Notes under the pieces: generated by a model | Database searches by the model: none | Told to the model about the DNA's origin: nothing | Seen by the model: the letters and a program-made list of their open reading frames with translations, nothing else | Made by a program: the position numbers and the translations under genes | Shown: piece after piece, positions 1 through 64,000 of the stretch | Layout: the number at the start of each line of letters is the position of its first letter | Numbering within the stretch: position 1 is the stretch's first letter | NCBI GenBank assembly: GCA_963669155.1 | Contig: OZ022581.1 | Coordinates: 17,166,027 to 17,230,026, forward strand | DNA: 64,000 bases | Origin: Arbacia lixula | Lineage: Eukaryota > Echinodermata > Echinoidea > Arbacioida > Arbaciidae | Direction: 5' to 3'

Positions 1-422
1 ATCTCATTTGAATAAATATCAGTTCTTTTAAATAGAATTTCAAATCAAGTCTTTGTTAAAATGAGCAAAAAAAAAACATGAAAGTGAATTGAAATCTGAA
101 TGAAAATGACATCAAAACAAAGAAAAAAATGTCAAATTTTAATAAAGCAGCAACAGTAAATGGAAATTGCTGTCAAACCTGTCTTTAAAGACCACTGTCT
201 ATGAAGGCCACAAGTCTACAAAGACTGACATATTCATTTGGCACTTCAATACAACAAAACATTGCAGTAAAAAGAAAGACAGTTCATTTCAAACAGTAGT
301 AATATACGTATATTTGAAGTGCTTGGATGCAAAAGGGCTGCCATGGTAGGAGACGGGCACCTGAATTCCCATGGTCCAATGCCTGTGCATTATCCAATAA
401 CAGGATGACAGAACGGACTTAC

Positions 423-725
423 GCAGCAGGCCGCCCTGCGAGACGCCCCAGAGCGACAGGCCGATGGTGAAGGAGTTGATGAGGGTTCCGATGACGGCGA
501 ACATGAGGATGCTACCGATGTTGTTCCAGAAGGCGACCTGGGGCATGAAGTAGCCTGCCTCCATCATGATGGGTGGCAGGAGGTACAGGAAGAACAGGTC
601 CGTGCCCAGCTCAGCGTTGAACGGCGAGCTCCCCCCCAGCAGGAAGAACCCGCCAATGATGAAGCCGATGACGATGAGGAGGCAACTCTCTGGCACATAC
701 TTGGGCAGTGGGGAGAAGTGGAACA
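423..725 (-). CDS. SLC9A: Na+/H+ exchanger (SLC9A/NHE), shared coding exon 2 (partial gene)
   Basis: This exon encodes 101 codons of the transport core of an electroneutral Na+/H+ exchanger. It contains the motifs VPESCLLIV and DLFFLYLLPPI followed by EAGYFMP. These match the first conserved helices of NHE1/2/3-type exchangers, and the FFLYLLPPI helix corresponds to the amiloride-sensitive TM4 region (family knowledge). The acceptor is CAG at 728-726 after a C-run, and the donor GTAAGT begins at 422. Intron phases are 1 at the start and 2 at the end. The first two bases (TG) complete a codon whose first base comes from either upstream first exon, giving Val or Leu. Transcription runs leftward, so the ion-translocation and regulatory exons are outside the window. 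The plasma-membrane NHE clade is well supported; the exact paralogue is not. The exon's 5' edge is embedded in a tandem array of degenerate copies (see 676-1835). Confidence 0.93.
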
Positions 726-1835
726 CTGAGGGGGGGGGGGGGGAGGAGGGGGAAGATTAAGAATGGATGAGTGCAAAGAATGAGCTTATGATTTTTATAT
801 AATAATTTCTACAGTCACGATGAGGCAACTTCCCAGCATTAACTTGGGCAGCAGGGAGAAGTGGAACCCCAGGTGAGGGGGGGGGGAGGTGAGGGGGGGT
901 GGAGAGGGGGAGGGGGGAGGGGGGGATATAATGGATGTGTTAAAAGATTGACCTCATGGTTGTTATACAATAATTTCCACAGTCATGATGAGGCAACTTT
1001 CCAGCATTAACTTGGGCAGCAGGGAGAAGTGGAACCCCAGGTGAGGGGGGGGGGAGGGGAGGGGGGGGGAGGGGATAAAATGTATTAGTAAAAAGATTGA
1101 ACTCATGGTTGTTATATAATACTTTCCACTATCATGATGAGGAAGCACTCTGGCCTCTACTTGGGCAGTGGGGACGAGTGGAATGTTAGGATAGGGGGGA
1201 GATATAGAATGGACGAGTGAAAAGACTGAGGTTGTGATCGTATTGTAATACTTTCCACAGTCACGATGAGGTAGGGAAGAGATAAAGAATAGGAAGGTGA
1301 AAAGATTTAGCTCATGACTATTATATGATAGAAGTTTTGCCAAAATCTGAAATATTTAGTAAAATTTCACTCTGAAATGCCTGGAAAACTTGCTCCTTGG
1401 CTATGACATCCAACTCAGTTGAGAAAGACCTGTCATAAATCATCACTGTCCAACAATTGGTGATATATGGTCAAATATTTCAGTTTATTATGTAAACAAC
1501 ATTTCACATTACACAACAGACAACCAGGAAACTTAATGCCATCTGGCAACTCCAATGTGAAGTCATACACTCCAGCTCAAAGGAATTGGCAGAGGGAAAG
1601 GGAAAGGGAAGAAAGGTAAGGAGCCATAGTTTTAAACCACAGTATATTTTGTCCAGTTCAGCATGAAACATGATGCTTTTTAGGCTAAAGCATCGTGTTT
1701 CCTGCTGAACTGGACAAAATATGCTGCGATTGAGCTCATTGTAGTAAAATAACACTTTACAATGTGATTATGAAAAGTGGAACTCTTGAGGAGGAGATAG
1801 AGCATGGATGAGTGAACGGACTGAGATCATACTTG
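676..1835 (-). repeat. Tandem array of degenerate NHE exon-2-edge units with G-runs
   Basis: The first ~50 nt of exon 2 plus flanking intron recur at about 788-882, 950-1043, 1098-1190 and 1201-1272, with weaker pieces near 1281-1330 and 1765-1835. Each unit has the order G-run, a GAATGGATGAGTG-like stretch, TTTCCACAGTCATGATGAGG, CTTGGGCAGCAGGGAGAAG, GTGGAAC, G-run. Read on the minus strand, units still spell parts of FHFSPLPKYVPESCLLI (for example FHFSLLPKLMLESCL). They lack the exon's AG acceptor and the transport-core sequence, so they look like non-functional pseudo-exons. A palindromic MITE (1566-1745) interrupts the distal end. Confidence 0.8.
1566..1745. mobile_element. PAL-1 palindromic MITE, copy 1 (right arm shortened)
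   Basis: The left arm begins TACACTCCAGCTCAAAGG, followed by GGGAAA repeats and TTTTGTCCAGTTCAGCATG. The central fold is GCTTTTTAGGCTAAAGC. The right arm is deleted internally and ends GAGCTCATTGTAGTA. It is inserted within the NHE exon-edge array. Confidence 0.8.
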
Positions 1836-1906
1836 GCAGATTATCATCATTGTAGGAAGTTGGAGAAAATTTGATCAAATATCTTGTAAGGTAACATGAA
1901 CAAAAT

Positions 1907-2069
1907 CTGGGCCCCGTTGCATAAAACTTACCATTAATGGTAACTATGTCATCAATGGTAACTACCATGGTAACACCGCTCGACAGCCAATCAAATTCAA
2001 GGTTTCCATAGAAGTTGCCATTGATAGCAAAGTTACTATTAATGGTAAGTTTTATGCAACAGGGCCCAG
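1907..2069. mobile_element. Short inverted-repeat MITE (GGGCCC-GTTGCATAAAAC ends)
   Basis: The ends GGGCCCCGTTGCATAAAAC and GTTTTATGCAACAGGGCCC are inverted copies that continue inward as CTTACCATTAATGGTAA. The interior carries repeated ATGGTAAC. About 160 bp with no coding potential. Family not assigned. Confidence 0.75.
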
Positions 2070-3024
2070 GACAAAACAAACGAACAGTTGTATTGATTGA
2101 TAAGACAGCACAGATCTATGCAAAATGCCACCAGCCACTCTCATTGCAGAGGCATAAAAACTGAGAGAAAAAATAGAGATGGAATTTTATCAATAGACTA
2201 ACTTTGTTGTATATTCACATTTGAGGAATGTTGGTAAACAATACATTACTATTGGTAACCCCAAAGCTTGTCTGAGCTTTGTATAAGTAGAAACAACTTA
2301 TAGATTCAGTGTGGGTTTCACCAATTGAAATCATGAAATATAGATGAATAGAATAAGTTGTTACTATACAGTTACAGAAATATTGTGAATACATTACAAA
2401 AAATGGTCTATTGGGAGTTTGAAAGAGGAGAATGAAAGAAAAAAGACTCAACTGATGATCAGATACACAGTGCTTTCATCCACAATGTGGAGACAGCTCT
2501 TTCACATGCAGCTAGTTGGGTAGCAGGAATAAATAGATGGCTTGGAGGAGGGGGGGGGGGAAGTTGATTAAAAGTAAATAAAAACACCTAAATCAGATAC
2601 ACAGTACTTTTCTCAATACATGAGGTCAAGAGAAAGTTTTTTACATCTGAAGTTAAACAAAGTCTTCTCTGATTTAATATTTTTAATATAAATATGATAG
2701 GTGATCCATTTCTAAACATATCCTTTGATATTGTCAATAATGGGGGTTTCCCTGTTCCTTGCAACCTCTTCACCATGTATCATGCAAGTCACGGGAGTCA
2801 AACTTGCACTTTCGGTTCCCATCAATCTCAATGGTTCTTACAGCTGGACAATACATTAGGATCAAAAGACCATATGTCATTCGTAATCACCCCCGATTCC
2901 TGATCAGAAGCAAAGCGTGATGTGCTCAGTTATACAAAAATCATACAACTACACATTCTACTTGTAGTTATGACAGAAGAGGATGACGAGGAAGACAAAG
3001 ACACAATGGCGTATGATGCCATTA

Positions 3025-3356
3025 CTAAACAAGGTGGTTCGCGAACCACGAGTCACGCCTGATTTCGCAATCGATAAACAGTATATTCATATATTTTTTT
3101 CCAAACTTTTGACTCCTAGATGACCTTTGACCCCATCAGCCTCATGAAGAGACACATGGGGTATTACCCAAGGATCATTTGTACCAAGTGTGATCAGAAC
3201 TGATGCAGAAATAAAGAAATGAGAGCAAGTTAAGGAAAAACTTTAACATTTTTGTAACAGACCAACAGACCAACAGACTAACAGACTAACATACCAACAG
3301 ACTAACAGGAAAAGTGATTACTAGGTCTCTACCGAACTTCGTTCAGGCGAGACAAA
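3025..3356. repeat. Unclassified ~335 bp interspersed repeat, copy 1
   Basis: Shares most of its length with 16518-16863: a left edge ACAAGGTG(G)TTCGCGAA, the core TATTACCCAAGGATCATTTG, GATGCAGAAATAAAGAAA, a short CAACAGAC tandem, then GTGATTACTAGGTCTCT and a CAGGCGAGACAAAAA edge. TCTCGCCTGA occurs inverted at both ends, so it may be a MITE. The CAACAGAC tandem is expanded in this copy. Confidence 0.7.
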
Positions 3357-3648
3357 AATAGTCACTTTGGTTGTCAACAAAAAAAAATCGACATTGGTCC
3401 CTCCACAGAGAGTCGCAATCAGGCCAATCAAAACTAGAAAACATTTACAGATAATATCAATAAATAAATAATAATAAACAACTATATTTCTCTTGACTCT
3501 TAATAAAAATTGTCTACTGTGTTCTTTATTGCACATCGGGTGTGTCTCTTAGATACACAGGACCTCCATTTCAAGGTGGTGCATCACTTTTGTAGATGAA
3601 ATAGAATTCTGTAAGATGTCGAACTTGACCTCATGGTCAACATATGTA

Positions 3649-4280
3649 CAGTTGAGGCCGAAAGTTTACATACACCCATGGAATTCAGTGAGATTAGATC
3701 GCTTGCCAAACATCTTAAAATTTACTATATATTCAGAAATATAAATACTACCATGACGAATCAAATAAAAGAGCATATTAAGCTCTTTTACATGATTGGG
3801 ATGCCATTGGGATTCAATAATATTTCAGGTGGAATTTTCGTTGAAGAAAAAAAAGAATATTCGTGCCATATGTATTCTATTGTTTGTTATATTTTCATCA
3901 TTTCATAGAAATATATAAATGTCAAAACTATGATTTATATTACATTTTCTATCATGATATTTCACCACTGAACAAACGATTGTAATCCAAACTGTTTATA
4001 TTGAGAGTAACTAGCACAAATATGAAACATTTTTGTCCAGTTTTCTTTTCAATTTGTCTAAAATATGAAGATTTTTTTTTGAAAAAATGACACCTAAATA
4101 TTTTTCAGCTCCTGATGACAAAGCAATGTGATGAAGGGGCATTACATACTCATTTGTTTGATATCAAACTTGTCATGATAGCACAAATATTTTATGAGAT
4201 ACAGTAAATTATATGATGTTTGGCAAGTGTCACCTTTTCTTTGAAGTTCCTGAGTGTATGTAAACTTCTGACCTCAACTG
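3649..4280. mobile_element. Non-autonomous Tc1-type element with Sleeping Beauty-like TIRs
   Basis: The left end CAGTTGAGGCCGAAAGTTTA and the inverted right end (CAGTTGAGGTCAGAAGTTTA on the other strand) match each other and the outer inverted repeats of fish Tc1 elements of the Sleeping Beauty type (from memory). TA precedes the left end. The right flank is no longer TA. At 632 bp with no transposase-like frame it is a deletion derivative. No second internal direct repeat was identified by eye. Confidence 0.8.
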
Positions 4281-4438
4281 CGCTTTGAAAGATCTATAGA
4301 AAACTCAAACTTACAAAATAAATACATATTTAGGTAAAGGTAAAAGTAGATCCCATGACCTGACATTTTCCCTATAAACATGTACTGCCTTATTGACACA
4401 ACTTTTAATCTTAAGCCTGCAAAAGCCACACACCACCT

Positions 4439-4651
4439 TTAAAGGGATAGTTCACCCTGAAATTAAGTTGATTTTAATAAAAGCAGAAACCTGAAAGAAA
4501 CATGCTAGTGCAGGTTTGAATTATAATTTTAAAAGATCATACATTTCTTATCCTATGACGGACTCTTGTTAAACCTTCACTAACAAGTTTCTTTCCTGTT
4601 TTTGCTTTTATTGAAATCAACTTAACTTCAGGGTGGACTATCCCTTTAAAC
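4439..4651. mobile_element. TTAA-flanked inverted-repeat MITE, short copy
   Basis: AAAGGGATAGTTCACCCTGAA at the left is mirrored by TTCAGGGTGGACTATCCCTTT at the right, and GCTTTTATTGAAATCAACTT mirrors the left subterminal region. TTAA occurs at both outer ends, which suggests piggyBac-type insertion (inference). This is a shortened relative of the copy at 7213-7717. Confidence 0.75.
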
Positions 4652-4921
4652 CTATCTGCAGGGCAAAAATCATGCACTACAAGGATCTACTTTGACAGCG
4701 TGTTACTACTAAGTAGGCATTGATAATCTGCCTAATGCCCATTATCCCACAGAGAGACGGACTATAAATACCACTTACATATAGCTAGAGGAGAGCTTGA
4801 TCTTATGCCTTTTACACTTTATGCAGAGTGAATATAACCATGACAACCTGCCCCCAAGGTGAGCTCTTATGAGAACAGGGTTTTTTCAGGACTCTGAGAG
4901 TAGCTAAGAGTTCCGTAGATG

Positions 4922-5156
4922 TACACTGCAGCTCAAAGAAATTGGCATAGGGAAAGGGAAAGGGAAGAAAGGGAAGGAGCCGCAGTTTTAAACCGCAATA
5001 TATTTTGTCCAGTTTAGCATGAAACACGATGCTTGAGCCTAAAATGCATGATGTTTCATGCTGAACTGGACAAAATATACAGCGGTTCAAAACTGCGGTT
5101 TTTTCCCTTTCTTCCCTTTCCCTTTCCCTATGCCAATTCCTTTGAGCTGTAGTGTA
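4922..5156. mobile_element. PAL-1 palindromic MITE, copy 2
   Basis: Near full-length foldback with ~115 bp arms, from TACACTGCAGCTC to GAGCTGTAGTGTA. TA is at both ends, as expected for a TA target duplication. Confidence 0.88.
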
Positions 5157-5196
5157 TGATCCTTAAACATCAATATGCTTGCAGAAATGAACATTG

Positions 5197-5450
5197 CCTC
5201 ACTTGGAGAGCACAAGTACAAAAGCAGAGGCAGCAAAAATAATGATGTCTTGAAGGTTGATTTAAACCATCATCTAAAATACGATTAAAACAAATTTTGA
5301 ACAATTTACATTTATGTGAAAACCAAACAGGAATGATAATCTCCTCACTTGGAGAGACAAATACAAAAGCAGAGGCAGAAAAAAACCTGTTGTCTTGAAG
5401 GTTGATTTCAATTCATTTTTTAACAATTTACATTCATGTGAAAAATAGCT
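5197..5450. repeat. Two-copy tandem repeat, period ~146 bp
   Basis: CCTCACTTGGAGAG, ACAAAAGCAGAGGCAG, GTCTTGAAGGTTGATTT and ACAATTTACATT recur in order, starting at 5197 and at 5343. The second unit is slightly shorter. It lies in the NHE intron. Confidence 0.75.
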
Positions 5451-5689
5451 TAAGATACCATTCTTATATTCTCACTGAAGAGCATGGATATTGGAATTGC
5501 CCTACTTTGATGATGATGGTAATTAACAAAATGGTGCAGACCATTTCATTGACATGCTTGATGAACCAAGAGTGACACATACTCACTGTGAAGTCACAGG
5601 GGATGCACTGATACAAATATGGAGATACATGTCCTGCGACAGGATTACAATAACATGGCATCGGGAGAAGCCTTACAGCAGATGATAAC

Positions 5690-6124
5690 AGGAGGGAGAA
5701 CAGGGAAGAGGAGGAGCAATCTAGGAAAAAGAGGAAAAGAAGGAAGAGAAGGAAGAGGAGGAGGAAGAATAGGAGGAGGAGGAAGAGGAAGAAGAGGAAG
5801 AGGAGGAAGAGGAGGAAAAGGAGGAAAAGGAGGAGGAGGAAGATGAGGAAGAGGAGGAAGAGGAGGAGGAGGAGGAGGAAGAGGAAGAGGAGGAAGAGAG
5901 GGGGAATCTGGAGAATTAAGAAGAACAGGATGAGAACAGGGAGATGAGGAATAAGAAAAAGGAAACAATAAGGAAACAGAGAGAAAGAACAGTAGGGTGG
6001 AAATGAGCATAAGTAGAAAAAACAGCAAAAGTAGGACAAAAAATAAGAAAAAAAAGGAAAGGGAAAAAGAAAAGGAGAGAAGTAGGGAAGGAGTGAGATG
6101 AGAAAAAGAAGAAGGAAATGGGAC
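5690..6124 (+). repeat. Polypurine tract, (AGG)n/(GA)-rich, ~430 bp
   Basis: The plus strand is almost purely A and G, with (GGA)n and (GAAGAG)n runs densest at 5750-5900. Long open frames here in several phases are low-complexity artefacts. On the NHE sense strand it is a pyrimidine tract ending about 200 bp upstream in plus coordinates of exon 1A's donor. It has triplex-forming composition (inference). Confidence 0.85.
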
Positions 6125-6327
6125 TGACAAAGAAGAGTGCGGAAAAGAACACTGTTCAATGTTCTTGAAAAGAGGAGCCGCATCAGCCGCAACGTTTTAC
6201 AGAAATGCACGTACATCGACTTCAATTTCAACTTCACCTCATAGCAACACAATCATTGTACACTTTGCTTTGAAACAAAAAGAAATGCAAACTTTGGCAG
6301 GCATTAATCACCCTCCTCTCCACTTAC

Positions 6328-6559
6328 CCACTTTGGAGATGGCTGCAACCATTAGCCATAGCATAACACTGAGGGGCGTGGCCACCTCCGCAAAATTCAG
6401 CCCCACGAGTTGAAACGAGATGGTTTCATTTGAGTGGTAACCCTCGCAGTAATGTTCCTCATTCTCTGCGTAAGTTGCAGCCGTTGCCAAATCCACGAGC
6501 GTGAAAATCAACACTACCACAAAAAGTGAAGTCTTGGAATGTCCCAAACGACCCATCAT
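6328..6559 (-). CDS. SLC9A: Na+/H+ exchanger alternative first coding exon 1A (proximal)
   Basis: Begins with a double ATG (MMGRLG). It has a hydrophobic leader (SLFVVVLIFTLVDLATA, about residues 11-27) that looks like a cleavable signal peptide. A short extracellular stretch follows with one N-glycosylation sequon (NET), then VATPLSVMLWLMVAAISKV, the first transmembrane helix preceding the conserved NHE core. Length is 232 nt (77 codons plus 1), ending at donor GTAAGTG (from 6327) in phase 1. That phase joins in frame to the exon at 423-725 (junction codon GTG, Val) and gives AAISKV-VFHFSPLPK, like the ILVACLAKIGFH region of mammalian NHEs. A second phase-compatible first exon lies 16 kb further upstream. 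I infer two promoters; an incomplete gene duplication is the alternative. Confidence 0.85.
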
Positions 6560-7212
6560 CAGTCGCTCACACTGTCTACACTTTTATAAATCTCTATTTA
6601 CGCACGAGAGCCGTGAGCAATTCCGTGTCCCTCTGGAGTGGAGAGATTGTGCAAATGCAGGAGACTGCCGTCCGTTGAGTGCAAACATGCAATGCCAGTA
6701 CCAGAAGTAGTCATATTATGTTCATTGGTTCTGAGGAAAGCAGAGGAGGCAGAGCTAAGCTTGTCACGTGATTTCACAGAACAAAAGGGCATCCATCAAC
6801 AATCCTGTTGAAATATACACATTTTTGGCATCCTGTTATAACCACGTACTGAGTTAGAAGTTGAGAGGAAATGGTTTATGAAACATTGTCTCACATTCAT
6901 TTGGAGCCAAAACTGAAAGTATGACAACTGATTTTAATAACAGATTAGAAACTGCACGGCCAATATACAATAAGTTATAATAATCACAAAAACTTTTTCA
7001 ATTATGTCTTACATTTTTTTCTTGTTTTAATGGTATGATATATTGGTCAGTTGCTCTAGGCTTCATGAGACTGAGTAGAGATGGGTGTTAGAATCAAAGC
7101 CCTGGGCACAAGATTCAAGAGCATACAATGATATGTGCACCATCTCTCTGTCCCTATTTAGCACAAAACCCTGGATCAGCCCATGAGAACTTTGACCTAC
7201 CTCCATGTGTCT

Positions 7213-7717
7213 TTAAAGGGATAGTTCACCTTGAAAATAAGTTGGTTTCAATAAAAGCAGACACATGAAAGAAACATATTTAGTGAAGGTTTGACGAAAA
7301 ACCCTCAAAGGATAAGAAAGTTATAATGATCTTTTGAAATATCGAGTTTGTGACGTCACATGCAAGGTGCTCTCCCATATGTTGTGTACTACAGAACAAT
7401 TCCATAAATTGCTCTTTCTTTGTTAGCAACTGATTTTTTTTTCACACAGGTATGTGCGTAAAAATGTATTTCTAAGGATGTATCAAATGCAAAGGTAAAA
7501 GGATACATATCTTTATGAGAAAATGCACATTTTCTAAAAAAAATTGTACACAACATATGGGAGAGCACCTCGTACATGACGTCACAAAATCAAAATTATA
7601 ACAGATCAAACTTTCTAATCCTTTGACAAATTTTCATCAAACCTGCACTTGTATGTATCTTTCATGTGTCTCCACTTATTGAAATCAAATTAATTTCAGG
7701 GTAAACTATCCCTTTAA
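7213..7717. mobile_element. TTAA-flanked inverted-repeat MITE, long copy
   Basis: The outer ends TTTAAAGGGATAGTTCACC and GGTAAACTATCCCTTTAA are inverted. An inner inverted pair (GGTGCTCTCCCATATGTTG / CAACATATGGGAGAGCACC) nests inside, with TGACGTCA near each. Same family as 4439-4651, which lacks the inner part. Confidence 0.8.
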
Positions 7718-10166
7718 GTTTGCTCTTGCATTTACATTTTTGCTGATTTTTGCAAAAATTATGGCTAATCATGTGCAGAAGGCAAATTTTTCAGTGTTTG
7801 TAATCGGCAAAGAGAGTATGGTTGATATTCGCCAAAATCTCACTAATTTAGTGTAGAAATGCTGATCCTACCTCAGAAACATGGATATGCTCGTTCAAAG
7901 TCCACCCCTTCAGAGGTTTTAAATGACTCTTAACTCTCTCTAAAAGACCATTCACTTAACTCATATCCCATACAACTTCTCTGTATGGGATTGATGGAGT
8001 TACAGAAATGTTCGTTCCTGATAGTAAGTGCATGTCTGTCATCTTTTCTGTCCATCTATCTGCCATATGCGCAGTCCCATTGATGTGATTTACAGAGGAA
8101 GGAGGACTTGTTTATATCTGGGGGGCATTAACACAGCACTTTCTGTAAATAGAGTTGCTATTAAGATAAAGATGATTGATTCCATCTGAGCATGATTTAT
8201 CTGAACATTCGCATCATGTTTGTAACCTTATTCCTTAATTTCACACAAAACACAAAATAGTGAAGAGTAAAATGAAAGCATAAGAGAAATAATCAGTACA
8301 TAGTCAATGTAGAGTATTCCAAGTTTTACTTCAGAAAGCTAACCTTAACAAGTATTCTTTTGATTGTTTTACATGCCCAACAAAACAATTTGAAAAGAAA
8401 AACCCTACCAATATCGATGCTAATTTGAAATCATTTATTTTATGAATTTAGTAGCTTGCGTCCTGTTAGTCTGCTTACTATGCTGTTGAGTGCATGGACA
8501 CAAGCAAATCTGTTAATAACTATGTCTGGTAACACAGATCCTACTGGCTGGCCTGGCCTTTTAAATATGCAAGTGTGGTGAACAGCCTCTGAGCCTCCCT
8601 CTACCCCCTACACCCCCCCCCCCCCCCCTTCCTCTTCCTCCTCATGATTCCGAGCCATAGTCAATTTTATGATATATCTCAGATAATTAACACCCCTCTC
8701 AGGTATACATGATGAAGCCTATGCAATCTCACAAAATTATATTTTTCATCACTTTGACATTTCAAGGTCTCCCTCAGTCAGGGTGCTTTCAAGTGTCTGA
8801 AAAGTTCTACTGGTACCGGTTTATGATTTGCATCCATTGCTGGTAGTATGTATTAATCTCTCTGGGGATAATGTGCATGCAGGTATATCTAAAATGCAGT
8901 TGCCATTTCCAATTACCTCTCCATGATACAAACCTGATGGTGCGAGAACAAATCACTTTGCTCCAAAATTTATATCACGCTCTAATCCTATCCAATAAAG
9001 CCACGAGATCGAAAATAGCTCAATACTGATTCTTGTGTGTGTGTGTGTGGGGGGGGGGGGGTGCTTAGATTTAAAGTAGAGACCACTTCAGATGCAAATG
9101 TGCAGATTCAATGTGAAATGGGGCAGAATCAATGTCCAGTAGGCAGTACTACAGAAGGCTAGCAAATAAGAAGATTTCTGAAGTACAGCATATATATCTG
9201 GTTAACAGCCATTAATTCAAAAGCATCCATGTAAAATAAGGAATGACAGATATAGTGGTGCATATAGTAATATGAGACATACTATACTCATGATAATGGA
9301 TGTCTGGTCCTCCGTCAATAATACTCATTTGGTTCAGACAACATACATGTAAGGAGCATATAGATTTTATGTGAAAGTTTAATGTGTTATTAGGATAATG
9401 GTTGTTACTCTGATCATTGATTCAGAACTTGTATCTCATCTTCCCACATTACTTTTACATTACGCTGGATTTGACTACTTCTGAAGTACTGTAATACATA
9501 TTTTATGCGAAAGATGGGTATGAGATTATGAGATATAATCATTTAATGATTGTCTAGTTATCAATTCAGAATTTGTGATAATGGTGATCTCATCTTCACA
9601 GATTACGTAACTGCATTACTCTGGCTTAGACAACTTTGGAAGGACACATATTATAAGGGTATATCAGGAATATGCATAATGAGTAATAATTCTAGTAATA
9701 AGCTGATTACTCATAATAATGGACATTTTATCCTTGATCAGACATTAATCGTGTTTAGACCACATATCTCATGTGAAACGGGGTATGATTGTATATTTCT
9801 CATGCATAATAAAGGTTGAAATTTAACTCCTTGTCTGCCAGACTCCACACTTCCCTATGTGAATGGTGAGTATAACTAGTGCAAAAATGCCTCTATGGCA
9901 CAAGGAGCCGACGCAATACACGTTTGAAGTGACTGGTGCATGGGAGACGGGCAATTCACTTTACATGGAGTCATTAATGGGTACCCTGTGCACATAATAA
10001 CCTGATTGTCATGATTACCAAATCGTGTCTGTTTGCCGCATAGCCTCTGCATAATTGATGAATTGTCATAAAAATTAAATGTGCATACAGAACCACTCTA
10101 GCTTGGTTTAAAGATGCAGTGTTCCATCTGCAAAACCTGACACGAATCAATAGTATACCCTGACAA

Positions 10167-10472
10167 TAATGTTCCTGAAACCTAAATAGCAGTCATCGTT
10201 CCTCTAGCCTTTAAAGGGAGAGTGAACAAACAAAAATCATATTGCTCTGTTTGAATTCCCTCCGTTACCTAGCAACCATAGTCTACTTTCACAGACAATC
10301 TACGCAGCATTTTGAGTTATAATGTTCCTGAAACCTAAATAGCAGTCATATCTCCTCTAGCCTTTAAAGGGAGAGTGAACAAACAAAAATCATATTGCTC
10401 TGTTTGAATTCCTTCCGTTACATAGCAACCATAGTCTACTTTCACAGACAATCTTCGTAGCATTTTGAGTTC
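10167..10472. repeat. Recent two-copy tandem duplication, period 153 bp
   Basis: GTTCCTGAAACCTAAATAGC through CAGACAATCT-CG-AGCATTTTGA recurs with only a few differences (units about 10167-10319 and 10320-10472). Each unit includes CTTTAAAGGGAGAGTGAACA. Confidence 0.85.
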
Positions 10473-10940
10473 GGTACAGAGTAAACATGGCACCGTCATC
10501 TGCCTGAGAGCAAACCAAACATGTCTGCTAGTAGAGTGTACATCCTCTTGTCTCTTAGGGGTCGAGGTCAATCTCTTTTATTTCAGAAAGATGGCGGTAT
10601 GTTTTGTGGTCTTGTCAGCCCAACAAATACCAAACATCACAGCTACAGGAGTGAGCCCAGCCAACAAGCATTCGGTGTACTACTCGCTCCAAAGTTTTTG
10701 ACAACCTGGCAAAAATTTGACTCGAATTTTAACAGTCAATACAATTCAATTTTAAATCAGTTTGCAGTTCTATTATAAAAGGAATAGTATTCCCTGCAGT
10801 TTTTTTCTTCCATTGCCATGGTATTTATACAAATTTATTTCTTGACTTCAAAAGGGCTGCACTTCCTTTTATCTACCTCAGAAAATGTCATGTTCAAATA
10901 GCAGCAATGACTGATATCATGCCAGATTGCAGCATGCACA

Positions 10941-11188
10941 TATACTACAGCTCAAAGGAATTGGCATAGGCCATAGGGAAACGGAAAGGGAAAGGGAAGA
11001 AAAGAAAGGAGCCTCAGTTGTAAACCGTTGTATATTTTGTCCAGTTCAGCATGAAACACGAAGCTTTATCCCAAAAAGCATCATGTTTCATGCTGAACAG
11101 GATAAAATATACCGCGGTTAAAAACTGTGGGTCCTTCCCTTTCTTCCCTTTCCCTTTCCCTATGCCAATTCCTTTGAGCTGTTGTGCA
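10941..11188. mobile_element. PAL-1 palindromic MITE, copy 3
   Basis: Full-length foldback. The left end is slightly mutated (TATACTACAGCTC), the right end is GAGCTGTTGTGCA, and the internal GGGAAA tract is expanded. Confidence 0.85.
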
Positions 11189-14100
11189 CTACATAGTGTA
11201 TAGTACCTGCATATTGCAGGTATGTTGCTCACATGGTACTAGTCCTGGGCAGCATCTCATAAAGAGCTGCAATTTATCTTAAATAATCGCTAATCCAATA
11301 CCCTCTCTCTAATGTGCAGTTATGACTGATACAAGTCATAAGTTAAGTGGAGATGAATTGCTACTCTTTACGAGACAGGGCCTTGAACACATATCTTACT
11401 CCATAAACAAATCATATTAAGTTCCCTAATGCTATAATCACACCAAAGCATTTTGCAGCTTCATGCAAGCTGATAAATTGGGAGAGTATGAGAACTCTTT
11501 AACAGCTCTTGCCAAAAAAAAATATGAAACACCAGTCGCTTCAAACTTGAATTAAGAGCGTGTGTACCTGCATAATGTATGGCGATCTATCATCGACTCC
11601 ATAAAAAAAATAACATGAAGTGCATATTGAAGGTAATTTGAGATGAACGCTTATGTCAGATATCAATCAAATGATTACTAGTAGATAAAAGATATTGTAT
11701 TAAAGGAAGGGGAGAGTTGTGGTAAAGACTAAGTACAGGATCTACCGTGTGTCTGAAAAAAAAACTATACACACTTTTGAAATGGCTGCCAAATAAAAAA
11801 AAATACTTGATTCTGGGGAGAATGATTATGGATAGCTTATGGTCTCAACTTTCATCTGACACCAAAACGTCCAAAATAATTCTTGCTTGAATGAACACTG
11901 CTCACTTTTATAAAGGGTATGAAAATTAGGCCACGCAGGAATTAGCTTTCCAATTTTGCAGAGGTTGAATATTGAATATTGAATATTTCAGTATATATTT
12001 ATATTCAGTATAACCAATGGAGTGCCATTCTTCCATGGGTTCCAGTCTTGTTTTCATTTTGGATACTGGGAGAGAATCATATCAAATCAATTATTTAAAA
12101 AAAATACTGAAATTGAACAAAATTTGGACCCTGGTGATGATGGCCGAACACTTACTCCAGGATCATGGCCAATAATAATTATCACTCCTACACCTCACCT
12201 TTTTTATAATGCACAAAATATAAAGAAGATTATACTAGGACTTTTTGTACCACTGCTGTGTGTTTTTAGTACCATACACACAATCTTATGGACAGGCATT
12301 CAATCTCGCAGACAGGAGAAGTTAAAGGGACGGATCAGTTACAGTGTAATGCAAGAATGTGAATGTGAACTTGTGCAGCTACATACCATACATTCTTTTC
12401 AAATCAACTATGAATTCACTTACTGCATTAACGCGAAGGGCTAGTAAAAGTATCATGGTGGAACTCTTCTGCCATTACTGTGGGTGTGGGGGGGTCCTGA
12501 TTTCTTTCCTTTCAATGATTTTATGATTTTACGATCGATTCATGCCTGGTAATCCTGAAATCACACAAGAACAGAAGTACGGAACTCATGGTGATGGCAC
12601 TCCGTTAATGACAGGTCCAGCATATTTACAATCACAGCTACCCTAAAGTTTTACAAAATGACATATCCTTTGAGAGCCAGAAGCACATTCAAGATGAACA
12701 TGTTGAAAGCAAGAAGTGTGCTATTATTCTGGATAAGGTCAACTGCATAATGCACCCTTCTGGTTTTCAAGGGCTTTGCCTTGAACTCTGTCTCAATGAT
12801 TTATGCCATACACGCATAAACTGACTGCACCTCTACTTTCCTTCACATCCGAGGAGCAAAGGTGAGACGATCAAGAGGAACAGATGGGAAGATGGAAACC
12901 ATGAAATAAGTCCTCGATTTACAGACACATTAGGCGACCTTGGAAGATAACAAGCACATGTTGCACCAGCACAACGAGTTAGAGAGCTCACATTGAAATA
13001 AACCCTGCATCAGGCATAGCAGCACCACAACATACGTATGGTCTCCAAAAGAGAACTTCGGCACTTGATATTCCTCACAGGCACTATGGTACTTAGAATT
13101 CAACCATGATAAATCAAGTTAAAATTCCACTACAAGCATATACACACAACTTCACAGCAAGTATCCCACCAACTCAAATGCTAAAGGGACCTGGGAGCTC
13201 CACTTGATCAAGCCGACCGCTACCATTGCACACAACACAGCGCTCAGAGCCTCAGAGGGGGGGATGAACTATAGGAGAGCAGACGAAAGCATCATCCTGT
13301 GAAAGTGTGATGAAGTCAAGTGCATGTTGCCGTCTGAATTCTGCAAGCGTACTACATGTACATGTTAATCAGCTGTGCCACTCCTCTGTGGGATAGATTA
13401 ATCACTCAACGCAGTGCACGCTCCACAAGTGTAGGCTCTCTGAATTATGTAGTCTGCTAATGTACAGCCAGCACAGTATAACACTCAACCACGTTAATCA
13501 CTGTTTATAACTGTTGGGTGTGTTCACTTACAAACTACATGTGTTTGCACATGTGTATATTCCTCCACCAACGTTGCATTACAGAATAGTCTGCTACAGC
13601 GCTATCACAACACACAAACTGTGATTGATGTACCAGCACAGCACATACAGCCAGTTTTGATGATCACAATCATATGAGGTACGTAAAGGTGTGTTTTTGT
13701 GTTTGCACTAATAGATTACTCCTCTAATGCTTCACGATAGGATCTCTCAGTATAGTCTGCTAGTGGTATAACCACACACACAAACTGGGATTAATTATCA
13801 TATTTTAGAGGTGCAGACGGAGTGTGTGTAAATGACCTCCCAAGCCCTCCTATACCCCTGCTGTGAAGCCAATGACTCAATCAGATTGCCTGTGTAATGC
13901 AAACTGTAGCATGTTCTGGGAATCTGGAGGCACCTTTCTCAAGTGTCTGCTGACGCATCCGGGTCTGCAGTGGTGCTAATGTCTCACCCGCATTTGAATG
14001 TGCCTCACAGACAGGGAGCAGAGTGTTATTGATATTAGGGGGAAGAAGAGGAGAGGGGGAATTGAGAGCTGGGGCGAAAAAGGGGAGGAAACAGGTAGAT

Positions 14101-14630
14101 GAGAAAGGAGGAGGAAAAGGGGAGGGAAAAGAAAAACACACAAACAAGCAGATAATTATGCAGGAGACATACTGTGTAGTGAGAAATAGGCAGAGAAACG
14201 TACAGAGAAATGGGCAGAAAGGAGGAAAGGGAGGAGTGGAAGAAAGGGAAGAGTGGAGGAACAAGAGATGGAAACAGATTGGAAGAGCTCTTGACAGACA
14301 GGCAGCCAGAGAGCAGAAATAGAAGTTTGCAGAGAGATACATGCAGAGAGAAAGAGGCAGGGGAAGGACCAGTGAAAGGGGCACAAAAGGAGACCAATAT
14401 ATACACAGTATGCAATGTGATCAGAGACAGACAGAAACACAATACATGAAGCAGAAACATAGATAGCGACAGAGTGTGTGGAGATAGAGAGACAGAGGAT
14501 TGGGAGGGACAGGCAGCGACAGATGTGAAGAGACATTTTAGAAAGAGTAGTGAGAAAAAGAAGGGATAATAAGAAGGCAGAGAAAGAGGCAGAAATGCGA
14601 AGAAAAGACAGATACACAGATGCCCTTTTT

Positions 14631-15360
14631 ATTTTGGGTTTTCTTAGCCCCGTACTATCTTTAGCCCTGTACTTTCCAGGGCCAAATACATATAATCCCA
14701 TTTTTATCAGTGGAGCTAGCCCACTTAGTTTAAAACCAATAGGTGCGTCTTCATTAGCCCGATCAGACGAAATAGCGAGCTATTTTTCTGATCCGGGGAA
14801 CTAGCCTGAAGTTGCAATTGCGTCTTCATTAGCTCGAAACTCGGGATAAGTAAGCTCGAGCTCGGGTTGCATAAATTATCCCAAGTTTCGCACATACCAG
14901 CAGTGTGCGACAGGAATAGGCCATGACGCATGGCTTCGGTTGTGAGCTCGCATTCACGCACGTGTAAAAAACTATTACGTAAACAATGCCTCGTGGGCGC
15001 TGATGCATCCCGGGATCGAGAAATTTTCAGGCTAATGAAGACGCTCCGAGCTAGCTCGAGCTAGTTCGCGAACCAGCTCGAGCTAGATCAATCTAGCCCA
15101 AGATTTCTTGGGAAATTTTCTCGACCAAATAGCTCGCTATTTTGCCTGATCTGGCTAATGAAGACGCAAATAGCTAGCTAGTTCGTGATCTGGCTAGCTA
15201 ACCCGATCAGAACAAGCTCGCTATTTTGCCCAGCTCGAGCTAATGAAGACGCACCTAATGTGAACAGAAAGTGGTCCAAACTTAACCCTGTTCTATAGGT
15301 AGGGCTAAGGGGGGAGGGGGTGGGTCTTTTGCCAGATAAATTGTTGCCAGTGTAAAAAAG
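14631..15360. repeat. TTAGCCC/GGGCTAA-rich repeat interrupted by an inserted element
   Basis: CTTAGCCCCGTACTATC and TTTAGCCCTGTAC on the left, and GGTAGGGCTAAGGGG on the right, flank the element at 14741-15256. They resemble the repeats at 18460-18850. The flanks read as one older repeat split by a younger insertion. Confidence 0.55.
14741..15256. mobile_element. GCGTCTTCATTAGC-ended MITE, copy 1
   Basis: Perfect outer inverted repeat AGGTGCGTCTTCATTAGC / GCTAATGAAGACGCACCT. AAT directly flanks both ends, a possible 3 bp target duplication that would fit PIF/Harbinger (inference). The interior is rich in AGCTCGAGCTAG-type palindromes and internal inverted copies of the end motif. About 516 bp, no ORF of note. 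Confidence 0.82.
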
Positions 15361-15454
15361 GTCAGAGTGGCAGACAGACAAGAGTAGAGATAAAGAGACA
15401 GAGGTGGGGCTGGAGAGAAGGAGATAAAAACAGGTGTGTAGAGACATACAGAAA

Positions 15455-15941
15455 CGGTGCGTCTTCATTAGCCCGATCAGACGAAATAGCGAGCTATTTT
15501 CCTGATCCGGGGAACTAGCCTGAAGTTGCAATCGCATCTTCATTAGCTCGAAACTCGGGATACGTAAGCTCGAGCTCGGGCTGCATAAATTATCCCGAGT
15601 TTCGCACATACCAGCAGGGTGCGACGTGAATAGGCCATGACCGCATGGCTTCGGTTGTGAGCTCGCATTCATGCACATGTAAAAACCTATTATGTTAACA
15701 ATGCCTTGTGGGCGCTGATGCATGCCGGGATCGAGAAATTTTCAGGCTAATGAAGACGCTCCGAGCTAGCTCCATCTAGCCCAAGATTTCTTGGGAAATT
15801 TTCTCGATCAAATAGCTCGCTATTTTGCCTGATCTGGCTAATAAGAAGATGCAAATAGCTAGCTATTTTGTGATCTGGCTAGCTAACCCGATCAGAACAA
15901 GCTCGCTATTTCGCCCACATCGGGCTAATGAAGACGCCCCT
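15455..15941. mobile_element. GCGTCTTCATTAGC-ended MITE, copy 2
   Basis: Second, slightly shorter copy of the 14741-15256 element, about 200 bp away in the same orientation, with a small internal deletion in the AGCTCGAGCTAG region. The ends are GGTGCGTCTTCATTAGC and GCTAATGAAGACGCCCC. Confidence 0.82.
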
Positions 15942-16517
15942 AAAGAGTAGAGAGAAAGAAAAGTACTAGAATAAGGAGGAAACAAACAAGGAGAGAAAGG
16001 TAGAGGCAGAGGCAGAAACAGAAAGAGGTCAGAGACAGAGACAGACAGATGAACAGAATGAGAGGCAGAAATATGGCCTGACCAAACAAGCAATTGATAT
16101 CTACAAAAGTCATATAAGATTTAAAGTCACTGTTTAGTTCCTACATTCTACAGGAAGTTACCATAGTAATTATAGAACTTAGCATTTTAGCCAGGCTGCA
16201 AATGCGTTACACCACCTAGATATCAACGTTAAGTGGATGGTAATAACAAATGGTGTGATATGAAATAAAAACACAAAGATAATGAAAAAAATACAAAGTC
16301 TGTACTGGTATTATAATATACATACCAAACCTCTAACAGCAACAACTCTAGCACTTCCATGCCATTCTACCATGACCTTGGTAACAACTTTGTTTGATTT
16401 TTGGATAAAACTCCATTCAAAATGACAAATATGATGGGAATTAAATAAACAAACTAGACCCAGTGATGACAGCAGAATAGTTCTGCTGTGATTACAGCCA
16501 GCAATCATCACTTCTTT

Positions 16518-16863
16518 TAACAAGGTGTTTCGCGAATCACGAGTCTCGCCTGATTTCGCAATTGATAAACAGTGCTAAGTTCTTTTTTCAAATATTTGAA
16601 ATGATGTCGAGATGACCTATGACCTCACCATCCTCATCAACACACGTGGTATTACCCAAGGATCATTTGTACCAAGTGTCATCACAATTGATGCAGAAAT
16701 AAAGAAACGAGAGCAAGTTAAACAAAAACTTTGAGAAACATAATGCACACAGCCTCATATCATGTGACCGTTTAACCCAATTTTTGTAAGACCAACAGAC
16801 CAATAGACCAAGAAGAAAAGTGATTACTAGGTCTCTGCCAAACTTTGTTCAGGCAAGACAAAA
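16518..16863. repeat. Unclassified ~335 bp interspersed repeat, copy 2
   Basis: Same family as 3025-3356: ACAAGGTG edge, GATTTCGCAATTGATAAACAG, ACCCAAGGATCATTTG, AGAAATAAAGAAACGAG, and a CAGGCAAGACAAAAA edge. It has about 40 bp of extra sequence in the middle and a shorter CAACAGAC tandem. Confidence 0.7.
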
Positions 16864-17364
16864 AGTGACAATACAGGGGCATGTGTATGTGGTGAAGTGT
16901 TTGTCAATCTGTCAATATTGACAGTCAGCACCTTGTGCAAATTGAATACACAGACTATGAGCTCATACCTTGTTATCTTGACTTTTGGTTGTACATTATT
17001 ATAAGCACACGTCTATACCCTGTCTTAACAGATCAAATCACCGGGTAGCCTCCGGAGAACCTCCGGAGAACAATTTACACACTGTCTATAAAGAAACTTG
17101 ACACTAGACAACCTCCAGGACGACTCTAGCAGTATCAGACTCAATGATTCAGACTGCCTGACTGACTCAAGGAAATATTAAGGATTTAATTCAGCAGTAT
17201 TTACCAATTACCAATCTCTAATTTTGTGGGGCAATCTGCCCAAAATGTGTAGCAAATTGCACCGCCACACGAGGCAAATCACTTGATGTAACAATGGACC
17301 CTACTAGAGTCCGTGCTGTGACTGACTTACCGGCCTTAGCTACTCCTCTAGCCTCTCTCTTTCT

Positions 17365-17640
17365 TCAAGTGCCATCTGCTCTCAGCAGTTTGGCTACCAT
17401 GGACCGCCACATTTCCCGCTCATGTGCCCTTCTGACACATTCTCTGTAACTCAGCCTCATCCACTCCTTAATATCATCCCTCCACTGCGTATGTGGATGC
17501 CCTCGTCCTCTCTTCCAATCAAACCTTTCTTCCAACAGCACTCTTGAAAACCACTCTTTCTTATAATATGCCCAAAGTATTTGCATTTTCTTTCTTCAAT
17601 CATATTGAGTAACTGTTTCTTAGTCTTCATCATTTGTAAG
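17365..17640 (-). mobile_element. LINE (RTE-like) 3' end, degraded
   Basis: The minus strand encodes the C-terminus of an endonuclease/reverse transcriptase polyprotein: KCKYFGHII in one frame, then RGRGHPHTQWRDDIKEWM followed by a CVRRAHEREMWR motif. This is the typical tail of metazoan non-LTR elements (family knowledge). The two parts are in different frames, so the copy is frameshifted as well as 5'-truncated. No polymerase core is present. Confidence 0.7.
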
Positions 17641-17674
17641 ATTTCTTTGTTTGTTTTTTGTTGTGTACATGATA

Positions 17675-17904
17675 TACACTACAGCTCAAAGGAATTGGCA
17701 TAGAGAAAGGGAAAGGGAAGAAAGGGAAGAAGCAGCAGTTTTAAACCGCGGTATATTTTGTCCAGTTCAGCATGAAACATGATGCTTCTTCTAAAGGCTA
17801 AAGCATCATGTTTCATGCTGAACTGGACAAAATATACCAGGGTTTAAAACTGCGGCTTCTTCCCTTCCCCTTTCCCTCTGCCAATTCCTTTGAGCGGGAG
17901 TGTA
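17675..17904. mobile_element. PAL-1 palindromic MITE, copy 4
   Basis: Complete foldback from TACACTACAGCTC to GAGCGGGAGTGTA with TA at both ends. It lies just beyond the LINE fragment. Confidence 0.87.
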
Positions 17905-18459
17905 TGTAATATTCTTCCATATAACCACACCTCAAATGCTTCACTTTTTCTTCTGTTGAGATTTGTAAGTGTCCTCCAGCCTGGTGTCATGAAATTAATA
18001 CTCTAAACTAAATTTTGCATGTTATTCTATGAATTAATTTTTTTCTTTTCACAGGGACTCTTTCTTGAATTTTGGGGGCTAACTCACCCTGAGCCCCAGT
18101 GTAAGTTTTAAACTTGGACTAACATGGGTCATAGGGGACCTGCAGGTACAAATTTGGGCATTTCATCCATGTTTTTCTCTGAAACCATGACAGTGGACAT
18201 AGGACCTTCTGACATGAAGCTCTTCCTACTTCGGACTTGTTTCCTTTTGAACAGGAAGGTCTCACACGCTGGCTTCCTCTCATCGTGTGCAATGGGAAAT
18301 GAACAAGCACAACGCTGCATGAAATCTGAAACATGCTGCTAATAGAGGCTACTGATTTATTAATGAGTAAGGTAGCTTCCTGATTAAAAGGGCGTATACA
18401 ATGTACAGGTATTCCACAGTCCACACTGTGCTTCCATTTAGTATACTAATATTTTCAGA

Positions 18460-18850
18460 AAAAAATCATGGCTCACCCCGCAATTGCAGGGCCAACCCAA
18501 ATAGTCCGGGGCTAAAAGTGCCAGTGAGAACAGAAACGAGAAATAGCACGGGGCTAAGAAAATGCGGTGTCAGCTCACAAGGACGAGACGCCAAGAACAA
18601 TCAGATAATGCCCTACGGGCGAGTGACCTTGATGCGAAGTGGTAAAGAGCCCATGTGCAAGACGTACATTCATAAATATTCATAAGCTGCCGAGAAAGTC
18701 TGGGGCTAACGATTGCAAATGGAAACAGCGTGGAATTCCTTAGTCGGGTTAAAGAAATAGTACAGGGCTAAGAAATGCCAGTGTGAAAAGCTTCAAAAAA
18801 TAGTCCTGGGCTAAGGATAGTACGGGGCTAAGAGAACACAATGAGAAAAG
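18460..18850. repeat. GGGGCTAA-rich repeat cluster
   Basis: GGGGCTAA, GGGCTAAG and TAGTACGGGGCTAAG recur about six times with intervening GTGAGAACAGAAA-like sequence. This looks like one or two old, rearranged MITEs of the family also seen around 14,631-15,360. Confidence 0.5.
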
Positions 18851-19174
18851 GGTGTAAGGCCTACACTGTACTTTGATTTCAGGAGCTTGCTTTTTTATGA
18901 ACCTGGTGAGGCAGAGCAGTTTTGTTCTTGAGAGAACAGTGAAAAAAGGGTTTTCTAACTGTTGCTGATTTTCTACCAAAGAAATTTCTCACAACATATT
19001 AAACACTTTTTGATGTATTACTTTAGCTTTCAAAATCATTGCACATCAATAGTTTGACTTCTAACTTTGATTCACAAATGAATGCATGTTAAATGTAATA
19101 GTTCAGCTTTTGATTTCTAGAGATTATCACCTGCCTCCTTCGGAAAACAAATTCTACAAACTAGAACCTACATG

Positions 19175-19403
19175 TACACTTCAGCTCAAACGAATTGGCA
19201 TAGGGAAAGGGAAGAAAGGGAAGGAGCCGCAGTTTAAAACAGCGGCATATTTTGTCCAGTTCAGCATGTAACATGATGCTTTAGCCTAAAGAGCATTATG
19301 TTTCATGCTGAACTCGACAAAATATACCGCGGTTCATAACTGCAGCTCTTTCCCTTTCTTCCCTTTCCCTTTCCCTATGCCAATTCCTTTGAGTTGTAGT
19401 GTA
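19175..19403. mobile_element. PAL-1 palindromic MITE, copy 5
   Basis: Complete foldback from TACACTTCAGCTC to GAGTTGTAGTGTA, with a shorter GGGAAA tract on the left arm. Confidence 0.87.
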
Positions 19404-20537
19404 GGCTAGACCTTTGATTTGACTACCATACCCTTCTCTTCGACTTAGATGTAAGTAACAAAATTCCTAGACATAAAAAATGTACATATACTTCCAATGT
19501 GCTGTTTAAGCTCAACACATACTTGTACCAGGCTACCAGCAAGTTTTGTTATGTGATTAGCACAACACTCTCTGAACTACCCGTCTCATTTTTCTTTCAT
19601 TTTTGTCTATTGTAAAAAGAGTTGAATAACAGGTAATTCATTGTGGCCTGTCTGTGGTCTAAAGCATTCAGCAAACACTGAATAGAACTACAGTATCTCT
19701 CTCATTTCCTGTTGAAATGTAAAATCATGGTTAACAAACCGGATGCCAACACCGCAGTTTAAACCATTAAATTGTCACACGATTGGGAAGAATAAGCTAG
19801 TTGACAAGCACAAACTCTTTTCAGTTTGTCAGTCAGTTAGTATACCTTTCAATAAGCCATTCTCATCCGTATTCAGAACTTTCCCATAACTGCATTAGTA
19901 ATGCATTATCACATTCACCTGCATCTAGTGATTCAATTTCAATGGGTAGAATGCACTCTGGATCTATTACTTGTTGCAAATCAGACAAACCTCAGACAAG
20001 CTTCTAAAGGTGTTACCGATAAAAACATATTGTTTGAAAGACATTGCAAACATAATAAAAATGGTGCTTCGAGATACAATTTGCAAGTCATGTGGTAGTT
20101 TCATCTTATATTGAAGTTACATACAAATAAGTCTATGGCCGCGGGCTAGAATTTGCAAGGTGTAGGTATTGAGAATAGAATAGAGCACACTATCCGGGTT
20201 TTTCCCCTCCTTTGGGGTCAGCAAATGAAACACATCTTCATGCACTTGTGCATGGATTTTGAGAGACATTGCACCAGGCATTGTGTGAATGGATTTGGAC
20301 AAAATAGAGTTGATGCCATTGATAACATTTCACACAATGCTGCATGGGATTAATATTATTACTAGACTGTCTGAAGTATTCATAGCACCCATGAATTTCA
20401 TGAATTCACAACTTCCTTATAATATTTGTTTTATGTGTTAGGCATACCCCACCCTGTATATGAATGAAAGACAAGTCAGAACAATTCTTGCAACTAGAAA
20501 GTAGGCCAGAAAGCCCTTTCACTAAAAATTCCAAATG

Positions 20538-20772
20538 TACACTCCAGCTCAAAGGAATTGGCATAGGGAAAGGGAAAGGGAAGAAAGGGAAGGAGCTGCA
20601 GTTTTAAACCTTGGTATATTTTGTCCAGTTCAGCATGAAACACGATGCTTTAGCCTAAAAAGCATCATATTTCATGCTGAATTGGACAAAATATATCGCG
20701 GTTTAAAACTGCGGGTCCTTCTCTTTCTTCCCTCTCCCTTTACCTGTGCCAATTCCTTTGATCTGTAGTGTA
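20538..20772. mobile_element. PAL-1 palindromic MITE, copy 6
   Basis: Complete foldback from TACACTCCAGCTC to GATCTGTAGTGTA. It directly precedes the 123 bp tandem array. Confidence 0.87.
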
Positions 20773-20795
20773 TCTCTTTGGTCAATGATCAGAGT

Positions 20796-21164
20796 TTTAT
20801 TTTTCTATAAGGAGGTGGAATCATGGTTAGGACACTGCTGCAAAATAATCAAGGTGGATCCAGGAGGATAAACATTTAGACAAAAGCAAAATCTTCAAAA
20901 CAGGCTAATGTGTAATGTGTTATTTTTCTATAAGGAGGTGGAATCATGGTTAGGAGACTGCTGCAAAATAATCAAGGTGGATCCAGGGGGATAAACCTCT
21001 AGACAAAAGCAAAATCTTCAAAACAGGCTAATGTGTAATGTGTTATTTTTCTATAAGGAGGTGGAATCATGGTTAGGACGCTGCTGCAAAATAATCAAGG
21101 TGGATCCAGGGGGATAAACCTTTAGACAAAAGCAAAATCTTCAAAACAGGATAATGTGTAAAGA
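20796..21164. repeat. Three-copy tandem repeat, period 123 bp
   Basis: TTATTTTTCTATAAGGAGG, GAATCATGGTTAGGA and GGTGGATCCAGG recur at exact 123 bp spacing (anchor cytosine at 20805, 20928 and 21051). The units differ by only a handful of bases, so the expansion is recent. 123 is divisible by 3, but no sustained meaningful frame was seen. Confidence 0.92.
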
Positions 21165-22259
21165 GGTAGAAAGAAGGAATATCACGGAAGACTGTTGACA
21201 AATCTGAAAAAAAAAAATCAATACAAAATTGGAATAGAAATCGTGAAATACTGCATTTCAAAATTGTTATAAATTGTCCATGTACTTACTTACCTCCGTC
21301 ATGACATAATAATCACATCTCTTACTAGAAGATTGCATGAAGTGAAAAATTGATTTTTGGTGTGCAGGATGTTTAAATATCTATTCTAAGCCCGTACACT
21401 TTTACACTCACCACTTATTAATTCTGTCATAATAGATTCAACAATTTACACAGATATATGCTGAGATGTGTCATTCTTATTATAAGATATAAATATAAGT
21501 AATTGAAAAGGCAAATGGAGATAACATTATAAAGTCATTATTAGTTTTAACTTTAATTTTCCACTTGACAAAAAAAAAGAACTTAGACTGTGAGAGGTAA
21601 ACTACCGAAAAAAACAAAATTCAAAGATTAATTTTGATTTTTAATGTCACTGTATTACATTTTGGGTTGCAAAAAACGTATAGGCTATTTCTACCACCAA
21701 ACCTGCTACACTCACATCCACACAATGATCACTTTGGTTTCATTCCTTCTACCACTTCTCTATCCTGACGATCAGGCAATGAACTTCCACACATTGAGCC
21801 ACGGCTCATTTTAGAGCTAACCTCTCCGAAATAATCCTCAGAGCCACTCACTCTGTCACTCTCACTTTCTCACTCGCTCAATGAGCAGCTCTTTTCAGGG
21901 TTATTCCGAGAGGAATGATGTAAGACGATATCCTCACTCTCAAGCTTGCTCACTCTCTCCTATCAATTGGTTTCCTTTTCTTTCTCACTCGCTTTCTGAG
22001 CCCAAAAGAATAAAAATTTAAGTCATCTTAATGACTACCACATGGTGCATCATGAAAAATGTTCTTAAATTTGTGAACTATTCCACGCAATGCAATAGGA
22101 GACAACGGTAAGACTACCTTTGTAATTTCATTAACCTAAAATACCAAAGACCGGCAAAGTACATCGAAGTCTCAAGTGATGATTGTGGTGTCCAGCTCTT
22201 AGTATAGTACTAGTAGTGTTAATTGAGTAAATATCAAAACGTGTTGTGGGTAAACTTAC

Positions 22260-22524
22260 AAACTTTAGCGATGGCAGCAACGATAAGCCAGATTGAAATC
22301 GCCAGTGGAGTGGCCACTTCATGAAAATTCACGGTCAGAATCTCAAATTCTTCTGGCTCCGAATGGCTATCGTTCGCGAGTACGAGTTCACACCCTTCTT
22401 CAATGACGTCTCCCCCGGGCCCGACGGCCCACGATGCAGGCAGTCCCATGAGGAGTGACAGGGAAACCAGCAGGAACCACTTTCCCCAACTTCGTGGCAG
22501 GCGTGACATATCAATCCCCATCAT
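22260..22524 (-). CDS. SLC9A: Na+/H+ exchanger alternative first coding exon 1B (distal)
   Basis: Also starts with a double ATG codon pair (MMGIDM), then a basic n-region and a hydrophobic leader (WFLLVSLSLLMGLPASWA), a probable signal peptide. A short acidic extracellular segment follows with the sequon NDS and FEILTVNFHE, then VATPLAISIWLIVAAIAKV as the first membrane helix. The last 25 or so residues clearly match exon 1A (shared F-EVATPL, WL-VAAI-KV) while the leader and ectodomain differ. It is 265 nt (88 codons plus 1) and ends in phase 1 at donor GTAAGTTT (from 22259), the same phase as exon 1A, so both can splice to 423-725 (junction codon TTG, Leu). The sequence just upstream (22,525-22,910) is fairly GC-rich and could hold a promoter (inference). 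Confidence 0.82.
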
Positions 22525-23397
22525 GTTGAGCTACTTCGAGTCATCGAACTAAGTTTTAATTTCGAGTCAAGATCCTTTGGTTGACTCTGACTGACGCAAA
22601 GATATCAAAAGTGTCGATGATATCTATTTAGACAGCTTCTGTTCAGCTCTGAAACGCACTTGCCCACTGTCAACATCAAACCCGGAACTATCCAACCAAA
22701 AAGGTTTGTGGAACAGGTAGCTGAGCACACTCGCCAACTCGTACCTCCCTGGATAAGCCGGTGCAACTACCATTCAAGAGTCCGGCCCGGCTGGTGGGGT
22801 AATCGCAATGCGTGCAACAAAATAGGGAGGAGCCAGCGAGTTTCCCTGAACTACCCCACCTTGTGTTATTGGTAGCCTGGTTTTGGAGCGCATGGGCGAA
22901 CTGTCAGCCACAGGGTAGCTCTTTTACAAAAGTTTTGAAACTCTGCATGGATCAGCAGTATACCCCAACGACAACATGGATGAAATTTCATTGTCATTTT
23001 TTTCAAGAAAACCGTAGAGCTATTTTTATTTACTTGTGTAACATCCAGTTGCGCGTAGCTACCATTACACTGCCGTCACCACCTCTTTTCGAGGAAGGTG
23101 CTTTTTTTTTTTTTTTTTTTTGGGGGGGGGAGACACAAAAATTACCAATAACAGGTTGCCCATCTAAAAGACCTATAACACCCCCCTCCCCCCTCGACGA
23201 CGCCCCCCCCCCCCCCCAAAAAAAAAAAAAAAAAATACAAAAAGTAACTCTCCCCCAGTTCGGGTGTATATAACTCAATGCTCGCCTCTTCTATTTTTTT
23301 TTAATTGTGGTCTGGAGGGGTGCGTTCGCACCACGGAATATGCTTTCTTCTGGTTCTCCGTACAATGTGGCCTAAGAATAGTTTTCTCTCCATAATT

Positions 23398-23662
23398 CCC
23401 CTTCTAAAGGGCGGAAATCGCTCCCCGAAGGTGGAGGGGACATCAACGGTTTTTCCTCAAGAAGTAGCTGAGCGGGGGGGGGGGGGGGGGGGGGGGGGAG
23501 GGGGGAGTGACGGATTTTTGGGGGGTGTTTTTTCCAGAATTATTTTATCCCGCCCAGTGGGGCGGTGGGGGGACATTTGATATTTTTTACGGGGACAGGA
23601 TCGCAAAAACACAATATCAAATGTCCCCCCCCCCCCCCGGGATTTCCGCCCATGCCCCTTCT
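23398..23662. mobile_element. hAT-like MITE with 8 bp target duplication and G-run core
   Basis: CCCCTTCT flanks both ends exactly (23398-23405 and 23655-23662). Inside are imperfect terminal inverted repeats AAAGGGCGGAAATC and GATTTCCGCCCATG (12 of 14 matching). An 8 bp duplication fits the hAT superfamily (family knowledge). The 249 bp core holds a ~29 bp G-run and an inner inverted pair GGACATTTGATATT / AATATCAAATGTCC. Confidence 0.7.
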
Positions 23663-24428
23663 GATGGTTAGTTTTATGTCAACGTGGAAGAAACCGTCCA
23701 TCTATTTCTTGGATTGATGACATGAACGGCGTGTTCTTGTGAAGACCACTTGAATATGATGATGATGATGATGGTGGTATTATAGAAGTTACCAAACGAT
23801 ATGTTTCAAATTAATGTAAACAACAATTTTCGATCTTTTGCCTTTCTAGGAAACCATCAGGAGCCTTCTAAAGCACCACATCTTAAAATTCATCTACTCT
23901 TTTTATTTGTTTGACCTGCCAAAGCCTAGCTCTCTTCATTAATAGATCAAGCTGGTTCTTCTTTTATTTCTGTTTGTTTTTCTTTTCTTTTCTTGAAATG
24001 TAACTAAATCCACCTGTCAACATTTGTAGGCTAATATCAAGATCATAAAGGAAGATGATGATAATTTCTCAATTTTCTCATCTTCTCTAATCAATATATG
24101 AAAAGAAACGTTACAGAAAGTGTTACTCCAACGCGTTTTTTATATTAACATTCAAACTCTTCTGTTTGAAGACCAAATAGCTGTTTACCACGAATGTAAA
24201 GATAGACAGAGAGAGGGATGAGACGGGGAAACGGAGAGGAAGAGAGAGAGGGGCGGGGGGGGGGGGGGGGGGGGCGGGGCGGAAGGGGGGGGGGCAAACA
24301 AGTTACATCAACTGAAATTTCACACGCAACCTCTCAAAACTGAAATCCCCGAGCGCGTTTTCCTGGGTAAATTTTAACTTGAAGAGACAAAAGCCTCTAA
24401 GAATGTGTACTTATAAATGTGGTGGTAT

Positions 24429-25109
24429 TAGGGGAGACTGGGGTGAGGTGGGACAAAAATGACAAGTTGATGAATTTTCTCTTATAACTTTTCTTTTATT
24501 CAGAATTGGGAACTCGTGTTTTGTACCTTAAGACTACCGATGCTATATAGGCCACATGATGGGTTGTTGCTTAATTTTGCTGCACATGAGTCTCGTATTT
24601 GTGTAATTATTGATTTGTAAAAAGCTTCTGAACGGGGAGAAGTGGGACATTGGCTGGGGTAAAGTGACGGCTAGGGAGAAGTATCGGGTGAGGTGGGACA
24701 CAGTTGGGAAAAGTGGGACAGTATAGATGTGGAACAGAGATGTCCCAGTTTACCCCAACACACACAAAAAATCGAAATGGCGGCTAACTCTTCAAATGTG
24801 CACATTTTTGTAAAAACTTACAATGCAAATTATTAGGACTAACAAGGCCTAGATATAGCATGTTAAGTGTCTGCTAACGCTATAAGAATGAATTCAAAAA
24901 GTACTTCACACTGACTGCAAAAAAAAAATGTACAAAAATTATATTTAAAATTACACTTTCCAGCAGAGTTCTTGCGCTGTTGTTTCCATGTGTTTTTACT
25001 CTGATATCAAATGCCTATTGGGCGATAGGACCAATAAGCTGATTGGTTCAAAACTTTTCTAGATGTAGGAGGTGTCCCACTTCTCCCGCGTCCCGAGCCC
25101 GGTCTCCCC
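24429..25109. mobile_element. 681 bp inverted-repeat element (TAGGGGAGACTGGG ends)
   Basis: The left end TAGGGGAGACTGGGGTGAGG is mirrored by CCGAGCCCGGTCTCCCCTA. Subterminal GTGGGACA/TGTCCCAC motifs repeat inside (GAGGTGGGACA, AAGTGGGACA, GATGTCCCAGTTTACCCC, GGTGTCCCACTTCTCCC). No transposase frame. Superfamily not assigned. Confidence 0.7.
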
Positions 25110-27514
25110 TATCCCTTTTCGCAAGATTTGTTTTTCTTAATGTCCTACTCACTGTGGAACAACATTGTTGTCTAAGTTTTATTTCTTTAGCTGTTGAAGG
25201 TTTCTTTTTCTCTTAATTGTAAGTATCGACAGCTTTGACCAACAACGTCACAAGTCAATACACCAGTTCGTAGCAGGGATGTGTTATGGAAGGATATGAA
25301 GCAACTTTCTTCCTTTGAACCCATGTGCCAAGCCGCTGAAAAGTTATGTGTTCTCAACAGGTGCTGTTCAGGTGTTTGAACAATTATGAATATGATTGTG
25401 TGGCAACGGCTTCTCGGAGAGGACAAAAGAAATGTACAGTCTCATTTCGCTTGTCCCCTTCTGTTAATACTTCCATGAGCATAACAGGTATCAGCAAACA
25501 CAGATAAACAAGTTTTTCAAGTGAAATATCTCTGTTTCACGCAAACCCACACAAACGCCGTTAATGATAATACACAGCTTAATATATCATTTTGAGAGTG
25601 GTTGAATCCCCCAGATGCACAAGTTGTCGGAAAGTGAAGAAATTGGCCAATTTTGTAAGTAATAAAAATAGCTTATATGTCCGATATTTAATGATTCCTC
25701 AATACTTTTCGAAACAAAAGCAGAGTAAAGGATCTGTCATTATCTGCCGTTAACTTCCTTAAAGTTTGCAAACAAATTTGTCAAAAACAAAACGTCTACA
25801 GACAAATGGGAAATTAAAGAAATTTCTTTTCAAGTTGACATCAGCTAAATGTCGGCACGGCACATGGAACATCAAAGCATTGTCATGATTATGGAATGCT
25901 TTTGGCATTCATGAGCACGCTTTAGAACCCATACAGATGTTTGAATATATTATGCTCGAGTTTCTACTCCTTCGTAACACCTCCCTGTTCGTAGTTAGCT
26001 CTGGAGCAAGTTTGGTCACTATGACCTTTCCCTTTTTCATTAGGATAAGCAGTTGATTAATATATCATTTCAAAAGGAGATGTTACGTAATGTGCTTACC
26101 CGACATAGCAATTTGCGATATTCAACCTCTAATAAAGGAACCATCTCAAAACAGGTGACAAGAATAGTAGGCTACGGTCTGTGAACAATTGGGAAAGCTT
26201 CTATTACATTGTTTATTGTAAACTAATTGTTGTCGTCTGGCCTGTTGTCAAATACCCCATGATTGAACACCTTGGTGTTCTTTTATAAATTGGATAACAA
26301 GCATATTCTAAAATAACTTATTAATGATGATGCTTATCTCAGTGATTTAAAAACCGACAAGCTGGTTTGGTCACTATGACCTTCATCTGCTCATGCGCAA
26401 ATTGTAATTACGAACTGGCTTATAGTTTCCGCATTTGTAAGATCTTTCCATCAACCACACTGTGATCGTCTAAAGGGGTAGTACAGATATCAATAGAGTC
26501 TAGACTAAGTCACTAGCCTGGATAGAGCAAGAGATCAAGCAACTCTTGGAGACGAACCGGCCTTATCTCCAAAGACCATATTTGTGTTGATAAGACCTCC
26601 CTGATTTTGAGGAGGAATGAAGCGTTCAGAGTATGTATAAGCGTATTATAGACAACATCAGACGACGCGGTACGATCAGTCAGGGTGTGAGGGGAAGAGG
26701 CAGGGAAGGGGTCCTGAGGGTCACTGACCTAGGTGGGGAGGATGGGTAAGGAGGGGGAAGGTAGAACCGCGCCTAATAGTCATATTGTGACACTTCATCT
26801 GGTACGATACTGCAGTGTCTTTGAATAGAATTACATGATGTGTATAATTTGTTGGAATTATTTCTTTTTAATTGTTACTTTGTGAATTGTATTGTATGAA
26901 TTTAATTTGAGAGAAAAACAATAAAACATCTTTAATAAAAAAAATGGGCCTGTCCATTAGCTTGGGACAGAGTCTGGAAAGGTATCGGGAACACAGGAAG
27001 GGATTGAGAATTACCCCATCTACGATAAAATGTACGCGGTCAGTGGTACGGTTCGCACGGTACCTCCGGTTATAGCGCGCGGGCGGTGGGACCACTGCCT
27101 AATCAATAGATTGCTCGGCCCAGGACGAGTGAGCTACAACTAGAGTGTACCGTTTACATTTTGCACTCGTGGCGTATCGTTAGAGACGTTGGAGAGATTC
27201 TTTTGAATGGTTGATGATTACCACACAGGATTTATGATCCGGTTGTATACTGGTGTAGAGGAACGGTGCGTGTCACCACGTCCTGTCTGAGCGGGTGTGC
27301 GTGAAGACCATGTCCATTTGTTAGCATTATTTCACACATGACTGACCGCCGAGCCTACGGCATCGTCTTGACAGTGTTTGTCGGTAGCCAGCCGAGTCTG
27401 AGCTGAGCCGAGCCGAGTCGGAAACCGGAGGAACAAAACTTCAAAACAACTAGGCCCACACTAGTATTATTGAGTGGAGCTGCGAGAGGCAAGGAACAAT
27501 GTTTCAATGAGAAT

Positions 27515-30500
27515 ATGGAGGTCTCATCAGATAACACATTCTTGTATTTTGGGTTTGGTAGCAATTTACTGAAGGAGAGAATTCAGTTGCAAAACCCATC
27601 AGCAGTTTTTGTGGATGCAGCAGAATTAAAGGTAGATCTAGAGGTTTAACTTTGAGTCTTCACCTTACTCTTGACGTACAGGGGCGGTATTCCGAAAATC
27701 CACAGAGATAAAAATTTTATCTCCCCTAAGATACAATGTCCTTAAAATATTTTATCTTTGGTATTCCGAAAAATATTTTAGGAAGATTTTAACCAATATT
27801 AATGAGCGCATGCCCTGCGCCCCTATCCCAGAGACAGCCAGTAATAAACGTCCTTTCATGTCTTTTGCATACATTAACACCATCAAGCTGATGGTGTGAT
27901 GTCATGAAACTGAAAGGGACATTGCGCATCAATGTCTATCAGCGCGCATTATTGCATTTGATGCGCCCATGTGCAAAAAGTTTAATGCGCAAATTACTTT
28001 TGCACGTAATGCTATGGGCCTAGGCGCGTACGTCTGGAGATAAAATTGCTTGGGAGCAGTTTTATCTTTTATCCTAACTTTTTTTCCTAAGACCGTTTCA
28101 GAATACCGATTTAGCTCATTTGCATAAAATTTTTATCTCGGAGGCTCATTTACATAAAAATTTTATCTCTAGCTCATTTGAATAAAAATTTTATCTTTGA
28201 TTGTAAGTTGGCTTTTCGGAATACCAAAAGATAAAATTTTTCCTAAGTCCCTGAGATACAATAAAATTTTTCCTAAGTTCGTTTTCGGAATGCCCCCCCA
28301 GATCTTATGACTGTTATTTTACATCATATAAATTATTAGACCGAAAAATCAGTCTGTGTAGGACGTTGGATCCGCTGAGATTGCATCTGGCTCCTCTGAA
28401 CGCCCTATCTATCTATTCGGGGGGTATGTCCAAAAATGTCATTTCGATTAAAGAATGCCCTGAATGAGACGGTTATTCCTGCACACATTGTATTACTGGA
28501 CACTATCCTAATTCTGGACGTGCATAGTAACACGTACTAAAGCAATTTTGTAAGCGTACGACTCCGCAGTTCAATTCCACAGTCACATTGCAGAAATGAG
28601 GCGAAAAAAGTTTTACCTTTTTTATCTCTCAAATGGCGAAAAAATGCTTACAATTTCATATTGCATACCTTTGTATTAATAATTGATGAATTTTCTGACG
28701 AAAAAATGAGCATGGTTTGCCGAATTTGTAATCTTTCATCCGCTTCGACGTGCAGTGTAATGTGGGTATATGTGGTGGTTCTAGTGCACAGTTTACGTAC
28801 TGTGAGTATGTGCGACAGTCGTTGATTTTCCAATCATACAATCGAAAGCGATCGTGTCCGGAATCATGTAATTTGTCACACGCAAAAATAATTGTTTTCG
28901 TAGAGGGGTACACGGGCAGTGCGATGCAAAGAAAATGGTTCGTAAATATCAAATAATTTTACCATATTTATAATTTTCATAATATTTGGAATAGCTAGTG
29001 CAAAATTTTCTTGAATTTATTTGATCTAATTATCCATTTTAAAGCACTGAAATAAAGGTGTCCGGCAATACAATATACTACCATACATGTAATGTGAGTT
29101 GAATTATTTACTTGAATTATTAGCCATTAAAATTTGGCCAATTCTAATCGCAAACGTTGTGCTCACTAGTAGTAGTAATGATACAGTATAAATGTGCAAG
29201 CCATATCCTGGGATTCCTTATAAAAACCCACAATTGCCTTGGTGTTTCGCTGTTAGAATTATTATTATTATTTGTAATTTTGTTTTTATTTGTACTTGTA
29301 TTTATATGGAAGTTATCTTGAAGTACCTGTATGTTGCTTGTTGGAGAATGTTCAATATGGCCCCTGTGATAAAATTGAAAACAACAGAGGAAAGATAGGG
29401 TAAATGATATATCAATGCACAAAGTATTTTTTTTATAATATTCTAACTGAACAAAGTACACACCAGCTCAAAGGAATTGGCATAGGGAAAGGGAAGAAAG
29501 GGGGGGAGCCACAGTTTTAAACTGTGGTATATTTTGTCCAGTTCAGCATGAAACATAATGCTTTTTAGGCTAAAGCATCATGTTTCATGCTGAACTGGAC
29601 AAAATATACCAAGGTTTAAAACTGCGGCTCCTTCCCTTCTTCCCTTTCCCTTTCCCTTTCCTTATGCCGATTCCTTTGAGCTGTAGTGTACGTCTACTTG
29701 AATCTTTCATTGATGTCAATTTAATTCATACAATTAATGCATGCTGGGTTGCGGCTGCTCTACCAGGACTACCGGCTCTGCTTTGGTGGGCAGTCTCGCG
29801 GCTGGATGAGCGATCGGTGGCATGGTGGTGTAGCTTCGGTCAAGCCGAGTCTTGGGGACTCTGTGTGGGGAGTGGTGTGGAGACTGAAGGCTGAGGACCT
29901 TGCTAGCTTGGATGAGTGAGTACTGTGGTTCATCTTCCCTTTCCTTCTTTCCTTGAGAAAGGCACTTTTGTCAGGATTGAGATAGTATATGCCAGGTGTG
30001 TGATGACGTGTAGCACAGGTCTAACATGGTTGTAGTCCATCTTGAGATGTGCAGGTAAATGCAAATATCAGCATTAGATAAAGACTCTTGCCCAGACATG
30101 TACACTACAGCTCAAAGGAATTGGCATCAGGTAAAGGGAAAGGGAAGGAACCCGGTTTTGAACCGGGATATATTTTGTCCAGTTCAGCATTCATGAAACA
30201 CAATGCTTTAGCCTTAAAAGCATTATGTTTCATGCTGAACTGGACAAAATATACCACGGTTCAAATCTGTGGTTCTTACCCTTTCTTCCCTTTCCCATTC
30301 CCTATGCCAATTCCTTTGAGCTGGAGTGTATTCTAGTTTCCAGCCACATCTTATCGGCCTTGACTGCAATGAATCAAGTAATTGTGCGATCCCCAAGAAT
30401 TGCCAGCCCAGAGAAAATACTCAGAATATTTTCTGAGCATACTCTGATATTTTTTCTCTTTTCACAGGAGCTCTATTGTTGTCCACAGGGAGTCAGTAGA

Positions 30501-30811
30501 AACATAATTTGTTGACTGCTTTGTGTTTTCTCTCATCTTCCTTCCCCACATTCAGTCAAGAAGGCGAGGGCATCGTATACCAAAGAATTAAAGTTGCGGT
30601 CAAGTCGAGCACCGGCACCGTCTTCACTTGCTGGACATATTCCATGCTGAACTTTGTAGAGAGTGTGCCATCCCCGCAATACCTTGAAATAATCCGCCGG
30701 GGCGGGGAGCAGAACAGCCTGCCCGCAGACTACCAGAAGTGGCTGGCAGCCATCAAAGACAACGGCTATTCAGGGGAAATTGAGATTATGAACAACTTCA
30801 TCAAGCAGTAA
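27515..30811 (+). CDS. GGCT: Gamma-glutamylcyclotransferase paralogue 1 (three exons)
   Basis: GGCT is a cytosolic enzyme that converts gamma-glutamyl amino acids or dipeptides to 5-oxoproline plus the free amino acid (family knowledge). Exons are 27515-27631, 29767-29915 and 30556-30811 (intron phases 0 and 2), giving 173 aa; human GGCT has 188. Visible landmarks are FLYFGFGSNLLKERIQ at the N-terminus (the substrate-binding YGSN loop), WHGGVAS, VWGVVWRL, LDDQEGEG containing the glutamate equivalent to human catalytic Glu98, and VPSPQYLEIIRRG near the C-terminus. The loop Tyr is Phe here (GFGSN instead of AYGSN), unlike the second copy. The start ATG at 27515 gives the expected family N-terminus. 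Intron 1 holds a 618 bp MITE; intron 2 holds a PAL-1 copy. Both it and the downstream paralogue look intact. Confidence 0.92.
27681..28298. mobile_element. 618 bp TIR element (GGTATTCCGAAAA ends) in GGCT-1 intron 1
   Basis: GGGGCGGTATTCCGAAAA is mirrored by TTTTCGGAATGCCCCCC. The subterminal motif AAAATTTTATCT / AGATAAAATTTT is repeated many times. At 28113-28199 three ~29 bp units (AGCTCATTTGCATAAA type) form a tandem. No transposase frame. Confidence 0.78.
29457..29690. mobile_element. PAL-1 palindromic MITE, copy 7 (GGCT-1 intron 1)
   Basis: Complete foldback from TACACACCAGCTC to GAGCTGTAGTGTA. It ends 76 bp before the acceptor exon of GGCT-1 exon 2, so it is transcribed in the pre-mRNA. 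Confidence 0.88.
30101..30330. mobile_element. PAL-1 palindromic MITE, copy 8 (GGCT-1 intron 2)
   Basis: Complete foldback from TACACTACAGCTC to GAGCTGGAGTGTA. The left GGGAAA tract is shortened, and ATTC is duplicated in the left arm. Confidence 0.88.
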
Positions 30812-30964
30812 GATTTCTCTTTATTTCATCAGGATAGCCTCTTATTTTTATAAGAATGCTGTACTACAGAAGGAATACAGTGAAACCCACTTTATAGCGA
30901 CCATCTGCTCTTGAGGACCACATTACTTGTCTTCCTTAAGCAGTCTTTATTTTTTTTTATACAG

Positions 30965-31283
30965 GGGGTGTTTCACCAATACAAGCTAAGAACGACTTAA
31001 CGCATGACTGGTGACCCTTTCTTGTGCTAAATGAGATAACTCAACATGTTCCTGTTTTTACATAGGGGGAGTTAATTTCCAACAATCTTAATCAAATTAG
31101 ACAAATACTAAACTTTGTATTACGGCACTTATTAACATTAAGAATTTTCATTAATTAAGATTAGATTTTAACTTAAACTGATGGGAATTAAAATAAATGA
31201 GGATCTGAATCAGCGCAAAGAAGGGTCACCAGTCATGCGTTAAGACATTCTTAGCTTAAGAACAGCTTGGTGACACATGACCC
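30965..31283. mobile_element. ~320 bp inverted-repeat MITE (GACTGGTGACC), copy 1
   Basis: GGGTGTTTCACCAATAC and CGCATGACTGGTGACCC on the left are mirrored by GGGTCACCAGTCATGCG and CTTGGTGACAC on the right. It starts ~150 bp downstream of the GGCT-1 stop, so it may lie in the 3' UTR or just beyond. Confidence 0.75.
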
Positions 31284-31801
31284 AGATCTCACTATTTATA
31301 AGATATCCAAAGTGTGATTGTGATGCACTCTTTATTTCAAATATCATATCCATGATGTTACTTTCACCCAGTTTATCCCTCCCATTACCAAGCATTGATA
31401 TTTCCGTATCAATAACAATGCTTAAGGGACTGAGTAGGATAACATATGACAAACCTGACAGAGGGCCTTTTCTAGTTGATGAGCATGCCCAACCATATAA
31501 GAAGGCTGTACAGGGGTCTAGAACTTTTTTTATATTTATAGTTGTACAGGGGTCTAGAACTTGCCCCAACAGACTGACTGGAGCGGAAAAGTACAACTGC
31601 CAAGTCTCCCTGATTTCACAGGAGACTCACTGAATAAAGACCAATACTATTGCATTACATTTCATCGCATCACTCAATCTCGTTGATTATTGATTGATTA
31701 TTGACATCAGGTTATATGCATTTGATAGATGTCTCCCGGATTTCTGATGACGTTTCCCCAAATCTTCCTGATCGTTGAATTTCAAAAATGTTTGTAGCTC
31801 A

Positions 31802-32103
31802 GGGCCCCGTATCACAAAAAGTCTGCTGCTATCTTTAGCAACTTTGCGATTGATTGCATTGATTGCAAAGTTGCTATCTATTGCAACTCCCTGTATCACA
31901 AACCATCACTGCTGTCTATTGCAAGTCCAAGCCTATGCATGATTTTACAGTCAATCATGTAGTTACGATAGATTTACACAAGCTACGATCAATATCAATT
32001 GCAAGTTACGATCAATATCGATTTTAGATTGTATGTGATACTGATTTACGATTGATCTATCGATGGTCCGATCAATCGTAGCTCTTTGTGATACGAGCCC
32101 CCG
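31802..32103. mobile_element. ~300 bp MITE (GTATCACAAA ends), copy 1
   Basis: GGGCCCCGTATCACAAAAAG is mirrored by CTCTTTGTGATACGAGCCC. The core has TTGCAAAGTTGC, GCTACGATCAATATCAATTG and CAATCGTAGC motifs. The same family recurs at 55631-55918 inside SAC1. Confidence 0.8.
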
Positions 32104-33835
32104 GAGAATGTTTTTATGTTGTTTGTGCTTGCTGCTGCTTCCTGTCACTCACAGAGATTCAGCTGAATTCCAGATTCTGGTAGGAGAGGTTGTGGGCCTG
32201 GGTTTCATAGTAAAATTGTTGGATATTATGCACTTACCATCTTACGTCCCAGTTCTAGGAACAAGGTCAAGAAGGTTAGCAACGAGTGCCCAACATAATC
32301 ACTGACGTGAACTGATAATCTAGTTTTAGATCGAGATACGATTGCCATGAGTTTCTACAGCGACTCGTTTGTTTCCAGGGTGTTTCCAGAGTGCATTATA
32401 CCCAAAAAGTTATTTATCTCGCAAACATGCTAACATATGGTGATCGTGTCCGCAGCACCAGTGAGTAGGTAAAGTGCATAATACCCAAAATTTTACCATT
32501 TCCTGTACTATTTAAGAGACTTCTAAGTTTATTTACTTTACAGTATTCAAAAGACTGTTGAATTAGTTTTCCATACCATAAACATTTTAACGTTGTACTT
32601 GTAGTGTGTGTACTTAAGCTACATTACTTACTATAGCTACTTGTAGTTCATTGGTACTTATTTTGATACCCTGTAGATGGTAGTATTCAATTATATATTT
32701 CTTAGTAAAATGTTGATATATACTGGGATATAGATATATGGGTGTTATAGATAATACCTCGAGTTATGTGAATACAGTAGCTTGATTTGAGATGAACTAA
32801 GCAAATGTTATGCTTGAGTTTCCCTCCCTCTCTCCTGTTCCCTGATGTATTGTCTTTGAGTTAAATCCATACATTTAGTTGCATGTAAGGCTTTGATCCA
32901 GAACCAATGTATGCAACCTTAAAATGTAGGAACTTCATACACACTACACATGCATTGCTCATTCTACCATTCTCATGTTATATTTAAATGCCCACCCTGG
33001 ATTGACTTCATGGGATGCCAAATAAAACAACAAGAAACATTATTCATTTTGTCCTCTGAATCACTATAATAAATTGAGTTTTTTCCACAGAATTATTACA
33101 GCAAATGATTTAAATCTGTGATGAAAATCAATGATTTTGTGACTGAAGCAAGTGATTTATTTTGCACCCTATGTAGTTAATCCACGGTTAGTATGCGGTC
33201 TAAGTTAAACCACCGTCATGAATATGGGCCGTAGAATGCATTGTATAAGAATATACTGGTTCTTTTATTAAACTTATTACTGATAGTAGAGCATAATAGG
33301 AATTGATCTGAGAGTAACAGCTGTGGTGGCTGCTAGAGATTTTAGATAGTACTGGACAAATAAAAGATATATCTGCTCTGGGATTCTGAAGAACATCAAA
33401 TTCCTAGAGTGAGATGTATATTATGCAACTTAATAAATCTATGCATTGAAGAGATTTCAATTCACCATCTTATGTCTATAGTACGCTTTAACTCATTTAC
33501 TTGTCTGGTGACACATTATTTCTATAAGATGTATGTTGGTGTTATGTAGAGGTTTGGGATGCTTTTTTAAAGTACACAGATGAGTGAGTGAGTTCTATGA
33601 TGGTTGTTTTTTGACCTACAAAGTAAAATTCAGGATTGTGTGAAGAATAATTGAGTCGAATTTGACATGTTGATATACTTTCAACAGACAAACTGCAATG
33701 TCGACACTTGCTAGTTAAACATATTAAGTTGAGACCTGCATTTGAACATGTGAGGTTGAGAGGAAGTAGTGAGAATGAGAGAAGGTCATCCCCCTCCCCT
33801 CCCCTTTCTGTTGATGCTGAAGGACGTTATGCTGA

Positions 33836-34140
33836 AATCATCATCATCATCATCATCATCATGAGACATTGTTCAACCATTGTTGGATGAAGCCCTTCTC
33901 AATCAGTTTGCATTCACTTCTATTTGCTGTCATTCTGTTCCATGTTGCTGTTTTTGTGTATGTTGATATTTCGTCTCTACACCTTCTCTTTTGTTGACCC
34001 CTTCTTCGCTTCCCTGTTCTTGGTTGCCATTCTGTGAGTTTCTTGTTCCATCTGTTGTCTTGTTCCATCTGTTGTCTTGTGTTCTATATAAGTTTCCTGC
34101 CCATCTCCATTTCATCTCTGTAATTTTTACTATAATATCT
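33836..34140 (-). mobile_element. LINE (RTE-like) 3' end with (ATG)n tail
   Basis: The minus strand encodes MKWRWAGNLYRTQDNRWNK, then LTEWQPRTGKRRRGQ and a CRDEISTYTKTATWNR motif ending QQWLNNVS. This is the C-terminal signature of RTE-type endonuclease/reverse transcriptase proteins (family knowledge). A perfect 17 bp tandem duplication (GACAACAGATGGAACAA twice) shifts the frame. Immediately 3' is a (ATG)n tail at 33836-33862, a microsatellite tail as expected of such LINEs. It is strongly 5'-truncated. Confidence 0.82.
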
Positions 34141-34254
34141 TTGACCTTCGTTTTCTGCCATATGCTGAAAACAAGCGGTCAATCTCTCATTGCATTCGTC
34201 CTATTCATGCAGTTCACCATTCAGACAGCGGTGAACAACTCATTTCTATTACCC

Positions 34255-34585
34255 GGGCCCTACTGTATTTCGCCAAGATGTGCATAAGTTATGCATGACT
34301 TTACACACGACTGGTAACCTGTTCTTGAGCTAAATGACATACTAGTACCCCAATTTGTCCCTGTTTTAGGATTGTGGAAGTGAATTTCCTTCAATCCTAC
34401 CAAATCAAATTTGACCAATTATATACTTGTTAACAACAAGCACTTTAATGAATAAAGATCAGATTTCAACTTTAGTTGATTAGAATCAAAGTCATTGAGA
34501 ATCAGTTTTGGCTCCCAAGAACAGGTCACCAGTCATGCATAAAATTATGTGTAGCTTATGGACGTCTTGGTAAAATGCCACCCCC
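34255..34585. mobile_element. ~330 bp inverted-repeat MITE (GACTGGTAACC), copy 2
   Basis: Relative of 30965-31283: ACGACTGGTAACCTGTTCTTG on the left, AAGAACAGGTCACCAGTCATG on the right, with outer CGCCAAGA / TCTTGGTAAAATGCCACCC. More diverged than copy 1. Confidence 0.72.
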
Positions 34586-35118
34586 GTTCTGTGATCACAG
34601 AACTATTCCACTAGGTAGTGGTATAGTTCAGTGTCTGTGATGGACTGATAGTAATACTTCCTGCATTATCCCTAATCCCTACTTATTTGGCCCTTACTAA
34701 TAGGCCACACTGCACAGAGGATTATATTTACAAAAAAGTACAATTGGATTTAAATACTGGGCAAATCCTTCCTGTATTTTACAGCAGCAACATTTCATTT
34801 TCCTTGACTTGAATGACTTTGACCAAAACGTACAATAGAATGAAATAAGTAACCAATCTCTCACCAAGAGACTTGCAATAGTGACTTGAAAGGCCGATCC
34901 CTGGATTCTGTCAGTAACACCCCCCCCCCCCCACACACACACACACACACACACACACCTCTTCAATCCTCGCTTCCTTACTACCAAAAACCATTCTGCA
35001 TAGCTGAATGATTCAGATAGAAAGAACAATTACATGGACTGATCTCTCAGCTATTATATTTTCACCTTTTCAGCTACCGGTAGTTCATTGGCAACCTTCA
35101 CCTTGTTTTGTACTCCGC

Positions 35119-35344
35119 CTAACTCCACCTCAAAGGAATTGGCATAGGGAAAGGGAAGAATGGGAACGAGCTGCAGTTTTAAACTGGTATATTTCGTCCA
35201 GTTCAGCATGAAACATGATGCTTTTTAGGCTAGAGCATCGTGTTTCATGCTGAACTAGACAAAATATACCGCGGTTTAAAACTGCGGCTCCTTCCCTTTC
35301 TTCCCTTCCCTTTCCATATGCCAATTCCTTTGAGCTGTAGTGTA
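35119..35344. mobile_element. PAL-1 palindromic MITE, copy 9
   Basis: Foldback with a decayed left tip (TAACTCCACCTC) and an intact right tip (GAGCTGTAGTGTA). Confidence 0.85.
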
Positions 35345-36012
35345 TGTGCCACAATATTCCCTTCCCCTTCATGGTAAATCACAACTTACACTACTCAATG
35401 ATATAGTTGAATGATTAAACTAGAATCATACCATGCAGTCAATCTGTGTCATCATATTGCTTACTTGTTCACCATACCAGAAAAGTAGAGACCCCCTTTT
35501 TCCCCTTGAAGTCACCAGACCCTTGCTATATCTTTCTGCATAGATCAAAAAACTGATCAATGATTTTAATAGTGAAATTATAATGTGGGATGCAACATCT
35601 CATTGTATTGTGAAACTTGTTTAGCATAGATAGAGACATACCACTAAAAACTTCTCCTGTGTGGATGTATTGCCCCCACTTTCCCTTTGAAGTCATCAGA
35701 CCCTGACTATATCTCTGCATAGTCCAATGATTTTGATAATGAAATTGTATTGAATGATGTGATAAATCAATATCGGTATTTTGTTTTACCTGTTCGCCAT
35801 AGATAGACGGGCATAAAATACCTGTACTTTACCAGTAGTAGTGGTAACAACCCCCCCCCCCCCCCCCCCAAAGAAAGCAGTCACCATACCCTTGCTATGC
35901 CATTGTGCTCAGATCAATGATTTTGAGAATAAGAAATAATTGATTGTGTGATTATAATGCACAGTGTGGTGATTGCATCTCATTTTATTTTCATTTTGCT
36001 TCCCTATTCACT

Positions 36013-39000
36013 ATGGCTAGAGCGGTGTGCAAAACCTTCCTGTACTTTGCCTATGGCAGCAACATGCTGCAGAAACGCATACACATCAACAATCCTTCTG
36101 CTGAGCTTTTGGGACCAGCATTACTGAAGGTATGTATACAAACAGAACTTTAAGCATACTGAGGCTGCTATACATGGGGCAGTATCTAAACACAAGGCAC
36201 TGGGACCGAGAAAAGATCCCCAATGAATAACATCGAGAAGTGTGAAAACTGACTGCTGTGTAGTATTTTTTGTGTGAAGTGCATCGATTGATCAATGTTT
36301 CCGCTTGAGTTTCTCATCTTTGGGGAGGTTGAATTTGGGCTTTCATAAAATGCAACTATACTCCAGGAATTGTGGTTGATGTCATTGTTGATATCAACCA
36401 CAATTCCTGGAATATAGCTGCGTTTTATGAAAGCCGAAATTCCAGGAATTGTGGTTGATATCATTATTGATATCAATCCTTAAACGCAGCTATATTCCAG
36501 GAATTGTGGTTGATATCATTGTTGATTTGTGCAGCTATAAAGATGTGCTACCCCCATTGTTTATCTGTATTCCCCATCCTTCTGTAGTGTTCTTCACTTC
36601 ATCGAGTACAGACATGCATGACAGTACTTGGTATTAACCTGAGCATAAGTGAAAGCCTGGTTAAGACAGTATAGAATTTGATAAAAGCTACCGGTAAACA
36701 AATACCGCCAGCTCCAGGGAAATCAATACAATACATGTAAATACAATAGACTGAGCGTGAAATGCGAAGTTTGCGTGGCGCCGAGTGTGCACTATTGCGA
36801 AGTATGTGTGAAAAGAGTTAAAAGTTTATTCCTAGCCTGTCTATTGTCCTAACAGCAGATTGTACAGGAGTCGCGCTGCTTTGTATCTGAGTGGAAATAA
36901 GCCAGCCCGCATATATGCAGGCTCAGCAGAGAATGGGTTAAATGCAATAAAAACAAAGTGCAGTGTGGTGTGCAGGCACTGCAAAAGCTGTGCATGGCCG
37001 GTTGCCACTGATGCGGTTAATATGTGCCCTCACAAATATATTACATACTCTGCAAGGTTACCTAAATACACAATGCATGTTTGTTTCAAAGAAGGATTCA
37101 GTGCCCCAAATTCTCAAGGTCTGCAGTGGTACCTAATGTTGAAATTTTCCCTGATTAAAGCTCTTGATCATATGAATTTCAAATCATATTCAAAACAAAT
37201 TTGGGTCTGTCCAGAGATTTGTTATGAATTCATATACATTTTTATCTGTATGGATTTATCTAATGGATTAAACCCCTTTTGAAAACATCGTCTTTGTATG
37301 TAAGATATATAAACTGAGTGTGTGAAAAAGTTTTGGAAAATGTAATATTTCTGATGCTGGAATTGATTTTGTCTATTTCATTTTGCATATTCCATTTAGG
37401 GGAAAGTTGTCCTATAAAGCAAACTGCAGCAACGTCCAGATACCTCATGCAATCCTGTCTGCTTCCAGTCTCATACACTAGTACACTAGACCAGAATCTA
37501 CACTCCAGCTCAAAGGAATTGGCAGAGGGAAAGGGAAAGGGAAGGAGCCACGGTTTTAAACCGCGTCCAGTCCAGCATGAAACATGATGGTTTTTAGGCT
37601 AAAACATCATGCTTCATGCTGAACTGGACAAAATATACCGTGGTTTCAAACTGCGGCTCCTTCCCTTTCTTCCCTTTCCCTTTCCCTATGTCAATTCCTT
37701 TGAGCTGTGGTGTACATGACAGCAAACCATATCCCAATGTGGTTGCGCAGTGCACTATGGGACGACCTTCCTTGCTTTATGGTAAGGAGAATTTCACATC
37801 ATAGCCGTCTCTTTATCTTGATCTCCATTGCTCCTGCATGCAGGGTTACAGGCTGTGCTATTACTGCGCAGTGGGCACGACTGAGGAAGACTATAACTAC
37901 TGGAGGGGGGCGCCTGCTACCATTGAGGTGGAACCTGGGGGGGAGATCTGGGGTGTGGTCTGGAAGCTGAACCTGTCCGACCAGGCGCATCTAGACAGGT
38001 ATGTAACAACCACACAATTCTCTTTTATACCGGTAGCTCATTTCATCATCTTTAATTAACCCTTATCGCGCCCCCTTTTGTTCAAGACTGATCCCTGCTT
38101 ATGCCACTCAAAGTCTCAGTCCGAGATGTCTTCAGTGTATGCAACTTTTCAGACTTTGATTTCACCCGTTTTTATTTCATGACACTATTCATACATGTTC
38201 TCTACATATGTTTTTATTTCTGAGGGTTCTAAAAAGTGTCTAAACCTAAATTCAAAATGTGATATTGAGGTGAGGTACCTGGTAAATCATAAAACATGTA
38301 AAAAAACAAATTGTATGTAAGATTGAGTTTCAGGATAGCTGATTGCCTATATCCTTTACATACAGGCTTACTAGTAGTGTGGGGTGGGTGGATAAGTCCA
38401 TTGTAGTGAAAAAGAGGGGATAGTGTCAGATAATAATGGTACAACTTGCTTATGCTGAACTCTTTAAGATGAATTTAAAAAAAAAAGATAAAACTCAAAT
38501 AACTTTTACTCAACTATAGTTTTGGGGTTACTTTTAGGGACCCCCTCCCCCACTATTCCATTTGAATTAAGTCATGCTTCTACGTAAATGTTGATAGAGT
38601 TATCTTGTTCCTTTAGTTTTAGTGAACCTTGCTAATTGATTTGAATGCAGTTCCATTCTTCCATATTATATTTTAAAGAGTGAAAAATTCTACTACTCCC
38701 CTTTTCTCTAATTTTGTGGTAAAAACATGTGATTCAACTAAATAAGACTATAATTTTGTTCTTGACAATACAGATACAATTTAACTTTGCTGTGAAATGT
38801 CCTGGAATTAAACATATTTGCTTGTGCATGTTTTTCCATTTTGATAGCCAAGAAGAGGGCTACAGATCGTTGGATGTGACTGTCCAGACCCAGGATAGGA
38901 CAGAGAGGATGTGCCGCACCTACCAAATCCTCAACAAAGAGCCACAAGAGAGCCTGCCCTCACCACATTACATGAAAGTAATCATAGAGGGCGCCAAACA

Positions 39001-39094
39001 GAGTGGTCTACCAAGCTTGTACGTCAAATATTTGGAGGCTACAAAGCACAACGGAGACACAGACCCGCCCCCGATTATGAAGGAGCTCTTGTGA
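36013..39094 (+). CDS. GGCT: Gamma-glutamylcyclotransferase paralogue 2 (three exons)
   Basis: Second GGCT, in tandem with and in the same orientation as the first. Exons are 36013-36129, 37844-37998 and 38848-39094, giving 172 aa. Exon 1 is exactly 117 nt as in paralogue 1, and the phases (0, 2) are the same, so a gene duplication is well supported. It keeps the canonical loop FLYFAYGSNMLQKRI, then IWGVVWKLNLSDQ, LDSQEEGY (catalytic-type Glu after Gln retained) and LPSPHYMKVIIEGAK. The middle exon encodes a diverged segment (GYRLCYYCAVGTTEEDYNYW) two residues longer than in paralogue 1. It lacks the WHGG motif (WRGAPAT instead). Expected function is cytosolic gamma-glutamyl cyclotransfer; altered substrate preference between copies is inference. 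Intron 1 contains a hairpin repeat and PAL-1 copy 10. Confidence 0.92.
36338..36530. repeat. Hairpin repeat with extra direct copies (GGCT-2 intron 1)
   Basis: 36338-36435 is a near-perfect hairpin: GGCTTTCATAAAATGCAACT pairs with the GCGTTTTATGAAAGCC side, with CCAGGAATTGTGGTTGAT arms about a short loop. CCAGGAATTGTGGTTGATAT recurs twice more downstream (about 36442 and 36497) as direct copies, suggesting replication slippage from the fold. Confidence 0.78.
37499..37714. mobile_element. PAL-1 palindromic MITE, copy 10 (GGCT-2 intron 1)
   Basis: Foldback from TACACTCCAGCTC to GAGCTGTGGTGTA with a ~15 bp deletion in the left arm (GGTATATTTT missing). It ends 130 bp before exon 2. Confidence 0.86.
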
Positions 39095-39800
39095 TTCAGT
39101 TTTGGCTGTTGGCTCATTCCAAGTCATATCCAATGTGACTTTTAATATTGTTCACCTCATCAGGAGCCTAGCTCACCACAGTTTTTGTATTTCACTACCT
39201 GTCTTGCTCTCTTTCTCTTTATAATTTATTATTGTACACATCAAAATTGTAAACTCCACATGTGACAGGTCATGGATTTGTTTGAAAACATCTCCCTGTA
39301 TCTCCATCCAGTTCTGGACATAAGAGCGCATGGATCCATTATTGGGTTTAGAGAGTACTAACATTGGAACCATAAAATGAAACTAAAAACTTGTCTCTGG
39401 TTAGACTATGGGATAGGATAGGTTAGACTTGGAATATCATTGATGAAGATCTGTCATTGATGTGTCCGAAGAATATTTCTGAATCCTGCGTAACTTTCTG
39501 AGGGTAGCCCTAATGATGTATAATAGTGGAAATCCAATTCTGACATTGACCGTCAGTTTGAATAGATTTGGAAGAAGTGATTAGTTATATGAAATAATTA
39601 ATGTTTTTATCTTAAAGAATGTTAATAGATACATATAATGGTAAAGGGTGAATGATGCAATATTAGTTATTGTATTTCTATAGGATGACAGATGAGGTTA
39701 TATTATGTTTTGTGTTGAATGTATAAAGTTTTATTAAATTTGACCAAGCATTATCACCAAGCAATATCTTTTTGTATACATGTAGCGTAAAGTGTCATAC

Positions 39801-39806
39801 ATTAAA
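39801..39806 (+). terminator. Candidate poly(A) signal for GGCT-2
   Basis: ATTAAA, followed about 20 bp later by a GT/T-rich stretch (GTGTTCTTGTTCC). It would give a ~0.7 kb 3' UTR. No transcript evidence. AATAAA variants further on (near 40230) are alternatives. Confidence 0.3.
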
Positions 39807-42469
39807 GACAACTATAGATCAGTGTTCTTGTTCCACTTTTAAGTCACATTGCCATAGCTTTGAGAATATTTGCTTTTACACTTTCTTAGCATTTTACATT
39901 TTGAGTACTTTAGCCCATAAATGATCTTTATCACAAGTTTTTGTTATCTGGACACTCAAAAACAGGATGGCCCAATGGGAAAAGTCATGAAAGTGGACAG
40001 GGATTAGAACTATACCCTAAACGATAATGTGTATGAAACTATGAAATCTCAAAATCTTACAAAAAATTTTCATGGACAGTAAAAAAGTATTCCATTTTCA
40101 TTTAAAACACTGCTCTTTGTAGCCACTATGATTTACATGAATAAACCATATTGCAACACTCAGTGTATCATTCAGCCATGATGTACCCTATTGTGTTTTC
40201 CAGTCCAAAACTTACTTGAAAATCTAGTAATCAATAAAATGCTGCTCAAAGATATTTTCCAGTTCTATTATTGGGAGGGAAGTTCTGATGCAGTATTTTC
40301 TTCTATTTTCTGTGGTTCTTACGAAATTGTTGTTTCTTGACCCGCGAAAGGTAAATCAAGAATAGATGTTGATCAGTCTCGGGTAATTTTTTTGGCAATA
40401 AGGGTAGGTTCATACTGATGCGAATTCCCACTACTGCTTGGCATAATGACAGACTTGTTGCACCTTACAGTGTTTCTCCTGGCTGGCAAAGCAGATGATG
40501 GAAATGGTATTTAAAGTTTGCTACATGGAGCAAATTGATTGCATTTTCTCAACTGGAAAATGTGTGTGAAACAATAACAGCGGGAACGGATAATTACTTT
40601 GGTGTGAATGCACCATCTGTGGGGGATAAAACTTCATGCAAGAATTTTTTTTTCTTTAGATGTGTAATGCCAGAATGTTAAAGGGAAGGGTAGAAGTGGT
40701 GTTGATTGTGGGCTGTAAAGATGGATGAATTGATCTGCCATTCTGCCGTCATCACTGAATCAGTTGGGGATGATTCCCTTCTGGTATCTCAAAATCAGAA
40801 TGGGCTCCATGGACGTGGCAGAAAGACACTCTTTGATTATGGTTCCAGAACTTCCCAGAACACCACGTCCACTACTACATGTTACATTTTTAAAGTTCAG
40901 TAGATTGATTGAAGACTGTCCTGCTTCAAAGTAACAAGAGCCTTAGAGGAGGTTAATTGCACTCCGAATGCGGTCATATTTTTGCAGAGTACTGGAAGAA
41001 CACTGACTAAATTGTGATAAAAAGTGTTCCATTTTGATTGGCTCAACGATTATTAATCCAAAGCTGGCACATGCTTTTGATGTGGGTAGAATATGTAACT
41101 ATGCTGGTGACATACATGTATTGACAAGATGAACTTTTTTTTATTCTGATGTGTATTCACTAGTAGTAAACAGATATATTTTATCAAGTTTTACTGATAT
41201 AAAAAGAAAATGAAATATGATTATGTCATAAGTAATCCCTTTGTGTGTGAGGGAATTCTATGGAATTGTTGTTTATTACTTGGGGGGGGGGGGGGAGGTG
41301 CACATGGCATATAAAGGTAATTAGCAAAAATTAGCAATAATGTTTGTTATATTTGACCTGGGAAACTGCATAAGTAATAATGTATAAGAAATGTAAGAGC
41401 ATTACGAGTTGTGACTGCATCTGGTTGCATTGTGTCTCTTGCCCAAGGTATGCCCGTTATCAGGCACTGTCAAGGAGAGTCGCTGCTATGATCATCATGG
41501 CCTACTCTCTTGAAGTGTCATATTTTGCGTTTCTTTTGGAGAGCGTGTTCAAATGAAGAATGTGGACAAGTATGTAGAAATTGCCAGAAGCGTTCACTTT
41601 TCCTCTTTTACCCACTATAAGCTCATAGATATTTAACCCCATGTGGCCTTTGTATGTGAAGCTGATTTCATTGATCAAAGAAATAAATTCTTTATTTTGA
41701 ACCATATTTCTCTGTTTCTCTCATGGTTTGCATAGTCTCACAGCTTTGGTCACATATTTTAATTTCCAGAAATCACATGTTTTTTTTGTATGTCAATTAT
41801 TTATGAAAAAAAAAAGTAATGTGCCTCTCAAAGCGTTGAACAATTTTACAATCTGAAAGTTTGTGTAATGTGATAAACAAACTGTACTTTACACTGCTCA
41901 AGCTTAATCATAGTTGGGGGATGACAACTCTCTGAAAGCCGTAGATGAGTCAGATTAGTTGTGCTGTGAAATTGTTAAAGTGAAGCAGTCATAAATGTTA
42001 TGAATGTTTGAATATCTGTATGAAATTATTGGTAGGTGACCACATAGTAACATCATAAGATGAGGATATGATTACTGTAGAATTTTTAACCCATATCAAA
42101 ATCAAGATCACCACATATATTTACCTCTCTGTGAAGCACTCTCCAACATGACCTTTGTATGCCTAATCTTATTCCCACTTTCTCTTTCAATATTACCCTC
42201 TCCTCCAATTTTCCCCACTCTCCTCCCCTTCTCTCTTTAAGTACCCTGTTTCTTCATCTCCACCCACCCCCTTTGTACTCTGTAACTTCATCCATCCCTG
42301 TCTCTCTCTCACATCTACCTCTCTCTCTCTCTCCTTCTCCCTCTATCATTCTCTTTCCCTCTATCTCTATCCCACTTTCTCTGTCCTCGCCTTCTCTATC
42401 AATGTATACCTTTTTTTCTTCATCTCCACCTACCCCCTATATACTCTCTAAAGTCAGCCCACCCCACCC

Positions 42470-42569
<100 letters not shown>

Positions 42570-42955
42570 ACACTCTACCTTCATCTCGCGTTTGCTTGTC
42601 TCCCTTCATATGGAGAGAGTGACAGAGATGAATAATTGATTTGTGCTGACAAAGGTCTAGTTCATGATTAAAATGTGTACAACCCGTGTCATAATTCTTT
42701 CTGCGTACATTACGTTTCCGTTGTGACGTAGCATCTTTATACGCGCGTAACTTCCTAATTACTATCATCACTTAGCAACAGGGTGAGTTGGCGCAGGTGT
42801 TATCTAAAGTATGATCGCTAGGCCTTGCCTATGCACACAAACAATTCAAAACAGAACCAAACATCGGTAACAACTGTTATGCTAATACTAAACATTTTAT
42901 GAAACAGAGGCCGGACGTATTACAAATCTAGTTGAGATTGCTGAGGGGGAAAAGG

Positions 42956-45548
42956 ATGGAGCTAAATCAGCCGAAGATGAAGAAAACCTACGGTTTGCAA
43001 TTTGGTCTTCATGTGTACCCGCCAGATAAGAAATCCGTGCTGACAGACACCGAAAAGCGATGGAAGGCGCCGGTCCGTATCCCGCGTTATCATCTCGTCA
43101 GGCCGGACGACAGGCGGGCTTTTCGGCGGCTGTACGAGGGGTCGGGCAAGCTGCTGGCATGCGAGTGGTGCGCTGAGAGGAGAGCGACACGACATGCCTC
43201 CGACCAGACTTCAGGAAATAATGGTAGGAACAATAAATTGTTCCGATTACATGATGAGTTGAAAATTAGAATGTTTATTTTATCGGAATGAATAAAATAC
43301 AAAAAAACAATTGATCGGAGTTTACTTTTTGTAAGTTTGCACTGGTGTAAATATGTTTTCGAGCATAATAGTTCATTTTTTAATTACGATAAAGCGCCTG
43401 ATCCACTTCTTTTCGTAAAGTATAGTACTTCGAATAATTTTATTATCAGATGGTTTACCTATAAAAGTACTGTCATTATGCGGACTGACCAATGAATGCA
43501 TTATAAATGGGTTGTTATATTCTTTGAGAATAGTTTCAATCATTGGTTGTTTTTATGTTCGTTTGTATTTCATATCCGTAATAGGTCACATCAAACGAAT
43601 TTACAAAGCAGTATTTTTCTATCTGGAAGTGAAAAAAAAATCATGAACAAAAAACAAATTGATAAGATTTTATCAACTCTTTCGACACCCTCTCTCGGGA
43701 TTTAAGAGTACGACATATTTACAACAATAGACATATACCAAAACACAGAACTACACAAAATAAATAAAGTACATTCGTTTTACTTCTGAAGTGCCGAGTG
43801 CACATAATTTCATACAATTTGTTATATACTCTATGTGACATGGAATAATAACTTCAGCAAATTGATTTGTTTTTGTTCATACCTTGCCTCATAATGCCGG
43901 CTGCGTAATACTACGTTATTCGAGAATAATTCACTGTCTTTAAAAAAAAAAGAAACTTAGGGCAAAGCAATAGATAATGGAATTCATCCCTCTTATCTCG
44001 CTGCCCTAGCGCTCACCGCCCCTCCCCCGACACCCATGTTCCCTAGCTGCCGTACGTCCTGCCGTGCCTACAAGGCACACCCGCTCCGGGCACCGCCCCC
44101 TCCCCAGCCCCCGCCCCAGTCCCCGCCCCAGCCTCCGCCCCAACTCCCTCCCCAGCCCTGGCCAGAGATCCAGTACTGCGTCCACGTGCACCGACCAGAC
44201 GTCGCATACCCGCCCAGCAAAGCAGCTAGGATGGCGTACCAACCAGATGCGCTCATGCACGCTATTCGTAAAGACCTCGTGAAGAACTGCAGAACACAGG
44301 CACCGCCTTCTACCGTTATGGTCAGGTAGGTGATTACATGAATAGGCTTTTCTTCAGGCTTCTCAGTTTTGTCCCTTTCTCGTACCTCTTTATGTATGGT
44401 ATCTGTTAGGTATCTGTTAATGTGAAACAGTACAGGCCTACATGTCCATATAATACATCCACATCTTCAGAAGATACTCATACACAGCTTGGGTGGCTGT
44501 TTGAAATTTCAAGTGAATAGAGATGATGGAGAGAAAGATTGTAATTAGTTTGTCCTTGCTTTCGCAGTATTTTTTTTGGTCTCCATTATACTAGCTCCCT
44601 CTTATAGGAGAGTGGTCACTTGGGGGTTATTATGGCCACCCCTCCTTCCCCCCCCCCTTCTTCTTTCCCACTCTCCAATTTTGGAAGGTTTTTTTTTTTT
44701 AACATCCCCAGAATGGAATTTAAATGAACATCATATTTTGACAGATACGATGCATGTATACTGAATATTATTGGTTTAAAAAAATTATCAACTTTCTTGA
44801 AATTTACATGAATTTAGAATCTTCCACTTCATCTTTCCCACTTCCATTTCCTGATTTCATTCTCACCATTTTTATCTCCTTTTCCCTATCCTCTTCTCTG
44901 TAATCGAAGTGGCTTCACTTTGATTTTCTTATTGCTGTACTACACTTTCTTCCTTTCCGCGTTATGCACCCCATTTTCTTTCTTTACTCCCTCATCATAT
45001 ACGCCCTCATTCATGTCTTCATCTTCTGATGACACGTTTCTCCTACTTCCTTCTTTACTTCATTAATTCACACTTCATTGCTCATGTTCCTCTTCCTAAT
45101 CCTCCAAGTCCTTTATCTCTCTTTCCTTCTATCTTTTAGTGTCCTCTTTCCTTCAATCTATTAATGTCCTTCTCTTTCCTTCTATCTTTTAATGTCCTTC
45201 TCTTTCAACCTATTCTCCCTTTCTTTCTTCATTCCTTCTCCCGAACTATTATCCACCATCTGATCCAGTAGATGGCACAATGTGAAACGGGACCCCGGTT
45301 ACACTCTCGACACCATCCACTCTGAACTGATCAAGCTGGGTGACGTCACAAACATTGTGCGCACGAGCGAGCTCTCTGCCCGCGCTACCTTCCGGGACCT
45401 ATCCGATGCATGCCAAGCGGTGAATCGTAGGTACCTGGGCCGTGCTTCCAATCCAATGCTTGTGCTCTGGTACCACAGGACCATGAAAAACAAGACATTT
45501 CATCTGAGTAAAAGCCACATTCATGTTCATGTGAATCCATTCACCTAA
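42956..45548 (+). CDS. Unnamed protein: proline-rich segment plus RRM-like C-terminal domain (three exons)
   Basis: I do not recognise this gene. Exons are 42956-43223, 44010-44325 and 45272-45548 (phases 1 and 2; GT-AG), giving 286 aa, or 287 if the alternative acceptor at 45269 is used. Exon 1 is basic (KWRAPVRI-like stretches, ACEWCAERR). Exon 2 carries a PPQ-rich run (about residues 115-138 by my count, APPPPQPPPQ...PPQPWP) and then a conserved-looking segment (IQYCVHVHRPDVAYP). Exon 3 reads TLDTIHSELIKLGDVTNIV, SARATFRDLSDACQAV and PMLVLWYHRTM. That order fits helix-strand, strand-helix, strand of an RRM-like fold (inference from pattern). No signal peptide or membrane segment. The in-frame ATG at 42956 is used; additional 5' exons are possible. 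Consistent phases and strong codon content across three exons support a real gene; function unknown. Confidence 0.75.
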
Positions 45549-47952
45549 TCTTCTGTAGGATCAAGCTGGAGAAATATGTACATGGTTGAAAGTTATGGGT
45601 TTCCCTTTACATCCAATCTATTCACTATCTTGATGAAGTGTGGTGTCAATTCATTAGTGGAATCACTTGGATAGAAATATGTTGCTTTTGAGACTTGGGA
45701 TTTATCAAGTGATTGGACATTTGGGGCGATAACTGAACAGAAATTTAGAGGGAAGGGAATTTTGGACAAGTACAAATACATTGATTCTGAAAGGAATAAA
45801 ACAAGCAAAACTGGAAATGAGACCTTTCATGTATGTCTTGTAAAACTCCAGTCATCTACCACATCTTGTGTTGGTTTCAACACTTCACATACATATACAT
45901 CATTCAGATAGCATTGCATAATGCTATATGAAATAAAGGTACATGAATGTTCAGCTTATGCGATAAGGGACCACATATACCTGTGTGTATGCATCTAAGC
46001 ATATATTACCATCATGCCCACTAAATTATTTCCTATTTTCCATTATTTTCAAGTGCACCATGTCATAATGCAAACATGCATCATAATATACAAGTAACAC
46101 ATACAAAACAATCAGACATATCTCATTCGTATATTTGCACATTTTATTTTGTTCCATTTCCATAATTCATTGACTTATGTGAAAATAACAAAGAAAAACA
46201 ATACCGACTTGGCTACATTGATTAACCGTTTCTGACTTTCTGTTTTTCAACAGCGTGGAAGAACTCGAACTGCAACTCTCTTTTGCAATCGACTCGCCTT
46301 ATAACATGTACACACATAAACTAACAAATGTAACCACGTGCAAATTGATTTACAATGGAAATAGTAAGGTATAGAAATTTGTACTTAAAGTATACAAGAT
46401 TACTCAGCAGTTGCACTCCCATGACAACGCTATGTACATGAATAGCAAAAACATTTGTCGTAAGTGAGAGTTCCAGCAGGATGCGATAATCGAAAAGTAA
46501 GATTTCTACACAAGATATGAGAAACAGAAATAAATAGACAAATGAAATACTTGGTACTACAGTTAAAAATTAATTTAAATACAAACTTAATTATACATAC
46601 CACTCTGGATCATTAAATGTAGGTTTGTGCCAAGTCATGGGGGGAAATCCAGCATGCAAACTTCATTTCTCTCAAATTCAATATCAAAATATAATACTTA
46701 CTGTTGGCAGCACAATTAACAATTGAAGAATGTCACCAAAATTAATCCATCAATCAAAGTAATTTTCTGGTTTTCAAAGATCTTCTACCATGGAATAATA
46801 CACATTTCTCAGTTGAATGTGATATCACAAACAATACGAAATGGACAGGAACAAGGCAAGAAACAATAAGACAACCAAGAGAGTGAACTACACACTTACT
46901 ATTAACATGACCATATTGAATATGCCTCCACCTTCAGTAAAACTTTATAAATATCTCTATCGATTGAAGTATATATCACAAATCCTTGAATATTTGTAAT
47001 CAATCATTTCAAAGTGGTCATATAATCAGCAACCCAGTGATATTTTCAATCCACATTTCAATAAATTTGAGTTTCAGCAAAGTAAACATCAATACAATGA
47101 CCTGAAAACATTAGCATTTGCGACCAGCAAACGTTTTCTCAATGCCCATGCAAAATTAATAAATGAGGAAAGAGGAAATTGATTAAGATTTAAATCACAT
47201 GCAACACCTTACCCCATTGAAAACGGTAGCGTGGTAGTTAATATTTCACATCTGCTTCACCTCAGCTGAGGAACGTTCCTAAGGCCCGAGTCATTTTATA
47301 AATACACCATACATAATTTGTGAATAAATTTCATACATGATTACATTTTACAAACTTTGATGGTCATCTGCATTTAATCAATTACACAAACGGATATTCA
47401 ACATCTGTTCACATATCTTCAATTTGAATTGAAGAAACCAAAACAAATCCAACAGATTGGAACAAATTTGAGATAGATTAGACATGCTAAAAGGAAGTTT
47501 TAACAATTTCAATTCGCCATTGAATAACTCCCTTTTAAAATGTCTGATTTTCTTAAAACTTCTCCTTCTATTCAATTCAATTGTTGCATTGTCACAAACC
47601 CTTTGCGAGCCAGATTAGCAGCTGTTCTAAGGGAGCAAAGGGTATTATTTGTGCAGAAATACCTTCATGGCAACAGACCTCTTCACTAACAAATCAAAAT
47701 CTCAAGCAAACTTGCTCCACAAAGTTGTAATCATGGACTACCAAGCTCGTCAGAGCTCAACTGACAAGCCAAGGGCCTTTCCTGAAATATCTTTTAAATT
47801 TGACGATATATATTTGTGTTGAAATGACATTTTATTTAATAAATATTACATGATGTGCTGTACAGACTTGTCATGTTCATTGTTCATGCCAATACCCAGA
47901 GTATCCAGAGATAACAGGGATTTATACATATACACCTGCACAATTTTCCCAA

Positions 47953-47989
<37 letters not shown>

Positions 47990-48410
47990 CTCTTATTTGT
48001 GTACGGTACTTTTATTCAAATTCGACTTATCATTAGAGTTGGATTTCCTTGTCGGAACTGTTTTTTGGAGGGGTTTCTTCCACTCCTCAGTTCTTCCTGC
48101 GAGGTCTGTAGTTTCTACATACATGTCTGGCTACAGTATCCCCTCTCCTATCTGTTCTTTCATTTTCAAAAGGCCCACAGGGACATTTTGAAGCCATGCG
48201 CTATACAAGAACCTCCATATCATTATTACATACATACTAGGTTGAAAGAGTAAAATGGATGACATATACTAGGAATGTGAGAGAATAAGATTATGAAAAC
48301 TCTTTCTCATGAACTACTTTGTACATTGCAATAGAGGGACTTCTTCCTTGCTGACTTGGGAACTAGTAGCTGCTACATAAAGACAAAAATGCAACTTATC
48401 GTAGCATAAT
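45549..48410. other. Convergent intergenic region between the unnamed gene and SAC1
   Basis: AT-rich sequence with no recognised exon or mobile element. A (TC)n(TA)n microsatellite lies at 47955-47992. On the minus strand AATAAA at 47836-47831 is a possible SAC1 poly(A) signal about 0.8 kb past its stop. Confidence 0.5.
45795..45800 (+). terminator. Candidate poly(A) signal for the unnamed gene
   Basis: AATAAA lies 247 bp after the stop, with a GT-rich stretch (CATGTATGTCTTGT) about 30 bp further on. Position and context fit; no transcript evidence. Confidence 0.4.
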
Positions 48411-48640
48411 TTTCTTTGGGACTGGACTTCAATTTCTTTTCCCTTGAGACTGAGATTGGACTGATTTACAAACTCCAAACGGTGCACAGAAGGGTGAGAA
48501 AAGGGTGTGGGTCGGAAGATGGGGGGGGGGGGGGCTTCAGTCATTCTTGGCATTGAACTAGGGCTGATGCACAAACTCCAGCCCAAAGATTCCCACCATG
48601 TTAAAGGGCGTACAGAAGGGGGTGGGGGGGGGGGGAGGGT
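48411..48640 (-). pseudogene. Two decayed copies of the SAC1 terminal exon edge, downstream of the stop
   Basis: On the minus strand, about 48546-48606 reads MVGIFGLEFVHQP then a stop, and about 48411-48490 reads RLEFVNQSNLSLKGKEIEV. The true exon 19 reads [19 protein letters not shown]. Each unit is separated by G-run DNA with a CAGAAGGG motif. They lie inside the probable 3' UTR. They lack the preceding membrane helix and look non-coding now. Confidence 0.75.
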
Positions 48641-48669
48641 GTCACTGAGATTAGAGAAGGGCACGGAGC

Positions 48670-51365
48670 TTAATCGCTCTTGACCTTGGACTGAGACAGC
48701 TTAGGCTGATCCACAAACTCCAGGCCAAAGACTCCCATCAGCCCGATGCAGATGATGGTGGCTGCCAGCCAGAACAGGATGTAGGCAAACTGGAGATGCA
48801 TCTCAGCTGCATAGAGGAGGCGAAGGAGAAAGGGGGATGGCAAATTGTTATTGGAGTTGTTGTTTCTGTATATAAAGGTAATAGTAATGGTCAAATCTAC
48901 AAGACATACAATCGAGGTGGAACCATTCTGCCATCAACACGGGTCCCAATCTTGTTTGATTCTGTGGACTTTTTCATTTTTTTGAAGGATTTCTTCATGT
49001 AATACTGAAATTAAACAAGAATGAAACCTGTTATTGAGGAAGAATGGATTGGCTATGAGTATCAGCACCATCCATTACTTTTACTGTCCAAACAAGACAG
49101 AAACCGCTGTAAATTATATGATTATTTAAATGTGTTAATCTTTAGACATGTCCAAATGAAGGTAGCATCTTCACTTTCTTATGAGAGCTTCACATTCTAT
49201 TCAGCAAGACGTTTATTCATACTTATTACTTATACATATTACCCAGTTGTGTAACTATATAGCACCTGAGAATGTTATATCAGTAGCAAAAAGAATGAAC
49301 CATCATGTCATGCATAACAAGCTTCTTAATTCACAAAGAGAGAGCAGAGGTTGGATGAGTGAGAGATATCTGCTTACCAGCTGGGATGAGGAGACTGATG
49401 AGCAGCATGGAGAAGGCAACCATGGCGATGGCTGGTAACTATGGAAACAGAACAAGCACGCAAGATATCAATCTGAGTAAATTTGTACCAAATATTTGCT
49501 AGGGCAAGAATTTCTTGAACGAGCAACTTATTGTGAAACAGTAATGAAATGAAAATAAGCCCCACCCCCCGCCTCTCCCAACCAAAAAATAAACCGATCT
49601 GACTTTGTATCAGAGTAGAACAAGATAGGTATAATTAGGTAATAAAATATCAATAGATAACAGCATTAACCAGTGAAAACTTTCTGTTCATGACTGAAAA
49701 TGGTTCATTGCATTTCTAGCTTTTTAAAAAATATGCATGTATGGCAATGCTCATTGACATTTGAAATTATACCTTCAAGAGATTAGACCTCACGGTCTGC
49801 AAATGTTCAGAACCGAGGTTAAATAAAAGAACACGGGCAAGATTTCTATACGTACCAACATGAACTTGGCGTCCCTACTCTTGCGTATCGGTGAGGGGCG
49901 AAGCACACCTTCCCCTTCCTCCACAACATAGTTGCCTAGCAACAGGTCAATGGCATCCTGGATGGGAACAATGCACAGCACAAGTATGGAATTAGTCACA
50001 ATATGATGTCTCATACCAAGTGTACCAACAGTCTGGTTATTACAATGACCACGCATTGTACTTCCTTCTTTTCTTCAATCCAAATGTCATTAGCAGTCGG
50101 ACATCTCTTCATAAAAATACTACTTTACTTGCTTTATATTATAAGAGAAATTCCGTGAATCGGTATCCCCTGCTGTCCATTCAGTCAGTCACGGAAGTCA
50201 CAAATTACACACAACGATTGAAGTTGATGAAAATGGAAAATTTGGCTCAGATTTCCATTACGCATACACAAAAGGAAGCATTGATCGAATAGGCTGTGCA
50301 TGAGCAGACAGGATCTCTTGTATTCTCAAGATGAGAATTATGATTCAAGACTTCTTCCTTTGTTTGCTTTATGTAAAATTAGTTTCAAGACAAAGAGGTG
50401 GTATGCACCAGCCAAAAGTCATCTACAGAGTAGAAACTACATTTACAAAATGACTGTTTTATGGAGAGTATACTGAAAGACGAGGAGCTGGAACTAGTAC
50501 TCGCCTGCCTGAAGCCGTCTACAAAGTTGTTCATGTAGTAGCGGATGAGTGAGTTGACGCCGTCCTTCATTAGACCTAGCTTGGTCCTCTTCCCTGTCCT
50601 GCAAACACAAACAAGCAACCCAATAGTTCAGCAAAATAAAGATATGTAAATTAAAACTAAAATACAAATCAACAAGCATCAATTATTTATTGCCTGGTTT
50701 GTGTGTGCTCGTGTGTGTATATTTTTTTTTCTTCTTTTATGTACTTTTTAATTGAACTTTTTGTTTTTTTATTTTTTTTTCAAAATGAAAACTGGTGGTT
50801 AGCCTTGACAGTTGTATTGGCCTTTGCCAATCACCTACATCCACTCCAGTTTTATTCTTTTTTTGCTTATAAACAAATATTAGATAGTTGAATATCACAT
50901 ATGATATATTATATTGTATTTGGATGTATGTAATGTGCACAATGTATGTTGTAGTTTCAGTGTAATGCAATGTCAAATACATGTGTACACATATTTTATA
51001 GATGTGAATAAACTAAATGAAATGAAAAGAGGACTTGGGTATAGCAAATTTTGGCTATAAATTTTGTAAAATCAGAGAAGCTGATTGGTTAAATTATCAA
51101 GATGAGCAAAACAAATTATCAAAAGGTTATGTTTTTGAGAGTTGGAGAGGTTTTTGAGAGAATACTAACAAATGCTTTTTAAAGAATTGTCCATTTGATA
51201 TTTCAGATATTTTGTTTCCGTGATGAAAGACCCGTATGTGCGTCGAGATATAAAGTACTAGTCACTGTACCTGGTGAAGTCTGTTTTGAGAGCTCCAGTT
51301 CCTGCATACTGCTTAGAGCAGGCATCAGCATTGTCAGCCCATGCTGCAAGAGATAAAGGGTAGGA

Positions 51366-51423
<58 letters not shown>

Positions 51424-54400
51424 GAGAAGAGAGGGAGAGAGAGAAGGGGGGGGGAGAAAGGGGGAGAAGGGAGAGAGGGGGAAGGAAGGGTGAAAGAGAG
51501 ATAAAGGTTACGAGAGAGAGAGAGGGAGGGGGAGGAGGAAGAGATGAAGGGTAGGAGGGAGAGAGAAGGAAGAGATATAGGGGGAAAGGAGTTGAGAGAG
51601 AATGGGAGAAAAGGAGAGAGAGAGAGAAGATGAGGGGTTGGGGAGGAGTGGGTAGAGGGCAGAGAGAGGGGTAAGGTTATGGTCAGTGCGAGGAAGAGCC
51701 AGAAGGAGAGCGATGATTACAAAACATATTTTTTTAATTTCTATGTTTTTACAAAAATAATCAAAGAACCAATGCTGTTGATGTGAGGTATGTTCAATCA
51801 ACTCTAGGACAACATCATCGACCACTTTAATTGATATTCAAGATCTTTAATATCACCCTGATTGGCATTATAATTTCTCAATAATTAATACGAAATTCAA
51901 CAATTAGGTGAATTTAAGTCTTTGTGGATATTTTCACCTCAATAAACAACAATTGGCATAAATGGCTTGACAGCATTGAGAACTTACTGTTCTTGAACGT
52001 TGACTCGAAGGCAGACGTGTAGTGCTCATCCAGTTTTTCCCCAGTCTTCAGGATCCCCATTTCCTTTGCAAAACAAATGATCACAATCATTTTATGTTTT
52101 TCATTTTAATGGGCTCATATAAACCCTCCAATTATGTGCTGTTAATGTTCAGGAAAGTAAAAAAAATCCTGTTTAAACATATTAGAGGGGTTTATTTACT
52201 GGTCAAGTATTGTCTTCTTTTTATTACTACGAAGAATAAAGATTTGCCAGAAAAAGAAAATTGCATTTTTCCTCACACAGTGCAGACAACTTCATTCCCT
52301 GCATACACAATCATATTTTGCCTATTGCTTGCGTTGAAGGATTAAAAGTGCAGTAAAGAGTATTGGAAGTGAGAAAATTTTGGGTATTCGTGTTAAACAA
52401 TCATGTAGTTGCAAGGATGATGTCCCGTGTACTGCCCATGGCCATGAGACGCCCACCTACCTGCATCTGTTCCTGTAGCGCCCTCCTTGCCAGCATACTC
52501 TGCACCACGTTTGTCCTGTCCAGGCAGTCCATGCAGTTTGTCCTGAAGACTCCAATCTGGTGCTTCAGCAGCTCATTACTCGTATTCATCAAGAAATACC
52601 TAAGGGATCAACCAATTTGAAAGATGTTTCTCGTAATAAGGTTTGAATTTCAAAACAATGTACAGGAGCTCAAACCATTTCATATTGCTCACATTCATCA
52701 AGAAATGCGCAAATAAATGAGTTTGAAAGATATTTATCTAAAAAGAGGTTTCATCTTGTAGACCACTCAGAAGAGCTGAGATAATGTCATACTGCATGCA
52801 TTCATCAAGAAATACCACTTAAAATACAAGTGGGATGGACAGATGTATTGTATTATTTAATGGACTCTACAACAGACAATGAAGCTCAGCTTTTAGGGTG
52901 TCTGACCTTAAAACATCAGGTCCTAGGTTCCAGTCCTGCACAAAGCAGAATGTCTCAGGACAACATTGGTCTTGTCAATGCAGTCCTGATGTTTTAGCAG
53001 ATTGTGGCTTGCCTTTATCAAGAAATATCTGAGAAATAAATGGGTTTGAAAGATATTCATCTTCATGTTCATGATGTTGAAGGCAAGTGTGGTACCTTCA
53101 CCATGATCACACAGCCAATGGTAAGGATTAAGCAGCTGCTAAACCTCTTTAATCCATGGAAGATTACTGTAATTACGCAGAAGGCGTTTCAAGAAACCTA
53201 GTGTTAGAGACAATCTCCTGCAGTCATCCCTTGAGTGTGCTTGATGTGTTGTTTGTTTGGATTATTTTTTATCACTGGACAATGAGTATGCCTCAAGAAG
53301 TTGGCACTGGGTTATTTATTACATAAAAAATAAGGAATATCAAATAAGACCATACATGTGACCATATATGGCACCATAATATCAAACATCATTACCAGCT
53401 ATGTTCCCACTCACCCGAATTGCTGTTGGTCCTTAGCTAGTCTGTCCATGAGAATGGAGAGTCTGTCCCATCTCATCTTGCGGCACTCATGGTGGAAGTC
53501 AAATGACTCGTACCTACAAACACACAGAAGACAAGGCAAAGTCTGGTAGGTTGTATCAAATACTTCACCTTGTACATCATAACTGAACACTGCATTAACG
53601 AGATACAAAAAGATGAATTTCTGCCACTTTTGAAATTATAAAATCGCTGCATCAACATATAGTTTGATTTAAAGATTATGTGGAACATAAAAAGAGAAAA
53701 TATGTTTGGAAGAATAAAAATTCATATTCAAAAAGTGCATCTGCATAAAAATGGATGAACAATCTGTGTGCACCGTTCCTTCTTTCCTTTTCTCTATCCT
53801 CTCCTTCTATCTACCTCAATCTGTGTGACTTTCTCTCTTTGTCCATCCCCATTCCCTCTCCCTCTCTCTCTCTTTATATATATAGATTCATCCCTCTCAC
53901 CTCATCATGTTGTTGCCCGACTCATAGACTGTCTTTGCAAACATCTTTTCTAGCCTGTCCTCTGCTCCTTTGTGGTCAATCTGTGGTCGGTTTTTAAGAG
54001 AGAAAGAAGGCGCACAATCAAACAAACCTGATTTATTCATATTCAGACGTATGCACATTGCGTGTGAGCTATATCAATCCTATCTGCAATCATGCTGCTT
54101 ACAGATCATTATGTTAGTTTCAGAGACAAGCCTCTATCTAGTATTCAGGTACATTTAATAAAAACATGTTATTTCATATTATATTCCACATACTAAGAAT
54201 GTTGCTATATGATTGGTCAAGAGTTGATCACGTGATGAAGCGTAGTTTTTCCCATCTGATCACCTGAGAAGAAAAGTTCGTTATACTGTAGGTGATAGTA
54301 CTTTTTTGAGAAGGAGAGTTCGTTACAATCTAGGTGATAGTACTTTTTGGTTTCGCTGATCTCTTCACTCCTCACAGTCCTAACGCGTGATCAATATTTT

Positions 54401-57400
54401 GAGTATGCGCGAAATAAAAGTGCGTAGCTCGGAAAGATAGCTACATCCAGATCGCCTCGGAAGTGATAGTTCGTCCCATTACCTTCACCGACGTTGATTA
54501 TTTGCTTAATAACATCTAGGATTATATATGCTTTCCATATCTTGAAAATCACTACTCCCACTGAGCTGCCTAGGAAACTAAATACATATTCTAGGAATTA
54601 CCTGCAAAATAACATTTTTATAAAGAGAGAAAAAAACTAGATATCACCAACTCACCAGATTGATAAGGACCTGGTTACCATAGTTGACCACTTGATCATC
54701 AAAGTGCCTCTTGAATGCATCCAGCTAGGAAAAAAAAACATATTTACAAAATATCAAAGCTGATCTATCCATGTCAACACAGTCATATACCACAAAACAT
54801 GCTACAAAACAATATTAAGATGATAGTTTAAATTTTTGCAATTGCAGAACATGGTGCTGCCACAAAAATTGCTGAATATACTTAATTTCCAGGCAGAAGA
54901 AGAAACAGACAAAGTATGTACATTACAGTGAAGAAGCGTGAAGCACCAACTAACGCCTGTTGGTTGCCTTAAAAAAAAAGGTTCTCTACACATCTCAAGA
55001 AGAGCTAATCGCCACCTTTAACACTTTGTGTGATAGATAAACTGCTGCTGTGTGAGATTTGTGTGTTACTGGTGTTGTGGTATCATACATGCACCCACAT
55101 GACGCAATGATTTACTGTGACGCGCAGTGGCGCGCTCCATGTATATGGATAGTAGATGTATTTGTACAGAATATGTATACTCACAGCTAGGTACAAGGAG
55201 ACTTAGCACATTGAGCAGCTGAGCTAGCCTAACTCCATCCAGTCTTGATGAATAAATGACGAAGATTGTCTAAAAACCAATCTTATCCCGAACCTCTTAT
55301 GTGTATCATTTGAGTACCTATCAGGGCAAATTTCAACAACTAGTACAAGAATGCATTAATGGCACATCAAAGACCTAATACTCACGTGGCTCTGTGACTC
55401 ACTGATCTGTGGAACGGGCTTGTACTTCAGGTTGGGTCTCTGGGACCAGAACAGGGGAATGGACCCTCGCGTCTGAATAGGAAAGCACAATGCATGTTCA
55501 GCCGAAATGGAGTCCTGGGGCCATATTCATGAAACCTTACTAAGCCTAGTTAGTTACTAAAGTGCATCGAAATGCATGCATTGTAGTAACCAACTAGGCT
55601 AGTAAGCTTTCATGAATATGGCCCCTTGGTCCTGTATCACGCAGAGTGAGTTGCTATCTATAGCAACTTTGCGATCGATTGCAAAGATGCAACTCACCAT
55701 ATGACAAATCACCATTGCTATCAATAGCAAGTCAAAGCCTATGCATGATATTTTAATCATATTGTAATGATTCTTTCACACAAGCTACGATCAATATCAA
55801 TTGCAAGTTACGATAAAAATCAATTGTAAATTGTTTGTGATACGGACAATCAACGCCAAATGTATAGATCGATCAGTCGATCCATTGATCTATCAATCGT
55901 AGCTCTTTGTGATACAGGCGCCTGAAGGTTCGATTTGTCAAGCGATTTGAGCCTCTCAGGACCACAAGCTTTGCAATGAATGCTTGCAAAAGTCATGAGT
56001 CTCTAAGCAGCCATCACTCAGAAAAAAACACACAAACAATTTGAGAATTCAAGATAAGTATGATGCCCGAGAGAGAGATATGGACAAAAAAAATATGACA
56101 CGTATGTTGTCACTGTATAGACCAGTCTGTTTGGTCTCCCCAAATAAGGAATATCTTCCAGAACTAATCTAAGAGCTCAATCTATCTTCTCTTTGCTTTT
56201 CTTTCTTTTTTTCACCCTCTGACCAACCATTTTCCGAGATATTCTCAAAAAATGACTAAGTAACACTCCTTTAACGGGTTTAACACATTGGGTACCAACA
56301 AAAATCATTATAATGTATCATCTACCTGGACGAAGGACGCTCTGCTGCCATTGTATTGCACAATCTGCTCCGTCTCCACAAAGTTGGCGGCCTGACCCTG
56401 CTCATCCAGCCCCCGCATGTAGAACCTTGTCCCAGCCCGCAGACAGCTCCGTCGAGAGATCAGGATGTAGTCAAACCGCTTCGTATTCAGGATACCGATT
56501 CTTATCGACACATCTACGAGGTTATCAAGGGTTAAGGGAATAGAACTGATCAGGGAAAAAATAAATATTGACTGTGGGGGCTACTGTTCAAATCTGGCAT
56601 CATGAAACGAACATGTTTTGGCATTATACCACATAAGGAAACATTTGTTTACATGGGCTTTTTGTTATTCGAAGGGGGTGGGGGGGGGGGGTGATTACCC
56701 AGAGCCTTGTATATTTTTTTCACTGGAACCCGATGATGAACTTAACCTAAAATGATGTAGTCAAATCTTCAAAAAGTCAGAAGGCAAATCCTGCATTTAG
56801 GATTCTGATTCTTATGTCACAAGGCTAAAATGAAACAAAGGCATTAATCTGAAGACATTTGAAATTAGTTAAAGGATTTCCCTGCATATATATATTTCAT
56901 AGAATTTGAAATCAAATTTGCAGACATTTATTTATTACACTCGTACAGACAAAGTCAAATAAAGGATACAGCCAACCATTACTGGGAGGATGAATTTGCC
57001 GAGCTGAAAAGCAAAAGCAAAAAAAAAAAAGAAAATCAGAGAGACAACAATTATCGGTAATTGAATTATTCAATTTGCTTAAAAACTTGAGACAGAGCAA
57101 ATACTTTATACTTTAAGACTGTATAAGCTAGTTTTCTACTGTACATCTACTTCACATTTTCTACAAATATTTCACCAGTACTTTTCAGTAAATATCAATC
57201 ATTAAAAATTTGACAAACAAACATAAAGTATGCACCTCTACCTTCCAAAAGTCTCTCAAGGTTCAAATTGATATAAAAATGGAAGATCATTCAAAAATGA
57301 GTAAAACAATGAGACTAATATTGGTCAATTTGTTAACAATTAATCATGAATGATATCACCTTTTCAGGAAGCACCACAAACTTTTTTTTCAATTAGTTTT

Positions 57401-60400
57401 GAAGAAAATCTTTTCAAGCAACAGCCTAAATTGAACTGATTATTGACCAAATGCCTCATTAACAGGTAAAAAAATAAACAGTACAAATAGTTAGGTAAAA
57501 GAAAATTTAATCCAAAACTTGATAATCCCTTTAGAAAATAAATGGCTAATGACTACCTACCTCTGGTTGCGCAGTGAATTCTCGTAACATGTGTCCGTTC
57601 CACACAAACCTCTGATCAGCCTTCTCATCCAATGTCACGAAAGAGAAAGTACAAAAGAGAGGGAGATAATGTAACAGCACATTCGCAAAATAGTCTCCAG
57701 ATTATAAGCTTAGGTAACTTCAACATTTTGCCAGATATAGCAATGAAGCTGAGACAAAGACAGACCATCTACCTTCAAGAAGCTGACTTTGGTTTACTGG
57801 GGTGTTGCAAACTTTGGATTAACTGGGGTAGCTATCTTGATTCGTGGACAACTCTAACTTCAGTTCTAAGTTGTAAATTGCTATGTCTGTACTGATTACT
57901 GGTCTGGTAATATTCAATCTCTCCTATCTCTTGCCTAGGAGCATTAGGAATATTAAGGTAACATGCAGTATGATCACTAGTGAAAATTATTGCACTTACC
58001 CGCTCAAACAGAGGCATTGTTAGGAACTCTGGACTTGTGTTGTATAACCTCTGTAGCGTGTGTGTCAGGTCAAAGGTCATAGAGAAGTAGCATGTGTTGC
58101 TCTCCAGGGCGTACTGCACCATGCTCTCATAGATCTTGTTGTCTTCTTTCTGCATGACACGAATTGTACAGTAATATGTATTAAATCATATTCCAAAGAC
58201 CACAAAGTACAATATCAGAAGGAAAGAAACACAGTTCCCTATAACAAAAATCAAGTTTGGAGAAGAATTTTTTTTTGCATTTCTGGGCTCTTACCCCTCT
58301 TTTTTTGTGCATATTCTAATCAAGACCATGGCCCAACTGTTCTGCTGGTACCAACACTGTCAATTCAGAGTAGATAATTTATCATTCTAATAAAAAAAAA
58401 TCACAAGATTGATATGCCCATGACTGTGACCACAATTCAACATTTCTGTTTTGCATAGCACAATTAAACAAAATATGAACATTCAATGTATTGTATTACA
58501 TTGCAGATTGCACCCAAAATACAACAGTTTAAATGTGATAGTGTCCCTGGATGTAACTGCCATATAAACTATATTTTATCATTTTTAAATAAATAATGTA
58601 GCTTTATACAAACAATTCATCATAATACTCAATAAAGATTTCCTTGCATGTTACTAATAGAAATAATTATATTTCATTCCTATCTTACAAGTATAGAAAT
58701 GCAATTTCCTTCATTTCTATTAGGTAAGTCAAGACAAGAACTTATGTTGCCAATATGAGTACTTGAATTACGGCATTAATGAGGGAAGAAATTCATTCTT
58801 ACCTGCTCATCTGTCAGGTGTAGATCAGTCTTCTTATACGGTATCGTCTCTGTTCCAGTCACTTTCCAGATGACTTGTCCATTTATCTCCCCAACTTTTG
58901 TTTTATTTGTTATCACTACAAGGTATGAGCCTAATGGGAATAAGCAAAATAAGTGAAATTACTAATCAAATTCATAATAAGACTATTTATACATATAATG
59001 TACAAGTGAAGTGATACCACGTGAACTACACTACAGCTCAAAGGAATTGGCATAGGGAAAGGGAAAGGGAAGGAGCCGCAGTTTTAAACCGCGGTATATT
59101 TTGTCCAGCTTAGCACGAAACACAATGCTTTAGCCTAAAAAGCATATGTTTCATGCTGCAGCTCCTTCCCTTTCTTCCCTTTCCCTATGCCAATTCCTTT
59201 GAGCTGGAGTGTATATGCAGACACATGAAGTTTGTCAAAGATCACAATTTGTTGAAGAGAGCATAACCTACATCTGCAATAGTCTGCATTCGGGGGTATT
59301 TAAATGTTTAGTAAAATCTTTCTGAATAAAAATTTCCACAGAAAATGCATCAACTGCAAACCTGAAAAGAACTTTTCAAATTAAACTACTGACTTCATGC
59401 CTTAACGCAAAGAGATGCTTTAAAAGGAGTTGAAGATGACCATGATAGCAAGGTTTCTAGGGCCCTTGTATTCCCTGATTTCTGCAGTAAACAGGTCAAT
59501 AAGAAGAAAGAGAGAGAATGGGAGACCGAAGACGGACCTCTGAGAAGTTTGATGATGCCCATGATGCCACAGATCGGCTTTTTGCTCTCCCCAGCTGGAA
59601 TGGTCATACCATTTTCTGAGAGAAAAAGACAGGAACAGAAATAAATTCTTACAAAGGTCATTGTCAAGTGAATTATCAAAATTGTACACACACTGAACAT
59701 TTTTTCAGAGGAAAGGAAAGGACTTTCTCCCCGAACTTCTTACAAGATAACTGGATGGATCAAAATATATTGGAATTGAGCAGCACATTTTGAACAATTT
59801 CTAAGGGGAAAAAATAGTATGAAAAATAAAACTTTCCTCAAATCTTACAAAAAGGTAAGTACTTAAACATGATTACACATCATAATTCAAAAGCGCATTT
59901 CTTTAACAAAAAGTAATTATCATTAAATGAAATTGGAACAATTACTAACAGTGTATAATTTCTTTGTTCTTGATATTAGCCCGGTAGTTTAACCATTATC
60001 CAATTCATCTGGGTAATACACATGGAAAACGTTAAGGCCCACATTAATCTAATTTCCATAATCCATCCATGTAATACAGTGCATTTAGATTACCTTCAAG
60101 GATGATCTCCTGACTCAATCTGTCAATAACAAGGACTTCTTTTGTCCCTGCGTCCCTGGCTTCTACATAGAACCTGTCATCATGGGTGTGCCTGAAAAAA
60201 AAAATGAAAAAAAAAATATATATAGAAACTTTGCGGAAAACATGTGCAAGAACAACACTGTAATTCAAGAGTTTCATGAGTATCATTGTCTACCGTCCTT
60301 TCACTTGTCCAGCATTCAATATTCATATGTGAGCTACCGGTATACCAATTGCTAACCCTACAGGGCTCCGCCGCTTCGCGGCGGAGCCCTACGCTCAACT

Positions 60401-61864
60401 ATTGGCATGCGCCGCAAATCGTCAGTTTGGTTCGCTTATTTTGGACATAATGCTTTTAAAGTAAAAAATTTCTACTCATATACACTCACAAACTTCCTGG
60501 ACAACCAGCAAACCCTGTAGTATCCTGATTTGAAAATTAATATGAGAAAAAAAATGTGATTATCCAGTCCTGTCAAAATGTTCCCATGTTGTAGCAGCGA
60601 TCTTGGAAAGTCGAAAATAGACTGCGCATGTGCGGTGTCGGCGCAGCAAACATGAATATTCAGGCTTTGCAGAGAGAGATTAATGAATATGCATGAAGCG
60701 ATGGGGGAAAGGATGTGCGTTTGTTTACAATCTGTCACCCCATCACTCATGCATATTCATTAATCTCTCTGCAAAGCCTAAATATTCATGTTTGCTGCAC
60801 CGACACCGCACATGCACAGTCTATTTTCGACTTTCCAAGATCGCTGCTACAACATGGGAACATTTTGACAGGACTGGATAATCACGTTTTTTTTCTCATA
60901 TTAATTTTCAAATCAGGATACTACAGGGTTTGCTGGTTGTCCAGGAAGTTTGTGAGTGTATATGAGTAGAAATTTTTTACTTTGAAAGCATTATGTCCAA
61001 AATAAGCAAACCAAACTGACGATTTGCGGCGCATGCCAATAGTTGAGTGTAGGGCTCCGGCGCTTCGCGGCGGAGCCCTGTAGGGTTAACCAATTGCGAG
61101 AACCTGTGCATAAACATCCAAGGTGACAGATGTAGTGTATATTTTAACACATAGACATAGTTGTTGGCACCTCTTTAAAAGCAGAATTACTTAAATTCCA
61201 TCTTAATACAAAGTTCAAAGTCTATTGCTAAACAAATAATTGGGTAGATTCTTAGTATCTTATCAGAATATATACAGCACTATATACAGCACTGAATTAC
61301 AAAGTCAGAAGTATAATTCCATTTATTTTAGCTCATGTTTTGTAAAATGTATGATCAACAGTCTCAGCTGGTCATGCTAGCAGACTACAACCCTATCCCA
61401 TCCTGCATTGTCATAGAAGAAGCATTACATGATGAAAAAATGAAGACATGTATTCAACTCGATTCAATGTCACATCACTCACTTGACATGACTCACCAGC
61501 TGCCACTCAGTGTTACTCACGAATGTTCTCACACAACAACCATGACAACATGCAAACACATTCAACACTGAAATCTGTTTTACAACGAACAAAAAAAAAA
61601 GTTCTTTCGAAATTAAAATACAAAATGTACAATTAGATACCCATGTCAACAATGGTATTTACAAAAACAACAGCATCAAGCTTGAACGTGTAACTTTTAC
61701 ACGTCACATCATAGAGAAGCATCATCAAACTCCCGTGAATTTACACGGGTGGGACCGAGCTCAATGACATTTGTGCATTGGCAACTCAATAGCGCGCTAT
61801 TCCCGACGTAAATATATTAAATAGAGACCAATACTTACAGCACGAGTATCTCGTGAACAGCCAT
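48670..61864 (-). CDS. SACM1L: SAC1 phosphatidylinositol-phosphate phosphatase, complete 19-exon gene
   Basis: SAC1 is an ER/Golgi membrane phosphatase that dephosphorylates PI4P, also PI3P (family knowledge). Exons in transcript order: 61864-61839, 60191-60094, 59615-59538, 58930-58803, 58149-58000, 57620-57561, 57003-56970, 56513-56326, 55472-55386, 54724-54656, 53980-53901, 53513-53415, 52599-52461, 52063-51988, 51343-51271, 50598-50505, 49957-49856, 49438-49378, 48806-48670. Phases agree throughout, giving 592 aa (human 587). The start reads [20 protein letters not shown]. Landmarks are [58 protein letters not shown] and the CX5R catalytic loop [15 protein letters not shown] (Cys388, Arg394). 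Two C-terminal hydrophobic segments (about 528-547 and 552-575) precede the tail KVKSD, a KxKxx COPI retrieval signal like human KEKID. Intron 16 is GC-AG. It is transcribed toward the unnamed gene (convergent). Confidence 0.96.
51368..51424 (+). repeat. (GA)n(CAGA)n microsatellite in SAC1 intron 14
   Basis: Pure GA then CAGA repeats 25 bp from exon 15's 5' boundary, followed by a purine-rich belt to about 51,690. Confidence 0.95.
52461..52599 (-). CDS. SACM1L: SAC1 exon 13, catalytic P-loop exon
   Basis: Carries the catalytic loop of the SAC domain. The acceptor TAG lies just right of 52599 and the donor GTAGGT starts at 52460. It encodes [17 protein letters not shown], then [15 protein letters not shown] and [13 protein letters not shown]. 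Both conserved cysteines and the Asp-Arg-Thr-Asn are intact, so an active phosphatase is expected. Degenerate copies of this exon lie upstream in the intron (52676-53060). Confidence 0.95.
52676..53060 (-). pseudogene. Decayed copies of SAC1 catalytic exon 13 in intron 12
   Basis: The best copy (about 52940-53035) aligns to exon 13 on the minus strand: TATTTCTTGAT, then CTGCTAAAACATCAG (exon: CTGCTGAAGCACCAG), then GACTGCATTGACAAGACCAA (exon: GACTGCCTGGACAGGACAAA). About 27 bp encoding GVFRTNCM is deleted and stops are present. Shorter edge copies (CATTCATCAAGAAAT on the plus strand) lie at about 52691 and 52798. The repeated AGTTTGAAAGATATT follows two of them, so flanking intron was copied too. 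Confidence 0.8.
55517..55625. mobile_element. 109 bp palindromic hairpin element in SAC1 intron 8
   Basis: GGGGCCATATTCATGAAA mirrors TTTCATGAATATGGCCCC, and CCTAGTTAGTTACTA mirrors TAGTAACCAACTAGG. The loop is GTGCATCGAAATGCATGC, itself partly palindromic. Confidence 0.82.
55631..55918. mobile_element. ~290 bp MITE (GTATCACAAA ends), copy 2, in SAC1 intron 8
   Basis: CCTGTATCAC at the left and GTGATACAGG at the right. The core shares CTATAGCAACTTTGCGAT, AAGCCTATGCATGAT and ACAAGCTACGATCAATATCA with 31802-32103. It abuts the 109 bp hairpin almost directly. Confidence 0.82.
56750..56830 (-). pseudogene. Decayed copy of SAC1 exon 8 edge in intron 7
   Basis: On the minus strand ATAAGAATCAGAATCCTAAAT matches exon 8's ATAAGAATCGGTATCCTGAAT, and GATTTGACTACATC matches GGTTTGACTACATC, with ~20 bp inserted between them. 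It lies about 240 bp upstream (in the gene's sense) of the true exon 8. Confidence 0.72.
59027..59213. mobile_element. PAL-1 palindromic MITE, copy 11 (SAC1 intron 3)
   Basis: Foldback from TACACTACAGCTC to GAGCTGGAGTGTA with part of the right arm deleted, leaving 187 bp. It is the only PAL-1 copy found in the right half of the window. Confidence 0.86.
60344..61097. mobile_element. 736 bp foldback element with exact 9 bp target duplication (SAC1 intron 1)
   Basis: ACCAATTGC lies immediately outside both ends (60344-60352 and 61089-61097). The element (60353-61088) is two ~350 bp inverted arms (60353-60706 and 60738-61088) around a ~31 bp loop. Only scattered mismatches separate the arms. It starts TAACCCTACAGGG and ends CCCTGTAGGGTTA. 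Next to each tip is a second, 29 bp palindrome (AGGGCTCCGCCGC, TTC, GCGGCGGAGCCCT; one mismatch in the right copy). A 9 bp duplication with very long TIRs fits MULE/Foldback-type transposition (family knowledge). An 80-odd codon frame stays open in both arms, probably by symmetry. No transposase. Confidence 0.9.
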
Positions 61865-63210
61865 CGCGTCGAATATATTAATACCAGAAAAGGTTATAAT
61901 GAGTAATTTGCTCTTAAATCGGAACTAACTTAAAACATGGTTCGACTCCTACGGTCCAGCCAACTTTTAGCGTTACATCTGCAATTATGACCTTTGACAT
62001 AGGAGGTGTCATGCATGCTATACTTTGATGTTCAATCAAATAAGTTTGTACCGGTCCGTCCCGTTCCACCAATCTCGCACTGCCACATTGACACAGCAAC
62101 GTAATACATTCTACTGAATAGTACCATTTCTTCAAATGAAATTGTGATTGAACTAATGTAGATGAGTTGACAATATACTTTTCAGAGTCAAACGATAAAT
62201 ATTAAAGTGTAACACTGATATATAAACATTATATAGCCCTATCTTCTTGTTAAAAGGTAGTTGAATACTATTTATTTCTAATATTACTAATTATTTCCCC
62301 CCGTTACGTATATGAAAAATTTGATCTTTGCTTTAAAAATCATTTTTAAAAAACAAAACATATTTGACTGCCTCGATCCATGTAAAACCATTAACGAAGA
62401 TGACAAAGAATTTGGGGAAGCTAGACACCCGGGGCTAGACAACTAACTAAGAAAAGTTAATTTTTTTCACTAATCGGCTTATTTGAATGCATTCCTTCAT
62501 TTATTGATTAGACCATAGCTCATAATATGGGTGTCATCCAATGTTTCTTTCGTTTTTAAACTCTTGTTCAGTATCCTAGATGAAAAGATATATATTGGTA
62601 GTCAAATCACCATCACCATCAAGTAAGACTGTAAGTCTTATGACGTTGGGTACTACAGGGATTAAACTAGACAGTCTAATGGGGTGTAAGTGGGTGAAGA
62701 GCCACTCGACACACTCTACAACGTTGATTCAGGTGGTCACCCAACAAACATTGTGCTGTGTCTGTAGGAGGCAAGTGAAATGTCGCCCTCTATCAGCTTA
62801 AAATTTTGCCCAGGAAACTGAGAATATACATGTAGGCCTATGTCTTTTCCTCATGAAATGAGTTTTTTTGTGTGGGTTGGGTGGGGGACCGGAGGGGGGG
62901 GGGGGGCACTAAACTCGAGCTTGCTTTATTTGTTTTAATGATGATCCCATCAACATAACATATATTGTAAGGAAATTCAGGATAACGGATTGTTTTCGGC
63001 AGAAGTATCCATCACCACAACCACCACCAACACCACCACCAACAACAACAATAACAAAAGCAACTAAGCTACGTTATAATGATCCATTTTGTCTCCGGTT
63101 TTGTCTATCTGTCTGTCTGTCTCTATCTGTCTCTGTCTCCATCTCTGTCTGTATGTGTTTCTCTGTCTATGTCTCTGTCTCTCTGCCTGACGGTCTGTCT
63201 CTCTTTATGT

Positions 63211-63277
<67 letters not shown>

Positions 63278-64000
63278 ATGTTGTTCACTTAGTAAAAAAA
63301 AAAAAAGGACAATTTTCCTCCTCTCATTCCTCCCATCCCTCATTTCTCTAACAGTCATGCTCTCCTCCTCGCTTATCCCAGGAAGCCCTATCAGTGCTAT
63401 GAATTCTTTACACATGTGTAAGAACTCAGTATACTTTGCATGGCTCGGTACTGAGGGGGTGAACCGCTCTCTGCTCCCTGCACACACTCTAGACTCTACT
63501 GCAGAGTCGAAACGAAATCAGGCCAAGGGTGTGCTCCTGAGGTTCTCTTGTGTCCAAATAGGCGATTTCTGACTAGCTCCAACACGGGTCACTAATCCTC
63601 AATAAAGTACCAGCTTTGCGGCATAAAAAAAAGATATTAACACTGCTCGGAAGTAGGTCATTATTGGAATACAGGGAAGAAAGGATGTGATGATGGTTTA
63701 ATGCCCTATTTGTAGATTTACTTGGATTTGTTTATTTGGGCTCTGTCTTGGTGATCATTTTCACGTGGTATACCTTGTCAAAAACCAGATAATTACAATT
63801 ATAGCATTTTAGTAAGATCTTCTTTACCTGTTATTGATATAATCATATGGATGATAGTTTTGGACAAAATAGTGAACGTATAGCGGAGAATGGTAAACTA
63901 TTTATTGACGTTGTGATTTTGAACAAATTGCGAGAAAGTAGCGAGAATATAAGTCCTGATACAGTGACAGAACAACATAGATTCTAATATAATTACAATA
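61865..64000. other. Upstream flank of SAC1
   Basis: No exon was recognised. The SAC1 5' UTR and promoter should start just above 61,864. It contains a G-run at 62894-62908, an (ACC)n/(AAC)n stretch at 63003-63055 and a (TC)n microsatellite at 63221-63274. Confidence 0.5.
63221..63274 (+). repeat. (TC)n microsatellite
   Basis: 54 bp of uninterrupted TC, preceded by about 120 bp of imperfect CTGTCT/CTCTGTCT repeats. Confidence 0.95.

Follow-up and report, generated by a model that had tools for sequence, protein, structure and literature searches.

In the part of PMC3567025 available here, SLC4A10 (NBCn2) is described as having two promoters that give two extreme N-termini with tissue-specific use. 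Substitution of tandem duplicated exons is recurrent in ion transport genes, SLC12A1 being an example in the accessible portion of PMC9741552. For echinoderms, excerpts of the sources report that starfish oocytes need NHE3 for their pH rise when meiosis resumes (PMC6829648), that NHE3 of Patiria pectinifera is EF514911.1 (PMC5408280), and that in the sea urchin larva the stomach cells express NHE3 (PMC4458843). No title among the matches listed concerned alternative first exons of an SLC9 exchanger, in a collection that covers subscription journals thinly; PMC2788392 (motifs in human NHE1) contains 'alternative promoter' once.

The window, the whole 64,000-nucleotide stretch of Arbacia lixula DNA analysed here, lies at C6:17166027-17230026 of a 607-Mb, 590-contig genome. 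It holds the first exons of an Na+/H+ exchanger gene that runs beyond the window edge, and positions past that edge are given as negative numbers. The locus is explained best, and we think quite probably correctly, as one SLC9A1-5 exchanger gene with two alternative first exons (1A and 1B) that would have arisen by an old duplication and both been kept by selection.

The class of the gene was assigned from its predicted product. Beyond exon 2, exon edges were chosen by eye as GT-AG sites preserving the frame and the exchanger sequence, all on the (-) strand: exon 3 at -387..-550, exon 4 at -1396..-1652, exon 5 at -5928..-6166, exon 6 at -6834..-7036, exon 7 at -7350..-7439, exon 8 at -9092..-9162, and exon 9 at -9896..-10031 (3' end provisional). 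Since the edges of exons 3-9 were hand-picked, their fit is no independent evidence. The joined products were open over 565 residues (1A) and 576 residues (1B), up to the used part of exon 9. The 1B form scored 602 bits against TIGR00840 (cut-off 251), and exon 1 plus exon 2 of either form scored 56 bits against PF00999 (cut-off 26). Among solved structures (PDB chains), the product of exon 2 onward scored best against human NHE3 (7x2u, 490 bits) and next against human NHE1 (7dsx, 472 bits). FGESLLND and SAVDPVAV, transport motifs of plasma-membrane Na+/H+ exchangers, were both located in exon 3. By its TIGR00840 score and its best relatives, the gene body is of SLC9A1-5 type and NHE3-like, with a predicted intact membrane domain.

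The coding part of exon 1A occupies 6559..6328 (-) (232 nt, 77 codons + 1 base) and that of exon 1B 22524..22260 (-) (265 nt, 88 codons + 1 base), with a spacing of 16 kb. Each ends in phase 1 at a donor that has GTAAGT in common with the other (G|GTAAGTG in 1A and T|GTAAGTTT in 1B). Exon 2 (the LLPPI region; 725..423 (-)) fits both, resuming in phase 1 after acceptor CCCCTCAG and ending at its own GTAAGT donor. Both joins were stop-free, with junction residues KVVFHF via 1A and KVLFHF via 1B. Each first exon begins with MMG and carries a leader, one N-x-S/T sequon (NET in the outer tail of 1A, NDS in that of 1B), one Cys in its outer tail, and the first-helix tail VATPL...WL.VAAI.KV. The leaders have a net charge of +2 ahead of a hydrophobic core whose best 12-residue Kyte-Doolittle mean was 3.07 in 1A and 2.48 in 1B. 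With leader ends assumed, the outer tails are acidic (net -6 in 1A, -10 in 1B). An in-frame TAG begins 9 bases 5' of the first ATG in 1B. The two exons thus have their own starts and enter the same second exon in phase, as alternative first exons do. The anatomy given in the sequence-only reading (MMG, leader, sequon, helix motif, phase 1 and the fit to exon 2) was all present where that reading had placed it.

The likeness of the two exons was measured by alignment and by shuffling. With 1A as query, 1B was found at E 9e-10 in 144 kb, and the alignment covered 83 columns at 36% identity, with a full score reached by none of 2000 shuffles; chance likeness of the helix tails was ruled out on these grounds. 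The earlier claim that the last 25 residues are kept stands as to conservation of the helix tail; the figure itself is 16 identical residues out of 23. Outside the tail, 16 of 54 aligned residues were identical, a marginal score (reached by 81 of 2000 shuffles), and the outer tails alone could not be aligned beyond chance (589/2000). Over the 77 aligned codons as a whole, the synonymous difference was 0.75 and the protein-changing difference 0.42; for the tail (the last 23 codons) the values were pS 0.63 and pN 0.22. A recent duplication was ruled out by the synonymous value of 0.75 over 77 codons. Against human NHE1 and NHE3, each tail matched at 7-8 of 23 residues, and NHE1 matched NHE3 at 12 of 23. 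For the tail, the part compared, and with a distant outgroup, 1A and 1B are therefore closer to each other than to the human exchangers, as a duplicated pair would be. Either the duplication followed the split from the vertebrate line, or a common exchanger body held both helices alike. An origin by exon duplication, as previously proposed, is supported by the likeness of 1A and 1B. The first exon may have been duplicated long ago, or a tandem gene copy may have lost its remainder.

Neutral decay was simulated with 5000 copies per exon at 0.3, 0.65 and 1.34 substitutions per site, the depth being taken from the 17 synonymous sites of the tail. Without indels, 375 copies of 1A and 271 of 1B were still open at 0.3, 44 and 22 at 0.65, and 6 and 3 at 1.34. 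When indels were added at a tenth of the substitution rate, each of them being scored as a break, the open copies fell to 0 for 1A and 1 for 1B at 0.3, and to zero for both exons at the two greater depths. Neutral tails retaining at least 16 of 23 residues numbered 2/5000 at 0.65 and 0/5000 at 1.34. Long joint neutral decay of the two exons was ruled out by the simulation. Synonymous sites near saturation beside a kept helix argue that 1A and 1B were constrained for most of their history, and the sequence comparison supports a real, old and well-kept first-exon pair that would have survived long under constraint. Of the divergence under selection claimed before, constraint on the helix holds and nothing further, the synonymous sites of the outer tails being saturated. 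The most durable alternative, which we consider unlikely, is that a sole first exon (1A or 1B) is in use and that its counterpart was silenced too recently to show damage. Such an exon would still have an open frame, as in the indel-free simulation at 0.3 substitutions per site, where 271 (1B) to 375 (1A) of the 5000 copies were open; yet starts, frames and donors are intact in both exons, and near-saturated synonymous change together with the kept helix calls for long constraint on both.

A second gene copy was sought in 144 kb by tblastn (E 0.05), the queries being the peptides of ten exons (1A, 1B and 2 to 9). Each exon was found at its own place, and 1A and 1B were each other's second match. 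No second exon 2 was found in the 144 kb save three broken fragments of its first 23-24 codons, exon 3 was single, and nothing at this threshold matched exons 1-9 in the interval between 1A and 1B; no further match of any kind was reported. A laxer run over the same 144 kb (E 100) admitted chance-level matches too, the strongest among the matches listed being at E 0.024. This was a weak match to 1B (plus strand, outside the window, with a stop inside) and was set down to chance, being absent at E 0.05 with longer words. In a whole-genome search with 1B plus exon 2 as query, 5/5 candidates were scored and three places were reported, namely exon 2, 1B and 1A; among the 5 candidates scored, no second exon-2 place was reported genome-wide. 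A diverged second copy or a third first exon may escape this search, as it scores few best candidates and 1A itself reached only E 0.001.

In a Pfam search of the genome, ten matches were obtained from 19 candidates, four of them in the exchanger gene under study. The others comprised one at C6:28.16 Mb, with exons that we take to be NHE8-like, four on C17 in an SLC9C1-like gene (131 bits over 79 residues against PDB chains labelled 'sperm-specific sodium proton exchanger'), and one on C15 with an internal stop. This search, too, scores the best candidates, so that a diverged relative may escape it.

These searches bear on the case named beforehand as refuting, in which 1B would be the first exon of a separate, tandem second exchanger gene downstream whose other exons are missing from the assembly or scrambled in it. 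Tandem duplication does occur here, a neighbouring AIG2_2 family gene being present twice; but no second intact exon 2 was met in the 144 kb or among the candidate-limited genome results, where exon 2 has one place, and the interval between 1A and 1B lacks any match to exons 1-9 at E 0.05. A separate gene for 1B is accordingly disfavoured, and we regard it as very improbable.

The three fragments are decayed tandem copies at 798..1186 (-), inside intron 1, and carry about 70 bases of exon 2 each. Together with the 5' end of exon 2 and its pyrimidine tract, which form the first unit, they make four units over 674-1214 with start-to-start distances of 143, 168 and 149 bases. AG is present at the acceptor place in none of the three (CTCAG is changed to CACCTGGG twice and to CCTAACA once), and they are therefore not expected to compete as false splice sites.

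Several other features of the window were recorded. A 123-base unit is present in three tandem copies (96% matches) at 20797-21161, in the intron between 1B and 1A. A repeat end, CTCAAAGGAATTGGCATAGGGAAAGGG with at most 3 mismatches, is present at 19 sites from 1576 to 59203 (chance expectation 0). Sixteen of these face each other in eight pairs at distances of 140-188 bases, a layout resembling that of a small palindromic transposon. Open frames at 30500-30811 and 38723-39094 (+) matched AIG2_2 (gamma-glutamylcyclotransferase-like) at Pfam E 1.4e-13 and 8.3e-16. Each seems to be the last exon of a gene, the two genes being in tandem and pointing away from 1B; their likely first exons, near 27.5 and 36.0 kb, had no Pfam match when searched alone. 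An open frame at 52401-52607 (-) contains CMDCLDRTN, presumably the motif of SAC-type phosphoinositide phosphatases, and gave no Pfam match for the piece alone.

Upstream of 1A and 1B, no clear promoter signs were found. CpG o/e over the 1000 upstream bases was 0.41 for 1A and 0.67 for 1B (window, 0.48). The element TATAAAAG before 1A was not accepted as a promoter, since no more than 29 bases separate its start from the ATG. Also upstream of 1A is an acceptor-like CTCTCCACTCCAG; this, and the finding of no promoter for either exon, would suit a transcript carrying 1A and 1B in one mRNA, or extra untranslated exons upstream, and hence no simple first-exon choice, but each exon has its own ATG and leader, and joining them would be expected to give an internal second leader or a broken frame, which makes this a highly improbable account.

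With 1A and 1B as alternative first exons of one gene, transcription starting before 1B would splice past 1A into exon 2, and transcription starting before 1A would use 1A. Two start regions 16 kb apart would feed one exon 2, and the exchanger body would be identical; separate promoters for 1A and 1B are probable. Whichever of 1A and 1B is used would supply the signal sequence, the first helix and the short, sequon-bearing outer tail; once the putative leader has been removed, the two exchangers would be distinguished by their outer face and a single membrane helix. For these predicted forms we infer promoter choice, splicing, leader cleavage, glycosylation and use by tissue or stage. It is conceivable, and offered as a tentative suggestion that we hold to be rather doubtful, that the two forms are two working exchangers, for example one of eggs or oocytes and one of somatic epithelia, that differ in surface partners, pairing or pH set-point. 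Were that so, an SLC9 exchanger would be retuned by a membrane-helix swap through promoter choice. Na+/H+ exchange at the resumption of meiosis is studied with the oocytes and eggs of echinoderms as a model. Should the gene have two leaders and outer tails, expression, antibody or knock-down work on one first exon would miss the other product. The pair also offers a ready test of the roles of the outer tail and first helix in the exchanger family.

The arrangement is of a familiar kind, and among the matches listed no report of it in the SLC9 family was found. The resemblance to human NHE3 (490 bits) and NHE1 (472 bits) lies in the membrane domain encoded by exon 2 and those after it, and is low in the first-helix tail, where only 7-8 of 23 residues are identical; we know of no human alternative first exon of the 1A/1B kind. 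Starfish NHE3 is likewise an echinoderm exchanger, compared here by its name and its role in the oocyte. In SLC4A10 the alternative piece is the cytoplasmic N-terminus, whereas 1A and 1B would swap the leader, outer tail and first helix. The two loci are alike in being single acid-base transporter genes in which the transport body is shared and the N-termini vary, as far as the available part of PMC3567025 describes SLC4A10. With SLC12A1, going by the accessible portion of PMC9741552, the locus has in common that homologous exons replace each other; in SLC12A1 this is done by mutually exclusive splicing, whereas for 1A and 1B it would be a choice of first exon, presumably made by the promoter.
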